A stretch of 64,000 nucleotides of DNA from Pseudomonas sp. LS.1a. GTDB taxonomy: Bacteria > Pseudomonadota > Gammaproteobacteria > Pseudomonadales > Pseudomonadaceae. Position 1 is the first letter of the stretch. Every line of letters starts with the position of its first letter. Shown here one piece after another: positions 1 to 64,000 of this stretch. The position numbers and the translations under genes are program-made. The notes below the pieces were generated by a model, which saw only the letters and a list, made by a program, of their open reading frames with translations, did no database searches and was not told the DNA's origin. Location of the stretch: contig NZ_CP092827.1 in NCBI RefSeq assembly GCF_022533585.1, forward strand, positions 3,698,001-3,762,000. Reading direction: 5' to 3'.

Positions 1-259
1 GCAGGTGAACGGTGTTGAATGGCAGCAGGATCCGCTTGCTACCGTTGACTACCAGCCCCGAAGTACCCCGCTCGCCCGCCGGCACCAGCGCAAGAGTTTC
101 TCCGTCCTTCTCGACCTGCACGGTCACCGTGGTCACGCCCTCCTCCTCGAACAGCCCCAGTTCGGCAAGGCGCCCAGGCACGAAAGGCTGCTCGTTGATC
201 GCCACAGTAAGCGCAGGAACCGAGAAAGCGTTGTCTTCAAAAATATCGATGTCAGCCAT
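1..259 (-). CDS. Major capsid protein E (lambda gpE family), 3' part beyond window
   Basis: Read on the minus strand from ATG at 257-259, this frame is open to the window edge and gives 86 residues beginning MADIDIFEDNAFSV. The start matches the N-terminus of phage major capsid protein E (the lambda gpE family that assembles the icosahedral head), including the 'F-V-P-G-R-L-A-E-L-G-L-F' stretch near residue 26. A ribosome binding site CTGGAGGG lies 5 bases upstream. It follows the head decoration protein, as in lambda (D then E). The C-terminal three quarters are not visible. The family call is good because both sequence start and gene order agree. Confidence 0.85.
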   Translation of the reverse strand, partial: MADIDIFEDNAFSVPALTVAINEQPFVPGRLAELGLFEEEGVTTVTVQVEKDGETLALVPAGERGTSGLVVNGSKRILLPFNTVHL

Positions 260-278
260 GAAGGCCCTCCAGAAATGC

Positions 279-299
279 AAAACCCCGCACTAGGCGGGG
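279..299 (-). terminator. Terminator-like hairpin between decoration protein and capsid genes
   Basis: CCCCGC (283-288) pairs with GCGGGG (294-299) across a 5-base loop. On the minus strand the stem is followed by TTTT. It sits inside the head operon just before the capsid gene, so it may reduce rather than stop transcription, or protect the mRNA end. Confidence 0.5.
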
Positions 300-321
300 C
301 TGTAAAAGGGTTGGCTCGCTG

Positions 322-669
322 TCAGCGAACGATGATGAATTGCGCCGCCAGGGCTTTCTCGGCATCGAGATCGAGGCCGGTCAGCAGCCCCTCGCTCACC
401 TCGGCCAAGCGCACTACCGCGCGCCCGCGCCGGGCTACGTCCGATTCGCCAACGGACGCAAACAAGATGCACTTGGCCGTCTCGCTGCCGTCAGCGGCCT
501 CTGGGTTGTACGGAGCGAATTGGCCGGAGGCAGTGAGCTGCCCAAGAAGCTGGCCGGCTACCAAGGCAGCACCAGGCGCCAGCTCAATGACTTCGCGGGA
601 GATCTTTCCTGCGCCCTCGGACAGCAGGAATTCACCGGCATGCACCGGTTCCACATAGGTTTTGCTCAT
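322..669 (-). CDS. Head decoration protein D (lambda gpD family)
   Basis: A 115-residue protein from ATG at 667-669 (MSKTYVEPVHAGEFLLSEG). The length and the pattern 'GEFLLSEG...ISRE...LAPGAALVAGQLLG' with C-terminal 'EKALAAQFIIVR' match the small trimeric decoration protein that clamps the expanded lambda-type capsid. The frame is open farther upstream, but an earlier start would run into the protease gene, which stops at 672. The neighbours are the head protease upstream and major capsid E downstream, the lambda C-D-E order. It is expected late in infection as a structural protein. Confidence 0.85.
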   Translation of the reverse strand: MSKTYVEPVHAGEFLLSEGAGKISREVIELAPGAALVAGQLLGQLTASGQFAPYNPEAADGSETAKCILFASVGESDVARRGRAVVRLAEVSEGLLTGLDLDAEKALAAQFIIVR

Positions 670-671
670 GC

Positions 672-1829
672 TTAGGCTCCTTTGCCGGTGCGTTGTTGAG
701 CGGCCTGCCGTCGCGCAGACCAAATGTTGCTGGGGTTTGGAAGCTTCGCCTGGACTGCCTCAGGCTCATCGGCAGCTGGTGGAAGGGTGTTGTCGATCTC
801 GAAGCCCTTGCCCGAGCCGACCAGCTTGTCGAACAGCCGCGCCCGAACCACGGTCGCGTCCAGGCCAGCGCCGACATATTCGACCGCCATCTCGGGCAAG
901 CGCGCCGCTACGCAGAGGTCTCGCACGGCTTTGGCGCGAGTCAACGCTGCCTGGACCGTGGCTTCGTCGGCCAGCTTGGTCGATGCGATCAGCGGTTCGA
1001 CCAGGTTGCTGATGCCCGCTTTCGCACAAGCCTGGGTGATCATCAATGCCAACGCCGTCGAGTTAGCCGTGCTGGGAGCTGGGGGCTCATCGACCGGAGC
1101 GGGCTCGCTCGGGGTTTCTGGATCGGCCTGGCTGGCCTGGAGCTGATCCAACAACGCCTGCGGGGTATTTCGGTACCGCGCCAGAGTGGCCCCCTGCCCC
1201 AAGCAAGCCTGGACCTTGATGCCGTTGCCGATCTCGTCGGCCAGGCCCAGGTCCAGTGCCTCCTGGGCGGTGAGCCAGGTTTCCGCATCGACCAGACGCC
1301 GCAGTTCAGCGTCATCGACATTCGGCGCCTTGGCCTTGTAAGCAGCGATCATGGCCTCGAGCGCCTGGTCGAGAACATCCGCCACGCGCCGAAGGTCCTC
1401 GGCATCGCCGCCTACCCAGGTGTAGGGGTTGTGGATCATCAGCATGGCATTCGATGCCATCACCACGCGGTGCGCACCACATACCGCCACGCTGCCAGCA
1501 CTGGCCGCCAGGGCATCGACCCGGCCGGTGCAGCGCTCACCCAGCCGGCTCAGTGCATTGTGAATCGCGAGGCCTTCGAACAGATCACCCCCGTTGGTAT
1601 TGAAGGCCACCACCACTTCCGAAACGCCATCGTCCACCGCCTTGAGGTCTTGAATGAACTGGTTCGCGGTAATGCCCCATGCGCCAATCTCGCCGTATAC
1701 ATAGACTTCGATCACCTTGGCCCCGGCCTCGCCCTCCGCGGCTGCAGCGATCTTGTACCAGTGCCCATCCTCGACCTGCGGCATGGGCTTGGCCTTGTTG
1801 AAGATGCGGAACGGCATCAACGGTTTCAT
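672..1829 (-). CDS. ClpP/S49-like prohead protease, possibly with scaffold tail
   Basis: A 385-residue protein. Residues about 35-215 form a ClpP/SppA-type serine protease domain: 'FNTNGGDLFEGLAIHNAL', the nucleophile region 'LAASAGS' (likely Ser110) and the His region 'MIHNPYTW' (about His133). The remaining C-terminal part is Ala/Pro/Glu-rich and then helical. In lambda gpC the equivalent region overlaps the scaffold Nu3, so this tail may act as scaffold (inference). Its start overlaps the portal stop (TCAT at 1826-1829), indicating translational coupling. A start at residue 5 (MPFRIF) is also possible. Role: maturation cleavage of the portal or prohead. Confidence 0.85.
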   Translation of the reverse strand: MKPLMPFRIFNKAKPMPQVEDGHWYKIAAAAEGEAGAKVIEVYVYGEIGAWGITANQFIQDLKAVDDGVSEVVVAFNTNGGDLFEGLAIHNALSRLGERCTGRVDALAASAGSVAVCGAHRVVMASNAMLMIHNPYTWVGGDAEDLRRVADVLDQALEAMIAAYKAKAPNVDDAELRRLVDAETWLTAQEALDLGLADEIGNGIKVQACLGQGATLARYRNTPQALLDQLQASQADPETPSEPAPVDEPPAPSTANSTALALMITQACAKAGISNLVEPLIASTKLADEATVQAALTRAKAVRDLCVAARLPEMAVEYVGAGLDATVVRARLFDKLVGSGKGFEIDNTLPPAADEPEAVQAKLPNPSNIWSARRQAAQQRTGKGA

Positions 1830-3319
1830 GTTTTCCCCTTCTCGTCGGGCTCATCCGGCTCATCCGTAATGGCCGACAAGCTGCTGTAGTTGAGGCCCAG
1901 GTCCTTGGCCCGGGCGATATCTGCGGCGTTCTCTTCGTCCACGATTTCCGCATCTGTGCCGGAGCGCAGGCACATCTCCGTGCGCGAGGCGAAACCCGCC
2001 CCCACCTCGAGCATCCGCGACTGAACGTCTTGAACGGGATGGATGTAGGCCCAGCCCTGTGGCACCCACCGGGTGCGCAAGTACTCACGCCGCCGCAGGA
2101 CGTAGTCTTCCAGTTCCAACGCCCCGGCCAGCACCGCCATGTCCATCCATGCGGCTCGCACAGGGCGACACAACTGGTGGACATACACCTGGAACTGCAA
2201 CTGCTCCAAGCGGCGGCGGAACTCGGTGAGCACCACGCGAATCGCCCGGTCGTTTACGTCGCGCATGTCGCCAGTCATCAGCTCATAAGGCAGGCCCGCC
2301 CCTGCAGCTGCAGCCATGAGCTGCTGCCGCATGAAGTCTGGGTAGTTGTTGCCGCCATCGGGCGGGTCGGAGAATTCCACCTGTTCCCCCGGCCCGAGCT
2401 CCTGCATAGTGCCGGGCTCCAATGCCACCATCGGCGTGAACGCATCTCGGTCATGGACAACCGGTGCGCCAGTGAGCATGTCCATCGGCGGATGCCCCGG
2501 CCCTTCCGGCGCGGGCTTGCGAACGAAGCCCGCGAACAGGTTCGCCACTTCCTGGCGAAACAGCACTGCGTCGTCGTAGTTGTCCAGGCTCCGCAGACGT
2601 TTCAGGATCGGCGCGAGCCGAGGCACACCACGTAACTGGCCTGGTTCCAAGGGCTCGAAGATGTGCAACATCTGCTCGGCCGGGACGCGCACTAGAGGGT
2701 TGTAGCCGGCATTGAGCGAGGCCTTGTCGCTTGGGTGGTTGCGGTAGCACCAGTAAGCAACGCGCCGCCCTATGCTGTTGAACTCGATCCCGGCGCGGAT
2801 GACGTTGCCGGACCGCGTCACTTCGAACTTGTCGTGCGGGACGAATTCAGGTGCAAGGCACTGCACCTGCAGCGGGACCGCCAGTCCATCCTCCAGCCGG
2901 CGTGGCCGCAAGCGGACGAAACACTCACCTGATTGCTCGACCGTCCGCGCTACCAGCGCCTGCTGGCCGTAAAAGTCGGTGCGCTCATCCGCATCCGATT
3001 CGTCCACCCAATCCTCCCACAGCACCTGCATGGCCTTTCGCAGCGCCTTGTCGAGCAAGCGCGGTTGAGGCGTGATGCCGGTACCGATCAGGTTGCTGAC
3101 CCGTTTGTCGATGATGTTGCCCGCATACGGGTCGTTGCGCACCGCAGCCCGCGAGCGCGAACGCAGGTTGCGCAGGGCTGGCATGATCAGGCTGTTTGGC
3201 CCCGTATCAGGGGCATCCCAGTTAGAGGAGCGCCGCCCTTCGGCGGCGCCCTCGTAGCTGGCCTTGATGCGCTCCGGCACCAGCAGGCCAGAGCGTGTGG
3301 AGATATAGCGACCGCTCAC
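1826..3319 (-). CDS. Phage portal protein, lambda family
   Basis: A 497-residue lambda gpB-type portal, the ring at the DNA entry vertex of the head. The features seen are the early 'NLRSRSRAAVRNDPYAGNIIDKRVSNLIGTGI' region (given in part), 'YWCYRNHPSD', 'HIFEPLEPGQLRGVPRLAP' and 'RIEQLQFQ'-like helical stem residues (RRLEQLQFQVYVHQL) near residues 385-400. The length is normal for the family. It overlaps gpW by 4 bases upstream and the protease by 4 bases downstream, so these genes are translated as a coupled unit. Confidence 0.92.
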   Translation of the reverse strand: MSGRYISTRSGLLVPERIKASYEGAAEGRRSSNWDAPDTGPNSLIMPALRNLRSRSRAAVRNDPYAGNIIDKRVSNLIGTGITPQPRLLDKALRKAMQVLWEDWVDESDADERTDFYGQQALVARTVEQSGECFVRLRPRRLEDGLAVPLQVQCLAPEFVPHDKFEVTRSGNVIRAGIEFNSIGRRVAYWCYRNHPSDKASLNAGYNPLVRVPAEQMLHIFEPLEPGQLRGVPRLAPILKRLRSLDNYDDAVLFRQEVANLFAGFVRKPAPEGPGHPPMDMLTGAPVVHDRDAFTPMVALEPGTMQELGPGEQVEFSDPPDGGNNYPDFMRQQLMAAAAGAGLPYELMTGDMRDVNDRAIRVVLTEFRRRLEQLQFQVYVHQLCRPVRAAWMDMAVLAGALELEDYVLRRREYLRTRWVPQGWAYIHPVQDVQSRMLEVGAGFASRTEMCLRSGTDAEIVDEENAADIARAKDLGLNYSSLSAITDEPDEPDEKGKT

Positions 3320-3522
3320 AAGCCCTTACCTCCGTGATAGAGCCGAACCACGCGAGAGCGGCGACCAGCTGCCTGGGCCAGCTCGGTGCGGATCAGATCG
3401 CGGGCCTTGATGAGTTCGTCCACGGTCCGATATTCGACGGTGCGGTCGCTGTAGCGAACGATACGTTCGCCACGGGCAATCGCACCTTCGACAGCCGCGA
3501 GGTGTGCCTGGGTGTATGCCAT
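3316..3522 (-). CDS. gpW-like head-tail joining protein
   Basis: A 68-residue protein (MAYTQAHLAAVEGAIARGE...). The size, the N-terminal helix 'HLAAVEGAIARGERIVRYSDRTVEYRTVDELI' (key positions Ala, Gly, Val, Tyr) and the position between the large terminase and portal fit lambda gpW, which closes the filled head and prepares it for tail attachment. It lies 1 base after the terminase stop and overlaps the portal start by 4 bases. Confidence 0.85.
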   Translation of the reverse strand: MAYTQAHLAAVEGAIARGERIVRYSDRTVEYRTVDELIKARDLIRTELAQAAGRRSRVVRLYHGGKGL

Positions 3523-3523
3523 G

Positions 3524-5557
3524 TCAGCGTCTCTTCAGATAGCCACTGCTTGAGCTGCGGCGTTGCATTGGTTGAGGTGCCGGACGAGGCGGCGTTGGCG
3601 AGGCCGTAGGAGCGGGCCGGACTGGGCGCGGAGCCGGTAATTGCGACTCGACTTGAGCATCATCGTCGTCATCATCTTGCTCAACGGCCGACGGCTTTAC
3701 TGGTGTTGGCTCCTCGAACAGGTTCGCCTGGGCCAAGGCTTGGCGCAGCTTCTCCCAGTCCTGCTCGCCGTAACGATGCAGTCCGAGGTAATTCGCCATG
3801 GCCAGGTTGTAAACCATGAGGTCGAGCGCCTCGTTGCGGTCGGCCTTACCCTTGACCCACTCGATTCGCTTGTACCCTTTCACATAGCGGGCGATCTTGC
3901 GTTCAGCCACGCACTGCTGGAAGAACTCATCAGGCAGATCCCTCGGGAAATGCAGCGCACCAGGACCCGACTCGAAGCTGTAACGGTTGTAGATCCAATC
4001 CTTAGCGGTATCGGTACCAACCATCCACAGCTCGGCGCCGTTGCGTTCGGTCTGGCCCTTCCAGGTGACATCCACCAGAGAGGGCCGCTGGGCAATCACG
4101 GGCTTGCCCGGCTTACTCGCTCCCTTCAGCGCAAAGATGTTGCGCCAACGGCGTACACGGGTGAACTGGTAGACCTCATGGGTGTGATGACCACCAGAGT
4201 CGATACCGACAGCCAGGATGCCCAGGCTAACGCCGCTTGGATGGCGGTACCGGACCTTCAATCTCTCGTCCAGCAGATCCCACGTACGCTGGTCAGCCGG
4301 ATCGCCAGGAATAACCTGGTGATCAATGACCCACCGCTCCATGCCAGCACCGTAGCCCACCGTCATCGCCTCCAGACGGTTGGCTTGAACGTCGACGGCG
4401 CCAGTGATCACCAGCACGCCAACAGGCACGGTACCGAGGACATAATCCTCCTGCAGCGCTCGTGCCTGCAGGACTTCGGCCTTGGTCTGCTCGACCGCAC
4501 TGTCCCATACCTTCGCCAAGCGTGTGTTGTAGAACACCTGCATGGGCTCAAGGTCGCCTCGGTCCTGGGCACGCTTGGCCTTCTCGAATTGCTTGGCCAG
4601 ATCCGCCCATGAAGTCCAACCGAGCGGGGCATACAGAGCATTGAGGTGGAAACCAACCGTTTCACCGTCGCCCTTTGCGTGTGAGCGCCATTCCCCTTGG
4701 GCGAGCATCTCGCCCTTGTGGTGCTCCTCGATCAGTACATCGCAATCAGGTGAGGAGCACTTATAGTGGACGGTCTGGAAGTCAGCGGAATACAGCAGAC
4801 GCTCCCACTCCAGCACCTGCATATGACCGCAGGTTGGACAGGGCACGTAGTAATACCGCTGGTCGCTGGTCTCAAACAGATCAGCAATGCGTGAGGCACC
4901 CTTGATGGTCGGCGAGCTAGAGAAGTAGAACTTGGCATTGCGTCCAAAGGTACTGCCCCGCGTCTCTGCAAGATCGACGGGGTCACCTTCTTCATCGACG
5001 TCCACGTCCCAGCGGTCAATTTCATCGCCGTAGATGTATCGCGCAGCAAGCTCGGCCAGGTTGGAGGCCGAACCAGCGGTGGTAGCGTACAGCGTGCCGC
5101 CCTCGAACTCTTTGGTATCCATGGTGTTGCGGGCATCCCGGGATCGTGAAGCCGCCACACGCGCCTTCAATTCAGGCGTTGCGGCGATCGTCTTACCGAT
5201 CCGGGCCGACACCCGCTTGGCCAGGGCCAGGCTGGGCAGCAACGTCAGGATGTTGGAAGGTGCCATGTGGATCAGCGCCCCAATCCAGTTCAGGGCTATC
5301 TGCGTTTTCATCAGCTGCGAGGCGACCATCGTAATGACGCGCTTGCAGGGGTGCGCTGGCGAGAGGCAGCGCATGGGTTCACGGGCATACGGCGTCCGTG
5401 CTGTGCGGTATTTGCCGGGCTCGGCTGCACCGGTATCACGCGGGATCCGCATGTACTCGTCAGCCCATTCATCAACCCACAATTCAGGGTCGGGCGTTAG
5501 CCCCCGGCCATACGCTTCGCGGTACACCTTCGCACCGTCCGCGTATCCGGTGGGCAT
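3524..5557 (-). CDS. Terminase large subunit, GpA family
   Basis: A 677-residue packaging ATPase/nuclease of the lambda gpA family. The ATPase part shows the deviant P-loop region 'VASQLMKTQ' (about residues 78-86) and the acidic Walker B-like 'YGDEID' (about 176-181). A CPTC...C...C zinc-binding set (about Cys240, 243, 267, 272) follows. The second half carries the nuclease acidic residues, for example 'GAVDVQANRLE' and 'GIDSGGHHT'. The C-terminus is a Pro/Arg/Asp-rich low-complexity tail (a run of Asp near residue 630), as expected for the portal-contacting end. It cuts and packages DNA with the small subunit encoded just upstream. Confidence 0.95.
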   Translation of the reverse strand: MPTGYADGAKVYREAYGRGLTPDPELWVDEWADEYMRIPRDTGAAEPGKYRTARTPYAREPMRCLSPAHPCKRVITMVASQLMKTQIALNWIGALIHMAPSNILTLLPSLALAKRVSARIGKTIAATPELKARVAASRSRDARNTMDTKEFEGGTLYATTAGSASNLAELAARYIYGDEIDRWDVDVDEEGDPVDLAETRGSTFGRNAKFYFSSSPTIKGASRIADLFETSDQRYYYVPCPTCGHMQVLEWERLLYSADFQTVHYKCSSPDCDVLIEEHHKGEMLAQGEWRSHAKGDGETVGFHLNALYAPLGWTSWADLAKQFEKAKRAQDRGDLEPMQVFYNTRLAKVWDSAVEQTKAEVLQARALQEDYVLGTVPVGVLVITGAVDVQANRLEAMTVGYGAGMERWVIDHQVIPGDPADQRTWDLLDERLKVRYRHPSGVSLGILAVGIDSGGHHTHEVYQFTRVRRWRNIFALKGASKPGKPVIAQRPSLVDVTWKGQTERNGAELWMVGTDTAKDWIYNRYSFESGPGALHFPRDLPDEFFQQCVAERKIARYVKGYKRIEWVKGKADRNEALDLMVYNLAMANYLGLHRYGEQDWEKLRQALAQANLFEEPTPVKPSAVEQDDDDDDAQVESQLPAPRPVRPAPTASPTPPRPAPQPMQRRSSSSGYLKRR

Positions 5558-5561
5558 AGGT

Positions 5562-6143
5562 TCAGCTCTGTGTCATGGCTTGGTTGAGATCGGCGCCGCT
5601 CATCTTGGCCGCGTCTTCGAAGACTTGGCGGAAGGCGCCCGTCAGGCGTTTTTCGATTTCCCAGGAATCGCTCATGCCCGCCAGCTCGGCAGCGAGCTGC
5701 GGAGCAAGACCGAACATCAGGTCTCGGAGCGTACGGCCAGCTGCGAAAGCGGCGTCTTCCACCGCCTTGCGCTCAACCAGGTTGCCCTGAACTTTGTTGA
5801 ACTCCGCCTCGGCTAGCTGGGCAAGGTAGAACTCGCGATGCGCCCTTGCCTTCTGGAAGTCCAGGCCCTTGCCTGGCTGCTGGACCAGTGGCTGCACCGC
5901 AGGTGTGTCGCCGCCTGGTTGTAGGTGGCTGCGCACATCCCGCTCCACCCGGTTTTCTTCATGCCGGGCCGCGACGGCTGCCTTGCTGGGATCGGCTGAC
6001 TCGGCCAGTAGCGCCTCAGTGGCCACAACATCGACCTTGCCGTCGTCCGCGAGTACCAAGCGGTCCTGGCTGGCCAGTTTGGAAACGTAGGATTTCGACC
6101 ATCCGCGTCGGGCGGCGAACTCCGATTTGGTCAAGTAGATCAT
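5562..6143 (-). CDS. Terminase small subunit, Nu1-like
   Basis: A 193-residue protein from ATG at 6141-6143; an in-frame TTG two codons upstream (6149) is an alternative. The N-terminus 'MIYLTKSEFAARRGWSKSYVSKLASQDRL' contains the winged-helix DNA-binding motif of Nu1-type subunits (key residues Ser7, Ala10, Gly13, Ser15, Val18, Leu21). The middle is a charged helix (residues about 95-125), and the C-terminal part contacts the large subunit. The gene stops 4 bases before the large terminase and sits right after a candidate cos region (6150-6310) that carries repeated GTGAACTG boxes. Confidence 0.85.
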   Translation of the reverse strand: MIYLTKSEFAARRGWSKSYVSKLASQDRLVLADDGKVDVVATEALLAESADPSKAAVAARHEENRVERDVRSHLQPGGDTPAVQPLVQQPGKGLDFQKARAHREFYLAQLAEAEFNKVQGNLVERKAVEDAAFAAGRTLRDLMFGLAPQLAAELAGMSDSWEIEKRLTGAFRQVFEDAAKMSGADLNQAMTQS

Positions 6144-6149
6144 GCTCAA

Positions 6150-6310
6150 AAGTCCAGTTCACCCAATTGATTCAAGGGGTTAACCAGTTCACCGCAGTTC
6201 ACTAAGCTGGTAAACCTCCCGCTAACGAAGAGCCGCGGGTTTCCCGTCCCGTACCCCGGCCAAGTCGCCAGGGTCCCCGGCCTCCGCCGTATTTCCGACC
6301 GGTTCACTGA
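6150..6310. other. Candidate cos packaging site with repeated GTGAACTG boxes
   Basis: This is the space between holin and small terminase, where lambda-like phages hold cosN/cosB. On the minus strand the box GTGAACTG occurs at 6155-6162, 6185-6192 and 6195-6202. A variant (GTGAACCG) occurs near 6299-6306, at the end of the holin gene. An imperfect palindrome GGTTTACCAG...CTGGTTAACC spans about 6179-6217. The boxes could be binding sites for the small terminase, like lambda R sites. No cohesive-end cut site can be proven from sequence alone. Confidence 0.45.
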
Positions 6311-6651
6311 CCTGGCTCGCCACTGCGTGGCGGCATCTCGCACACTCCCAGGCGCTTGGCGGCCCAGCGCTCGTACAAGCCGATGGCGACATCGGCACCA
6401 GCCATTGCGGTCAGGCAACCGAATGCCGCCGAAGCCCAAATCGATGCGCCGGCGGAGTACAGCAACATGATCGTTGCCATCCCGCAGACCACGCAGGCTC
6501 CGGACCGCAAGGCGATACGCCGAACCAGCGCCCAGCCACGAACACCCGCCTTGTCCGCTCGCCACATCTCGCCAGATACCCCACCGACCAGGGCGAGAGT
6601 GATCACGAGCCAGACCGGCATCTCGGCAAGCGCTTGTTGTTCGTTCGTCAT
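6304..6651 (-). CDS. Phage holin (class with several membrane helices)
   Basis: A 115-residue membrane protein from ATG at 6649-6651 (MTNEQQALAEMPVWLVITLALVGG). Three hydrophobic stretches are visible: about 11-27, 49-66 and 70-90. An amphipathic charged tail ends in 'KRLGVCEMPPRSGEPGQ'. This layout fits lambda S/HP1-like holins, which make inner-membrane holes at the time of lysis. The frame is open 80 codons farther upstream, but that stretch crosses a terminator and has no fitting start. GGGGAA lies 5 bases before the ATG. No endolysin gene is next to it in the window. Confidence 0.8.
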   Translation of the reverse strand: MTNEQQALAEMPVWLVITLALVGGVSGEMWRADKAGVRGWALVRRIALRSGACVVCGMATIMLLYSAGASIWASAAFGCLTAMAGADVAIGLYERWAAKRLGVCEMPPRSGEPGQ

Positions 6652-6667
6652 CCCGTTCCCCAAATGC

Positions 6668-6692
6668 AAAAAACCCGGCGCGGTGGCCGGGT
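6668..6692 (-). terminator. Rho-independent terminator ahead of the holin (tR'-like)
   Basis: AACCCGGC and GCCGGGTT form a stem around GCGGTG. On the minus strand the stem is followed by six T residues. It separates the Q-like gene and a candidate late promoter (6746-6774) from the lysis/packaging genes, so late genes would need antitermination or read-through. Confidence 0.8.
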
Positions 6693-6745
6693 TTGCTGTG
6701 TTTGGCGAGCTGCTTTCTGCGCCCGCACGTCTCGAAGATGGGTAC

Positions 6746-6774
6746 TTTTTACAGGTCGATTCCGGTGGCAGCAA
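6746..6774 (-). promoter_or_regulatory. Candidate late promoter (pR'-like)
   Basis: On the minus strand TTGCTG (6769-6774) and TAAAAA (6746-6751) are 17 bases apart, downstream of the Q-like gene and about 55 bases before the terminator at 6668-6692. The order promoter-terminator-holin resembles lambda pR'-tR'-S. The -10 box is weak. Confidence 0.35.
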
Positions 6775-7161
6775 GCAAGTTTTAATGCCACCCGACAATA
6801 AGGGGGAAATGCCTAGGGAATGTCTGGAAAATGTCGGGGGAATACACCACTCCGGCTTAGCTTCACTTCGGCGCTGCCCCACAGGTCCCAAAGGGTGCGG
6901 TGATGGTGGGACTTGTTGAGCCCTTGAAAATCAAGGGCTGTCCCACTGTCTAACTGTTTTAACCCTTTCCCGTGTAAAGAGAGAGATTAAAAGCACGCTG
7001 CGCGCAACGCGCGCGTAACGCGCTGCATACGCCCTATGTGCGCGCCTTCGTGCGAGTGGTGGGACGGTGGGACAGCCCGCGAATAGCGCGGGCTTGAGCT
7101 TGGACCACCTGCAAAAAACGTGGTAGTCCAGTGGTTGGACGGTGGGACCATGCGTGGCGGA

Positions 7162-7524
7162 TCATGCAGCTCGCCCCATGAGCAAGCCTGCGATGCAGAC
7201 GTGCGCCTCATGCAAGCGCTTGTAGTACGTGTCCCGGCTACACCCACAGTGGCGGTACTTCTGGTACAGCTCACTGTCGGCGTTGCAGTAATGCTCAGAG
7301 ACTACCAGGTAGAGCTCCGGTGCCAGATGCTTGTTCACGATGATCTCGATGTCCGCAGACTCGTCCAGCAGCACCTTGCTGCCTCGAGTACCACGGACAA
7401 GATCACCCTTACACTCAATCAACAGGCCGAGCATGCTACCAACACCGCCTGCCGAATGACAGGGCTCAGGTGCATGAAGCTCTTGAGCCCACAACTTCAG
7501 CATCTCATCGATATGTTTGATCAA
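7162..7524 (-). CDS. Q/DUF1133-like late gene regulator
   Basis: A 120-residue protein. The TTG at 7522-7524 is chosen as start because AGGAGG lies 7 bases upstream and the TTG overlaps the stop of the primase gene (TTGA). The ATG at 7503 has no good site. The C-terminal third 'YQKYRHCGCSRDTYYKRLHEAH' (Tyr, Cys, Ser, Arg, Thr, Tyr-Tyr, Arg-Leu-His) resembles the sigma-region-4-like helix-turn-helix of phage antitermination protein Q/DUF1133 proteins. It is the last gene of the replication operon and is followed by a promoter, terminator and lysis gene, the place of lambda Q. The function is inferred from motif plus position. Confidence 0.6.
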   Translation of the reverse strand: MIKHIDEMLKLWAQELHAPEPCHSAGGVGSMLGLLIECKGDLVRGTRGSKVLLDESADIEIIVNKHLAPELYLVVSEHYCNADSELYQKYRHCGCSRDTYYKRLHEAHVCIAGLLMGRAA

Positions 7525-9737
7525 AAGCAGTCCTCCTTCGGCGCTGGCGGTTGTTGCTCCAGGGCGCTGGTGCGGCCCCAGCCCTCGGGCTTCTGGTACG
7601 CCCAGGGCCGCTTGCCACTCTTCGGAAGCGCGGCGAGCCGTCGACGCCGCCAACCCAGGCGGTGCATGATCGACCCCACACGCATCTGCTCGGGCTTGCC
7701 CCAATGGCCGGGATCCAGGTTGAGCGCCTGACCCAACACCTCGCTCCCGGTGACCGTCTCCCCGGCCTGCGATTCCTCCAGCCATTTGAGGATCGGTCCT
7801 TCCCATTCATCAACCACGAAGCGCTCTTCCTGCTCGGTAGTGAACAGTTCTTCCTCCTCGCGGGTGACCCACCAGATGTCACCGGCCTGGTAGCAGAACA
7901 TGGCCTCGGCCCACAGCTGGTCACGGACCCGGCGCAACGCCTCCAGGTCGACCTTGACGCAGGCGACCGGCCAATAACGCCGATTACCGGTGGCGTCCTT
8001 GAGGTATTCATCTTGGTTGGTGGTGCCCGCGAAAACACACTGGCGTGGCACATCGCTCGTTCTTCGCCCATAGCTTTCGCGGTAGGTGTCGATGGAGGCC
8101 GAGAAGAACTGCTTGGCCTTGGTGCTCTCAGCCTTGTTGAAGCTGTCCAGTTCACCCAGCTCGACGATCCATTTGCCCCGGATCGCCTGGAACGCATCCT
8201 TGTCGCCCAAGGTAAACGGCGTGTCCATGAACCATTCGCCACCAAGGATGCCCAGCGCCGTGGACTTACCCGCGCCCTGCGCACCCTCGAGGATCATCAC
8301 CGCATCCGCTTTGCAGCCCGGCTTCATCACTCGGGCCACCGCCGAGATCATCCAGCGCTTACCGACCTTGGCGCTGTACTCATTGCGGGGCACACCGAAG
8401 ATTTCATGCAGCCAGCGCTCAAGGCGTGGCACGCGATCCCATTCCAGCTTGGCCAGGTAGGTGCAGACAGGATGGAAGGCGTTGTCGTGCGCCACAACAC
8501 TAACAGCCTCGACCACATGCGAGGCCTTGACGCGGAGGCCCTGCTGGGCCAGCCACTTCATTACACGCATATCATCGATGTCGCTCCACTCCCCCGGCAC
8601 GCCACCATAGGGCGCCGCCCGGAGGCGCATGATCTTCGAGCTGAAGGCGTTGTAGCCGATCACCCCGCTCCACCGCTCATCGTTGGCCAGGATCAGCTCG
8701 ACGTTCTGCATGTGGGCAATAAGAGCGCCGCTCTCGGTCCTGGCCAGCATGTCTTTCCAGCCACCAGTAGCGGGGGGCTTGATCACCGCCGCGACCTGCC
8801 GACGAACTGCCTCGAGGCCTTCGGCACAGTGCAGGTCATTGAAGTCAGTCCACTTGGCCTCGCGATCGCCCGAGAAGATCGGGCCGACCACTTGGCCACC
8901 GACCACCACCGCCGCGTTGTTGGCCTTTTCCTCACCGGGGTTCCAGGGCTCACCTGTCGGTCGCTTGGTCTTCCAGTCATCATCGCGGCAGATGATGATG
9001 GACCGACCAGGGAAGCGCTCGCGAATGTGCTTGGCGACTGCCATCAAGTTGCCTGCATCGAAGGAGATCGCCACTGCCTGCGAAGTCGCCATGTGCAGGC
9101 TAGCGCCGGTGGCGTACCCCTCACACACCAGCACCGGCTCGCCGGGCTCAGGGTGGCCGCCGATCATGTGGAACGCCCCCTCCTTCGCCATGCCATGTGG
9201 CCAGTAGGACTTGTCGCGCCCGGTATCCGCTTGGGGCTCGGGATAAATAACTTGCAGGCCGACGATAGCGTTCTGGGCGTTCTGCATGGGGACGAGTACC
9301 GCGCCTGACTTTGGCGCATAGCGGACGCCGAAGCCGACCACCTGCTTGCGATCAAGGTAGGCACTTCGACCCTTTTCCGGCATGCGCTTGAACAGCGCTT
9401 CCGCACGCTTGGCCGCACGACGCGCCGCGTTGGCGGCGACCTCCGCAGCCCGGCGCTTGCCGTCAGCCTGCCGGGCACGCATCACTTCACGCTCTTCCGG
9501 GGTGAGGCCGCGACCGTCGGTTTTTACCTTCTGCGTTTCACCGAGGCGCCAGTCACCGAAGCTGCCGAAGATCAGGGCTTGCCCCTTGGCCGTGAGGTGC
9601 TCATGCAGGACATACCAGCCGTTCTTCTCCTTGCCCTTGTCATCCTTAGTGCGACAGCGGGTCAGTTTGCCGAAGATCAAGGGCTGGTCAGGCTGCAGGC
9701 CGTAGTCGTGCAGTTGGTCGAGTACCTTATCGAGCAT
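7521..9737 (-). CDS. Toprim primase / VapE-type P-loop helicase fusion
   Basis: A 738-residue replication protein. The N-terminal part (about 1-120) is charged and Ala/Arg-rich. A Toprim domain follows, with the glutamate in 'VLVCEGYATG' (about Glu206) and the acidic 'RDDDW' (about 251-255). The C-terminal half is a VapE/DUF5906-type superfamily 3-like ATPase with Walker A 'EGAQGAGKST' (484-493), Walker B-like 'KWIVELGELD' and 'FAGTTNQDEYLKD' (sensor 1 Asn). Such fusions prime and unwind phage DNA. The start overlaps the upstream zinc-finger gene by 11 bases. A non-coding region with repeated GGTGGGAC boxes lies downstream and could be its target (inference). Confidence 0.85.
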   Translation of the reverse strand: MLDKVLDQLHDYGLQPDQPLIFGKLTRCRTKDDKGKEKNGWYVLHEHLTAKGQALIFGSFGDWRLGETQKVKTDGRGLTPEEREVMRARQADGKRRAAEVAANAARRAAKRAEALFKRMPEKGRSAYLDRKQVVGFGVRYAPKSGAVLVPMQNAQNAIVGLQVIYPEPQADTGRDKSYWPHGMAKEGAFHMIGGHPEPGEPVLVCEGYATGASLHMATSQAVAISFDAGNLMAVAKHIRERFPGRSIIICRDDDWKTKRPTGEPWNPGEEKANNAAVVVGGQVVGPIFSGDREAKWTDFNDLHCAEGLEAVRRQVAAVIKPPATGGWKDMLARTESGALIAHMQNVELILANDERWSGVIGYNAFSSKIMRLRAAPYGGVPGEWSDIDDMRVMKWLAQQGLRVKASHVVEAVSVVAHDNAFHPVCTYLAKLEWDRVPRLERWLHEIFGVPRNEYSAKVGKRWMISAVARVMKPGCKADAVMILEGAQGAGKSTALGILGGEWFMDTPFTLGDKDAFQAIRGKWIVELGELDSFNKAESTKAKQFFSASIDTYRESYGRRTSDVPRQCVFAGTTNQDEYLKDATGNRRYWPVACVKVDLEALRRVRDQLWAEAMFCYQAGDIWWVTREEEELFTTEQEERFVVDEWEGPILKWLEESQAGETVTGSEVLGQALNLDPGHWGKPEQMRVGSIMHRLGWRRRRLAALPKSGKRPWAYQKPEGWGRTSALEQQPPAPKEDCF

Positions 9738-9945
9738 GACGAGCCCCTTCCTTCTCGTTCAAGACCTGGCAATCCGTGCAACGCATGCAGCCTGGGGCAG
9801 CTAACCGGCGTGCCTGAGAGATTGGCTCATCACAATCCACGCACTCCTCAAGAGAGACGCGCACGGGGGCAGGCTTGCGGGCTGCCAGCGCCAAGTCCAA
9901 GTGCCACTGGGCGCGATCATTCGCCAAATCAGCAATATCAGCCAC
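9727..9945 (-). CDS. TraR/DksA-type C4 zinc finger protein
   Basis: A 72-residue protein starting with GTG (9943-9945), which overlaps the stop of the CII-like gene by 8 bases; no ATG lies nearby. The C-terminal half has the four-cysteine finger 'CVDCDEPISQARRLAAPGC..C..C' spaced as in TraR/DksA family proteins. The helix before it ('LANDRAQWHLDLALAARK') would reach into the RNA polymerase secondary channel. F-plasmid TraR and phage relatives copy the effect of DksA and ppGpp on host transcription. The same role is likely here. Confidence 0.8.
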   Translation of the reverse strand: MADIADLANDRAQWHLDLALAARKPAPVRVSLEECVDCDEPISQARRLAAPGCMRCTDCQVLNEKEGARHAR

Positions 9946-10456
9946 GACGCGCCCCCCGAGTGGTCTGGTTGACGTATTCGGCACGGCGGTACATGCCGAG
10001 CAAGCCCTGGATGCCCCGGAAGACTTGCTGTTGAATCTCCGCGAGCTCCTGATCGTCGACCTTGCCGTCGCCGATGCTGCGTGCCCAGGTTTCGGACAGA
10101 TTGGCGACCTGGCGGAAGAACGCCGCAAGGCCCATGGTCAGGGTTTCGGGAACGTCATGGCTGTAGGCGCCGGAGAGCTCTTGCCAGATGGTGTCGCCGA
10201 CCAGAGCATGCACCGAGTCGAGGAGCCGCGGATCTTTGGTCAGCTCGAGGATCTCGCCGAATTCCTGGACATTGACAATATGGGTGGGATGGGTGGGGGA
10301 CAGCTTGTGCTGGAGTGTGGTGGCGTTGCGGCCAGTGGTGGCCGCGATGGCAGCAGCACCGCCTGGGTAGTCACGTACAGCATGGTACAGCGCGAGTTCG
10401 AGCGGCAGAACTTCGCGCTTGGCGCGCTCGAGGCAGCTCATTGCGGTTCGGCTCAT
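9938..10456 (-). CDS. Phage CII-type regulatory protein (Phage_CP76 family)
   Basis: A 172-residue protein from ATG at 10454-10456 with AGGA 7 bases upstream; an ATG five codons later (MSCLERAKRE) is possible. The N-terminal half 'HAVRDYPGGAAAIAATTGRNATTLQHKLSP' shows the helix-turn-helix typical of the CII/CP76 family found in Pseudomonas prophages. The C-terminal half is helical ('MGLAAFFRQVANLSETWARSI'). It lies after cro on the same strand, as cII does in lambda, and probably acts in the lysis/lysogeny choice. A 570-base structured region separates it from cro. Confidence 0.8.
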   Translation of the reverse strand: MSRTAMSCLERAKREVLPLELALYHAVRDYPGGAAAIAATTGRNATTLQHKLSPTHPTHIVNVQEFGEILELTKDPRLLDSVHALVGDTIWQELSGAYSHDVPETLTMGLAAFFRQVANLSETWARSIGDGKVDDQELAEIQQQVFRGIQGLLGMYRRAEYVNQTTRGARRG

Positions 10457-10485
10457 GGCATTGTCCTTGTCGGTAGCCAGTGCCT

Positions 10486-11042
10486 GCGGCGTGCAGTGGT
10501 GGTGCATGCACCGCATAGCGGTTGAGAGAGTAAATAGCCGGTTAGCGGAGGCCTATAAGGCCTCGGGCCGGGGCGTCTATCCATCTATTGCCCCAGGCGA
10601 AGCAACCACCTCCCGTGGTGAAGGAGGTGACACCCAGGCTCCCTGCCTGGGCGGTGCGATCAAGGCAAACAGACCTATGTGGTGTGTCCGCATACCTGTC
10701 ACGCGGCCCGGCAGCATCGTGGTGCTATTGCTGGGCTTTGGAGGCGATCACTTGCCTCCGTTCTGGCACATGGCATTACGCCATGAAGGCTGCCAGTGCC
10801 AGCGACGAGCGGTGGTGTTACACTCGCCGTGTGGCTTGAGAGAGTCACTGCCGGTGCAGTCCAAGGACTACACCTATAACGCCGCCCATCTGTGGTGGAG
10901 AAGCGGCTCCTGGCACGCGTGTCAGGATCTACGTGGTCAAGGACAGTTGTTTCGTGGTGTGCGCCACATCCTTGAACGCGGCCCGGTAGCACTGTGGTGG
11001 TACTACCGGGGGAAACGAGGCGGCCTTTAGGCCGCTTTTTTT
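10486..11042 (+). ncRNA. Predicted structured RNA: hairpin array with repeated GTGGTG loops
   Basis: GTGGTG occurs eight times on the + strand: 10496, 10615, 10679, 10719, 10812, 10892, 10954 and 10994. Seven lie in the loop of a hairpin with its own stem. The stems are GTGCA/TGCAC (10491-10511), CACCTCC/GGAGGTG (10607-10629), CAGCA/TGCTG (10712-10733), CGACGAG/CTCGCCG (10803-10829, one mismatch), GCCGC/GCGGC (10881-10907), TCAAGGA/TCCTTGA (10937-10975) and CCCGGTAG/CTACCGGG (10982-11010). Plain hairpins lie between them (10548-10564, 10633-10651, 10740-10759, 10763-10796, 10847-10860, 10908-10927). A strong + strand terminator ends the region. The copies fall in all three reading frames, so they are not a protein repeat. 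The promoter was not found. The strand choice rests on the terminator and on two G-U pairs that work only on +; the mismatch at 10805/10827 would be G-U only on minus. Confidence 0.6.
11020..11042 (+). terminator. Rho-independent terminator, + strand
   Basis: GCGGCCT (11020-11026) and AGGCCGC (11029-11035) form a tight stem followed by seven T residues. There is no T run on the minus strand. It overlaps the 3' end of the minus-strand cro-like gene, so it must serve a + strand transcript coming from 10.5-11.0 kb. Confidence 0.85.
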
Positions 11043-11266
11043 CCGCCTGAACCTTGATCAGGAAGTAGGCGGTAATGCTGCAAAACAGACTCAATCGTTA
11101 CGGCCCCTTGACTCTGCTCAGCTAAAGCGCGCATCAGCGAAACGCTTGGATCTTTGCTGGCGTAGCGAACGTGTATACGAAGGTAGTTAGCCGAGATACC
11201 GCACCGCTCAGCATACGCCCCCATCCCTTCTGTACCGAGTCGATCAATGTACTGTCGAAGTTTCAT
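11027..11266 (-). CDS. Cro/YdaS-like helix-turn-helix regulator
   Basis: A 79-residue protein from ATG at 11264-11266 with AGGAGG 7 bases upstream. 'LRQYIDRLGTEGMGAYAERCGISANYLRIHVRYASKDPS' contains a helix-turn-helix (Ala-Tyr-Ala-Glu-Arg-Cys-Gly-Ile-Ser-Ala-Asn-Tyr-Leu) of the YdaS/Cro type, and the tail is Gly/Lys-rich. It is divergent from the CI-like gene with a perfect palindromic operator between them, the standard place of cro. Its promoter (11287-11315) has this operator in its spacer. Role: turning down the repressor and early genes on induction. Confidence 0.8.
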   Translation of the reverse strand: MKLRQYIDRLGTEGMGAYAERCGISANYLRIHVRYASKDPSVSLMRALAEQSQGAVTIESVLQHYRLLPDQGSGGKKAA

Positions 11267-11286
11267 AGACTGCCTCCTTGCAGCCA

Positions 11287-11315
11287 AAGATAACCTTTAA
11301 GGTTAACTTTTACAA
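11287..11315 (-). promoter_or_regulatory. PR-like promoter with operator TAACCTTTAAGGTTA
   Basis: On the minus strand TTGTAA (11310-11315) and TATCTT (11287-11292) are 17 bases apart and lead into cro. The spacer contains the perfect 7+1+7 palindrome TAACCTTTAAGGTTA (11291-11305). Nearly the same operator sits in the spacer of the + promoter at 13053-13080. A half-site GGTTAAC lies at 11341-11347 in front of the repressor gene. Confidence 0.7.
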
Positions 11316-11366
11316 TACCCAAGAGGACATTCACCTACAGGGTTAACATGTTCAGAATCCTTACCC

Positions 11367-12017
11367 ATGAGAATCTCTGACACGCGACTACAAAACCTAC
11401 GGCGCCTGATGGCTGAACGAAGCCTGCGTCTCGCTCAGCTCGCGGAAAGGCTGGAAAAGGCCCCTGCACAGGTAAGCGCTTTCGCTGGTAGAAACCCGAC
11501 CAAAGGCATTGGTGACCAGATAGCTCGGGAAATTGAAAAGGCATTGGCCCTACCGACAGGCTATTTAGACATCCCCTCGAGGCTGAATAGCGAGCCTACG
11601 AATGCCACCGTTGTTAGCCATACAGGCAGGAAGCTACCGGTTATTGGCTCCATAGCAGCCGGTGCATGGTGCGATAGCGCAGCTCATTTCGACCCCCGCG
11701 AGGCTGAGGAATGGATTGATGCACCAGGCCCAGTCGGCCCACGAGCATTCATCCTGAGGGTGGAAGGCGTGAGCATGGAGCCCAAGTTCATTGAAGGAGA
11801 TAAGGTCGTGATCGATCCTTCTCTCGAGGCGTTGCCTGGACACTTCGTTGCAGCGAAACGATCAAGCGATCAAGCGACGACCTTGAAGCAACTCCGCCAG
11901 GAAGGAAACGAACAATATTTGTATGCGCTGAACCCAGACTGGCCTAATCGAATAATTAAGATGACGGAAGAATGGAGTATATGCGGGCGCGCTCGCTGGA
12001 AAATATCTGACCTTTAA
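11367..12017 (+). CDS. CI/LexA-type phage repressor with S24 autoprotease domain
   Basis: A 216-residue protein. The N-terminal helix-turn-helix region is 'MAERSLRLAQLAERLEKAPAQ' (about 15-35). The C-terminal S24 domain has the Ala98-Gly99 cleavage pair in 'IAAGAW', catalytic Ser136 in 'GVSMEP' and Lys174 in 'TTLKQL'. RecA-stimulated self-cleavage would inactivate it after DNA damage and induce the prophage. It most likely binds the TAACCTT..AGGTTA operators on both sides. It is followed 13 bases later by the AT-rich membrane protein gene and should be transcribed with it. Confidence 0.92.
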   Translation: MRISDTRLQNLRRLMAERSLRLAQLAERLEKAPAQVSAFAGRNPTKGIGDQIAREIEKALALPTGYLDIPSRLNSEPTNATVVSHTGRKLPVIGSIAAGAWCDSAAHFDPREAEEWIDAPGPVGPRAFILRVEGVSMEPKFIEGDKVVIDPSLEALPGHFVAAKRSSDQATTLKQLRQEGNEQYLYALNPDWPNRIIKMTEEWSICGRARWKISDL

Positions 12018-12030
12018 GGAGACTTAGGTC

Positions 12031-13044
12031 TTGCCAGAACAGAACAATGATAAGGATGCAGTTGGGCACGTTCGTAATCCGCTAACAGTGATATCAAGAT
12101 TCGCAGCGCTAGCCGAGATTAGCGGAACGGCTGTCCTACCCTTTATAGAGCCTGAAAATCAAGCTACGTTTATATGGTTCTTGATGCTTTTCCCGGCACT
12201 CTTAGTAATCCTTTTCTTCCTCACCCTAAACTACAACCACAAAACCCTTTATGCGCCGTCCGACTACAAAAACCAGAACCATTTCTTAAGCCTTTTCGGT
12301 ATAGCCTCAACCGACGAACGCCAAAGTAAATTGGAAGCAGAGTTGGATGAAGGGATCGCTGAACCGACGACCGATTCAACCAATCCACTGGACCCTGAAG
12401 GCCCTGTGATGCAGGAGTCCAAGCCCGACGAACCACGATCGGACGGACTGGATGCAGATTTGGGCGACTCTTCCAAGACCCAAGACGGTGAAGGAGTGAA
12501 TCCAGTCAATGCAACCAACGAACCCGCACAGTCTTTAAAATCTATAAGCTTGGACTCGCTTAAAGAAACGCGGAGAAAAAGCCTCAAAAAAAATCTCGAA
12601 CTAATTGAAAACACCGCAATATTTAAGCTCTGCAGAGCCACCAAAATCCAATTTGACAGACATTTAAAAATAGAAACAGGGGATGCCGACAAACCTATAA
12701 TTTTTGATGGTCTATCCATCAGCACAAATCGTATCAATGCCGCAGAGGTCAAATTATTTGATACCGAAAAATTCAGTATCAACCGGCTGATTCCCACTTT
12801 GAGGGAAGCAAGCAGAGCGGCAGAAATTGTGCAGAAGTCGCTTGGAGCAGATTTTGTTTTTCACTTGGTGGTCGTCCTAAGCGAACATATCAATGGACAG
12901 CATGCCGACGCTATCGCATCCAGTATTCAACGAGTCGCCAACGCTTATGGGTTGACGACCAATGTCTACCTCATAGAGACAGCCAACCTCCTGACCACAA
13001 AAGCCAATTTTACGCTTTACACAAGGAATGACCCGAAAGGTTAA
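12031..13044 (+). CDS. Unknown AT-rich membrane protein in the rex position
   Basis: A 337-residue protein starting at TTG (12031) with AAGGAG 10 bases upstream. I do not recognise a family. The N-terminus holds a weakly hydrophobic segment (about 18-40) and a clear membrane helix 'FIWFLMLFPALLVILFFLTL' (about 48-68). A long acidic Pro/Asp/Ser-rich linker (about 100-170) and a soluble mixed alpha/beta domain (about 175-337) follow, with core strands such as 'FHLVVVLSE' and 'VYLIET'. The base composition is clearly more AT-rich than the flanking phage genes, which suggests a separately acquired cargo gene. It is co-oriented with the repressor, so it should be made in the lysogen. Superinfection exclusion or phage defence is a reasonable guess from this position (lambda rexAB), not from sequence. 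Confidence 0.75.
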   Translation: MPEQNNDKDAVGHVRNPLTVISRFAALAEISGTAVLPFIEPENQATFIWFLMLFPALLVILFFLTLNYNHKTLYAPSDYKNQNHFLSLFGIASTDERQSKLEAELDEGIAEPTTDSTNPLDPEGPVMQESKPDEPRSDGLDADLGDSSKTQDGEGVNPVNATNEPAQSLKSISLDSLKETRRKSLKKNLELIENTAIFKLCRATKIQFDRHLKIETGDADKPIIFDGLSISTNRINAAEVKLFDTEKFSINRLIPTLREASRAAEIVQKSLGADFVFHLVVVLSEHINGQHADAIASSIQRVANAYGLTTNVYLIETANLLTTKANFTLYTRNDPKG

Positions 13045-13052
13045 CCAACGCC

Positions 13053-13080
13053 TTGACAAGTTAACCTTTGAGGTTATGAT
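13053..13080 (+). promoter_or_regulatory. PL-like promoter with operator TAACCTTTGAGGTTA
   Basis: TTGACA (13053-13058), a 16-base spacer and TATGAT (13075-13080) make a near-consensus promoter. The operator TAACCTTTGAGGTTA (13062-13076) lies in the spacer and overlaps the -10 box. A further palindrome GGTTAACC sits at 13039-13046. It faces the gene run ending in the integrase, so the repressor should silence that run in the lysogen. Confidence 0.85.
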
Positions 13081-13116
13081 CACCCTCACTCTTCCACCAC
13101 AGAGTGAGGCAACTCC

Positions 13117-13290
13117 ATGCACACCACTGCATCACTGCACGTCCATCCGGCCGCTGCATCTACTGATCTGATTTTCAAAATCCGCCGCCTAGCCCGGCAA
13201 CACGGCTGCGAATTTTCCGCCACCAAGCGCCCCGTGACAGCCCCCACTACCCGCCCAGTGACCCCAGACGATGGGGGGCATGCAGCATGA
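13117..13290 (+). CDS. Small phage protein, first gene after the PL-like promoter
   Basis: A 57-residue frame from ATG 13117 with GAGG 7 bases upstream, ending in an ATGA overlap with the next gene (stop 13288-13290, next start 13287). The middle 'TDLIFKIRRLARQHGCEF' is basic and helical. The rest is Pro/Thr-rich. No family is recognised. The support is the strong promoter just upstream, a good ribosome binding site and translational coupling. Confidence 0.6.
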   Translation: MHTTASLHVHPAAASTDLIFKIRRLARQHGCEFSATKRPVTAPTTRPVTPDDGGHAA

Positions 13291-13598
13291 GCTACGCACT
13301 GAGCCACAACGCTTTCGCCTGCCTCAAGGCGCAGACCAACCTCTCCGGGCAATTCACCCACATCCTCCGCGACGAGGCGAACGGTGCCTGCGCCAAGGCC
13401 ATGCTGCAGACCGAGGTCTATCTCGACCAGCTCGATGTGGTGATCCGCATGGGCTCGACGGTGAACACTCTGACGCTGCCAGCGAACAGCCTCTCCAGTG
13501 CGAGAAAGATCGCAGTCCACCTCGAGGCGATCGCCAATGGGCAGGTTGATACTGCCGCCATGTCTTCGACCGATCAATTGCTGGCTGACGCGGCGTAG
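13287..13598 (+). CDS. Hypothetical phage early protein
   Basis: A 103-residue protein (MSYALSHNAFACLKAQTNLS...) with mostly helical sequence. 'LRDEANGACAKAMLQTEVYLDQLDVVIRMG' and 'SARKIAVHLEAIANGQVDTAA' look like a helical bundle. The function is not recognised. It overlaps the previous gene by 4 bases and is followed 9 bases later by the KilAC-like gene, with a good GGAGG site between. It is part of the PL-like operon. Confidence 0.7.
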   Translation: MSYALSHNAFACLKAQTNLSGQFTHILRDEANGACAKAMLQTEVYLDQLDVVIRMGSTVNTLTLPANSLSSARKIAVHLEAIANGQVDTAAMSSTDQLLADAA

Positions 13599-13607
13599 GA
13601 GGAAACC

Positions 13608-13892
13608 ATGGAACGCAACCTGGCACAAACCGCCAAGCTGTTCGGGATCAGCCGCAACGAACTGATCTGCTTGATGCGCGAGAACGAGCTGCTGACCGAG
13701 CGCAACCTGCCTCGCTACCCCACCCGGGACCGCGAGTATCTGCGTATCAAGGAGGGACAGTGGTTTCACCCGACCTCAGGCATGCAGTACAGCATGTCGA
13801 CCCGCGTAAAACAGGCCGGGATCCCTTGGCTCGCAGAGCGCCTGCAGCTGCAGCTTCCGACACCACCGGAAGACAAGCGTCATGCAGCCTAG
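13608..13892 (+). CDS. KilAC/antirepressor C-domain-like small protein
   Basis: A 94-residue protein with GGAGG 6 bases before the ATG. 'LFGISRNELICLMRENELLT' and 'REYLRIKEGQWFHPTSGMQYSMSTRVKQAGIPWLAERL' match the C-terminal KilAC (ANT) domain of phage antirepressors (start with initiator-like helix-turn-helix, then the YL...G.W....G......V...G..W). The usual N-terminal antirepressor domain is missing. Stand-alone copies are common in early operons and probably bind DNA or partner proteins. The exact role is unknown. Confidence 0.75.
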   Translation: MERNLAQTAKLFGISRNELICLMRENELLTERNLPRYPTRDREYLRIKEGQWFHPTSGMQYSMSTRVKQAGIPWLAERLQLQLPTPPEDKRHAA

Positions 13893-14097
13893 GCAATACG
13901 CGGCCGAGATTCTCCAGCTCAGGACCCGCGCGGAGCGCAACGCAGCACTCCTGCAGGTCCCCAAAGCCTGGCAGAGCCTAGTACGCAAACACTGCGAAAT
14001 CACCTGGAACCACCCGTCACGCCACAAGCTCAGGGAGAGCCCGAAGCCTGATGAGCAATGCAGACCAACTAGCGCTGCGCCTGCCGCACGCACCTGA
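13882..14097 (+). CDS. Small hypothetical phage protein
   Basis: A 71-residue frame that starts 10 bases inside the previous gene and overlaps the next by 47 bases. The N-terminus 'QPRQYAAEILQLRTRAERNAALLQVP' and 'HCEITWNHPSRHK' follow a pattern I associate with small early proteins of Pseudomonas phages (helical, then Trp-His-Pro). The tail after residue 55 lies in the overlap and looks unconstrained. The function is unknown. Confidence 0.5.
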   Translation: MQPRQYAAEILQLRTRAERNAALLQVPKAWQSLVRKHCEITWNHPSRHKLRESPKPDEQCRPTSAAPAART

Positions 14098-14365
14098 TGC
14101 AACGACAGTAGAGCTGCTTTACCGCACCTTTGGCGACGTGCTCATTCCACTCGACAAAGTGCGCGTGCAGTACTTCCGCAATCTCAACGAAGACACCTTT
14201 GCCGAGCAACTGAAGGTCGGCCGGATCTGCTTGCCCGTCACCACGCTGGACAACAGCCAGAAGGCCTTGAAGTTCGCCCATATCCGCCATGTTGCCGCCC
14301 TGATCGACAGCAGGGCCTACCTAGCGGACGAAAAGCAGTCCCGCTCTACCGAGCAAGACAAGTAG
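14051..14365 (+). CDS. PrtN-like pyocin activator family protein
   Basis: A 104-residue protein. 'VELLYRTFGDVLIPLDKVRVQYFRNLNEDTFAEQLKVGRICLPVTTLDNSQKALKFAHIRHVAALIDSR' (read in parts) follows the PrtN pattern: an N-terminal helix, 'G...IPL..V...YF..L....F...L..G.I.LPV' and the C-terminal 'H..D/H.AA.ID'. PrtN activates pyocin genes through P boxes in P. aeruginosa. In prophages such proteins sit in the left early operon near the integrase. Here it may drive late prophage or excision genes (inference). Confidence 0.8.
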   Translation: MSNADQLALRLPHAPDATTVELLYRTFGDVLIPLDKVRVQYFRNLNEDTFAEQLKVGRICLPVTTLDNSQKALKFAHIRHVAALIDSRAYLADEKQSRSTEQDK

Positions 14366-14422
14366 TACCAACACCAGCTAGGGCCGCCACCACCGGCCCG
14401 CACACCACAAGGAGTAAGACCC

Positions 14423-15349
14423 ATGACCACCCAACAGGTCGTCGCCCTCTTCATCATCTGTGCCTTCATCATCGGACTGTTTGCCTACGCCTATTTCCTT
14501 GGCCGAAAAGCAGGTCGCGCCCACCACCCATCCGGCTTGCTTTTTGACTCTGCGCCGTGCACAGGACACAGCCGCCCCGGCGCTCTGGCATCACCGCAAA
14601 TCTGGACCTCGGAGGAAAGCGAGCATCTGCTGGTACGGGGGCTCACCGATGCCACACTCGCTTCGCTCCGCGAGACTGCTAGCATCGACGCGCAGAAAAC
14701 AAAGAGTCTCTGCTGCGAAGCAGCAGGCATTATTCATCCCCTCAGCAGCCCCGCCGAGGCACTGACACCCCACGACAAGCTGCGCGAGGCAGCGCCCGCT
14801 GATGCAACGCTAATCGATAAAGATCACCCGCACGCGCAGCCTGCCGAGGGGTATACGCACCCATCCGCCGTCAGCTGCATCGTCGCCGCGATGGACGCAA
14901 CACTGGCCGAGCAGGCCGAGACCTACACCACCTCGGAGCAGATGGCACGGGCGATTGAAGCCGCGCTGCAGCAAGCCGGGTTCCTGAGCCCAACCGACGA
15001 GTCCAGGCACTTCGTACGTGCCCGTGTGGACGAATCGCTGATCAACCGCGAGGCCGAACAACGCGAGCACCACCACACCATCGCCAATCTCAAGCGCGCA
15101 ATCGCCGAGCTCGAGGACCGGATCATGTCGTATACCGGGCTGGCGGTGACCAAAGCGGATTACGAACTGCTCGTCAACGTCATCGATACCTTGAACCTGA
15201 CTGAGCGGACCCTAGCCGCCATGAAGGCAACTCAGCAGGCAGCACGCGCCGGCCTGCAAGTCACCAGACTGGGCGACCTTGCTAAGCGCATGCACCTTGA
15301 ACTGCGTGAAAGACCTGCCAGCGCCGTTAATGCAGGAGCGGCAGCATGA
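14423..15349 (+). CDS. Hypothetical phage protein with N-terminal membrane helix and coiled coil
   Basis: A 308-residue protein with a ribosome binding site (AGGAGTAAGACCC) before the ATG. Residues 7-26 form one membrane helix ('VALFIICAFIIGLFAYAYFLG'-like), followed by a basic stretch. The middle (35-140) is low in order and Ala/Pro-rich. Residues about 155-290 are helical with heptad-like 'REAEQREHHHTIANLKRAIAELEDR'. No family is recognised. It overlaps the next small frame by an ATGA, inside the PL-like operon. Confidence 0.65.
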   Translation: MTTQQVVALFIICAFIIGLFAYAYFLGRKAGRAHHPSGLLFDSAPCTGHSRPGALASPQIWTSEESEHLLVRGLTDATLASLRETASIDAQKTKSLCCEAAGIIHPLSSPAEALTPHDKLREAAPADATLIDKDHPHAQPAEGYTHPSAVSCIVAAMDATLAEQAETYTTSEQMARAIEAALQQAGFLSPTDESRHFVRARVDESLINREAEQREHHHTIANLKRAIAELEDRIMSYTGLAVTKADYELLVNVIDTLNLTERTLAAMKATQQAARAGLQVTRLGDLAKRMHLELRERPASAVNAGAAA

Positions 15350-15462
15350 CAGCCTCGCAGCAGATCACCCTGGGCGGGCGAGCAGATCATCAAGTCTCCA
15401 ACGTGAACACCAACCTGCTGCAATCGAAGGCACGGAGCCCGCACGATGGAACATGCAAGTGA
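15346..15462 (+). CDS. Very small frame coupled to its neighbours
   Basis: 38 residues from an ATG that overlaps the stop of the previous gene (ATGA at 15346-15349). It ends 17 bases inside the DUF4224 gene. Its function is unknown. It may exist mainly to pass ribosomes from one gene to the next. Confidence 0.35.
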   Translation: MTASQQITLGGRADHQVSNVNTNLLQSKARSPHDGTCK

Positions 15463-15682
15463 GTTTCTTGATGAGGAAGAGGTGGTGCGAATCACCGGCT
15501 ACCAGATCCCAAGCAAGCAAATCGCCTGGCTGGCCAAAAACGGCTGGCAGTACACGCTGACCCGGGCCCGGCGCCCGGTAGTTGGACGGGTATATGCCCG
15601 CCTCAAAATGGCCGGCGTGAAGCCAACCGCAACGAATGCAACAACAGAAACTTGGACATTAGACTTATCGCGCGTGGGGTAA
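15446..15682 (+). CDS. DUF4224 protein, probable excisionase/recombination directionality factor
   Basis: A 78-residue protein. 'FLDEEEVVRITGYQIPSKQIAWLAKNGWQYTLTRARRPVVGR' is the DUF4224 signature (LT..E...TG...PSKQI.WL..NG). Members are almost always encoded directly before a phage integrase and are thought to act as excisionases. Here the gene ends 3 bases before the integrase start. DNA binding by its winged helix near the attachment site would tip integrase towards excision on induction. Confidence 0.8.
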   Translation: MEHASEFLDEEEVVRITGYQIPSKQIAWLAKNGWQYTLTRARRPVVGRVYARLKMAGVKPTATNATTETWTLDLSRVG

Positions 15683-15685
15683 CAG

Positions 15686-16750
15686 ATGCGCAACAGGAAG
15701 GCATCGAACAAGGACCTGCCGCCTCGGATGCTGCGGCGAGTTCGCAAGCTGAAGAGCGGCAAATTGTGGGTCGGGTACTACTACAACGGGCGGGATGCAG
15801 ACGGAAATCGGCAGGAAATTCCGTTGGGGACAGATCTCGCGGAGGCCAAGCTTGAGTGGGCACGCTTGGAGCACAAGGCAGCACCGAGGGTAATGTCAAC
15901 GATGGCCGAGCTGTTTGACCGGTACGAGCGTGACATCATCCCGGCAAAGGCGCCACGCACTCAGAAAGACAACAAATACGAACTGGAGCGCCTGCGCACG
16001 GCGTTTGCCGACGCTCCCATTGAGGCCATCACTCCTCCGGTCGTCGCGCAGTACCGGGACGCCCGCACCGCGAAGACTCGGGCAAACCGGGAAATCGCGC
16101 TGCTTTCACACGTATTTACCGTGGCCATGGAGTGGGGATTCGCAGATCGAAATCCGTGCCTGGCGGTTCGTCGCAACAAGGAAAAGGTACGCGACTTCTA
16201 CGCTGCCGACGATGTCTGGGACGCAGTGTACTCGGAGGCCGACCAAGGCCTGAAGGATGCCATGGACCTCGCCTACTTGGCCGGCCAGCGCCCAGCCGAC
16301 ACGTTGAAGTTCAGCACCGTCGACCTCGACGAGGACTACCTGTGGGTCGGCCAGAACAAGACTGACAAGAAGCTTCGCATCCGCCGGCACATCAATGGCG
16401 AGTCGACCGGCCTGGGCCTGTTCATCGAAGCGCTCCTAGAGAGACGCAAGCTGCAAGGCGTGCGGAACTCACGCCTCATCACCAACGACTCCGGCCTGCG
16501 CATGAGCTGGGAAATGCTGAGGAATCGCTTTAGTGAGGCGCGTGACAAGGCGGCACGCAAGCTGATCGCCGATGGCAACACAGACCTGGCCACCAAAGTT
16601 CGGCAGTTCCAGTTCCGCGATATCCGACCGAAGGCGGCATCGGAGATTGAGGACATTAGCCACGCCAGCCGACTGCTCGGACATTCCAAAGAGGAGATTA
16701 CCAAGCGCGTTTATCGCCGCGTCGGCGAGGTGGTCAGCCCGACCAAATAG
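15686..16750 (+). CDS. Tyrosine recombinase (phage integrase)
   Basis: A 354-residue integrase. An arm-binding region (about 14-50, 'SGKLWVGYYYNGRDADG') is followed by a core-binding SAM-like domain (about 70-165) and a catalytic domain. Catalytic residues in view are Arg202 ('AGQRPADTLKF'), Arg314 in 'FRDIRPKA' (Arg311 takes the place of the usual His), His333 ('LGHSKE') and the nucleophile Tyr343 ('VYRR'). The gene ends about 100 bases before tRNA-Cys, so the attachment site lies in or next to that tRNA. Confidence 0.95.
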   Translation: MRNRKASNKDLPPRMLRRVRKLKSGKLWVGYYYNGRDADGNRQEIPLGTDLAEAKLEWARLEHKAAPRVMSTMAELFDRYERDIIPAKAPRTQKDNKYELERLRTAFADAPIEAITPPVVAQYRDARTAKTRANREIALLSHVFTVAMEWGFADRNPCLAVRRNKEKVRDFYAADDVWDAVYSEADQGLKDAMDLAYLAGQRPADTLKFSTVDLDEDYLWVGQNKTDKKLRIRRHINGESTGLGLFIEALLERRKLQGVRNSRLITNDSGLRMSWEMLRNRFSEARDKAARKLIADGNTDLATKVRQFQFRDIRPKAASEIEDISHASRLLGHSKEEITKRVYRRVGEVVSPTK

Positions 16751-16812
16751 TGGGCTGATGCGGAAACGATGCCCGATGATGCGGAAATGATCGGCGTTTC
16801 TAGACCTCAAAG

Positions 16813-16841
16813 AAAAACCCCGCAGACGTTAATCTGCGGGG
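16813..16841 (-). terminator. Terminator of tRNA-Cys
   Basis: CCCCGCAGA (16818-16826) pairs with TCTGCGGGG (16833-16841). On the minus strand it is followed by TTTTTCTTT, so it ends the tRNA transcript. It lies between the tRNA and the integrase. Confidence 0.8.
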
Positions 16842-16852
16842 CTTTCGAATGG

Positions 16853-16926
16853 TGGAGGCCGAGGTCGGAATCGAACCGGCGTAGACGGATTTGCAATCCG
16901 GAGCATAACCACTTTGCTACTCGGCC
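16853..16926 (-). tRNA. tRNA-Cys (anticodon GCA), prophage attachment locus
   Basis: The minus strand gives a 74-base cloverleaf with encoded CCA: acceptor GGCCGAG.., anticodon loop TTGCAAA and T loop GGTTCGATTCC. The integrase stop lies 102 bases away, which marks this tRNA as the integration locus. The core repeat cannot be located because the other junction is outside the window. Confidence 0.93.
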
Positions 16927-17013
16927 TCAAAGGTCGGATCTAGCAGCTTGCGCTTCGCTATCTCCTTGAAACGCTGAACCTTTTTCAAAGTTTGCTGCGT
17001 TTCGATGGGCGCC

Positions 17014-17042
17014 ATTATGTCTTCATTCCTTTAACCTTGCAA
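17014..17042 (-). promoter_or_regulatory. Promoter of tRNA-Cys
   Basis: On the minus strand TTGCAA (17037-17042) and CATAAT (17014-17019) are 17 bases apart, about 90 bases before the tRNA 5' end. Confidence 0.5.
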
Positions 17043-17080
17043 CCCCCTGAACGAAAAAAAATTTCAACGGGTTCAAGGTG

Positions 17081-18100
17081 TTAGCGCAGGCGGCCGAGTT
17101 TACTCCACAAGCCCACCACGGTGTTCTCCACCGTGCCACTGGCAGCCATGCCGATTCGCTCCTGCAGGCTCTTGCGTTCGGCGTAGTGCAGGTGGAACAG
17201 GTTGGCGTTGCGCGCGCGCTCGCTGAGGTACTCGTCACTGGTCTGCAGCTCGTCCACCAGCTTGCGGTTGAGTGCCGCGACGCCCAGCCAGACTTCGCCA
17301 GTGGCCACTTCGTCGATGTGCAGCTGTGGACGATAGCGGGCAACGAAGTCCTTGAACAGCTGGTGGGTGATGTCCAGGTCTTCCTGGAACTTCTCCCGGC
17401 CCTTCTCGGTGTTCTCGCCGAACACGGTCAGGGTGCGCTTGTATTCACCGGCGGTCAGCACTTCGAAATCGATGTCGTGCTTCTTCAACAGGCGGTTGAC
17501 GTTGGGCAACTGCGCCACCACGCCGATGGAACCCAGCACGGCGAACGGCGCGCTGACGATCTTCTCGCCGATGCAGGCCATCATGTAACCGCCGCTGGCA
17601 GCCACCTTGTCGATACACACGGTCAACGGGATGCCGGCCTGGCGAATGCGCGCCAGTTGCGATGCGGCCAGGCCGTAGCTGTGCACCAGGCCGCCACCGC
17701 TTTCAAGGCGCAGCACCACTTCGTCACGCGGGGTGGCGAGGGTCAGCAGCGCGGTGATTTCGTTGCGCAGGCTTTCGGTGGCAGAGGCTTTGATGTCGCC
17801 ATCGAAGTCCAGCACGAAGACCCGGTCCTTTTCCTCGGCCTTGCCCTTCTTCTGCTGTTTTTCCGCCTTGGCCTGCTGCTTGCGCAAGGCCTTGAGCTGG
17901 GCCTTGTCGAGCAGGCCGGACTCCAGGCGCTCGCGCAGGTCCTTGTAGAACTCGTTCAGGCGGGTGACCTGCAATTGCCCACCCGATTTGCGCCGCCCCT
18001 TGCCGCGCAGCCCGGCGATGGCCGACAGCACTATCAGGATGGCGATGACCAGGGTGGCGGTTTTGGCGAGAAAGCTTGCGTATTCGGCAAGAAACTCCAC
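17081..18100 (-). CDS. sohB: SohB-type inner membrane S49 protease
   Basis: A 339-residue protease. A single N-terminal membrane helix (about 12-30) is followed by a charged Lys/Gln/Glu coiled coil (55-92) and the S49 domain. The nucleophile Ser169 is in 'KVAASGGYMMA' and the general base Lys221 in 'AGEYKRTLT', the Ser/Lys dyad of the SppA/SohB family. The length fits E. coli SohB (about 350). It is thought to degrade peptides and misfolded proteins at the periplasmic side of the inner membrane. It stands alone, facing tRNA-Cys. Confidence 0.92.
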   Translation of the reverse strand: MEFLAEYASFLAKTATLVIAILIVLSAIAGLRGKGRRKSGGQLQVTRLNEFYKDLRERLESGLLDKAQLKALRKQQAKAEKQQKKGKAEEKDRVFVLDFDGDIKASATESLRNEITALLTLATPRDEVVLRLESGGGLVHSYGLAASQLARIRQAGIPLTVCIDKVAASGGYMMACIGEKIVSAPFAVLGSIGVVAQLPNVNRLLKKHDIDFEVLTAGEYKRTLTVFGENTEKGREKFQEDLDITHQLFKDFVARYRPQLHIDEVATGEVWLGVAALNRKLVDELQTSDEYLSERARNANLFHLHYAERKSLQERIGMAASGTVENTVVGLWSKLGRLR

Positions 18101-18297
18101 GTTGACTCCTTAAATACCTGCGCCACGACGGCGCGTAACTGTTGCAAGCATACCGTTGCGCCTGAGGTGCTGCCAGCCGCTGTAAACGCCGGCAACACCT
18201 TTCAAACAACCTTTTCAAACGCTTGTATGTTTTTTCGTTGACAGCCCGTGTGCCGCATCCTAACCTCGCAGCAACCTCCAACAGGCCGGAACCTTTC

Positions 18298-19008
18298 GTG
18301 GGCAACCTCTACCTGATCCGACATGGCCAAGCCTCCTTCGGCGCCGATGACTACGATGTCCTCTCGCCCGTGGGCGAGCGCCAGAGCCACGCCCTGGGTG
18401 AGCACCTGGCCCAGCTCGGGGTACGGTTGGACCGCTGCGTGGCAGGCGACCTGCGCCGCCAGCAGGATACCGCGCGGCTGGCCCTGGCAGCATTGCACGC
18501 CAATGGCAGCCCGGTGCCGGCTGTCGAGACCGATGCTGCGTTCAATGAGTTCGATGCCGATGGTGTGATCCGTGCGCTGTTGCCCGGGCTGCTGCCGCAA
18601 GAGCCCGACGCCCTGCACATCCTGCGCAACGGCGCGCAGCACCGCAGCGAGTTCCAGCGCCTGTTCGCACTGATGGTGCAGCGCTGGCACGATGGCGAAC
18701 ATGCCGACGATGGCCTGGAGACCTGGCAGGCGTTCACCGCCCGCGTGCAAGGCGGCCTGCAGCGCGTACTCGATGCCGCCGGTAGCGGTGACAATATCGC
18801 CATCTTCACCTCGGGCGGCACCATTGCCGCCCTGCTCCACCTGGTTACCCGTATTACCCCCAGCCAGGCGTTCGCGCTGAACTGGCAGATCATCAACACG
18901 TCGCTCAGCCAGCTGAAGTTCCGCGGCCGCGACGTGGCACTGGCTTCCTTCAACAGCCAGGCCCATGTGCAACTGTTGAGGGCGCCGGAGCTTGTCACCT
19001 ATCGATGA
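18298..19008 (+). CDS. Histidine phosphatase family protein
   Basis: A 236-residue protein. I chose the GTG at 18298 because 'NLYLIRHGQASFG', the conserved RHG motif with the phosphate-accepting His, follows at once; the frame is open back to an ATG at 18223. Other family features are 'SPVGERQ', 'GDLRRQQDTA' (Arg of the phosphate pocket), 'FNEFD' and a C-terminal 'SGGTIAALL' in place of the usual 'HGG'. The substrate is unknown. The next gene is a small SCP2 protein 57 bases downstream. Confidence 0.85.
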   Translation: MGNLYLIRHGQASFGADDYDVLSPVGERQSHALGEHLAQLGVRLDRCVAGDLRRQQDTARLALAALHANGSPVPAVETDAAFNEFDADGVIRALLPGLLPQEPDALHILRNGAQHRSEFQRLFALMVQRWHDGEHADDGLETWQAFTARVQGGLQRVLDAAGSGDNIAIFTSGGTIAALLHLVTRITPSQAFALNWQIINTSLSQLKFRGRDVALASFNSQAHVQLLRAPELVTYR

Positions 19009-19064
19009 GCCCGGCTTGTTGTGTCCCTGCGGGGACGTGTAAATCACTCTATAAGGAATGCGCC

Positions 19065-19382
19065 ATGACCTCCGTAGCTGATGCCGTTAAAAAGATGCAA
19101 GAGAAGTTCAACCCATCCGCTGCCGCCGGCCTGGACCTGGTGTTCGGCTTCAACATCACCGACGAAGGCAAGCACTACGCACTGATCGTCAAGGACGGCA
19201 CCTGCGACCTGCAGGAAGGCGAAAACCCGGATGCCAACTGCACCCTGGTAATGGACAGCGAAACCCTGAAGGGTATCGTCAGCGGCGAAACTGACGGCAT
19301 GCAAGCGTTCATGGGCGGCAAGCTGCGCGTTGAAGGCGACATGATGCTGTCGATGAAGCTCAGCGAGCTGTTCCCGTCCTGA
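19065..19382 (+). CDS. SCP2 sterol-binding domain protein
   Basis: A 105-residue single-domain protein from ATG 19065 (AAGGA upstream). 'GLDLVFGFNITDEGKHYALIVKDGTCDLQEG' and 'LVMDSETLKGIVSGETDGMQAFMGGKLRVEGDMMLSMKLSELF' (read in parts) match the SCP2 fold, a hydrophobic tunnel for lipids or fatty acyl groups. The same family occurs next to acyl-CoA metabolism genes in Pseudomonas. The phosphotransferase/SDR pair that follows fits such a lipid context. The ligand is not known. Confidence 0.88.
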   Translation: MTSVADAVKKMQEKFNPSAAAGLDLVFGFNITDEGKHYALIVKDGTCDLQEGENPDANCTLVMDSETLKGIVSGETDGMQAFMGGKLRVEGDMMLSMKLSELFPS

Positions 19383-19404
19383 GGGCTGGAGATCGCGGAT
19401 GATC

Positions 19405-19440
19405 GAAAAACCGAAGCCTGACCGGCTTCGGTTTTTTTTT
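19405..19440 (+). terminator. Strong terminator after the SCP2 gene
   Basis: ACCGAAGCC and GGCTTCGGT form a 9-base stem around TGACC, followed by nine T residues on +. A run of A residues before the stem lets it work weakly on the other strand as well. Confidence 0.92.
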
Positions 19441-19594
19441 GCCCGCCTGTTCGGGCCCTATCGCCAGTCGCTTCATCAAGGCAGTTGATCAGGCAGCAAC
19501 ACCCTTACCTATATGGCACCTGGCACGCTTGTCCCAACCCCGACGCACCATTAGATTAGCCAATAGTCCTTGCGATCGAGAATAAGGAAAACGC

Positions 19595-20662
19595 ATGACG
19601 CTCACCGACCAGTCCACCCAGGTACGCCCCGGCGAAGAACTCGACGCGGCTGTCATCGACCCTTACCTCAAGGCCAACATCCCCGGCCTGGTTGGCCTGC
19701 CGAGCATCAGCCAGTTCCCTGGCGGTGCCTCCAACCTAACCTACCTGGTCAGCTACCCGGGCCGCGACTTCGTGCTGCGCCGCCCGCCGTTCGGGCAGAA
19801 GGCCAAATCGGCCCACGACATGGGCCGCGAGTTTCGCATCCTCAACCAGCTGAACAGCGGCTTCCCCTACTGCCCAAAGGCCTATGTGCACTGCACCGAC
19901 ACCAGCCTGATCGGCGGCGAGTTCTACGTGATGGAGCGGGTCAAGGGCATCATCCTGCGCTCGGACATCCCGGCCGAACTGGACCTCGACGCCAACCGCA
20001 CCGAGGCCCTGTGCAAGAGCTTCATCGACCGCCTGGTGGAACTGCACCAGGTGGACTACAACGCCTGCGGCCTGGCCGACCTGGGCAAGCCGGAAGGCTA
20101 TGTGCAGCGCCAGATCGAGGGCTGGACCAGTCGCTATGAAAAGGCCCTGACCCCGGACGCCCCGCGCTGGGAACAGGTAACCGCCTGGCTGCACGAGAAA
20201 ATGCCCGCCGACCACACGCGGCCCGGCATCGTGCACAACGACTACCGTTTCGACAACGTGATCCTCGATGCCGACAACCCCATGCGCATCATCGGTGTGC
20301 TGGACTGGGAAATGGCCACCCTCGGCGACCCGCTGATGGACCTGGGCAACAGCCTGGCCTACTGGATCCAGGCCGACGACCCGGCGCCAGTGCAGTTGAT
20401 GCGCCGCCAGCCGAGCAACGCCCCGGGCATGCTCAGCCGCCGCCAGTTCGTCGATTACTACGCCGAGCGCGCTGGCATCCGCCTGGACAACTTCGATTAC
20501 TACTATTGTTATGGCCTGTTCCGCCTGGCCGGCATCGTCCAGCAGATCTACTACCGCTATTACCACGGCCAGACCCAGGACAAGCGCTTTGCCCAGTTCA
20601 TCCACATGAACCGCCTGCTGGAGCAGATGACCTTGCAGGTCATCGCCAAGTCCAGCCTCTGA
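19595..20662 (+). CDS. APH/ACAD10-like phosphotransferase
   Basis: A 355-residue kinase-fold protein of the aminoglycoside phosphotransferase superfamily, the ACAD10/11-like branch. It shows 'FPGGASNLTYLV' (glycine-rich ATP loop), 'FVLRRPPFGQ' (ATP-binding Lys replaced by Arg), catalytic 'VHNDYRFDNVI' (His-Asn-Asp) and metal-binding 'VLDWEMATLGDPLMDLGN'. Members phosphorylate hydroxy-acyl-CoA in 4-hydroxy acid breakdown. The next gene is an SDR 36 bases on, so a role in hydroxy- or keto-acyl-CoA catabolism is likely rather than drug resistance. Confidence 0.88.
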   Translation: MTLTDQSTQVRPGEELDAAVIDPYLKANIPGLVGLPSISQFPGGASNLTYLVSYPGRDFVLRRPPFGQKAKSAHDMGREFRILNQLNSGFPYCPKAYVHCTDTSLIGGEFYVMERVKGIILRSDIPAELDLDANRTEALCKSFIDRLVELHQVDYNACGLADLGKPEGYVQRQIEGWTSRYEKALTPDAPRWEQVTAWLHEKMPADHTRPGIVHNDYRFDNVILDADNPMRIIGVLDWEMATLGDPLMDLGNSLAYWIQADDPAPVQLMRRQPSNAPGMLSRRQFVDYYAERAGIRLDNFDYYYCYGLFRLAGIVQQIYYRYYHGQTQDKRFAQFIHMNRLLEQMTLQVIAKSSL

Positions 20663-20698
20663 GCCCCGACTTCGACGACGGATAACAAGGAAAACAGC

Positions 20699-21466
20699 AT
20701 GTCCAAGACCCACCTGTTCGACCTCGACGGCAAGATTGCCTTCGTTTCCGGCGCCAGCCGTGGCATCGGCGAGGCCATCGCCCACCTGTTGGCCCAGCAA
20801 GGTGCCCATGTGATCGTGTCCAGCCGCAAGCTCGACGGTTGCCAGCAGGTGGCCGACGCCATCATCGCCGCCGGCGGCAAGGCAACGGCGGTAGCCTGCC
20901 ACATCGGTGAACTGGAGCAGATCCAGCAGGTGTTCGCCGGCATCCGCGAGCAATTCGGGCGGCTGGACATCCTGGTCAACAACGCCGCCACCAACCCGCA
21001 GTTCTGCAACGTGCTGGATACCGACCCGGGTGCTTTCCAGAAGACCGTGGACGTGAACATCCGTGGCTACTTCTTCATGTCGGTAGAGGCCGGCAAGCTG
21101 ATGCGTGAGCAGGGTGGCGGCAGCATCATCAACGTGGCGTCGATCAACGGGGTGTCGCCCGGCCTGTTCCAGGGCATCTATTCGGTGACCAAGGCGGCGG
21201 TCATCAACATGACCAAGGTCTTCGCCAAGGAATGCGCGCCGTTCGGTATCCGCTGCAACGCCCTGCTGCCGGGCCTGACCGATACCAAGTTCGCCTCGGC
21301 ACTGGTAAAGAACGACGCCATCCTCAACGCCGCGCTGCAGCATATCCCGCTCAAGCGCGTGGCCGACCCCAAGGAAATGGCCGGCGCCGTGTTGTACCTG
21401 GCCAGCGATGCCTCCAGCTACACCACCGGTACCGCGCTCAATGTCGACGGCGGCTACCTGTCCTGA
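20699..21466 (+). CDS. Short-chain dehydrogenase/reductase
   Basis: A 255-residue classical SDR. The NAD(P) motif is 'VSGASRGIGEA' (about 16-26), with 'NNAATNPQF' (about 91-99), catalytic Ser in 'VASINGVSP' and 'YSVTK' (Tyr/Lys, about 160-164). It probably oxidises a hydroxyl of an acyl-CoA or similar substrate and is co-transcribed with the APH-like kinase. Its stop touches the convergent methyltransferase gene. Confidence 0.92.
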   Translation: MSKTHLFDLDGKIAFVSGASRGIGEAIAHLLAQQGAHVIVSSRKLDGCQQVADAIIAAGGKATAVACHIGELEQIQQVFAGIREQFGRLDILVNNAATNPQFCNVLDTDPGAFQKTVDVNIRGYFFMSVEAGKLMREQGGGSIINVASINGVSPGLFQGIYSVTKAAVINMTKVFAKECAPFGIRCNALLPGLTDTKFASALVKNDAILNAALQHIPLKRVADPKEMAGAVLYLASDASSYTTGTALNVDGGYLS

Positions 21467-22288
21467 TCAGGCTTTTACTGCCACCAGGGTGTAACTCAGG
21501 GGCAGGCGCGCGGGCTGCTCGCGCAGGCGATATTCACCGTCGTCGCCCTTGACCATCTGCCCCGGCAGCGCCTCCCAGGGGATGCTCTGGTGCTCGACCA
21601 GGGCGGTCAGCTGCAGGCCGTGCGCCAGCAAGGCACTGATCACCTCGCCCAGGCCGTGGTTCCACTCGTGGGTTTCGGTGTGAGACAGGCGCTGCTCGGT
21701 TTCGACGTAGGTTTGGTCGTTGTGCCACACCGTCGGCTCTTCGTGCTCGAAATATGGGTACTCGAGTTGCAGGCGGTCCTGGTGGTCTTCGTTGACCGCC
21801 ATCAGCATCGGGTGCCCGTCGCGCAGAAACAGCCGCCCACCTGGTTTCAGCAGGGCCGCGACAGTACGCGCCCACGGCTCGATGCGGGGCAGCCAGCAGA
21901 GCGCGCCGATCCCGGTGTAGACCAGGTCGAACGTGCCAGCCGGCAGCACCTTGTCGGCGGCATAGACATCGGCCTCGACATACGCGATGGGTGCCGCACA
22001 GCGCTCGGCCAGCACCCGCGCCTCGGCCAGCGACGCCGTGGAATAGTCCAGGCCACAGACCTTGGCGCCAAGGCGCGCCAGCGAGAGGGTGTCGGTGCCG
22101 ATGTGGCACTGCAGGTGAACGGCGTTGAGCCCGTCGATATTGCCAAGCAATGGCAGGTCGAAGCGTACGGTTTCGGAAAGGTGTTCGGGTTGCCGGATGA
22201 GCCGTTCGACTTCGTAGTCGTTGGAAGCAGCGTGCAGCGGAGCACGTTCATCCCAGCTGGCGCGGTTGAGTTGCAATGAGCGGTCCAT
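21467..22288 (-). CDS. Class I SAM-dependent methyltransferase
   Basis: A 273-residue protein. 'AVHLQCHIGTDTLSLARLGAKVCGLDYSTASLAEAR' (key residues Cys-His-Ile-Gly-Thr and Gly-Leu-Asp) is the SAM-binding motif I and post I. 'FDLVYTGIGALCWLPRIEPWA' is motif II and 'LLKPGGRLFLRDGHP' motif III. The C-terminal half (about 180-273) is a substrate domain with 'ETEQRLSHTETHEWNHGLGEV'. The substrate is unknown. It is convergent with the SDR gene. Confidence 0.88.
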   Translation of the reverse strand: MDRSLQLNRASWDERAPLHAASNDYEVERLIRQPEHLSETVRFDLPLLGNIDGLNAVHLQCHIGTDTLSLARLGAKVCGLDYSTASLAEARVLAERCAAPIAYVEADVYAADKVLPAGTFDLVYTGIGALCWLPRIEPWARTVAALLKPGGRLFLRDGHPMLMAVNEDHQDRLQLEYPYFEHEEPTVWHNDQTYVETEQRLSHTETHEWNHGLGEVISALLAHGLQLTALVEHQSIPWEALPGQMVKGDDGEYRLREQPARLPLSYTLVAVKA

Positions 22289-22380
22289 GGTGTCTTCCTT
22301 GATTCAGTAGGGCTTATGCTAGCCCCCACCAATCTCCCTGCGACAGGACTGCATTGCTAAAAATTGTAAAGCTCGCGCGG

Positions 22381-22460
22381 CCCCTGTGGGAGCGGGTTTA
22401 CCCGCGAATGCGGCGGTGAATCTACCGACGCATTCGCGGGTAAACCCGCTCCCACAGGGG
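22381..22460. repeat. BIME: pair of inverted REP elements
   Basis: Two 32-base arms (22381-22412 and 22429-22460) are perfect inverted copies beginning CCCCTGTGGGAGCGGGTTTA, with 16 bases between. This is the P. putida REP type. It lies between two minus-strand genes. Confidence 0.92.
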
Positions 22461-22474
22461 AATGTGTTTTGACG

Positions 22475-22825
22475 TTACAGGCAGGTCGCCGCCGCCGCCC
22501 GGCGCTGCAGGGCCACGCCGTCGTTCTTCTGCGCGTAGTAATCCACCCGCGCCCCACCGGCCTGCGGGTACACGTCCACGAACGCCTCGGCCTCACGGGT
22601 ATACACCGTGAACCCACCCTGCTTGCGTGGTTCCAGGTAGCCACTGGCATCGTCGCCGAACACCTTCTCTTCCTGCCAGCTGAACTGGATGCACTGGGCC
22701 ACCAGCGCCGGCGCCTTGTGCGAGTCGAGCTGCGCAGTCGGCTTGCCGCCGCGGGCCGTTTCCATGGTTGCAGAAGCACAACCGACCAGCATCAGCGCCG
22801 CGGCCATCGGCAGAATCGCACGCAT
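22475..22825 (-). CDS. Small lipoprotein, function unknown
   Basis: A 116-residue protein. The N-terminus 'MRAILPMAAALMLVGCASA' ends in a lipobox (L-V-G-C, Cys16), so it should be a lipoprotein. The rest is a small soluble domain ('QCIQFSWQEEKVFGDDASGYLEPRKQGGFTVYTREAEAFVDVYPQ', read in parts) with two further cysteines. I do not recognise the family with certainty. It is single and minus strand. Confidence 0.75.
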   Translation of the reverse strand: MRAILPMAAALMLVGCASATMETARGGKPTAQLDSHKAPALVAQCIQFSWQEEKVFGDDASGYLEPRKQGGFTVYTREAEAFVDVYPQAGGARVDYYAQKNDGVALQRRAAAATCL

Positions 22826-23029
22826 GTTCCATCCTCAGGGTAAAAAAGAACGCGACTCTAGCACTGGCAAGCCACGCGAGTGAATTGCCGCGCAGGTGGC
22901 AGTCGCAGACAAGGCATGCCGCTCATCGCTGGCCCGACAAATTTTTTGCCTGACAGCGAAACCAAATGGATCCTTCCCAGTCTCAGAAGGTGTGCCGTAA
23001 ACCTTTGCGGATCAAGGACCTATATCGTG

Positions 23030-23221
23030 ATGACCCGTCTTGCAAGCCTTTCGCTGATTGCCGTTGTCCTGCTGACCGCAGGGTGCCATAGCCATCGCTA
23101 CCATGACGACGACGATGGCTGGCGTGACCGTGATCGTGACCATCGCCACCACCATCGGCATGACCGCGACGACGATGATGATGACTATCGTCGGTACCGT
23201 GGTGACCGCTACTACCGCTGA
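23030..23221 (+). CDS. Small lipoprotein with Asp/His/Arg-rich tail
   Basis: A 63-residue protein. 'MTRLASLSLIAVVLLTAGCHSH' is a signal peptide with lipobox (T-A-G-C, Cys19). All the remaining 44 residues are almost only Asp, His, Arg and Tyr, in runs such as five His and six Asp. A GTG one codon earlier (23027) sits better behind AAGGA and may be the true start. The tail could bind metal or negatively charged polymer (inference). The next gene, 73 bases on, encodes a glycine-zipper envelope protein. Confidence 0.7.
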   Translation: MTRLASLSLIAVVLLTAGCHSHRYHDDDDGWRDRDRDHRHHHRHDRDDDDDDYRRYRGDRYYR

Positions 23222-23294
23222 AGCGTCTTTTCAACCCTGAGCCGCCGCCCGTTGCGCGGCACCTTAACCTGATGATTCCTTTGAGGTTCGTATC

Positions 23295-23678
23295 ATGCGT
23301 CTGACTCTGCCTTCCCTTGCCCTCGGCCTGCTGCTGTGCCAGGGCGCTTTCGCCGGTGACGGTACCGCCGCCATTGGCGGTGGCCTGGGTGGTGTTCTGG
23401 GTAACGTTGTCGGTCAACAGATCGGCGGCAAAACGGGGGCGGCCATCGGTGCCGGCCTCGGCGGCGCAGCCGGCAGTGCGGTAGGTGCACGCAAGGGCAA
23501 CCGTACCGAAGCCGCCATCGGCGGTGGCCTGGGCTCGGCCGGCGGCTCGCTGCTGGGCGGTGCGGTGGGCGGCAAGACCGGCTCCACCGTAGGTGCCGGC
23601 CTGGGTGGCGCGGCTGGTGGTGCCATCGGCAACCACCTGGGCGACAACAACGGCAAGCACCGTCGTCACCGTCACTGA
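23295..23678 (+). CDS. Glycine-zipper exported protein
   Basis: A 127-residue protein. A signal peptide ends at 'CQGAFAGDG' (cleavage near residue 20). The mature part is built from repeated 'GGGLG', 'GAAIGAGLGGAAGSAVGA' and 'GGKTGS' units, which form glycine-zipper membrane helices, and ends in a basic His/Arg tail. Such proteins lie in the outer membrane or periplasm of Pseudomonas. The exact role is unknown. Confidence 0.82.
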   Translation: MRLTLPSLALGLLLCQGAFAGDGTAAIGGGLGGVLGNVVGQQIGGKTGAAIGAGLGGAAGSAVGARKGNRTEAAIGGGLGSAGGSLLGGAVGGKTGSTVGAGLGGAAGGAIGNHLGDNNGKHRRHRH

Positions 23679-23816
23679 TCCCGGTGACCAAGGGGCCGCA
23701 ATGCGGCCCCTTTTGTTTTGCAAACCCTGCAGTACATCAACACCCCCTTCACCACGTTCCGGCACACTGGCTGCTACTGTCTATCGTGCCCCCGTGTGAA
23801 GGAACACCCCCTCCCC

Positions 23817-25646
23817 ATGAACCAAGAGCTGCTCTGGGTCCTCGGCCTGCTGGCCATCGTCATCGTCCTGTTCGTCATCAACCGCCCACGCATGGACGTG
23901 GTCGCGCTACTGGTGATCCTCGCCCTGCCGCTGTCGGGCATCCTCACCGTAGAGCAGGCGCTGGCCGGCTTCAGTGACCCCAACGTGGTACTGATCGCCG
24001 CCCTGTTCGTGATCGGTGAAGGCCTGGTGCGCACCGGCATTGCCTACCGCATCGGCGAGTGGATGAGCGAGCGGGCCGGCAACAGCGAGGCCCGCCTGCT
24101 GGTGTTGCTGATGGTGGCCGTGGCGGGGCTGGGTTCGATGATGAGCTCCACCGGTGTGGTGGCCATTTTCATTCCGGTGGTGCTGAGCATCGCCGCGCGC
24201 CTGCAGATTTCGCCCAGCCGCCTGATGATGCCACTGGCTTTCGCCGGCCTGATCAGCGGCATGCTAAGCCTGGTGGCCACACCACCCAACGTGGTGGTGC
24301 ACAGCGAACTGGTGCGCCATGGCGAAGCGGGCTTCAGCTTCTTCAGCTTCACCCCGTTTGGCCTGGTGGTGCTGGTGCTGGGCATCGGCTACATGCTGCT
24401 GACCCGGCACTGGTTGAACGGCGAAGTGCGCAAGGACGGCCGCGTGGAAAGCCGCCGCACCCTGCTGGACCTGGTGCTGGACTACAAGCTCAATGGCCGT
24501 GAGCGGCGCCTGCGCATCCGCCCCCACTCCCCGCTGATCGGCCACACCCTGGGCGAGCTAGAGCTACGCACCCGCCATGGCGCCAACGTGATCGGCATCG
24601 AACGCCAGCACAAGTTCACCACGCGGGTGATCGCCGCCGACTCCAGCACCGTGCTGCACCAGGGCGACGTGCTGCTGCTCGACCTGTTCGCCAACCACGA
24701 CGACCTGCGCAGCCTGTGTCAAACCATGCAGCTGGAGCCTCTGCACTTCAAGGCCGCCTACTTCATCGACCAGTCCCAGGAGCTGGGCATGGCCGAGGTC
24801 TCGCTGCCACCTGGCTCGAAACTGATCGGCAGGAGCATCCTCGAACTGGCCTTCCGCACTCGCTTCGACCTCAACGTGGTCGGCTTGCGCCGCGAGCAGG
24901 CAGCGATCGAAGAACAACTGGTGGAAGAAAAGCTGCGCCTGGGCGACACCCTGCTGGTAGTCGGCCCATGGAAAGCCGTGCGCCAGTTGCAAAGCAAGCC
25001 CAAGGACTTCCTGGTTCTGAGCCTGCCCGCAGAAATCGACCTGGTCGCGCCCGCCCGCACCCGCGCACCACAGGCGCTGCTGAGCCTGGCAGTGATGGTC
25101 GGGCTGATGGTCAGCGGCGTGGTACCCAACGTCATTGCCGCACTGATCGGTTGCCTGCTGATGGGCGCCGGCCGCTGCATCGACATGAACAGCGCCTACC
25201 GGGCCATCCACTGGCAAAGCCTGGTGCTGATCGTCGGCATGCTGCCCTTTGCCCAGGCACTGCAGAAAACCGGTGGCATCGACCTGGCGGTGGGCGGCCT
25301 GGTCAGCGTGCTGGGCGGTGCCGGCCCAAGTGCCATTCTTGCCTGCCTGTTCGCGGTCACGGCAGTGATCGGCCTGTTCATCTCCAACACGGCCACCGCG
25401 GTACTGATGGCACCCGTGGCCGTCAGCACCGCCGCGCAGCTGGGCATGTCGCCCTACCCGTTCGCCATGACCGTGGCGCTGGCCGCCTCGGCGGCGTTCA
25501 TGACGCCGGTGTCATCGCCGGTCAACACGCTGGTACTGGGCCCGGGGCAGTACCGCTTCGCCGACTTCGTCAAGGTCGGCGTGCCGTTTACCGTGCTTGT
25601 GATGCTGGTGACCGTGTTGATGGTGCCGTGGTTCTTCGGGCTGTGA
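23817..25646 (+). CDS. SLC13/DASS-type transporter with two RCK_C domains
   Basis: A 609-residue membrane protein from ATG 23817. Membrane helices fill about 1-200 and 400-609, with the anion-transporter signatures '[17 protein letters not shown]', 'ATPPNVVV' and '[13 protein letters not shown]'. Two TrkA-C/RCK_C regulatory domains lie in the middle (about 220-300 and 310-390; '[22 protein letters not shown]', '[24 protein letters not shown]', read in parts). This architecture is typical of sodium/anion (sulfate or dicarboxylate) uptake proteins of bacteria. The substrate cannot be told from sequence. Confidence 0.88.
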
Positions 25647-25800
25647 GGTGATCGGCAGCGGATGGAGGCAATTTGGCATTATCTCGACCAATCGCGGCAG
25701 ATTGACATCAAGTCCTCTGACGAAACAAACTTGTGCGCAATTGCCCCAGGTGCTTCAAGCCGTTGTCCTGGATTTCGTTTCCGCTTTGCCGGTCGAGCCC

Positions 25801-27210
25801 ATGGTTTTTCCAGCCCAATCGCGCGTGCTGCACTACGTCGTTCTGCTCGGCCTGACCTTTGCCCTCACCCTGGGCGGCATCCTGGCCCGTCCGATCGAAT
25901 CCCTGTCGCTATTCTGGCCGGTCAATGCGGTACTGGCCGGCGTGCTGCTGCGTTATCCCCGGCAGGCCACGCTGACGGGCTTTACCCTGGTCTGGCTGGC
26001 CATGGTCGGCGCCGACCTGCTGTGCGGCAGTGCCTGGGTACCCGCCCTGTGGTTCAACCTGTGCAACCTGGGCGTGGTGGCCACCCTCTGGCTGCTGCTC
26101 TCGCGCTTGCCGCGCCTGCACCGGCGCATGCGTACCCCCCACGGCGTGCTCAGCGTGTTTGGCGCCTCTGCCGCCGCGGCGATCGTGGCGGCCAGCATGG
26201 CGGCGGTAATGGCCGCGCCGTGGTTCGAACAGTCCTTGCGCGCCACCTGGCTGGCCTGGTTCAGCGAACAATTCTCCACCAGCGTGCTGGTGCTGCCAGT
26301 GCTGCTGACGGCGCCTTCGGCACGGGCGCTGGTGCGCGGTGGCGCCCAGGCCATCCGCCTGGCACCGTTGCTTGTGCTGCTGGCCTCGCTGGCGTTCAGC
26401 ATTGCCTTCGGCGGCCCCGGGGCCATTGCCTTCCCGATTGCCGCACTGCTGTGGTGCGCCTGGACCTACTCCCCGTTTCTGGTCTCTCTGCTGACACTTA
26501 CCGCTGGCAGCACGCTGATCGTGGCGGTAGCGCAAAACCTCATGCATTTCAGCGTGCCGCAAAGCGAGCCCGGGGTGACCACGCTGATGTCGGCGCGCCT
26601 TGGCATCGCCATGCTGGTGCTCGGGCCGCTGGTGGTGGCCTGCGTCAGCCAGGCCAACCGCAGCCTGATGGCCCGCCTGGCGCATCAGGCCACCATCGAC
26701 CACCTCACCGGCGTGCTCACCCGCAGCGCCTTCACCCGCCGCGCCAACGCGCTGCTGGACAGCCGTGAGCAACACGCCCAGGCGCTGCCGCTGACCCTGA
26801 TGATGCTGGACATCGACCACTTCAAGTCGATCAATGATGCCCACGGCCATGCGGTTGGTGACCAGGTGCTGCGCCAGTTTGCCGGGACCCTGCAGGAGCA
26901 GCTGCATGATGGCGAACTGTTCGCCCGCCTGGGCGGCGAGGAGTTCGTCGTGGTCCTCCCGGGCCTGGCGCCAGATCGGGCCAAGTTCACGGCAGAACGC
27001 CTGCGCCGCGCCGTGCAGGACCTGCATGTGGTGCAGGCCGAGCAGCCCCTGCAGATTACCGTCAGTATCGGCCTGGCCGGTTGTGCCGCCGACATGCCGG
27101 CCCCCACCCTCGACGAACTGCTGGCGCGCGCCGACCAGGCGTTGTACCGGGCCAAGGCCCATGGCCGCAACCGCGTCGAGCAGGCCGAACCGCAACGCCA
27201 GGTGATGTGA
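25801..27210 (+). CDS. Diguanylate cyclase with MASE1-like membrane sensor
   Basis: A 469-residue protein from ATG 25801. The frame is open upstream to 25648, but that part has no similarity to a sensor. Residues about 8-290 hold around eight membrane helices of the MASE1 type ('LFWPVNAVLAGVLLRYP', 'FNLCNLGVVATLW'). The GGDEF domain (about 300-460) has 'DHLTGVLTRSAF', 'LMLDIDHFKSINDAHGHAVGDQVL' (read in parts) and the active-site 'RLGGEEF', so it should make cyclic di-GMP. No I-site RxxD is visible just before GGEEF. Confidence 0.9.
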   Translation: MVFPAQSRVLHYVVLLGLTFALTLGGILARPIESLSLFWPVNAVLAGVLLRYPRQATLTGFTLVWLAMVGADLLCGSAWVPALWFNLCNLGVVATLWLLLSRLPRLHRRMRTPHGVLSVFGASAAAAIVAASMAAVMAAPWFEQSLRATWLAWFSEQFSTSVLVLPVLLTAPSARALVRGGAQAIRLAPLLVLLASLAFSIAFGGPGAIAFPIAALLWCAWTYSPFLVSLLTLTAGSTLIVAVAQNLMHFSVPQSEPGVTTLMSARLGIAMLVLGPLVVACVSQANRSLMARLAHQATIDHLTGVLTRSAFTRRANALLDSREQHAQALPLTLMMLDIDHFKSINDAHGHAVGDQVLRQFAGTLQEQLHDGELFARLGGEEFVVVLPGLAPDRAKFTAERLRRAVQDLHVVQAEQPLQITVSIGLAGCAADMPAPTLDELLARADQALYRAKAHGRNRVEQAEPQRQVM

Positions 27211-27211
27211 A

Positions 27212-27973
27212 CTAGCCGGCCAGCAAGTCCCACGTCAACTTGGCGATCAGCACGCACAGCAGCACCAGGAACAACCCGCGGACAAAGCCCGCGCCCTTGC
27301 GCACCGCCAGCCAGGCACCGGTCAGCGCGCCGAGGATGTTGCACACCGCCATGGGCAAGGCGATGGCGTACAGCACGTTGCCCGATGGCACGAAGAACAC
27401 CAGCGCCGCCAGGTTGGTGGCGATGTTGACCACCTTGGCCGATGCCGAGGCGTGCAGGAAGTCCAGGGCAAAGAAGCGGATGAACAGGAAGATCAGGAAG
27501 CTGCCGGTGCCCGGCCCGAACAGGCCATCGTAAAAGCCGATCGCACCACCGATCAGCACCGCCAGGCACTGCTCCTTGCGGCCGATCGTTGCGGGTTTGT
27601 GCAGCGTGCCAAAGTCCTTCTTGCAGAAGGTGTAGATGGCCATCAGCACGATCAGCACCAGCACCGCCGGGCGCATCACGCTGGGCGGCACTAGCGACAC
27701 CGTGGCGGCACCGGCGAACGACATGACGAAGGCACTGAGCGCCGCCGGCACGATCAACCCCCAGTCCAGCGTCACCTTGCGAATGAACGAACGCGCCGCG
27801 AAGGCCGTGCCACACACCGACGCCAGTTTGTTGCTACCAAGCAATGCCGCCGGTTGCGCGGTGGGCAGCACGTTGAACAAGGCCGGGATCTGGATCAGCC
27901 CGCCGCCACCCACGGCAGCGTCGATCAGCCCAGCGGCGAAGGCGAACACGGAAAGCACAGCGATATCCATCAT
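27212..27973 (-). CDS. TauE/SafE-type sulfite/organosulfonate exporter family permease
   Basis: A 253-residue membrane protein from the ATG pair at 27968-27973. About eight helices and the repeated family motif 'AGLIDAAVGGGGLIQIPAL' near the N-terminus and 'IGFYDGLFGPGTGSFLIFLF' in the middle define the TauE/SafE (TSUP) family. The longer frame upstream lacks hydrophobic sequence. It is divergent from a LysR regulator that may control it. The substrate is probably a sulfur-containing or small organic anion. Confidence 0.9.
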   Translation of the reverse strand: MMDIAVLSVFAFAAGLIDAAVGGGGLIQIPALFNVLPTAQPAALLGSNKLASVCGTAFAARSFIRKVTLDWGLIVPAALSAFVMSFAGAATVSLVPPSVMRPAVLVLIVLMAIYTFCKKDFGTLHKPATIGRKEQCLAVLIGGAIGFYDGLFGPGTGSFLIFLFIRFFALDFLHASASAKVVNIATNLAALVFFVPSGNVLYAIALPMAVCNILGALTGAWLAVRKGAGFVRGLFLVLLCVLIAKLTWDLLAG

Positions 27974-28071
27974 GACGCGGTTCCAGGCAGTGGAGACGCC
28001 TGCAAGGCTAATCAAAGTGCCGCGCTTGTGTTGAAATGCCACATTGCGAAAACTGCAACGAGGAGCAGGCA

Positions 28072-28977
28072 ATGGCATTGGACATGCTGCGGGAAATCCA
28101 GGCGTTCGTCAGCGTGGCGCACAAGCGCAGCTTCGTTGCCGCCGCCCGCGCCCTGGGGCGCTCCCCCAGCGCAGTAACCCGCGCGGTACAAACCCTGGAA
28201 GACAACGCAGGGAGCAAACTGCTCAACCGCAACGCCAACGCCGTGACCCTGACCGAAGCCGGCGAGCGCCTGCTGCCCCATGCCGAACGCTTGCTGGATG
28301 TGCAACGTGATGCCGCCGACGAACTGGCCGCGCTCAGCGGCAGCGCACAAGGCTGGATCCGCTTCGCCGTACCGCAGGTGCTGGGTGAACATGTGCTGCC
28401 CCAGGTGCTTGCCGAGTTTTCCCGCTGCCACCCCCAGGTAACCCTGGACGTGCAGTACAGCGACGGGGCCTTGGACCCACTGCAAGGCAAGTTCGATTTC
28501 GTGGTGCGCGGCGCCTTCCCGCAGTCGAGCGAGCTGATCGGCTACCCGCTGTGGGATTACCGGCGCCACCTGTATGCGAGCCCTGAATACCTGGCCCTGG
28601 CCGGCACGCCACAACAACCCGAGGACCTCGAAGGCCACGCGCTGATCCTGCACACCGCCCCGCGCATCCTCAAGGCCTGGCACTTCTGCCGCGACGGCCA
28701 GATCACCAGCCTGCGCCCCAGGCCAAGGCTGCGGCTGGACTCAGGCGACGCGGTGTACCACAGCACACTGGCCGGTGCCGGCATCGCCCGCCTGGCCGCC
28801 TGGGTTGGCGAAGCGCAGGTCAAGGCCGGGCGGCTGGTGCGGGTATGCCCGCAATACCGCCTGACCTCCAGCAACGGCCAGGACCCGCAGATGCATGCCG
28901 TGTACCCCGCCGGCGAGCTGCCGGCGCGGGTGCGCGACCTGCTGGTGGCCCTACGCTGCGCCGGCCTGGCCTACTGA
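28072..28977 (+). CDS. LysR-family transcriptional regulator
   Basis: A 301-residue protein from ATG 28072 (GAGGAG upstream). The N-terminal winged helix is 'FVSVAHKRSFVAAARALGRSPSAVTRAVQTLEDNAGSKLLNR' (read in parts). The C-terminal domain is a periplasmic-binding-protein fold ('VVRGAFPQSSELIGYPL', 'GDAVYHSTLAGAGIARLAAW'). It lies back to back with the TauE/SafE gene, 98 bases apart, the usual layout for a LysR protein and its target. Confidence 0.92.
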   Translation: MALDMLREIQAFVSVAHKRSFVAAARALGRSPSAVTRAVQTLEDNAGSKLLNRNANAVTLTEAGERLLPHAERLLDVQRDAADELAALSGSAQGWIRFAVPQVLGEHVLPQVLAEFSRCHPQVTLDVQYSDGALDPLQGKFDFVVRGAFPQSSELIGYPLWDYRRHLYASPEYLALAGTPQQPEDLEGHALILHTAPRILKAWHFCRDGQITSLRPRPRLRLDSGDAVYHSTLAGAGIARLAAWVGEAQVKAGRLVRVCPQYRLTSSNGQDPQMHAVYPAGELPARVRDLLVALRCAGLAY

Positions 28978-29204
28978 AACACCCCCCTGAAACGGCTGTT
29001 CAAATTCTGCTCAATTTAACAGAGCCCGCCGTGGGCCTGGCTTGCAGCACTTTATCCACAGACCTACCCACGTTTTTTGTGGACAGATTTCCCAGTGCAA
29101 AGAATGACTTATCGTACAAATCGGTAGGGTGAATCGGCCAACAACGAAGAGCAATGGGCCCGCCCGGAGGACAGGCAGGCCGCGGGGAATTTGGATGATG
29201 AACG
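28978..29204. other. Intergenic stretch without a gene
   Basis: No gene is seen. It holds one perfect DnaA-box match (TTATCCACA, 29052-29060), and TGTGGACA occurs 25 bases on. A single box is not evidence for an origin. Confidence 0.4.
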
Positions 29205-29288
29205 TCAGCTTGGCGGAATGGTGCCAAGAATACCAATCAGAATGGTCAGCAGCAGAAAACCACCCAGGAATAGCGCAAGCTTGCCCAT
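29205..29288 (-). CDS. Very small single-helix membrane protein
   Basis: 27 residues, MGKLALFLGGFLLLTILIGI plus a short tail ending PPS. A good ribosome binding site (AGAGG) lies 5 bases before the ATG. Almost the whole protein is one membrane helix after a Lys. Short proteins of this kind are often missed. The function is unknown. Confidence 0.5.
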   Translation of the reverse strand: MGKLALFLGGFLLLTILIGILGTIPPS

Positions 29289-29402
29289 TGGAACCTCTAC
29301 AAGTGTGATGCGGGAATGGACATATTGTCGGGCGTGAGCTGATACGGTTACAGATTCAGGTTTGTGGAAAAAAAGCGGATCAGATGCAACGGCGCCGATT
29401 CT

Positions 29403-29505
29403 TTGTGGGAGCGGGCGTGTCGAGGCGTCGAACCGCCGCGAACACCGGCGAAGCCGGTGCCAGGCACCGCGTTGGATTCTTCGCGGGCACGCCCGCTCCC
29501 ACACG
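29403..29505. repeat. BIME with inner conserved block, copy 1
   Basis: Outer inverted arms GTGGGAGCGGGCGTG / CACGCCCGCTCCCAC enclose a block with CGCGAACACCGGCG, GCCGGTGCCAGGCACCGCG and TTGGATTCTTCGCGGG. The same block returns at 34192-34276 and, reversed, at 32328-32414. Together with flanking sequence it fills the gap 29289-29676, where I see no gene. Its right flank (about 29515-29575) repeats GTGGGAG-like sequence in reverse. Confidence 0.85.
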
Positions 29506-29676
29506 GTACGCGGACCGCTTGCGCACTGAGTTCTCTGCGCGACAGCGCAGCCCAAGGGCCGGGCCATCTCCCACAAGAGCGGCACACCAAGCCCTTACGC
29601 GTGACAGCAATTTTTGCAGTCATCCACGCTGTGCTAGGGTCAAGCGCCCGAACCTGCCAAGGAGTGCCATCCCGTC

Positions 29677-30255
29677 ATGACCGCTTTCGCGACCAACGCT
29701 GCCCTGTTGTTGATTGACCTTCAGGTTGGCATCCACCACCCGCGCCTAGGCCGGCGCAACAACCCCGAGGCCGAACTGCGTATAGCCGAGCTGCTGGCTG
29801 CGTGGCGTCAGTCAGGGCGCCCGGTGATCCATGTGCGCCACCTGTCCCGCTCGGTGGACTCGGTGTTCTGGCCGGGCCAGTCCGGTTGCGAATTCCAGCC
29901 CGCATTCACCCCGCTGGCCAGCGAAACCGTGTTCGACAAACATGTGCCCGATGCCTTCGCCAACTCCGGCCTGGAGCGCTGGTTGCACGCGCGCAGCATC
30001 AACGAGCTGGTCATCACCGGGGTAATTACCAACAATTCCGTGGAATCCAGTGCACGCTCGGCGGGCAATCTCGGTTTCGATGTGGTGGTAGTAGAGGATG
30101 CCTGCTTCACCTTTGACCAGCACGACCTGCAAGGCCGGCTTTGGCCCGCGGAGGATGTGCATGCACTGTCATTGAGCAACCTGGCTCTGGATTACGCGCG
30201 CATTCTGCGCACGGAGCAGGTACTGGCCGGAGGCGCGCTTCAGGACAGCCGCTGA
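29677..30255 (+). CDS. Isochorismatase-fold hydrolase lacking the usual catalytic Cys
   Basis: A 192-residue protein with the isochorismatase-like fold. 'ALLLIDLQVG' carries the conserved Asp14, 'TVFDKHVPDAF' the Lys88, and 'LVITGVITNNSVESSARSAGNLGF' (read in parts) the nucleophile loop. In cysteine hydrolases of this family the loop reads G..T..CV..TAR. Here the Cys position is Ser121. It could be a serine-using enzyme, a true isochorismatase-type enzyme that needs no Cys, or a non-enzyme. It overlaps the convergent next gene by 16 bases. Confidence 0.85.
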   Translation: MTAFATNAALLLIDLQVGIHHPRLGRRNNPEAELRIAELLAAWRQSGRPVIHVRHLSRSVDSVFWPGQSGCEFQPAFTPLASETVFDKHVPDAFANSGLERWLHARSINELVITGVITNNSVESSARSAGNLGFDVVVVEDACFTFDQHDLQGRLWPAEDVHALSLSNLALDYARILRTEQVLAGGALQDSR

Positions 30256-30593
30256 AGCTTCTGCGCAGGCAACCAGCCAAACTCGTCATCGCCATGGCGC
30301 CGACACCAGACCCAGCCATTGAGCGGGCGCACCATCTGCACCAACTGCCCTGGGTCGGCATCCAGTTCATGCGCCGAATAGTGGTCTAGCGCCCTGCCCT
30401 TGCACACGCTGAGGCGCTCGATCAATTGGGCCGGCACCCAGCCCGGCTCCTGGCCGGCGCAGGTGCACAGGTACCAGTCCTGCCAGCCTGGCTCGCCCTC
30501 GTAGCGCGGGCCGATATCCAGCAGAGTGCCCTTGGCGAAGCGGATGGGCCGCGGGTACTCACTGCGATGAGGTGCTATCACGACGTAATGCAT
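30240..30593 (-). CDS. SH3-domain-like protein
   Basis: A 117-residue protein from ATG 30593 (MHYVVIAPHRSEYP). It reads like two bacterial SH3-type modules in tandem: 'IRFAKGTLLDIGPRYEGEPGWQDWYLCT..GQEPGWVPAQLIERL' and 'DADPGQLVQMVRPLNGWVWCRRHGDDEFGWLPAQKLQRL' (each read in parts). The repeated 'GW.PAQ...RL' is the SH3 strand end. There is no signal peptide, so it is likely cytoplasmic. The ligand is unknown. Confidence 0.78.
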   Translation of the reverse strand: MHYVVIAPHRSEYPRPIRFAKGTLLDIGPRYEGEPGWQDWYLCTCAGQEPGWVPAQLIERLSVCKGRALDHYSAHELDADPGQLVQMVRPLNGWVWCRRHGDDEFGWLPAQKLQRLS

Positions 30594-30800
30594 GGGCCTC
30601 TCCCTGCCCGGGAAACCTATCGATCGTAGCAGAAGCGGCAAAAACCGCTGCCACCCGGTATTTGTATCTTCATGTGTACAAATTGAGACCTGATACACAA
30701 CAACGTTTCCTGCAGGCTGCGCGGACACATCCTCGATACAGCCGTCATCTTTACTGGCCCCCATCAACCCGCACCGATGGCCTCGCCAAGGAGATGCCCG

Positions 30801-31844
30801 ATGTCTGCCCGCCACTCGACCACCACCCTGCCACTCCGCTTCAGCCGTACACTGCTCGCCTGTGCCCTGCTGCCACTTGGCCTGCTGGCGGCGAACATCG
30901 CCACGGCTGCACCACAGCAGCCCCAGCCAGCCGCCACAGCGGCAGATGACTTCGGCCCGTTGAAACACGTCAACGCTGGCGTGCTCGATGTGGCCTACGT
31001 AGAGCAAGGCCCGGCCGACGGACCGGTGGTGATCCTGCTGCATGGCTGGCCGTATGACATTCACAGTTTTGAACAAGTTGCACCCGCCCTGGCAGCAAAA
31101 GGCTACCGGGTGCTAGTGCCCTACGTACGTGGTTACGGCCAAACCCGCTTCCTGTCTGCAGCAACCCCACGCAACGCCCAGCCCGCGGCGCTGGCCAGCG
31201 ATGTGATCGCCTTCATGGACGCGCTGCATATCCAGCGCGCCGTGCTCGCCGGCTTCGACTGGGGCGCACGCACCGCCGACATCGTCTCGGCACTGTGGCC
31301 CGAGCGGGTGAAGGCACTGGTGTCGGTCAGCGGCTACCTGATCAGCAGCCAGGAAGCCGCCAAGGCCCCCCTGCCCCCCAGCGCCGAGTTGCAGTGGTGG
31401 TACCAGTACTACTTCGCCACCGCGCGCGGCCAGGCCGGCTATGACAAGAACCGCCATGCCTTCGCCAAGCTGATCTGGCAAACCGCCTCGCCCAAGTGGG
31501 CCTTCGACGACGCCACCTTCGAGCGCAGCGCCAAGGCCCTGGACAACCCCGACCAGGTGGCGATTACCGTGCACAACTACCGCTGGCGGCTGGGCCTGGC
31601 CCAGGGCGAAACACGCTACGACCCGCTCGAGGCCAAGCTGGCCAGTTTCCCCAGCATCGGCGTACCGACCATCACCCTGGAAGGCGACGCCAACGGCGCC
31701 CCGCACCCGCCGGCCGAAGCCTATGCGCAGCGCTTTACCGGCAAGTACGAGTACCGGCTGATCAGCGGCGGCGTCGGCCACAACCTGCCGCAGGAAGCGC
31801 CGCAAGCGTTCACCCAGGCAGTGGTGGATGCGGATCACCTTTAG
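30801..31844 (+). CDS. Exported alpha/beta hydrolase, epoxide hydrolase-like
   Basis: A 347-residue protein from ATG 30801 (AAGGAG upstream). A signal peptide (about 1-46) ends in 'ANIATAAPQ'. The fold motifs are 'ILLHGWPYDIHSF' (HGWP oxyanion region), the nucleophile elbow 'GFDWGARTA' with Asp as in epoxide hydrolases and haloalkane dehalogenases, and a late 'GGVGHNLPQEAP' with the catalytic His. Similar exported proteins in Pseudomonas act on small epoxides or esters. The substrate is not known. Confidence 0.88.
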   Translation: MSARHSTTTLPLRFSRTLLACALLPLGLLAANIATAAPQQPQPAATAADDFGPLKHVNAGVLDVAYVEQGPADGPVVILLHGWPYDIHSFEQVAPALAAKGYRVLVPYVRGYGQTRFLSAATPRNAQPAALASDVIAFMDALHIQRAVLAGFDWGARTADIVSALWPERVKALVSVSGYLISSQEAAKAPLPPSAELQWWYQYYFATARGQAGYDKNRHAFAKLIWQTASPKWAFDDATFERSAKALDNPDQVAITVHNYRWRLGLAQGETRYDPLEAKLASFPSIGVPTITLEGDANGAPHPPAEAYAQRFTGKYEYRLISGGVGHNLPQEAPQAFTQAVVDADHL

Positions 31845-32137
31845 TCTTCGGGGCAGCAATTGCTACATAAGATTTCGAAAAGCACGACACGCCTTCGATT
31901 GAGCCGCGTTGAAGGCGGGCATTGCGGAAACTGCTTGTTCCCAGCTACTACGCGGTGTTGAGCCGGGTTTGAAAGACATGTCTTGAAACGTAGCCTGTAG
32001 GATCTTTTACCGCGCAATGTAGGAAGAATCGATGCAGTGGGCTTTGCCTGTATGAAACATCAGTTTCTCCAGCAAATTCCAGCTGCTACGGTCCAGTTTT
32101 CCTACAACGGCACGGAGGCCTACAGCATGAGAAAAGC

Positions 32138-32323
32138 ATGGACCCGTTCAATGCCTCGGCCCTGAAACTGCAGAAAAATTTGCTTAACCTGCGCCTTGAG
32201 CGCGATCGCCTGAGAAGGGAGGGCAAGGACAAGGAAGCGGACGAACTCGCGGCACCGATCGAGCGGATAGAGGCGGCTATTCGGCAATTACCAGATGACA
32301 TGAAGCCAGTGACCCTGCAATAG
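32138..32323 (+). CDS. Small charged helical protein, hypothetical
   Basis: 61 residues, largely one long charged helix ('LKLQKNLLNLRLERDRLRREGK' then 'EADELAAPIERIEAAIRQL', read in parts). It has coding-like composition but only a weak AAAAG ribosome binding site. No family is recognised. The 293 bases before it hold no gene I can support. Confidence 0.45.
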   Translation: MDPFNASALKLQKNLLNLRLERDRLRREGKDKEADELAAPIERIEAAIRQLPDDMKPVTLQ

Positions 32324-32327
32324 AACC

Positions 32328-32414
32328 TGTGGGAACGGGCAAGCCCGCGAAGAATGCAACACGGTGCATGGCACCGGCTGCGCCGGTGTTCGCGGCTGAA
32401 GCCGCTCCCACAGG
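32328..32414. repeat. BIME with inner conserved block, copy 2 (reversed)
   Basis: The arms CTGTGGGAACGGGC and GCCGCTCCCACAG enclose the reverse complement of the inner block seen in copies 1 and 3 (CGGTGCATGGCACCGGC, CGCCGGTGTTCGCGG). The following bases up to 32659 show no gene. Confidence 0.82.
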
Positions 32415-32659
32415 TACAGGGCAGACCTCAAGCTTTACGCAGCTCCTGCAGAACATTACCCACCTCCGCGCTGCGTCACTGATCGTGAACATCAACGGCC
32501 GCGGTTTTGTGGGTGACGGGATCTACCTCTTCTACTAGGATGCCCACGTCTGCATCATCCCGGAGAACACCAGGCACAAGGATCGGCTCATCCGCCTGGA
32601 CGTAACCTGTATCCAGGCCCTGCGGCAGCATTCACCCATTACATCTATCGGGATCACCA

Positions 32660-33043
32660 GTGTCACGTATCAAAAAGCTTGGTGTTTTTATCATTCTGCT
32701 CGTTGGTTTCGGCTACGCAGCTGTCGAATGGAAGAGGCACGCAGACTTTGAAAAGACCGGGGAGGACCTGGTCCGCCAGCTGGGCTCACAAATCGTTACC
32801 AATCTTGGGCAGATGAACGCCACCTGCAGGTCCGTGGCCAGGATTGACTCGGTCGCCCTTGATACTGACGGGCTGCTTGGCATGAAGGGGTCGGCCGTTC
32901 TGTACATTACCGGGAAGAACGACAGCGCTATGTCCATCAACTACCGCATGGAAACGGTGGGAGACAAGGTTTGGGTCCGGCCTACGGATCAGATTTCCGC
33001 GCAGTTGTCAGTGATGCAATTTGGCTTGAGTGGCTGCGGCTAG
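32660..33043 (+). CDS. Hypothetical single-pass membrane protein
   Basis: A 127-residue protein with GTG start (32660; GGAT upstream). One N-terminal membrane helix (about 5-23) is followed by a soluble domain with two cysteines ('NATCRSVARID' and the C-terminal 'FGLSGCG') that may form a disulfide outside the inner membrane. The composition is slightly less GC-rich than the neighbours. I do not recognise it. Confidence 0.6.
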   Translation: MSRIKKLGVFIILLVGFGYAAVEWKRHADFEKTGEDLVRQLGSQIVTNLGQMNATCRSVARIDSVALDTDGLLGMKGSAVLYITGKNDSAMSINYRMETVGDKVWVRPTDQISAQLSVMQFGLSGCG

Positions 33044-33062
33044 CGCTCAGTAGCAAGCGAGG

Positions 33063-33086
33063 AGCCCGCCTCGGCGGGCTTTTTCG
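33063..33086 (+). terminator. Terminator after the hypothetical membrane protein
   Basis: AGCCCGCC and GGCGGGCT form a stem followed by TTTTTC on the + strand, 20 bases after the stop. Confidence 0.8.
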
Positions 33087-33225
33087 TGCCTGTCAGAATG
33101 GGATGACGCCAGGAAGGAAGTTGGAGCCTTGGCGAAACCGACCAAGAAAGAAGTATCGGAAGTGCTTGCGAAACAATCCATTCCCACGGACGTTCCCAAG
33201 GATGGTTTCTATGCCCCAAAAACGC

Positions 33226-33249
33226 AAAAAGCCCTGAATAATCAGGGCT
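33226..33249 (-). terminator. Terminator of tRNA-Ser
   Basis: AGCCCTGA (33230-33237) and TCAGGGCT (33242-33249) form a stem. On the minus strand it is followed by TTTTTG, just after the tRNA 3' end. Confidence 0.82.
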
Positions 33250-33256
33250 TTGAATA

Positions 33257-33344
33257 TGGCGGAAGCGTAGAGATTCGAACTCTAGGATAGTTGCCCATCG
33301 ACGGTTTTCAAGACCGTTGCCTTAAACCACTCGGCCACGCTTCC
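33257..33344 (-). tRNA. tRNA-Ser (anticodon TGA)
   Basis: An 88-base type II tRNA on the minus strand with encoded CCA. It has acceptor GGAAGCG/CGCTTCC, anticodon loop CTTGAAA, a long variable arm (CGATGGGCAACTATCCT region) and T loop TTCGAAT. It reads UCA-type serine codons. A near-consensus promoter and a terminator flank it. Confidence 0.95.
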
Positions 33345-33363
33345 AGCTCGTTTTGCGGCCGCC

Positions 33364-33391
33364 ATCATACCGTAATGAAACAAGCTGTCAA
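33364..33391 (-). promoter_or_regulatory. Promoter of tRNA-Ser
   Basis: On the minus strand TTGACA (33386-33391), a 16-base spacer and TATGAT (33364-33369) lie 20 bases before the tRNA. Confidence 0.85.
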
Positions 33392-33478
33392 ACTCTCTGT
33401 GTCGCGGGTTGTGGGAGCTCTGATAGACTCCTAGCATCTGAACGTTTGAAAACCACAGGTTTACCAAGGAGTGTCGCC

Positions 33479-34150
33479 ATGCGCGAACAGGATTACGCCG
33501 TACACCACGGCCAGCAGGTCGAGCAGCAGGAGATCAGCAAGGTCCTGCGCAACACGTACAGCCTGCTGGCACTTACCCTCGCCTTCAGCGGTGTCATGGC
33601 CTTCGTGGCCCAGCAGATGCGCGTCGGCTACCCGAACGTGTTCGTGGTGCTGATCGGCTTCTACGGGCTGTTCTTCCTTACCAACAAACTGCGTGACTCG
33701 GCCTGGGGCCTGGTCTCTACCTTCGCCCTCACCGGCTTCATGGGCTTCATCCTCGGCCCTATCCTCAACCGTTACCTGGGCATGGCCGGTGGCGCCGAGG
33801 TGGTCAGCTCGGCGTTTGCCATGACTGCGCTGGTGTTCGGTGGTCTGTCGACCTATGTGCTGATCACCCGCAAGGACATGAGCTTCCTCAGCGGCTTCAT
33901 CACTGCGGGCTTCTTTGTCCTGCTGGGTGCTGTCGTGGCCAGCTTCTTCTTCCAGATCAGCGGCCTGCAACTGGCGATCAGCGCTGGCTTCGTGCTGTTC
34001 TCGTCGGTCTGCATCCTGTTCCAGACCAGCGCGATCATTCATGGTGGCGAGCGTAACTACATCATGGCGACCATCAGCCTGTATGTGTCGATCTACAACC
34101 TGTTTGTCAGCCTGCTGCAGCTGTTTGGCATCATGGGTCGTGATGACTGA
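33479..34150 (+). CDS. Bax inhibitor-1 family membrane protein (YccA-like)
   Basis: A 223-residue protein from ATG 33479 (AAGGAG upstream). Seven membrane helices follow a short polar N-terminus. The family features are 'VLRNTYSLLALTLAFSGVMAF', 'FALTGFMGFILGPILN' and the C-terminal acidic 'SLYVSIYNLFVSLLQLFGIMG' (read in parts). E. coli YccA is a substrate and modulator of the FtsH protease. The same role is likely here. Confidence 0.9.
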   Translation: MREQDYAVHHGQQVEQQEISKVLRNTYSLLALTLAFSGVMAFVAQQMRVGYPNVFVVLIGFYGLFFLTNKLRDSAWGLVSTFALTGFMGFILGPILNRYLGMAGGAEVVSSAFAMTALVFGGLSTYVLITRKDMSFLSGFITAGFFVLLGAVVASFFFQISGLQLAISAGFVLFSSVCILFQTSAIIHGGERNYIMATISLYVSIYNLFVSLLQLFGIMGRDD

Positions 34151-34167
34151 TTAATTGCTGCGTGAGA

Positions 34168-34191
34168 AAGCCCGCTTCGGCGGGCTTTTTT
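34168..34191 (+). terminator. Terminator after the YccA-like gene
   Basis: AAGCCCGC, loop TTCG, GCGGGCTT, then TTTT on the + strand, 17 bases after the stop codon. Confidence 0.9.
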
Positions 34192-34276
34192 GTGGGAGCG
34201 GCTTCACCCGCGAACACCGGCGCAGCCGGTGCCAGGCACCGCGTTGGATTCTTCGCGGGTGAACCCGCTCCCACAG
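34192..34276. repeat. BIME with inner conserved block, copy 3
   Basis: The arms TGTGGGAGCGGCTTCACCCG and CGGGTGAACCCGCTCCCACA enclose the same inner block as copy 1 (CGAACACCGGCGCAGCCGG, TGCCAGGCACCGCG, TTGGATTCTTCG). The remaining gap to 34459 shows no gene. A TAGAAT box at about 34421 may be the -10 of the permease gene. Confidence 0.88.
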
Positions 34277-34459
34277 GGTCCACGCAGGTTTCAGGCTTAT
34301 GCTCTACCTGCTGAAGCATATAGCGCTCAATAACTGACCATAAAGTCAGATAATAAAGCGCATGGTCGTCGATCATGCCGCCATCGTGCTTTGCTCTACC
34401 CCAATCCGCCATCACCCCGTAGAATGCGCTCCTTTTTTCTTTCGGGGCAGCTTTCTGCA

Positions 34460-35839
34460 ATGAGCTCACACGAACACAGCCCAGGCGCGGCGGCGCCTGC
34501 CAATGAACTGGTGCTGGGTCTGGAGGACAAGCCAAGGCTGTTGATCGGCCTGCTGGCTGCCCTGCAGCATCTGCTGGCGATCATCGTGCCGATCGTCACC
34601 CCTGGCCTGCTGATTTGCCAGGCGCTAGGTGTTTCCGCACGGGATACCAACCTGATCGTTTCCATGTCGCTGGTCATCTCGGGGATCGCCACCTTCGTCC
34701 AGTGCAAACGCTTCGGGCCGTTCGGCGCCGGGCTGCTGATCGTCCAGGGCACCAGCTTCAACTTCGTCGGCCCGCTGATTGCCGGCGGGGCGCTGATGGT
34801 CAAGCAAGGGACGCCGGTAGAGGGCGTGATGGCGGCCATCTTTGGTGTGGTAATCGCCGGCTCGTTCGTCGAAATGGGCGTGTCGCGCATCCTGCCCTTC
34901 GTCAAACGCCTGATTACCCCGCTGGTAACCGGCATCGTGGTGCTGATGATCGGCCTGACCCTGATCAAGGTCGGCCTGATCAGCATGGGCGGTGGCTTCG
35001 GCGCCATGGCCAATGGCACCTTCGCCAATGGCGAGAACCTGCTGCTGTCGGGCGTGGTACTGGCGATCATCGTCATCCTCAACCGCATCCCGGTGGTGTG
35101 GATGCGCAGCTGTGCCATCGTTATCGCCCTGGCAGTCGGCTATGCGCTGGCCGGCTACCTGGGCCGCCTGGACTTCACCGGCATGCACGAAGCCGCGCTG
35201 TTCCAGGTGCCGACGCCGCTGCACTTCGGCCTGGGCTTCTCCTGGGCGCTGTTCATTCCGATGCTGGTGATCTACCTGGTGACTTCGCTGGAAGCCATTG
35301 GTGACGTTACCGCCACCAGCAAGGTGTCGCGCCAGCCGGTCGAAGGGCCGGTGTGGATGCAGCGGATCAAGGGCGGTGTGCTGGTCAACGGGGCCAACTC
35401 GCTGCTGGCTGGCTTGTTCAACACCTTCCCGAGCTCGATCTTTGCCCAGAACAACGGGGTGATTCAGTTGACCGGGATCGCCAGCCGCCATATCGGCCTG
35501 TGGATAGCCGTGATGCTGGTGCTGCTGGGCCTGTTCCCGAGCGTTGCCGGGGTGATCCAGGCAGTGCCGGAGCCGGTGCTGGGTGGTGCGGCCATGGTCA
35601 TGTTCGGTGCGGTTGCGGCGTCAGGGATCAATATCCTGGCCAGCACGCGGCTGGACCGTCGCGCCCTGCTGATCATCGCTGTGTCCCTGGCCTTGGGCCT
35701 GGGTGTGGCGCAGGTGCCGGAGTTCCTGGCGCACATGCCGGCGGCGATTCGCAATGTGCTGGAGTCGGGCGTGGCTACCGGGGGTATCTGTGCCCTGGTG
35801 TTGAACTGGTTCTTGCCGGAGAGCAAGGAACAGGCTTGA
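34460..35839 (+). CDS. Nucleobase:cation symporter-2 (purine permease)
   Basis: A 459-residue membrane protein from ATG 34460, with about 14 helices as in the NCS2 family. The signature 'FAQNNGVIQLTGIASR' (about 337-352) with Gln-Asn-Asn-Gly points to the xanthine/urate branch rather than the uracil branch. 'LLAALQHLLAIIVPIVTPGLL' (read in part) is the conserved N-terminal helix. It imports a purine base with protons or sodium. It is a single gene, with a terminator-like hairpin about 110 bases after the stop. Confidence 0.9.
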   Translation: MSSHEHSPGAAAPANELVLGLEDKPRLLIGLLAALQHLLAIIVPIVTPGLLICQALGVSARDTNLIVSMSLVISGIATFVQCKRFGPFGAGLLIVQGTSFNFVGPLIAGGALMVKQGTPVEGVMAAIFGVVIAGSFVEMGVSRILPFVKRLITPLVTGIVVLMIGLTLIKVGLISMGGGFGAMANGTFANGENLLLSGVVLAIIVILNRIPVVWMRSCAIVIALAVGYALAGYLGRLDFTGMHEAALFQVPTPLHFGLGFSWALFIPMLVIYLVTSLEAIGDVTATSKVSRQPVEGPVWMQRIKGGVLVNGANSLLAGLFNTFPSSIFAQNNGVIQLTGIASRHIGLWIAVMLVLLGLFPSVAGVIQAVPEPVLGGAAMVMFGAVAASGINILASTRLDRRALLIIAVSLALGLGVAQVPEFLAHMPAAIRNVLESGVATGGICALVLNWFLPESKEQA

Positions 35840-35947
35840 GCCTGGAGTCCTTCTGTCAGGGCCATGGGGCTGCTTTGCAGCCCGTCGCGACACAAGGCAG
35901 CTCCTACACGAGGCCGCGTAGACCTGAAGATTGGTGCAAGACAGAAA

Positions 35948-35986
35948 GCCAGCCCCGCCATGCACAAGCGGGCGCGGGCTTTTTTG
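35948..35986 (+). terminator. Imperfect terminator between permease and tus operon
   Basis: GCCAGCCCCGC can pair imperfectly with GCGGGCGCGGGCT, followed by TTTTTTG on +. The sequence just behind may hold the tusD promoter. Confidence 0.5.
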
Positions 35987-36023
35987 CTTTATCATGGCAC
36001 CATTCCTTTTGCATGAGTTATCC

Positions 36024-36416
36024 ATGAAATTCGCTATCGCGGTGTTCTCCCCGGCCCATGCGCCCTCCTCGCGGCGCGCCTTGCGCTACGCCGAGGCGGT
36101 GCTGGCTGGCGGGCATGAGATTGCCCGGCTGTTCTTCTACCAGGACGGGGTACACAGTGCCTCGGCCAACGTGGTCGCCCCCCAGGATGAGCTGGATGTG
36201 GCCGGCCAATGGCGCGCCTTCATCGAAGCCAACCAGCTGGACGCAGTGGTGTGCATCGCCGCCGCCCTGCGCCGTGGCGTGCTCGATGAGGCCGAGGCCA
36301 ACCGCTACCAGCGCCCGGCCGTGAACCTGCCCAAACCCTGGGAATTGTCGGGGCTTGGCCAGTTGCATGAGGCGGCGCAGGTTGCCGATCGCCTTGTCTG
36401 CTTCGGAGGCGACTGA
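36024..36416 (+). CDS. tusD: Sulfurtransferase TusD (DsrE family)
   Basis: A 130-residue protein from ATG 36024. 'KFAIAVFSPAHAPSSRRALRYAEAVLAGGHEI' (read in part) and the reactive Cys in 'LDAVVCIAAALRRG' (about Cys77) match TusD, which receives persulfide sulfur from TusA. With TusB and TusC it forms the relay that feeds MnmA for 2-thiouridine at the tRNA wobble base. It is the first gene of tusDCBE; tusC starts 1 base after its stop. Confidence 0.93.
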   Translation: MKFAIAVFSPAHAPSSRRALRYAEAVLAGGHEIARLFFYQDGVHSASANVVAPQDELDVAGQWRAFIEANQLDAVVCIAAALRRGVLDEAEANRYQRPAVNLPKPWELSGLGQLHEAAQVADRLVCFGGD

Positions 36417-36417
36417 A

Positions 36418-36777
36418 ATGGCCAAATCCTTGTTGATCATCAGCCGCCAGGCACCCTGGAACGGCCCATCGGCCCGCGAGGCACTGGACATCGCCCTGGC
36501 TGGCGGCGCGTTCGATTTGCCGCTGGGCATGCTGTTCCTCGATGACGGCGTATTCCAGCTCGCTGCGGACCAACAGCCCACCGCCGTGCAACAGAAGAAC
36601 CTGGCCGCCAACCTGCAAGCGTTGCCAATGTTCGGCGTCGAAGACCTGTTCGCTTGCAGCCACAGCCTCGCACGTCGCGGCCTGGCAGCCGACACCCTGG
36701 CGCTGCCGGTGCAAGTGCTGGACGACGCGGCCCTGGCCGCACTGATCGCCCGTTTCGACCAGGTGGTAACACTCTGA
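36418..36777 (+). CDS. tusC: Sulfur relay protein TusC
   Basis: A 119-residue DsrF-type protein. 'SLLIISRQAPWNGPSAREALDIAL' (read in part) and 'GMLFLDDGVFQL' are typical of TusC, the structural partner in the TusBCD hexamer. It has no reactive Cys at the TusD position. It overlaps tusB by 1-3 bases (TGATG at 36775-36779). Confidence 0.92.
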   Translation: MAKSLLIISRQAPWNGPSAREALDIALAGGAFDLPLGMLFLDDGVFQLAADQQPTAVQQKNLAANLQALPMFGVEDLFACSHSLARRGLAADTLALPVQVLDDAALAALIARFDQVVTL

Positions 36778-37073
36778 TGACGACCCTGCATGTAATTGCC
36801 CACTCCCCGTTCGGCGACGAGCGCCTGGCCAGCTGCCTGCGCCTGCTCGGTACCGACGACGCCCTGCTGCTGTGCGGCGATGCGGTGTATGCCCTGCGCA
36901 GCGGCAGCGAGCCGCACCGCCAGCTGCAAGCCGCCGGCCTGGCCCAGCGCCTGTTCGCCCTGGAAGAAGACGTGCAGGCCCGCGCGGTCGGCAACGAACT
37001 GGCCAAGGCCGTGGACTACGGCGGGTTCGTCGAACTGTCGCTGCATTACGACAAGGTCAACAGCTGGCTATGA
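36777..37073 (+). CDS. tusB: Sulfur relay protein TusB
   Basis: A 98-residue DsrH-type protein ('LHVIAHSPFGDERLASCLRLL', 'DDALLLCGDAVYALRSG', each short part). The start overlaps the tusC stop and the end overlaps the tusE start (ATGA-like at 37070-37073), so the set is translationally coupled. Confidence 0.92.
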   Translation: MTTLHVIAHSPFGDERLASCLRLLGTDDALLLCGDAVYALRSGSEPHRQLQAAGLAQRLFALEEDVQARAVGNELAKAVDYGGFVELSLHYDKVNSWL

Positions 37074-37405
37074 ATACCCTCAACGTTGGCGATCAGGCGA
37101 TCGCCCTGGACAAGGACGGCTTCCTGGTCGACCTGCAAGACTGGTCGCATGCCGCCGCCGAGGCCTTGGCCGCACGCGAGGGCATCCCGCTGACGGCGGA
37201 CCACTGGGAAATCCTCGAGCTGCTGCGCCAGTTCTACCAGGAATACCAGCTGTCCCCGGCCACGCGCCCGCTGATCAAGTACACGGCCCTCAAACTGGGC
37301 CCGGACAAGGGCAACAGCCCGCACCTGAACCGCCTGTTCAACGGCACTCCCGCCAAACTGGCCGCCAAGCTGGCGGGCCTGCCCAAGCCGACCAACTGCA
37401 TATGA
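37070..37405 (+). CDS. tusE: Sulfur relay protein TusE (DsrC family)
   Basis: A 111-residue protein. 'DKDGFLVDLQDWSHAAAEALA', 'HWEILELLRQFYQEY' and the C-terminal 'LPKPTNCI' with the penultimate reactive Cys110 are the DsrC/TusE hallmarks. It takes sulfur from TusD and hands it to MnmA (here encoded at 57215). The last codons overlap the start of the ybiB-like gene by 4 bases. Confidence 0.94.
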   Translation: MNTLNVGDQAIALDKDGFLVDLQDWSHAAAEALAAREGIPLTADHWEILELLRQFYQEYQLSPATRPLIKYTALKLGPDKGNSPHLNRLFNGTPAKLAAKLAGLPKPTNCI

Positions 37406-38406
37406 CAGCACCTCGCCCGCTTACCCTGGAAACCCCCGCCGAACATCCGTTCGCCGAATTCGTGCGCATTCTTGGCAAAGGCAAGCGCGGCGCGCGCGGC
37501 CTGACCCGTGACGAAGCCCGCATGGCCATGACCCTGCTGCTGGAAGACAAGGTCGAGGACACCCAGCTCGGTGCCTTCCTCATGCTGCTGCGGCACAAGG
37601 AAGAAAGCGCCGAAGAACTGGCCGGCTTCACCGAGGCTCTGCGCGCGCACTTGCAGGCGCCGAGCATTGCCGTGGACCTGGACTGGCCCACTTACGCCGG
37701 CAAGAAACGCCACCTGCCCTGGTACCTGCTGGCCGCCAAGTGCCTGGCCAACAATGGCGTGCGCATCCTGATGCACGGTGGCGGTGCACACACTGCCGGG
37801 CGCCTGTACACCGAGCAGTTGCTGTCCTTGCTGGAAATCCCGCTATGCCGTGACTGGGCCGCCGTCAGCCAGGCCCTGGACCAGCAGCACCTGGCCTTCT
37901 TCCCGTTGCAGGACTGGGCGCCGCAGTTGCAGCGCATGATCGACCTGCGCAACACCCTGGGCCTGCGGTCGCCCATCCATTCGCTGGCCCGGGTGCTCAA
38001 CCCGCTGGCTGCGCGCTGTGGCCTGCAGAGTATCTTCCACCCCGGTTACCAGGCGGTGCACCGCGAGGCCAGCCGCCTGCTGGGCGACCATGCCGTGGTG
38101 ATCAAGGGTGATGGCGGCGAGATCGAGGTCAACCCCGATGTCATCAGCCACCTGTACGGCACCACTGCCGGCGAAGCCTGGGACGAGGAATGGCTAGCAC
38201 TAAGCGAGCGCCGCCACGTGAAGCCGCCCAGCCTGCAGCCCGAGCAATTGCTGGCGGTCTGGCGCGGCGAGGCCGAGGACAGCTACGGTGAAATGGCCGT
38301 GGTCGCGACCATGGCGTTGGCCCTGCGCGGCCTGGGCCAGCACCGTGAGCAGGCTTTCGCAACCGCACGTGGTTACTGGAGCGCACGGAACCAATCGAAT
38401 AACTAG
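37402..38406 (+). CDS. ybiB: YbiB-like protein (anthranilate phosphoribosyltransferase fold)
   Basis: A 334-residue protein with the TrpD-like fold: an N-terminal helical domain ('RILGKGKRGARGLTRDEARMAMTLLLEDKV', read in part), the glycine-rich 'ILMHGGGAHTAGRLYTEQLL' and 'VIKGDGGEIEVNPD'. YbiB proteins lack anthranilate transfer and bind nucleic acid instead. The gene is coupled to tusE by a 4-base overlap, which hints at a link to tRNA or RNA metabolism. Confidence 0.85.
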   Translation: MTAPRPLTLETPAEHPFAEFVRILGKGKRGARGLTRDEARMAMTLLLEDKVEDTQLGAFLMLLRHKEESAEELAGFTEALRAHLQAPSIAVDLDWPTYAGKKRHLPWYLLAAKCLANNGVRILMHGGGAHTAGRLYTEQLLSLLEIPLCRDWAAVSQALDQQHLAFFPLQDWAPQLQRMIDLRNTLGLRSPIHSLARVLNPLAARCGLQSIFHPGYQAVHREASRLLGDHAVVIKGDGGEIEVNPDVISHLYGTTAGEAWDEEWLALSERRHVKPPSLQPEQLLAVWRGEAEDSYGEMAVVATMALALRGLGQHREQAFATARGYWSARNQSNN

Positions 38407-38498
38407 ATACTAAGGGGGCATTCTTTGCGCTAGTTATTCGAACGATTTCCCCTAGACTGGGCTCCAACGACAAACAACTTTGTTCCGAGGAGCTCACC

Positions 38499-39458
38499 AT
38501 GGGCCTTTTGATCGACGGCCGCTGGCATGACCAGTGGTATGAAAACGGCAAGGACGGCACGTTCAAGCGCGAAAATGCCCAACGCCGCAATCAGCTGCCC
38601 GCTCCCGAAGCCGGCCGTTACCATCTGTACGTCTCGCTGGCTTGCCCATGGGCGCACCGCACCCTGATCTTCCGTGCCCTCAAGGGACTGGAACCCCTGA
38701 TCGACGTATCTGTGGTCAGCTGGCTGATGCAGGACCATGGCTGGACTTTCGACCAGCAGCAAGGCTCCAGCGGCGACCACCTCGATGCGCTGCAGTACCT
38801 GCACCAGCGCTATACCCAGGATGACCCGCACTACACCGGCCGAGTGACTGTACCCGTGCTGTGGGACAAGAAAGAGAAACGCATCGTCAACAACGAGTCG
38901 TCGGAGATCATCCGCATCTTCAACAGCGCGTTCAATGAACTGACCGAGAATACACTGGACCTGTACCCAGAGCCGCTGCGCCCGACCATCGATGCGCTGA
39001 ACGAGCGCATCTACCCGGCGGTGAACAACGGTGTGTATCGCGCAGGCTTTGCCACTACGCAGGAAGCCTACGAGGCTGCCTTTGATGAAGTGTTCAACGA
39101 ACTGGACTACCTGGAAGACTTGCTCGGCCGCAATCGCTACCTGGCCGGAGAATACCTGACCGAGGCCGATGTGCGCCTGTTCACTACCTTGGTGCGCTTC
39201 GATGCGGTGTACCACGGGCACTTCAAGTGCAACCTGCGCCGCCTGAGCGATTATCACAACCTGTCGAACTGGCTGCGCGAGCTGTACCAGTGGCCGGGGG
39301 TGGCGGGTACGGTGGACATGGAGCATATCCAGAAGCACTACTACATGAGCCACAAGACCATCAACCCGAACGGGATCGTGCCCAAGGGGCCGCTGCAGGA
39401 CTTCAACCTGGCGCATGATCGGGAGCGGTTGGCAGGCAAGGGAATCTGGCAGGCTTGA
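38499..39458 (+). CDS. Glutathionyl-hydroquinone reductase (GST omega-like)
   Basis: A 319-residue protein. The catalytic Cys sits in 'LACPWAHRTLI' (CPWAH, about Cys50). 'VPVLWDKKEKRIVNNESSEIIRI' (read in part) is the GSH-binding region and 'YLAGEYLTEADVRLFTTLVRFD' the C-terminal helical domain. This set is that of YqjG/PcpF-type glutathionyl-hydroquinone reductases, which strip glutathione from conjugated quinones. It stands alone, with a good GAGGAG site. Confidence 0.93.
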   Translation: MGLLIDGRWHDQWYENGKDGTFKRENAQRRNQLPAPEAGRYHLYVSLACPWAHRTLIFRALKGLEPLIDVSVVSWLMQDHGWTFDQQQGSSGDHLDALQYLHQRYTQDDPHYTGRVTVPVLWDKKEKRIVNNESSEIIRIFNSAFNELTENTLDLYPEPLRPTIDALNERIYPAVNNGVYRAGFATTQEAYEAAFDEVFNELDYLEDLLGRNRYLAGEYLTEADVRLFTTLVRFDAVYHGHFKCNLRRLSDYHNLSNWLRELYQWPGVAGTVDMEHIQKHYYMSHKTINPNGIVPKGPLQDFNLAHDRERLAGKGIWQA

Positions 39459-39491
39459 GATTGTCGGGGCCGCAAAGCGGCCCCAACGATT

Positions 39492-40883
39492 TCAGCTGTT
39501 CTGCGAGCCTTCGAACCACGCCAGCTTGTCACGCAACTGCACCACTTCCCCGACAATCACCAGGGTCGGCGCATGCACTTCATGCTGGGCCACCAGCTCC
39601 GGCAGATCCGCCAGGGTGCCGGTGAACACCCGCTGATTTCGCGTAGTGCCCTGCTGCACCAGCGCCGCCGGGGTACTGGCCGCACGGCCATGGCGAATCA
39701 GCTCGGCACAGATGGTCGGCAAACCCACCAGGCCCATGTAGAACACCAGGGTCTGCGCCGGCGCCACCAGGTCATGCCAAGGCAGGTTGCTGGTGCCATC
39801 CTTCAGGTGCCCGGTCACGAAACGCACCGACTGGGCATAGTCGCGGTGAGTCAACGGAATGCCCGCATAGGCGGAGCACCCACTGGCCGCGGTAATGCCC
39901 GGCACCACCTGGAACGGGATGCAATGCTCGGCCAGCTCTTCGATCTCTTCGCCACCCCGGCCGAAGATGAACGGGTCGCCGCCCTTCAGGCGCAGCACAC
40001 GCTTGCCCTGCCGGGCCAGATCGACCAGCAGGCGGTTGATCTGGTCCTGCGGCACGGCATGGTCGGCACGGCGCTTGCCCACATAGATACGCTCGGCATC
40101 GCGCCGGCACATCTCGATGATCGCCGGTGCCACCAGACGGTCGTACAACACCACGTCGGCTTGCTGCATCAGGCGCAAGGCGCGGAAGGTCAGCAAGTCC
40201 GGATCGCCCGGGCCCGCACCCACCAGGTACACCTCACCACCCTGCTGCACCGGTGCACCGTCGACCATCGCCTGCAACAGGCGCTCGGCCTCGGCGCCCT
40301 GCCCGGCCAGCTGGCGCTCGGCAATCGGCCCCTGGAATACGGTTTCCCAGAAGCCGCGGCGCTGGTTGACGTCCGGGTACAAGGCCTTGACCTTGTCGCG
40401 GAAGCGCGCGGCCAGGCCAGCCAGTTCGCCGTAGGCGGACGGGATCCAGGCCTCCAGCTTGGCGCGAATCAAGCGCGCCAGCACCGGAGCATCGCCGCCA
40501 CTGGACACCGCCACCACCAACGGCGAACGGTCGACGATCGCCGGGAAGATCACCGTGCACAGGGCCGGCGCATCCACCACATTGACCGGCAGGCTCAGCG
40601 CCTGTGCATCCGCCGACACCTGGGCATTGAGCCCAGGGTCGTCGGTGGCCGCGATCACCAGCCGGCAACCGACCAGGTCGGCCGCCTGATAGCCACGCAC
40701 CAGCACCTCGCCGCCACCTTCCCGGGCAAGCGCTGCCAACTGGCCGTCGACATCCGGTGCCACCACCCGCAGCGCGGCGCCGGCATCGGCCAGCAGGCGC
40801 GCCTTGCGCAAGGCGATCTCACCACCGCCAACGACCAGCACGCGGCCACCCTGCAGCTTGTGGAACAGCGGCAGGTAATCCAT
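39492..40883 (-). CDS. cysG: Siroheme synthase CysG
   Basis: A 463-residue two-domain enzyme. The N-terminal dehydrogenase/ferrochelatase part (1-150) has '[17 protein letters not shown]' and '[14 protein letters not shown]'. The C-terminal SAM uroporphyrinogen III methyltransferase part (about 215-463) has '[19 protein letters not shown]', '[15 protein letters not shown]' and '[11 protein letters not shown]'. It makes siroheme for sulfite and nitrite reductases. The gene directly follows serS on the same strand with no gap. Confidence 0.95.
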
Positions 40884-42176
<1,293 letters not shown>

Positions 42177-42194
42177 TTATGTGTAGGTGTTGGT

Positions 42195-42569
42195 TCAGAA
42201 TCGGGTCAGGGACAGGCCGGCCCAGGTCGCGAGCAGCCCGCCCACCACGCTGATACCGGTATAACCCAAAGCCAGGGGCACTTGCCCGCTTTCCAGCAGG
42301 CGTACGGTATCCAGCGAAAAGGAGGAAAAAGTCGTCAGGCCGCCGAGGAAGCCGACGATCAGCCCGGCGCGCAGCTCGACCGGCACGATCGGCTTGTGCA
42401 GGAACAGGCCATAGAGCAGGCCGATCAGCAGGCAGCCAATCAGGTTGACCGCCAGCGTACCGAGATAGAAGTGCCGTGGCCAGTGGGCAGCCACCCAGTT
42501 GGTGGTAGCAAAGCGCAACAAAGTGCCGGCAATACCGCCCGCGCTGACGGCGGCAATCAGTGCAATCAC
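42195..42569 (-). CDS. crcB: Fluoride channel CrcB/Fluc
   Basis: A 124-residue protein with four membrane helices. '[15 protein letters not shown]', '[16 protein letters not shown]' (the conserved Asn) and '[17 protein letters not shown]' (TTFSSF) are diagnostic of Fluc channels, which export fluoride as dual-topology dimers. The start overlaps the rarA stop by 4 bases. No fluoride riboswitch is visible because it is inside an operon. Confidence 0.94.
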
Positions 42570-43891
42570 GGTTTTCTCCGCTGGCGGGGGCTGTTGCGGT
42601 CAAGGTCGGCCAGGTGGCGCAGCTTCTCGCCAATCTTCAGTTCCAGGCCACGGGGCACCGGCTGGTAGTACTGGCGCGGCTCGAGTTCCTCGGGGAAGTA
42701 ATCTTCGCCGGCGGCATAGGCGTCGGGCTCGTCGTGGGCATAGCGGTACTCGTCGCCATAGCCCAGTTGCTTCATCAGCTTGGTCGGAGCGTTGCGCAGG
42801 TGCAGCGGCACTTCCAGCGAGCCATGCTCGGCGGCTTCGCGCAGGGCGGTCTTGAAGCCCATATACACTGCGTTGCTCTTCGGTGCACAGGCCAGGTAGG
42901 TGATGGCCTGGGCCACCGCCAGCTCACCCTCGGGGCTGCCCAGGCGCTCTTGCACATCCCAGGCCGCCAGGCACAGGCTGAGCGCACGCGGGTCGGCGTT
43001 GCCGATGTCTTCGCTGGCCATGCGCACCACGCGGCGGGCGATGTACAGCGGGTCGCAGCCGCCGTCGAGCATGCGCGCGAACCAGTACAGGGCACCATCG
43101 GGGTTGGAGCCGCGCACCGACTTGTGCAGCGCGGAAATCTGGTCGTAGAACGCCTCGCCGCCCTTGTCGAAGCGGCGGCGGCTGTCACCGAGCAGGCTCT
43201 GCAGCATCTCGACGTCGATCTCGCTGCCGTCCTCAGCCAGGTCCGAGGCGTTCTCGAGGAAGTTGAGCATGCGCCGGCCATCGCCATCGGCGGCAGCCAT
43301 CAGCATCTTGAAAGCGTCATCGCCAACCCGCAGGTTGCGCTTGCCCAGGCCACGCTCTTCAGTCAGCGCGCGGTTGACCAGCTTGCGCAGCGCCGCCTCG
43401 TCCAGGCTCTTGAGCACATATACCCGCGCCCGCGACAGCAGTGCGTTGTTCAACTCGAACGACGGGTTTTCGGTGGTGGCGCCAATGAACAGCAGGGTGC
43501 CGTCTTCCACATAGGGCAGGAAGGCATCCTGCTGCGACTTGTTGAAGCGGTGCACTTCGTCGACGAACAGGATGGTACGGCGGCCGTACTGGCCAGCCTG
43601 CTGCTTGGCCACCTCGACCGCCTGGCGAATTTCCTTCACCCCGGCCAGCACCGCCGACACCGTTTCGAAGTGCGCATCGCAGAACTGCGCCAGCAACCGC
43701 GCAAGGGTGGTCTTGCCCACCCCCGGCGGCCCCCAGAAGATCATCGAGTGCAGCGCACCCTGCTCCAGCGCCTCGCGCAGCGGTTTGCCGCGCGCCAGCA
43801 GATGCTCCTGGCCAACGTACTCGTCCAGGTTGGACGGGCGCAGGCGAGCGGCCAGGGGCTGGGCGACGGGTTCGCTTCGAAACAGGTCCAT
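42566..43891 (-). CDS. rarA: Replication-associated recombination protein RarA (MgsA)
   Basis: A 441-residue AAA+ ATPase related to clamp loaders. Walker A is '[14 protein letters not shown]' (about 54-67), Walker B '[20 protein letters not shown]' (read in part), sensor 1 '[13 protein letters not shown]', and a C-terminal tetramer domain ends the protein. It acts at stalled forks with SSB. It lies between lolA (12 bases upstream) and crcB. Confidence 0.95.
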
Positions 43892-43903
43892 GGCGAGTTC
43901 TGG

Positions 43904-44539
43904 TTACTCCTTGATGACGTCCGCGCCTTTGGGGATGTCGAACTTGAACTTGCTGTCCGGCACCGCCTGGTTGGCCTTCACGCCATTGAACAGGATGTTG
44001 GTGCGCTGGCCGACGCTGTCGATCAGTTGCATGTCATTGATCAGGCCTTTGCGGAACGACACGCGCAGCGAGTCGAACAGGGTGTCCTTGGTTTTCGGCT
44101 TGAGGGTGAAGTCCATCACTTCGCCCTGCTCCTTCGAGCTGATGTCGAAGCTCTGGCTGATCTTCGACACGTCACCGGACAGTAGCAGTGCCGGGGTCTG
44201 GTTCAGGCGCACATCAAGCTTCTTGATGGTGGCCTGCTCCAGGTCCGGGTCCCACAGGGTGACGTTCTTGCCATCGGAGACCACCACCTGCTCCTGCGGC
44301 GCATCGGTGTGCCAGTAGAACAGGCCCGGGCGCTTGACGGTCATCTTGCCGGAGGTTTCCTGCAGGCTGGTGCCGCCAGCGTCCAGGGTCAGCTGGGAGA
44401 AGTTCGCCTCGATGGTCTGCGACTTTTCCAACAATTGGGTCAGGCGTTGTACATCTTGCTCACCGGCATAAGCCGAAACGGTGGCCGACACAGAAGCCGC
44501 GGCCAGGGCAGAAACCAACAGCATGCGAATCGCGCGCAT
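43904..44539 (-). CDS. lolA: Outer-membrane lipoprotein carrier LolA
   Basis: A 211-residue periplasmic chaperone. I chose the ATG at 44537-44539 because GAGG lies 6 bases upstream. The signal peptide '[19 protein letters not shown]' is cleaved near 'AYAGEQ'. '[20 protein letters not shown]' is the conserved LolA region (read with flanks 'LQE' and 'QEQVVVSDG'). It carries lipoproteins from LolCDE to LolB. The order ftsK-lolA-rarA is common in gammaproteobacteria. Confidence 0.94.
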
Positions 44540-44601
44540 GGGAATCCTCATCGAGCATTGAAAAGGCCGGACGCCACCGTTGGCGCCCGGCAAGGTGTTC
44601 A

Positions 44602-47097
44602 TCAGTCGCGCGGGCCACCCGGGGCAATCACTTCCCGCGAGCCGTTGCTGTTCATGGGGGTAACCACGCCGGCCATTTCCATGGCTTCGATCATGCGGGC
44701 GGCGCGGTTGTAGCCGATCTTCAGTTTGCGCTGCACGGCCGAAATGGATGCGCGGCGGCTTTCCAGCACGAACTGCACGGCCTCATCATACAGGGCGTCG
44801 CTTTCCGAATCTTCGCCATCGCCACCGCCGCCGCCGCCGCCTTCGAAGCCGCTGCCGGCCTCTTCGACACCATTGAGGATGTCGTCGTTGTAGTCCGGGG
44901 CGCCCCGCAGCTTCCACGCTTCCACCACGCGGTGCACCTCGTCGTCGGAGACGAACGCGCCGTGCACGCGAATCGGCAGGCTGGTGCCCGGCGGCATGTA
45001 CAGCATGTCACCGTGGCCCAGCAGCTGTTCGGCACCACCCTGGTCGATGATGGTCCGCGAGTCGATCTTGCTCGACACCTGGAACGCCATGCGGGTCGGG
45101 ATGTTGGCCTTGATCAGGCCGGTAATCACGTCCACCGAAGGGCGCTGGGTGGCGAGGATCAGGTGAATACCGGCCGCACGTGCCTTCTGGGCGATACGGG
45201 CGATCAGCTCTTCGACCTTCTTGCCGACGATCATCATCATGTCGGCGAATTCATCGACCACCACCACGATGGTCGGCAGGGTTTTCAGCGCAGGCGGCTC
45301 GTCGTCCATGCTCTCGCGGCGGTACAGCGGGTCATGGATGATTTCGCCGGCTTCCTGGGCGTCCTTGATCTTGCGGTTGAAGCCGGCCAGGTTACGCACG
45401 CCCATGGCCGCCATCAGCTTGTAGCGCCGCTCCATCTCGGCCACGCTCCAGCGCAGGGCGTTGGCGGCGTCCTTCATGTCGGTGACCACCGGGCACAGCA
45501 AGTGCGGGATGCCTTCGTAGATCGACAATTCGAGCATTTTCGGGTCGATCATGATCAAGCGCGCGTCTTCCGGGCTGGACTTGAACAGGATCGACAGGAT
45601 CATCGCGTTCACACCCACCGACTTACCGGAACCGGTGGTACCGGCCACCAGCAGGTGCGGCATCTTGGCCAGGTCGGTGATTACCGGCTTGCCGCCGATG
45701 TCGTGGCCCAGGGCCAGGGTGACCGGCGATTTCTGCTCGTCGTACTGCGGCGTGGCCAGCACTTCCGAGAAGCGCACCATCTGCCGGTTTTCGTTGGGGA
45801 TCTCGATACCCACGGTGGTCTTGCCGGGAATGACCTCGACCACACGCACACTGGTCACTGCCAGCGAACGCGCCAGGTCCTTGGCCAGGTTGGCGATGCG
45901 GCTGACCTTCACGCCGGCGGCCGGCTGGATTTCGTAACGGGTAATCACCGGGCCCGGGTGGATCGAGTCCACCGTCACTTCCACGCCGAATTCCTTGAGC
46001 TTGATTTCCAGCAGCTGGCCGACGCCGGCCAGGGATTCCGGCGAGTACTCGATCTTCTTCTGTTCGGCCGGGTCGAGGATGGAGATCGACGGCAAGGTGC
46101 CTTCCACCGCGCTGTCGACGAACAGCGGTGCCTGCTTCTCCTTCATCACCCGCTTGCTCGGCTCCGGCGCCCTGGCGGGTGTCGGCGGCACGATCATCGG
46201 GGCCGCGGCAGGTTGTTCGCGGGAGATTATCGGCTCACGTGGTGCCAGCGACTCGCGCGGTACCACAGGCTCGCGTGACAGGGTGGGCTCACGCGGCTCG
46301 ACTGGCCGGGCAGGTGCCTCTTCACGTTTGAAAATGCGCTCGCGCAGCGCCGGTTTGGCCGGCTCACGCTTGTCGGCAGCCATTGGCGCGGCCTTGACCA
46401 CCACCGGTTCATCCTCGCGCAGCTGCGCCTCCAGGCGCTTGCGCTCGTTGCGTGCTTCCCACCAACGGTTGGCGGCGCCCTGCACCAGCTCGAACAGGTC
46501 GAGGGTGATCTTGCCGGTCAGGTCCATCACCTTGAACCACGACAGGTCGGTGAACACGGTCAGGCCGAACAGGAACAGGGCAATGAACATCAGCGTGCTG
46601 CCCTGCACGTTCAGCAGGTTGCGCGCCAGGTCGCCCAGGCTCTCGCCGAGTGCGCCACCGGCCGAGAACGGCATGCTCGCTGGCGGGTGGAAATGGATAT
46701 GCGCCAGCGCCGCACCAGACAGCACCAGGAACACCAGGCCGATCAACCGCCAGGAGAACAGCCAGCCGCTCCAGTCCCAGGGCTGGTGGCGTTCGCGGAA
46801 GATCTGCCAGGTCTTTATCGCCAGCAGCAGCGGGAAGATGTAGGCGAAGTAACCCAGCACCATGAACAGAATGTCGGCGAAGTAGGCACCGGCACGCCCG
46901 GCGGCGTTCTGCACCTGGTCGACGTTGCTGGTGTGGCTGAAGCCCGGGTCCGACGTGTCGTAGGTCAGCAGCGCCATCCACAGGTACAGGCACAGGGCGC
47001 CGACTGCGATCAACGCACCTTCCTTGAGGCGATAATGCAGCTGCTGCCGCCACAGGGGGACGGGCAAGGGAGCTGGAGTTGCGGTGGATTTCTTCAA
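44602..47097 (-). CDS. ftsK: DNA translocase FtsK
   Basis: About 831 residues when started at the TTG at 47095-47097 ('[13 protein letters not shown]'); the frame is open 36 codons farther. Four membrane helices lie in the first 190 residues. A Pro/Arg/Glu-rich linker (about 250-330) follows, then the RecA-like motor with Walker A '[15 protein letters not shown]' and Walker B '[13 protein letters not shown]'. The C-terminal gamma winged helix ('[27 protein letters not shown]', read in parts) reads KOPS sites, preceded by a Gly/Asp-rich spacer. It clears DNA from the septum and activates XerCD at dif. Confidence 0.94.
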
Positions 47098-47541
47098 AAC
47101 GCGTCTATTCCTGCGCGTGCTGCGCGTCCAATAGTGATCGGCCGACGGTGCGGCCAATGAACCACTACTTTTAACATTACTGCCCGCCCACTGCCATGAC
47201 GGCACGCCGTAAGGAGCTTGAGTGGGGGCGACTTTCGTATACCTGCAATTTGAGCACGCATTGTCTTCTGTGACAAAGGCTTATGCTGTGTTTTTGCACA
47301 GGTGTGACAGCAAATGTAGCGGATGGTGCCTGCGGTTTCATGAATGTGTAGGAAATTGCCTATTTTCATCGCCTGTGCCGGCCTCTTCGCGGGCTTGCCC
47401 GCTCCCACAGGTATTGCAACACCCCTGAAGGCAGCAGGGCCCCTGTGGGAGCGGGTTTACCCGCGAAGGGGCCACACCCATTGACCCTGCCATGCGCGCA
47501 AGCCATGCTGAGCCCTCCCCTCCCCCACCGCACGATAGACC
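47098..47541. repeat. ftsK-aat intergenic region with a REP pair
   Basis: Two REP elements in opposite orientation lie at about 47379-47411 and 47438-47473 (CTCCCACAGG ... CCTGTGGGAGCGGGTTTACC). The rest (47098-47378) must hold the diverging ftsK and aat promoters. I see no clear boxes and no gene. Confidence 0.8.
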
Positions 47542-48222
47542 ATGCTCACCTGGCTGACCCGCGACTCGCTTGCCTTCCCTCCTCTGGAAAAGGCCCTGCA
47601 CGACCCCAACGGCCTGCTCGCCGCCGGCGGCGACCTGAGCCCCGAGCGCCTGGTGCAGGCCTATCGCCATGGCTGTTTCCCGTGGTACCAGGACGGCCAG
47701 CCGATCCTCTGGTGGTCACCCGACCCGCGCACGGTGCTGTTCCCTGACCAGCTGCACGTGTCGCGCTCGCTGGCCAAGCTGATGCGCCAGGGCCGATACC
47801 AGGTCAGCTTCGACACTGACTTCGCCGCCGTCATCGCCGCCTGCGCCGCGCCGCGTGACTACGCCGACGGCACCTGGATCACCGACACCATGCGCGCCGC
47901 CTATTGCGAGCTGCACCGGCGCGGCACCGCCCATTCGGTAGAGGTGCGCCGGGATGGCGAGCTGGTCGGCGGCCTGTACGGCCTGGCCATGGGCCAGCTG
48001 TTCTTCGGCGAATCGATGTTCAGCCGCGCCGACAACGCTTCCAAGGTCGGCTTCGTGACCCTGGTCAACCACCTGCGCCAGGCCGGTTTCGTCCTCATCG
48101 ACTGCCAGATGCCGACCCACCACCTGCACAGCCTGGGCGCCCGCGCCATCAGCCGCGCCGAGTTCGCCGGTTACCTGGCACGCCACCTCGACCAGCCCAA
48201 CAGCGCCACATGGGTTCCCTAG
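47542..48222 (+). CDS. aat: Leucyl/phenylalanyl-tRNA-protein transferase Aat
   Basis: A 226-residue enzyme. '[45 protein letters not shown]' (read in parts) is the family hallmark, and '[28 protein letters not shown]' the catalytic GNAT-like core. It adds Leu or Phe to proteins with N-terminal Lys/Arg, marking them for ClpS-ClpAP, both encoded just downstream. Confidence 0.95.
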
Positions 48223-48278
48223 GCGAGTTCCCATAGCTGGCTTACACTTAAAGCAAAGTCTCACCGAGGGGGTTGATC

Positions 48279-48986
48279 ATGACAGAGTTGGCGCGGTTGA
48301 AGTTCTATGCCACTCAGCCCCACTCCTGCAGCTACCTGCCCGACGAACAGGCAACCACGCTGTTCCTCGACCCCAGCCAGCCAATGGACGTGCATGTGTA
48401 CGCCGACTTGTCGGAAATGGGCTTTCGCCGCAGTGGCGACCACCTGTACCGCCCGCACTGCCAGAACTGCAATGCCTGCGTGCCGGCACGCATCCCGGCG
48501 GCACGCTTCATCCCCAACCGCCAGCAACGGCGCATCCTCAAGCGCAACGCCGACCTGACCGTGACTGCGGCACGCCCGGTGTTCAAGGAAGAATACTTCG
48601 ATCTGTACCGGCGCTATATCGAAACGCGCCACGCCGACGGTGACATGTACCCGCCCAGCCGTGACCAGTTTTCCACCTTCCTGGTGCGCGACCTGCCGTT
48701 CTGCTGGTTTTACGAGTTCCGCCTGGAAGGCCGCTTGATGGCGGTAGCGGTGTGCGACCTGCTGCCCAACGGCCTGTCGGCGGTATACACCTTCTACGAG
48801 CCGGACGAAGAACGCCGCAGCCTGGGCCGCTTCGCCATCCTCTGGCAGATCACCGAAGCCCTGCGCCAGAACCTGGAGGCGGTTTACCTGGGTTACTGGA
48901 TCAAGAACTGCAAGAAAATGAACTACAAGACGCAGTATCGGCCCATCGAACTGTTGATAAATCAGCGCTGGGTCACCCTCAACTGA
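48279..48986 (+). CDS. ate: Aspartate/glutamate leucyltransferase (Bpt/Ate)
   Basis: A 235-residue protein from ATG 48279; a TTG two codons upstream is in frame. The N-terminal zinc/heme-type cysteines are in '[14 protein letters not shown]', and '[18 protein letters not shown]' and '[22 protein letters not shown]' (read in parts) are the acyltransferase motifs. It attaches Leu to N-terminal Asp or Glu, a second N-end rule entry beside Aat. It follows aat by 56 bases. Confidence 0.93.
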
Positions 48987-48993
48987 AAGGCAT

Positions 48994-49022
48994 TGGCTTG
49001 ACACACAGTTTTCGGGCATAAT
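48994..49022 (+). promoter_or_regulatory. Promoter of infA
   Basis: TTGGCT (48994-48999), a 17-base spacer and CATAAT (49017-49022) lie about 65 bases before the infA start. TTGACA also occurs 4 bases later but is too close to the -10. Confidence 0.55.
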
Positions 49023-49088
49023 CCACGCCACTTTTTTGCCCGGTGCGGTTATGCGTCGGGCCAACACTGGATCCGAGGGCTCTACTGC

Positions 49089-49307
49089 ATGTCGAAAGAA
49101 GACAGCTTCGAAATGGAAGGTACTGTCGTCGACACCCTGCCCAACACCATGTTCCGCGTGGAGTTGGAAAACGGGCACGTCGTAACCGCGCACATCTCCG
49201 GAAAGATGCGCAAAAACTACATCCGTATTCTCACTGGCGACAAGGTCCGCGTCGAACTGACGCCCTACGACCTGAGCAAGGGCCGCATCACCTACCGTGC
49301 GCGCTAA
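49089..49307 (+). CDS. infA: Translation initiation factor IF-1
   Basis: A 72-residue S1/OB-fold protein ('[20 protein letters not shown]', '[18 protein letters not shown]', '[14 protein letters not shown]', each short part), identical in length to E. coli IF-1. It occupies the A site during initiation. It has its own promoter and a strong terminator. Confidence 0.98.
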
Positions 49308-49321
49308 GCTCAAGCCATGAA

Positions 49322-49350
49322 AAAGCCCGGCCATGTGCCGGGCTTTTTTG
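49322..49350. terminator. Bidirectional terminator between infA and clpA
   Basis: AAAAGCCCGGC and GCCGGGCTTTT form an 11-base stem around CATGT. Runs of T/A on both sides let it serve infA (+) and clpA (minus). Confidence 0.92.
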
Positions 49351-49390
49351 TGCCTGCCAGATGCAGGGGGCTGCATTGCAGCCCCCGCTG

Positions 49391-51661
49391 TCACGCAACC
49401 TCAGCCGTCGTCTCGAAGTCGAACACCAGTTCGCCATCGCGCAGGTCGACGTGCACCACGCCACCATGCTCGGCCAGTTCGCCAAACAGGATCTCCTCGG
49501 CCAACGGCCGCTTGATCTTGTCCTGGATCAGCCGCGCCATCGGCCGCGCACCCATCTGCACGTCGTAGCCCGAGGCCGCCAACCAGCCGCGTGCATCCTC
49601 ACTGACCTCAAGCAGTACCCGCTTGTCTTCCAGCTGTGCCTGCAGTTCGATAAGGAACTTGTCGACGATGCTCTTGATCGTCTCGTGGCTCAGGCGGCCG
49701 AACTGGATGATGGTATCCAGGCGGTTGCGGAATTCCGGCGTGAAGCTCTTGCGGATGACTTCCATGGCATCGGACGCATGGTCCTGATGGGTGAAGCCGA
49801 TCGAGGCCCGCGCAGCGGTTTCTGCGCCGGCGTTGGTGGTCATGATCAGGATCACGTTACGGAAGTCGGCCTTGCGCCCGTTGTTATCGGTCAGGGTGCC
49901 GTGGTCCATCACCTGCAGCAGCAGGTTGAAGACTTCCGGGTGGGCCTTCTCGATTTCATCGAGCAGCAACACGCAGTGCGGTTGCTTGGTAATCGCCTCG
50001 GTCAGCAAACCACCCTGGTCGAAGCCAACATAACCAGGAGGCGCGCCGATCAGGCGCGACACGGTGTGGCGCTCCATGTACTCGGACATGTCGAAGCGCA
50101 CCAGCTCTACACCCAGCGCCTTGGCCAGCTGCCGCGCCGCTTCGGTCTTGCCGACGCCGGTCGGGCCGGCGAACAGGAACGAACCAACCGGCTTGTCTGG
50201 CGACTTGAGGCCGGCACGGGACAGCTTGATCGCGGTAGCCAGCGAATCGATCGCCTGGTCCTGACCAAATACGGTCAGCTTCAGGTCACGCTCGAGGTTA
50301 CGCAGCAGTTCCTTGTCGGAGCTGGTGACGTGTTTCGGCGGAATCCGCGCGATCTTGGCGACGATGTCTTCGACCTGTGGCACGTCGATGCGCTTGACGC
50401 GGCTGGCCTCCGGCTGCAGGCGCTGGTAGGCACCGGCTTCGTCGATCACGTCAATGGCCTTGTCCGGCATGTGCCGGTCGTTGATGTAGCGCGAGGCCAG
50501 CTCGGCAGCGGCGCGCAAGGCTTCGTCGCTGTACTCGATGTTGTGGTGGCTTTCGAAGCGCCCTTTCAGGCCACGCAGGATGCCCACGGTGTCTTCGACC
50601 GAGGGCTCGCTGACATCGACCTTCTGGAAGCGCCGTGCCAGGGCACGGTCCTTCTCGAAGATGCCGCGGAACTCCTGGAACGTGGTCGAGCCGATGCAGC
50701 GGATTTCACCGGACGACAGCAGTGGCTTGAGCAGGTTGGACGCATCCATTACCCCGCCCGACGCTGCACCGGCACCGATGATGGTGTGGATTTCGTCGAT
50801 GAACAGGATTGCCTGCGGGCGCTTGCGCAGCTCGCCCAGCAGCGCCTTGAAGCGCTTCTCGAAGTCGCCACGGTACTTGGTACCGGCCAGCAGTGCGCCA
50901 AGGTCGAGGGAATACACCACGCTCTGCGCCAGCAGGTCGGGCACCTGGCCATCGACGATGCGCTTGGCCAGGCCTTCGGCGATGGCGGTCTTGCCAACGC
51001 CAGCCTCACCCACCAGCAGCGGGTTGTTCTTGCGCCGACGGGCAAGAATCTGCGCCACGCGCTCCACTTCCTGCTCGCGGCCTACCAGCGGGTCGATACG
51101 GCCGGCACGGGCCAGCTCGTTCAGGTTGCTGGCATAGGCATCCAGCGGGTTGCTCGAAGAAGCGGTATCGCCGCCCTCTTCGTCCTGCATTTCCTGGTCG
51201 GTTTCGGAATGCGAACCATGGCCCGGCACCTTGGAGATGCCATGGGCGATGTAGTTGACCACGTCGATGCGGGCCACGCTCTGCTGCTTGAGCAGGAACA
51301 CGGCCTGGCTTTCCTGTTCGCTGAAGATCGCCACCAGCACGTTGGCGCCGGTGACTTCACGCTTGCCGGAGCTTTGCACGTGGAACACGGCACGTTGCAG
51401 TACACGCTGGAAGCCCAGGGTCGGCTGGGTTTCGCGGTCTTCGTCGTTGACCGGAATCAGGGGCGTGGTGGAATCGATGAACTCTTGCAGGTCGTGCTTG
51501 AGTTTGTCGAGATTGGCGCCACAGGCGCGCAGAACGGTCGCGGCAGCCTCATTGTCAAGGAGTGCCAGCAGCAGATGTTCGACGGTCATGAACTCATGAC
51601 GCTTCGAACGGGCCTCCTTGAAGGCAAGATTGAGGGTGACTTCGAGCTCGCGGTTTAACAT
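49391..51661 (-). CDS. clpA: ClpAP unfoldase ClpA
   Basis: A 756-residue Hsp100 protein. The N-domain (1-145) binds ClpS. The first AAA+ module has 'GEAGVGKTAIAEGLA' and 'ILFIDEIHTIIGAG', the second 'GPTGVGKTEAARQLA' and 'VLLLDEIEKAHPEVFN'. The ClpP-binding loop lies in the second module. The C-terminus 'ELVFDFETTAEVA' is unremarkable. It unfolds N-degron substrates brought by ClpS, whose gene lies 30 bases upstream on the same strand. Confidence 0.97.
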   Translation of the reverse strand: MLNRELEVTLNLAFKEARSKRHEFMTVEHLLLALLDNEAAATVLRACGANLDKLKHDLQEFIDSTTPLIPVNDEDRETQPTLGFQRVLQRAVFHVQSSGKREVTGANVLVAIFSEQESQAVFLLKQQSVARIDVVNYIAHGISKVPGHGSHSETDQEMQDEEGGDTASSSNPLDAYASNLNELARAGRIDPLVGREQEVERVAQILARRRKNNPLLVGEAGVGKTAIAEGLAKRIVDGQVPDLLAQSVVYSLDLGALLAGTKYRGDFEKRFKALLGELRKRPQAILFIDEIHTIIGAGAASGGVMDASNLLKPLLSSGEIRCIGSTTFQEFRGIFEKDRALARRFQKVDVSEPSVEDTVGILRGLKGRFESHHNIEYSDEALRAAAELASRYINDRHMPDKAIDVIDEAGAYQRLQPEASRVKRIDVPQVEDIVAKIARIPPKHVTSSDKELLRNLERDLKLTVFGQDQAIDSLATAIKLSRAGLKSPDKPVGSFLFAGPTGVGKTEAARQLAKALGVELVRFDMSEYMERHTVSRLIGAPPGYVGFDQGGLLTEAITKQPHCVLLLDEIEKAHPEVFNLLLQVMDHGTLTDNNGRKADFRNVILIMTTNAGAETAARASIGFTHQDHASDAMEVIRKSFTPEFRNRLDTIIQFGRLSHETIKSIVDKFLIELQAQLEDKRVLLEVSEDARGWLAASGYDVQMGARPMARLIQDKIKRPLAEEILFGELAEHGGVVHVDLRDGELVFDFETTAEVA

Positions 51662-51691
51662 AGCTTCACCTCATACCCAAGTGGTCGGCGA

Positions 51692-52054
51692 TTAACCGTC
51701 CTTCTCGATTTCACAGAGTAGCGGATGCTGGCTTTCCCTGGCGTATTGGTTGACCTGCATAGCCTTTGTTTCGGCGATGTCACGGGTAAACAATCCGCAC
51801 ACTGCCCGCCCTTCGGTATGGACGGTCAGCATGATCTTGGTCGCCAGCTCGCGGTTCAGATTGAAGAACGTCTCGAGCACTTCGACGACGAAATCCATCG
51901 GCGTGTAGTCATCGTTGAACAAAACCACCTTGTACATCGGTGGTGCCTGCAGGATCGGCTTGGCTTCCTGTACTGCAAGACCTGAGCCGTCGTCCTCATT
52001 CGATTGCGGGCGATCCTGATTGAATGTTAGTCGAATCTCACTAGGTGCATGCAT
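51692..52054 (-). CDS. clpS: Clp protease adaptor ClpS
   Basis: A 120-residue N-recognin. '[23 protein letters not shown]' (read in part; the NDDYTPM loop with the Asp-Asp and Met contacts the N-degron) and '[20 protein letters not shown]' are typical. A disordered N-terminal 35 residues inserts into ClpA. With aat, ate and clpA nearby it completes the bacterial N-end rule pathway. Confidence 0.96.
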
Positions 52055-52284
52055 GGAAAGAATTTCATCATGAGCGACAGGTTAAGGTTATGGGTTGACT
52101 GCGAAAGGCACGGCCAGCGCAGGCGCCGGGCGACCTTGACTATCGGCAAAACGGTGTTACAAACAATAAGAACCCACCGTGGTCGATAAAGATCCGCGCA
52201 GTCAACCAGATTTTTCGCATGGTTCGTATGCGGATGAAGTGGATGATACTCCAGTGATGGAGTCCTTTGCAGAGGGACATAGGG
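52055..52284. promoter_or_regulatory. clpS-cspD divergent intergenic region
   Basis: 230 bases separate the divergent clpS and cspD starts and must hold both promoters. I cannot assign clear boxes. The ribosome binding site of cspD is AGAGGGACATAGGG, just before the ATG. Confidence 0.45.
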
Positions 52285-52539
52285 ATGGCAAGCGGTAAAG
52301 TCAAGTGGTTCAACAATGCCAAGGGCTATGGATTCATCAATGAAGAGGGCAAGGACGAAGACTTGTTCGCTCATTACTCAGCCATCCAGATGGACGGGTA
52401 CAAGACGCTCAAGGCCGGCCAGGCCGTGAGCTTCGACATCGTCCAGGGCCCCAAAGGCCTGCACGCGGTGAATATCAGCAGCGCCACTGCCGCCACTGCC
52501 ACCAGCGCACAGCAAACCGGCAGCACTGCCGACGCCTGA
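52285..52539 (+). CDS. cspD: Cold-shock-like protein CspD
   Basis: An 84-residue protein from ATG 52285. RNP1 'KGYGFI' and RNP2 'LFAHYSAI' identify the cold-shock OB fold. '[20 protein letters not shown]' starts the domain. The Thr/Ala/Ser-rich tail and the place next to clpS fit CspD, which inhibits replication in stationary phase. Some annotations call these CapA/B-like. Confidence 0.93.
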
Positions 52540-52565
52540 CTTGCCGCGCGGCCTGCCGGCATACG

Positions 52566-52602
52566 AAAAACCGGCCGCCTCCTTACTGGAAGCGGCCGGT
52601 TT
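52566..52602. terminator. Bidirectional terminator between cspD and icd
   Basis: AACCGGCCGC and GCGGCCGGTT form a 10-base stem around a 13-base loop, with A runs before and TT after. It serves the convergent cspD and icd genes. Confidence 0.85.
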
Positions 52603-52611
52603 TGCATTGCT

Positions 52612-53868
<1,257 letters not shown>

Positions 53869-54037
53869 GCTTGCACTACTCCGCTGTCGGGTGTGGTTTG
53901 GACATCAAGTGATGCAATGAGCCTAAACCACATCTGCGGACCTGCAAGGCATGCGACAACCCGCCACATTGCCGCTTAGTCTTTGGTCTTATAAATGGGC
54001 CGATATCACTTGGCCTTGCTGATTAGCCCGAATGGTT

Positions 54038-54046
54038 TGGTATACT
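54038..54046 (+). promoter_or_regulatory. Promoter of idh (extended -10)
   Basis: TGGTATACT is an extended -10 box (54038-54046). A -35 like TTGCTG (54016-54021) is 19 bases away, so the extended -10 probably carries the promoter. Confidence 0.6.
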
Positions 54047-54087
54047 GCGCCGCGACCGAAGGGTCATCGGGGCGATCCCCAGGAAAA

Positions 54088-54165
54088 ATGCGGACCGCCC
54101 TCGGCCATGAATGGACACAAAGCCTGGCCACGAAGCCTGGGTTGTTACCGCAGCTCAGCACTTGA
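54088..54165 (+). CDS. Possible 25-residue leader peptide upstream of idh
   Basis: ATG 54088 is preceded by AGGAAAA, a good ribosome binding site. The frame reads MRTALGHEWTQSLATKPGLL and ends at TGA 54163-54165. No amino-acid run typical of attenuators is present. It may be a regulatory upstream frame or chance. Confidence 0.25.
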   Translation: MRTALGHEWTQSLATKPGLLPQLST

Positions 54166-54176
54166 CGCTCGACTGA

Positions 54177-56522
<2,346 letters not shown>

Positions 56523-56540
56523 GGCTCGCTTGAAGTAACA

Positions 56541-56573
56541 GCACAAACCCCGGCCACGCACCGGGGTTTGTGC
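56541..56573 (+). terminator. Terminator after idh
   Basis: GCACAAACCCCGG and CCGGGGTTTGTGC form a 13-base stem around CCACGCA, 19 bases after the idh stop. There is only a short T run. Confidence 0.8.
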
Positions 56574-56608
56574 TTTCTGGATAAACGATTTCTGGCCGCC
56601 AGCGCGGA

Positions 56609-56686
56609 CCCTGTGGGAGCGGGTTTACCCGCGAATGCGATGGCGAATCCACCGACGCATTCGCGGGTAAACCCGCTCCCACAGGG
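56609..56686. repeat. BIME: pair of inverted REP elements
   Basis: The 31-base arms 56609-56639 and 56656-56686 are perfect inverted copies of the same REP as at 22381-22460. It lies between idh and the Nudix gene. Confidence 0.92.
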
Positions 56687-56713
56687 GCTGTGCAGGCCTC
56701 TAAGGAGCTGTTC

Positions 56714-57154
56714 ATGACCTGGCAACCCCACATCACCGTCGCCACCATCGTCGAACACGAAGGCAAGTTCCTCTTCGTCGAAGAATTCAAGGCAGGCCAA
56801 CACGTCTTCAACCAACCCGCGGGCCACCTCGAACCCAACGAGACCCTGCCCCAGGCCGCCCTGCGCGAAACCCTCGAAGAAACCGCCTGGGAAGTCGAGC
56901 TCACCGGCGTGGTCGGCATCTACCTGTACACCGCACCAAGCAACGGCGTGACCTACCAGCGCATCTGCTTCGCCGCCCGCCCCGTGCGCCATCACGCCGA
57001 CCTGGCACTGGACCGCGACATTGTCCGCGCCGTGTGGCTGACCCGCGACGAACTGCTGGCCGACCCCGCCCGCTGGCGCAGCGAACTGGTGCCACGCTGC
57101 CTCGACGACTACCTCAAAGGCCCCTTGCACAGCCTCGACCTGCTGCGCGACTGA
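56714..57154 (+). CDS. Nudix hydrolase, NudJ-like
   Basis: A 146-residue protein from ATG 56714 (TAAGGAG upstream). The Nudix box is 'GHLEPNETLPQAALRETLEE' continuing TAWEV (GX5EX7REUXEEXGU with Thr-Ala in place of the last Gly region). Proteins next to mnmA in Proteobacteria are NudJ/YmfB-type phosphatases acting on thiamin pyrophosphate precursors or nucleoside diphosphates. It is followed by mnmA after 60 bases. Confidence 0.88.
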   Translation: MTWQPHITVATIVEHEGKFLFVEEFKAGQHVFNQPAGHLEPNETLPQAALRETLEETAWEVELTGVVGIYLYTAPSNGVTYQRICFAARPVRHHADLALDRDIVRAVWLTRDELLADPARWRSELVPRCLDDYLKGPLHSLDLLRD

Positions 57155-57214
57155 CGCGCCGCCGCAGGTTTGATAGAATCGACGTTTTTCCCCCCTTGAT
57201 ACACACCGGTAACC

Positions 57215-58335
57215 ATGACCAGCCCAGCACTCAAAGACCCCGCCAAGACCCGCGTCATCGTCGGCATGTCCGGCGGCGTGGACTCTTCTGTCTCCGCCCT
57301 TCTGCTCATGGAGCAGGGCTACCAGGTGGAAGGGCTGTTCATGAAGAACTGGGAAGAAGACGACGGCACCGAATACTGCACCGCCCGTGAAGACCTGGCC
57401 GACGCCCAGGCCGTGTGCGACCGCATCGGCATCAAGCTGCACACCGCCAACTTCGCCGCCGAATACTGGGACAACGTGTTCGAGCACTTCCTCGAGGAGT
57501 ACAAGGCCGGCCGCACGCCCAACCCGGACATCCTCTGCAACCGCGAAATCAAGTTCAAGGCGTTCCTCGACTACGCCCTGTCGCTGGGTGCCGACCTGAT
57601 CGCCACCGGCCATTACGTGCGCCGCCGCGACACCGGTGAACTCACCGAACTGCTCAAGGGCCTGGACCCGAACAAGGATCAGAGCTACTTCCTGCACGCC
57701 GTCGGCGGCAAGGAAATTGCCCGCACCCTGTTCCCGGTCGGCGAGCTGGAAAAGCCCGAAGTCCGCGCCATTGCCGAAAAACACGGCCTGGCCACCGCCA
57801 AGAAGAAGGACTCCACCGGCATCTGCTTCATCGGCGAGCGCCGCTTCAGCGACTTCCTCAAGCAGTACCTGCCGGCACAGCCAGGCGACATCGAAACCAC
57901 CGACGGTGAAGTGATCGGCCGCCACCACGGCCTGATGTACCACACCATCGGCCAGCGCCAGGGCCTGGGCATTGGCGGCCTGAAGGACGCCGGCGACGAG
58001 CCGTGGTACGTGCTGCACAAGGACCTGACCCGCAACGTGCTGGTAGTCGGCCAGGGTAACGAACACCCATGGTTGTTCTCCCGCGCCCTGCTGGCTTCGG
58101 AAATTTTCTGGGTCAACCCGGTCGACCTCAGCAGCCCGCGCCAGCTGACCGCCAAGGTACGCTACCGCCAGAGCGACCAACAGTGCACCCTGGCGCTGAC
58201 CGAAAGCGGTTACCGCGCGGTGTTCGACGAGCCGCAGCGCGCCGTTACCCCGGGCCAGTCGGTGGTGTTCTACGACGGCGAAGTGTGCCTGGGTGGCGGC
58301 GTGATCGAAGCCGCCGAGCCCTGGAGCCCGCGCAC

Positions 58336-58339
<4 letters not shown>
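57215..58339 (+). CDS. mnmA: tRNA 2-thiouridylase MnmA
   Basis: A 374-residue enzyme. The PP-loop '[18 protein letters not shown]' (SGGVDSS) binds ATP. The catalytic cysteines lie in '[12 protein letters not shown]' and '[11 protein letters not shown]'. It thiolates U34 of tRNA-Lys, Glu and Gln with sulfur from TusE (gene at 37070). It overlaps hflD by an ATGA at 58336-58339. Confidence 0.97.
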
Positions 58340-60532
<2,193 letters not shown>

Positions 60533-60549
60533 GCTGACCGTCGCGTTCA

Positions 60550-60575
60550 ACGCCCGGCCTGCCCGGGCGTTTTTA
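60550..60575 (+). terminator. Terminator after purB
   Basis: ACGCCCGG and CCGGGCGT form a stem followed by TTTTTA on +, 18 bases after the stop. Confidence 0.9.
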
Positions 60576-60613
60576 TTCCCGGACGAAAATTACATTTTTT
60601 CAATAGGTTGAAC

Positions 60614-61780
60614 ATGAATCCTGATACTCCACTGCAGCTGCTCGGCGGCATCTCGGCCCGCGAATTCATGCGCGACTACTGGCAGAAGAAGCCGCTGCTG
60701 GTGCGCCAGGCCTTCCCGGACTTCATCAGCCCGATCGACCCCGACGAGCTGGCCGGCCTGGCTCTGGAAGAGGAAGTAGAGTCGCGTATCGTGCTCGAGC
60801 ACGGCGCGCACCCGTGGGAGCTGCGTCGCGGCCCGTTCACCGAAGAGACCTTCGCCGAGTTGCCGGAAAAGGACTGGACCCTGCTGGTGCAGGCCGTCGA
60901 CCAGTTCGTCCCGGAAGTGGCCGAACTGCTGGAAAACTTCCGTTTCCTGCCCAGCTGGCGCATCGATGACGTGATGATCAGCTTCGCCGCCCCCGGTGGC
61001 AGCGTCGGCCCGCACTTCGACAACTACGACGTGTTCCTGCTGCAGGGCCACGGCCAGCGCAACTGGAAAATCGGCCAGATGTGCAGCAGCGACAGCTCGC
61101 TGCTGGAGCACGCCGACCTGCGCATCCTCGCCGAATTCGAGCAGAGCGATGAGTGGACCCTGGAGCCGGGCGACATGCTCTACCTGCCACCGCGCCTGGC
61201 CCACTACGGCGTGGCCGTGGACGACTGCCTGACCTACTCGGTCGGCTTCCGCGCCCCAAGCGCCGCCGAAGTGCTGACCCACTTCACCGATTTCCTCGGC
61301 CAGTTCCTGCCCGACGAAGAACGCTACAGCGACGCCGACGCCCAGCCGGTCAGCGACCCGCACCAGATCCAGCACGACGCCCTCGACCGCCTGAAGGCGC
61401 TGCTCGACAAGCACATGGGCGACAAGGACCTGCTGCTGACCTGGTTCGGCCAGTTCATGACCGAGCCGCGCTACCCCGAGCAGATCGTCGGTGAAGAGCT
61501 GTCCGAGGAAGAGCTGATCGACGCCCTGGAACAGGGCGCCATCCTGATCCGCAACCCGAGCGCACGCCTGGCCTGGTCGGAATTCGAAGAAGACCTGCTG
61601 CTGTTCGCCAGCGGCCGCAGCTGCCCGCTGCCGGGCAAACTGCGCGAGCTGCTGAAGCTGGTTTGCGCGGCCGACGCCCTGCACATCGATAACCTGGGCG
61701 AATGGCTGCAGGATGAAGATGGCCTTATGCTGGTACAGCAGCTGGTCAAACAAGGAAGCCTGGGATTCGCCAATGAATAA
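60614..61780 (+). CDS. roxA: Ribosomal protein arginine hydroxylase (RoxA/YcfD-like cupin)
   Basis: A 388-residue JmjC/cupin oxygenase from ATG 60614; a TTG two codons earlier is also open. The Fe(II) ligands are in 'GPHFDNYDVFLLQ' (His-x-Asp) and 'LAHYGVAVDDC' (His). 'ARLAWSEFEEDLLLFASGR' lies in the C-terminal winged helix. E. coli YcfD hydroxylates an Arg of ribosomal protein L16 using 2-oxoglutarate and oxygen. The gene end overlaps the GNAT gene start. Confidence 0.92.
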   Translation: MNPDTPLQLLGGISAREFMRDYWQKKPLLVRQAFPDFISPIDPDELAGLALEEEVESRIVLEHGAHPWELRRGPFTEETFAELPEKDWTLLVQAVDQFVPEVAELLENFRFLPSWRIDDVMISFAAPGGSVGPHFDNYDVFLLQGHGQRNWKIGQMCSSDSSLLEHADLRILAEFEQSDEWTLEPGDMLYLPPRLAHYGVAVDDCLTYSVGFRAPSAAEVLTHFTDFLGQFLPDEERYSDADAQPVSDPHQIQHDALDRLKALLDKHMGDKDLLLTWFGQFMTEPRYPEQIVGEELSEEELIDALEQGAILIRNPSARLAWSEFEEDLLLFASGRSCPLPGKLRELLKLVCAADALHIDNLGEWLQDEDGLMLVQQLVKQGSLGFANE

Positions 61781-62201
61781 GATTCGTGTGCGCCTTGCCG
61801 ACTGGCACAAGGACAACGCCGACATCCGCCGCATCCGCGAAGCGGTGTTCATTGCCGAACAGCACGTGCCGCCGGAGCTGGAGTGGGACTCGGACGACCC
61901 GACCGCCGCGCACTTCCTGGCCCTGGAAGGCGACTACCCGATCGGCACCGCCCGCCTGCTGCCTGACGGCACCATCGGCCGGGTCTCGGTGCTGAAGGAC
62001 TGGCGCGGGCTTAAGGTGGGTGACGCGCTGATGAACGCGGTGATTGTCGAAGCCCAGAACCGCGACCTGAAGCAGCAGATGCTCAGCGCCCAGGTGCACG
62101 CCACGCCGTTCTACGAGCGGCTGGGTTTTCGCGTGGTCAGCGAGGAGTTCCTCGAAGCCGGCATCCCGCACGTGGACATGGTGCGCGACTCGCGCGCCTG
62201 A
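61773..62201 (+). CDS. GNAT-family N-acetyltransferase
   Basis: A 142-residue protein from ATG 61773, overlapping the roxA stop by 8 bases. 'ALEGDYPIGTARLLPDGTIGRVSVLKDWRGLKVGDALM' (read in parts) contains the acetyl-CoA loop variant R-G-L-K-V-G-D-A, and 'HATPFYERLGFRVVSEEF' the C-terminal strand. This is the ElaA/YjcF-like branch. The acceptor is unknown. Coupling to roxA suggests a shared context. Confidence 0.9.
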   Translation: MNKIRVRLADWHKDNADIRRIREAVFIAEQHVPPELEWDSDDPTAAHFLALEGDYPIGTARLLPDGTIGRVSVLKDWRGLKVGDALMNAVIVEAQNRDLKQQMLSAQVHATPFYERLGFRVVSEEFLEAGIPHVDMVRDSRA

Positions 62202-62245
62202 TCCACGACCTTCCCACAGGCCCCCACAAATTCTGAAAATTGTGG

Positions 62246-62281
62246 GGCCCCTGTGGGAGCGGGTTCACCCGCGAAGAGGCC
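62246..62281. repeat. Single REP element
   Basis: GGCCCCTGTGGGAGCGGGTT then CACCCGCGAAGAGGCC: one REP unit that folds on itself, between the GNAT gene and topB. The rest of the gap to 62400 shows no gene. Confidence 0.8.
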
Positions 62282-62400
62282 GGTACAGCCAAGACATCCC
62301 CTCTGACAAAAAACCTGTACATCCATCCAGATAAAACTTGCCTCCGCGCCCTCGCTTGCGCATCCTATCGCCCATCACCCCCGATGAAGCGTCCCCGGCC

Positions 62401-64000
62401 ATGCGCCTGTTCCTCTGCGAAAAACCCTCCCAGGCAAAAGACATCGCCAAAGTGCTCGGCGCCAACCGCAAGGGCGATGGCTGCTGGCAAGGCACCGACG
62501 TCTGCGTGACCTGGTGCATCGGCCACCTGCTGGAAACCGCCCCGCCCGACAGCTACGACGAACGCTACAAGCGCTGGAACCTGGCCGACCTGCCGATCAT
62601 CCCGGACAAGTGGAAGATGCTGGTCAAGCCCAAGACCGCCAGCCAGTTCAAGGCGGTCAAGCGCCTGCTCGGCGAAGCGCGCGAACTGGTGATCGCCACC
62701 GATGCCGACCGCGAAGGCGAAATGATCGCCCGCGAACTGGTCGAGCATTGTCGCTACCGCGGCCCGGTGCAGCGCCTGTGGCTGTCGGCACTGGACGACG
62801 CCTCCATCCGCAAGGCACTGGCACGCCTGCTGCCGGGCCACGAAACCTTCAACCTGTACCACTCGGCGCTGGGCCGCTCCCGCGCCGACTGGCTGATCGG
62901 CATGAACATGAGCCGGCTGTTCACCCTGCTGGGCCGGCAGTCCGGCTACCAGGGCGTGCTGCCGGTGGGCCGGGTGCAAACGCCCACCTTGCGCCTGGTG
63001 GTCGACCGCGACCGCAGCATCGCCGACTTCGTGCCGGTGCCGTTCTGGGCCATCGACGTGCAACTCGAACACGCAGGCTTCGGCTTCAACGCCCAGTGGC
63101 GCGCCCCCGAGGACGCCTGCGACGACCAGGGCCGCTGCCTGAACCAGGCCCTGGCGCAGCAGGCTGCCGCCGACATCGGCAAGGCGGGTATTGCCCGGGC
63201 CATCAAGGTGACCACCGAGCGCGTGCGTGAGGCGGCTCCCCTGCCCTTCGACCTGGGCACGCTGCAGGAACTGTGCTCGAAAAAATTCGGCCTCGGCGCC
63301 CAGGAAACCCTCGACATCGCCCAGGCGCTGTACGAAACCCACAAGCTGATCACCTACCCGCGCAGCGACTGCGGCTACCTGCCACAAAGCCAGCACGCCG
63401 AAGCGCCCGCCATCCTCGCCGTCCTGCAACGGGCCGATGCCAGCCTGGCGCCGCTGCAGCCCTACCTGGAGCCGCAGCGCCGTTCACGGGCGTGGAACGA
63501 CGCCAAGGTCAGTGCCCACCACGGCATCATCCCCACTGCCGCCGCCAGCGACCCGTCGCGCCTGCCGGCCAAGCACAAGGCGGTGTACACCCTGATCCGC
63601 GCCCGCTACCTGGCGCAGTTCCTGCCCAACCACGAGTACGACCGCACCCAGGCCGACTTCGATTGCGCCGGCCATGCCCTGCGTGCAGTAGGCAAGCAGA
63701 TCGTCGAACCCGGCTGGCGCCGTGCACTGCCCGAAGCGCTGACCCCGGCCAAGGGCCGCGAGACACCACCGGCCCAGGTGTTACCAGCGCTGCGCGAAGG
63801 CCAGGACTGCAGCGTGCAGGGCCTGCAACTGAAAGACCTGTGGACCCAGCCACCCAAGCCGTTTACCGAAGGCGACCTGATCAAGGCGATGAAGAACGTC
63901 GCCAAGCTGGTGGATGACCCTCGACTGAAGCAGAAGCTCAAGGAAACCACCGGCATCGGCACCGAAGCCACCCGCGCCAGCATCATCCAGGGCCTGCTTG
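62401..64000 (+). CDS. topB: DNA topoisomerase III, 3' part beyond window
   Basis: The frame opens at ATG 62401 ('MRLFLCEKPSQAKDIAKVLG') and is still open at the window end, 533 codons visible. The Toprim part has the Glu of 'CEKPSQA' and 'IATDADREGEMIARE' (DxD region). The catalytic Tyr is in 'HKLITYPRSDCGYLP' (about Tyr320), and 'PVGRVQTPTL' and 'TTGIGTEATRASII' are further type IA motifs. It decatenates single-strand junctions. E. coli TopB is about 650 residues, so roughly 120 are missing. Confidence 0.96.
   Translation, partial: MRLFLCEKPSQAKDIAKVLGANRKGDGCWQGTDVCVTWCIGHLLETAPPDSYDERYKRWNLADLPIIPDKWKMLVKPKTASQFKAVKRLLGEARELVIATDADREGEMIARELVEHCRYRGPVQRLWLSALDDASIRKALARLLPGHETFNLYHSALGRSRADWLIGMNMSRLFTLLGRQSGYQGVLPVGRVQTPTLRLVVDRDRSIADFVPVPFWAIDVQLEHAGFGFNAQWRAPEDACDDQGRCLNQALAQQAAADIGKAGIARAIKVTTERVREAAPLPFDLGTLQELCSKKFGLGAQETLDIAQALYETHKLITYPRSDCGYLPQSQHAEAPAILAVLQRADASLAPLQPYLEPQRRSRAWNDAKVSAHHGIIPTAAASDPSRLPAKHKAVYTLIRARYLAQFLPNHEYDRTQADFDCAGHALRAVGKQIVEPGWRRALPEALTPAKGRETPPAQVLPALREGQDCSVQGLQLKDLWTQPPKPFTEGDLIKAMKNVAKLVDDPRLKQKLKETTGIGTEATRASIIQGLL

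Follow-up and report, generated by a model that had tools for sequence, protein, structure and literature searches.

The window, the whole 64,000-nucleotide stretch of Pseudomonas DNA that was analysed, holds the early region of a prophage. On its minus strand a right operon carries a Cro-like gene, cII, a DksA/TraR-like gene and a primase gene, while a left operon on the plus strand runs up to an excisionase-like gene and the integrase (Table 1). The Cro-like gene was named from its position, as it gave no family match and no viral relative of its protein was found, and the promoter PR was placed by inference from the position of cro. The longest cII ORF starts at 10516 but the likely cII start is 10456. 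A gene for a PA0613-family protein (NF051483; 7162-7500, minus strand) lies 3' of the primase gene and is followed by the terminator-like hairpin at 6694-6671 and then by the terminase genes. The scan that listed this hairpin did no better than chance (7 hits, this one among them, against 8.1 in shuffles) and returned none between the array and the primase start. Between cI and PL, a 337-aa protein with no assigned function (phrog_26238; 12031-13044, plus strand) is encoded in what we take to be the place of lambda rex. At the far end of the left operon (15686-16926), the integrase gene end adjoins a tRNA gene on the opposite strand (16856-16926), which is likely the attachment site.

The space between cro and cII is filled by an array of hairpins. 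On the plus strand of 10486-11042 (557 nt) we counted nine overlapping matches to GTGGTG at eight sites, namely 10496/10499 (one GTGGTGGTG site), 10615, 10679, 10719, 10812, 10892, 10954 and 10994, and no CACCAC. The first of these sites falls within the N-terminal extension of the longest cII ORF. In 5000 dinucleotide shuffles of the same stretch GTGGTG had a mean of 0.56 and a maximum of 5, and none of the shuffles had nine. The initial annotation, made from the letters of the window alone, had claimed this one-strand enrichment and is confirmed in it, as it is in the stems that it named (those of B1, C2 and D2), in the weak stem at 10679 and in the plus-strand terminator (T7) at the end of the region, where a hairpin with a T-run is found. 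The basic unit of the array consists of four hairpins, A, B, C and D, with plain hairpins in between, and the window has two such units.

Table 1. Features of the early region, in positions of the window
Feature	Position	Strand	Remarks
Terminator-like hairpin	6671..6694	-	sense of the right operon, between early genes and terminase
Toprim-VapE primase/helicase	7521..9737	-	right operon, downstream
DksA/TraR-like C4 zinc finger	9727..9948	-	3' of cII; co-conserved with array and cII
CII-like regulator	9938..10456	-	phrog_101, PF06892; first gene 3' of the array
Hairpin A1	10485..10515	-	loop with CACCACCAC in the sense RNA
Hairpin B1	10607..10629	-	stem CACCTCC/GGAGGTG
Hairpin C1	10660..10705 (limits approximate)	-	weak stem; CACCAC at 10679-10684
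Hairpin D1	10707..10735	-	CACCAC at 10719-10724
Hairpin A2	10803..10829 (limits approximate)	-	CACCAC at 10812-10817
Hairpin B2	10881..10907	-	upper stem TCT/AGA, loop CCACCAC; same type as the PL hairpin
Hairpin C2	10937..10975	-	stem TCAAGGA/TCCTTGA
Hairpin D2	10982..11010	-	stem CCCGGTAG/CTACCGGG
Hairpin with T-run (T7)	11020..11042	+	strand opposite cro-cII, at the array end
Cro-like gene	11027..11287	-	named from position; 5' of the array
CI-like S24 repressor	11367..12017	+	divergent from cro-cII
Predicted PL promoter	13053..13080	+	TTGACA-N16-TATGAT, 11 of 12 consensus
Left hairpin	13084..13109	+	CCTCACTCT-TCCACCAC-AGAGTGAGG; nine pairs, 26 nt; at or adjoining +1 of the left early transcript
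HVHP, conserved 57-aa ORF	13117..13290	+	phrog_35204/phrog_13491, function not assigned; first left-operon gene; candidate partner protein

Conservation, folding and strand of the array

We scanned viral contigs with the CII protein and kept the best 80 of 376 relatives. All of these best 80 have at least three GTGGTG upstream of cII in the same orientation, and at most one CACCAC each; four sites are present in 61 of the 80, the range being 3 to 11. GTGGTG occurs at least once at 69 of the 71 cII loci in species genomes; the exceptions are L163, with a flank of 76 nt, and L173, where the cII match begins only at residue 56. The viral and species-genome sets with enough flank were combined, leaving out two short-flank loci, and 146 of the resulting 149 cII-linked loci have at least three ACCAC on the sense strand in the 340 nt upstream of cII, the three that fall short being L034, L173 and L181. 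The mean in this interval is 5.3 on the sense strand versus 0.05 on the opposite strand.

One array unit is present in most of the best 80 of 376 viral cII loci, and L037 has about two and a half; overall, two to about eleven CCACCAC-type hairpins are found between cro and cII. Phages whose cII is 92-98% identical (L032, L033 and L037 compared with the window) bear one, two or about two and a half units. The copy number of the units changes rapidly, since L032 and L033 have a single unit and yet a cII that is 98% identical to that of the window.

Distant relatives, including Pseudomonas indica (L176), the Halomonadaceae loci L179-L181 and the phages vB_HmeY_H4907 (Halomonas) and vB_Pae_U5 (Pseudomonas), keep the loops on stems that differ. 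Some further divergent viral contigs also keep them, some with only two such motifs. All of 31 divergent loci have at least two sense ACCAC in 450 nt, and in 27 of them at least one falls within a hairpin loop of the fold, while in the other four no loop of the fold holds a sense ACCAC; only 6 of the 31 pass the strict rule for the left hairpin described below. In the Halomonas phage H4907 (L303, 4206-6697) two annotated genes, for a PriCT-2-type protein and a primase, stand at the place of the primase gene, and the array, cII and the DksA-like gene are kept. A search by pattern gave 120 viral hits, 57 of them without a cII match. Two of these 57, L215 and L222, proved to be array sequence close to where a contig stops; we disregarded the rest, which had the look of repetitive coding DNA or of chance matches. 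A DNA-level search against named phages gave no match.

The stems of the array covary. RNAalifold on 27 aligned B-C-D stretches predicted 26 pairs, of which 15 have changed on both sides with pairing kept in at least one sequence, and in the loops of B, C and D every one of the 27 stretches has GTGGT. The idea that stems vary around kept loops, which the initial annotation had formed from one sequence, therefore holds across homologues.

It fared differently with the strand. In folds of 30 chosen homologous arrays the sense (minus) CACCAC lies wholly in hairpin loops in 108 of 159 instances, against 11 of 159 for GTGGTG on the plus strand. In minimum-energy folds of the window array the motif is wholly within a hairpin loop in 5 of 9 cases on the minus strand and 1 of 9 on the plus strand, so that the plus-strand stems which had been proposed exist but seldom present the motif in a loop; the same measure over the rest of the window gives 7 of 92 for the minus-strand motif and 0 of 92 for the plus. 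Part of this contrast arises because GUGGUG pairs more readily. A count of GU versus AC pairs showed no strand preference, with 43 for the plus and 47 for the minus strand when helices were chosen without strand bias by a helix finder requiring Watson-Crick pairs in 60% of rows, and 37 versus 34 in another count. The tRNA control for this wobble count gave 4 GU and 1 AC from just 5 tRNAs, which is too small a sample. We conclude that the active strand is probably the minus strand, read from cro to cII, and that the earlier preference for the plus strand was probably wrong.

The plus strand nevertheless has features of its own. A T-run follows the array in 141 of 146 loci, which speaks for a plus-strand RNA of the kind first proposed, and the G-U pairs of the terminator helix are one-sided, 57 to 0 for the plus strand, in a count from our first helix finder, which mixed real and constant columns. 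Both would suit an antisense RNA that ends at 11042 and meets the cro-cII message by kissing GUGGUG and CACCAC loops, and so would stems without strand bias, as expected if both RNAs must fold. We consider such an antisense RNA very unlikely, however. Its motifs would rarely be looped, the T-run is missing in vB_Pae_U5 and L179-L181, a perfect antisense requires no fixed loop, and the hairpin at PL would be left unexplained. Further, promoter scans listed no sigma-70-like site in 1-11400 and none on the plus strand of 10300-11042, though the scan also missed PR and is blind to a CII-dependent promoter. The terminator itself may shield cro from antisense transcription; it was not among the hits of simple terminator scans, perhaps as the stem can continue into the T-run.

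At the cII end of the array, the consensus fold pairs the region of the cII Shine-Dalgarno sequence long-range with the cro-side end of the element (alignment columns 6-9 with 303-306), and in this model the whole array might close as one domain over the cII start. The cII ribosome site lies outside any loop-bearing hairpin. Synonymous-site conservation in cII gave no clear promoter footprint, being 0.71 in the first 8 codons, where the neighbours of the start codon weigh in, versus 0.57 overall.

A hairpin with the same loop at PL

When the flanking stems of every GTGGTG in the window were scored, the best score was found on the opposite DNA strand, at 13095. This is the left hairpin, which begins 4 nt 3' of the -10 box of a promoter-like site that is the only one on the plus strand of 10300-13700 and that we take, by its sequence, to be the expected PL. 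CACCAC loops thus sit in the sense RNA of both early operons, in the left hairpin and in the cro-cII array. The plus-strand scaffold RNA and the OOP-like antisense of the initial annotation gain no support from this: the motif of the PL hairpin is on the other DNA strand, which fits a sense orientation in each operon, and on the plus strand of the array it is rarely looped.

The left hairpin is followed by the HVHP ORF. Among 88 loci chosen by this ORF, which make the fair count for the left loop, a CACCAC hairpin lies at most 60 nt upstream in 74; 12 of the remaining 14 have a hairpin with a changed loop (TACCAC, AACCAC or GCCAC), and L132 and L135 have no such hairpin at the matched place. 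Our other list of left hairpins was selected by CCAC loop and folding, with 23 rows hand-chosen, so the invariance of the loop there is partly by choice. Conversely, of 84 loci with the strict left hairpin, an HVHP start lies within 60 nt in 78 and elsewhere in 2, and the contig end cuts the remaining 4. A left-side CACCAC hairpin was found in 86 of 145 loci, a number in which many flanks stop before PL and some weak hits may be chance. In the window a second CACCAC (13122-13127, plus strand) with a 5-bp stem overlaps the HVHP start (ATGCACACCAC); since it is missing in vB_Pae_U5 and Haddon, it may merely mirror the MHTT codons.

HVHP matched no Pfam or NCBIfam family, no solved structure, no known RNA-binding family and no N family, and its structure model is a beta-alpha-beta fold of low confidence (pLDDT 70.5, pTM 0.44). 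A search for phrog_13491 returned 0 of 369 genomes of the class, with controls that were also 0, and is thus uninformative. In the members inspected, the 3' arm of the left hairpin bears GAGG or GGAG about 8 nt 5' of the HVHP ATG. This likely Shine-Dalgarno sequence (13101-13119, plus strand, in the window) is placed in the hairpin arm in Pseudomonas and Halomonas members alike, and by sequence the PL hairpin may hide the HVHP ribosome site.

The main alternative to the antitermination reading set out below, which we propose only tentatively, is that an early protein, HVHP or a different one, attaches to the left hairpin and thereby obstructs the ribosome site of its own message, and that the cro-cII array is a sponge for this protein which couples the two operons. 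The placement of GAGG or GGAG and the close spacing of strict left hairpin and HVHP start would suit such translational autoregulation, and the many copies in the array would suit titration. However, HVHP belongs to no known RNA-binding family and has a weak structure model; no loop-bearing hairpin contains the cII ribosome site, though the consensus fold pairs this site long-range; and in L159 the HVHP is nearly the same as in loci with a TTACCAC loop, yet the loops of L159 are CACCAC.

The two sites travel together. When the HVHP of phage vB_Pae_U5 was used to find contigs, 35 of 35 had the left hairpin together with the array and cII. We searched 298 genomes of Pseudomonas, the genus of the window, for the strict left-hairpin pattern. 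It was present in 27, one of them the genome of the window itself, and in every one of these the same contig holds array DNA at a distance of 1.1-5.1 kb; another 20 genomes have an array match but lack the strict left pattern. Compared with the window protein, cI is about 28 to 82% identical, and often there is no match for cI or for cro, while array, cII, the DksA-like gene and primase stay together, so that the two RNA sites are kept through the exchange of immunity genes.

A primase match is present in all 111 loci that were examined for neighbours. This, with the lack of strand bias in the stems, would suit an element acting as DNA, for example one at which extruded hairpins serve the Toprim-VapE primase as a replication origin or for priming. 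Such a role appears extremely unlikely to us, as the second member of the pair stands at PL, about 2 kb off in the window, and the Halomonadaceae keep the loops with a primase just 27-36% identical over long matches. In the one case of this kind, Marinobacter phage PS3, a primase relative (47%) occurs without a CII match or array in two stretches.

The loops at the left and array sites tend to change jointly, if not strictly, which in sequence terms fits one shared partner. The B loop is TTACCAC in 11 loci, perhaps one clade, and in 10 of the 11 the left loop has changed too. The changed-loop loci, in which an array hairpin (B or another) has a TACCAC-type loop and, L147 and L418 apart, the left loop differs too, are L133, L137, L141, L146, L147, L148, L153-L155, L160 and L164, and also L014, L415, L418 and L430. 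Of these, L415 and L014 represent two other lineages, both with TACCAC in the left loop; the array has two GTGGTA loops in L415, and in L014 one GTGGTA hairpin beside its GTGGTG hairpins. Exceptions go both ways: L147 and L418 have a left CACCAC with a B loop TTACCAC, and in L037 and L114 the left loop has changed and the B loop has not. These linked changes suggest a changeable partner, and they argue against a titrating RNA for a host RNA-binding protein, such as RsmY/Z is for RsmA. The many equal loops on a single RNA would agree with that explanation, but the loops are CACCAC and not GGA, and the PL hairpin is single and promoter-proximal, so we regard a host-protein sponge as highly improbable.

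The hairpin pair as a putative early antitermination signal

The cro-cII array is a real, conserved and covarying RNA element and one half of a left/right pair. We hypothesize, by analogy and at a probability of roughly 0.5, that the paired hairpins are a nut/put-like early antitermination signal, because lambda nut and HK022 put have the same arrangement, with a sense-strand site at PL and another between cro and cII. In its favor we also count the sense orientation of the motif, the linkage of the two sites and their persistence through exchange of the immunity genes, the covarying stems, the looping of the motif on the sense strand, the joint loop changes and the N homologue reported as not found in phage YA3. 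A nut/put-like element on the minus strand had been a fallback idea in the initial annotation, and it is this idea that gains support, strengthened further by the PL hairpin, whose loop is the same and which is sense in the left operon. In this view two cis-acting RNA sites form a pair, the right one in the cro-cII gap and the left one at the start of the left early transcript. In the nascent RNA leaving RNA polymerase the hairpins would recruit a factor, be it HVHP or some other phage protein, a protein of the host, or RNA polymerase itself, and the elongation complex would become termination-resistant. Early transcription could then extend to the primase and past it in the right operon and as far as xis and int in the left operon. 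The model for this proposal is the way in which lambda nut and HK022 put sites work, and in Pseudomonas a nutR/putR-like site would have been multiplied to give the array. Since a single site is enough for lambda and HK022, the antitermination reading has to explain the many copies in some other way. Similarly, the left hairpin fits translational control equally, because the likely Shine-Dalgarno sequence of HVHP lies in it. Also against the antitermination reading are the GU-versus-AC counts without strand preference, a PR placed only by position, the absence of a boxA-like GCTCTTW from nearly all right leaders, the scan that listed no terminator between array and primase start, the exceptions to joint loop change, and the divergent loci in which no sense ACCAC is looped or the strict left-hairpin rule is not passed.

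A more speculative reading, which we would not favor as it stands, joins these parts into a new early antitermination system of Pseudomonas and Halomonas phages. In it the functional N would be HVHP, small and not rich in arginine, which would read the CCACCAC hairpins of the two early leaders and regulate its own translation as well. The right site would have been multiplied into a tandem array, and the length of that array, which differs among phages whose cII is nearly identical, may determine how strong early transcription is.

Rfam identified only tRNAs in the window at curated scores, the best local match having 21.8 bits against a gathering score of 50. Among the matches listed by a search of open-access PMC, no title or abstract described such an element. 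The relevant parts of the H4907 paper name the CII and DksA-like genes and no RNA element (PMC10580944), and the passages of two other Pseudomonas phage papers covered by a word search held nothing relevant (PMC10305613, PMC8508860). On how temperate Pseudomonas phages pass early terminators, the pertinent part of the account of P. aeruginosa phage YA3 reports no N homologue but a candidate ORF in its place (PMC7326022). The present data give a precise, widespread and simple candidate signal together with a partner site and a candidate protein. If the antitermination reading is true, an RNA recognition hairpin would here have been multiplied into an mRNA-leader array, which would be unusual.

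The nutL and nutR sites of lambda lie in both early operons, their core is a short hairpin that adjoins a boxA, and a small first gene just after the left site encodes the arginine-rich N, which acts in both antitermination and translational control. The likeness here is a hairpin core in both early leaders and a small conserved ORF after the left site, and HVHP occupies what we take to be the position of lambda N. The differences are the CCACCAC loop, the predicted beta-alpha-beta fold (low confidence) of HVHP in place of an arginine-rich peptide, and boxA: a boxA-like GCTCTTW is absent from 146 of 149 sense right leaders (present in 3), and the PL leader of the window has one partial ACTCTT. 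RsmY and RsmZ, the sponges of the Csr/Rsm system, likewise present one repeated loop motif on many hairpins. That motif is GGA in the loops of a free sRNA, whereas here the fixed loop is GTGGTG/CACCAC and the hairpins stand in cis on mRNA leaders. Lambda OOP-type antisense RNA has its terminator on the strand opposite the cII message, as is also the case here; it differs in that a promoter was not found here by a scan that also missed PR, and in that the paired PL element is on the other strand.

The put sites of HK022, which antiterminate without a phage protein by way of the beta-prime zinc-binding domain, offer a further comparison. As set out in the relevant parts of the published description, putL follows PL closely and putR is located about 270 nt beyond the start of PR, both act as stem-loops in the nascent RNA, and HK022 is without an N-like factor (PMC9378689). 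Sites in sense downstream of both PL and PR are found here as well, with PL placed by scan and PR by inference. Each put site, however, is about 70 nt and has two long stem-loops of another shape, while in the element described here the left site is a single hairpin of 26 nt and the right site a series of two to about eleven, with a fixed CCACCAC-type loop.
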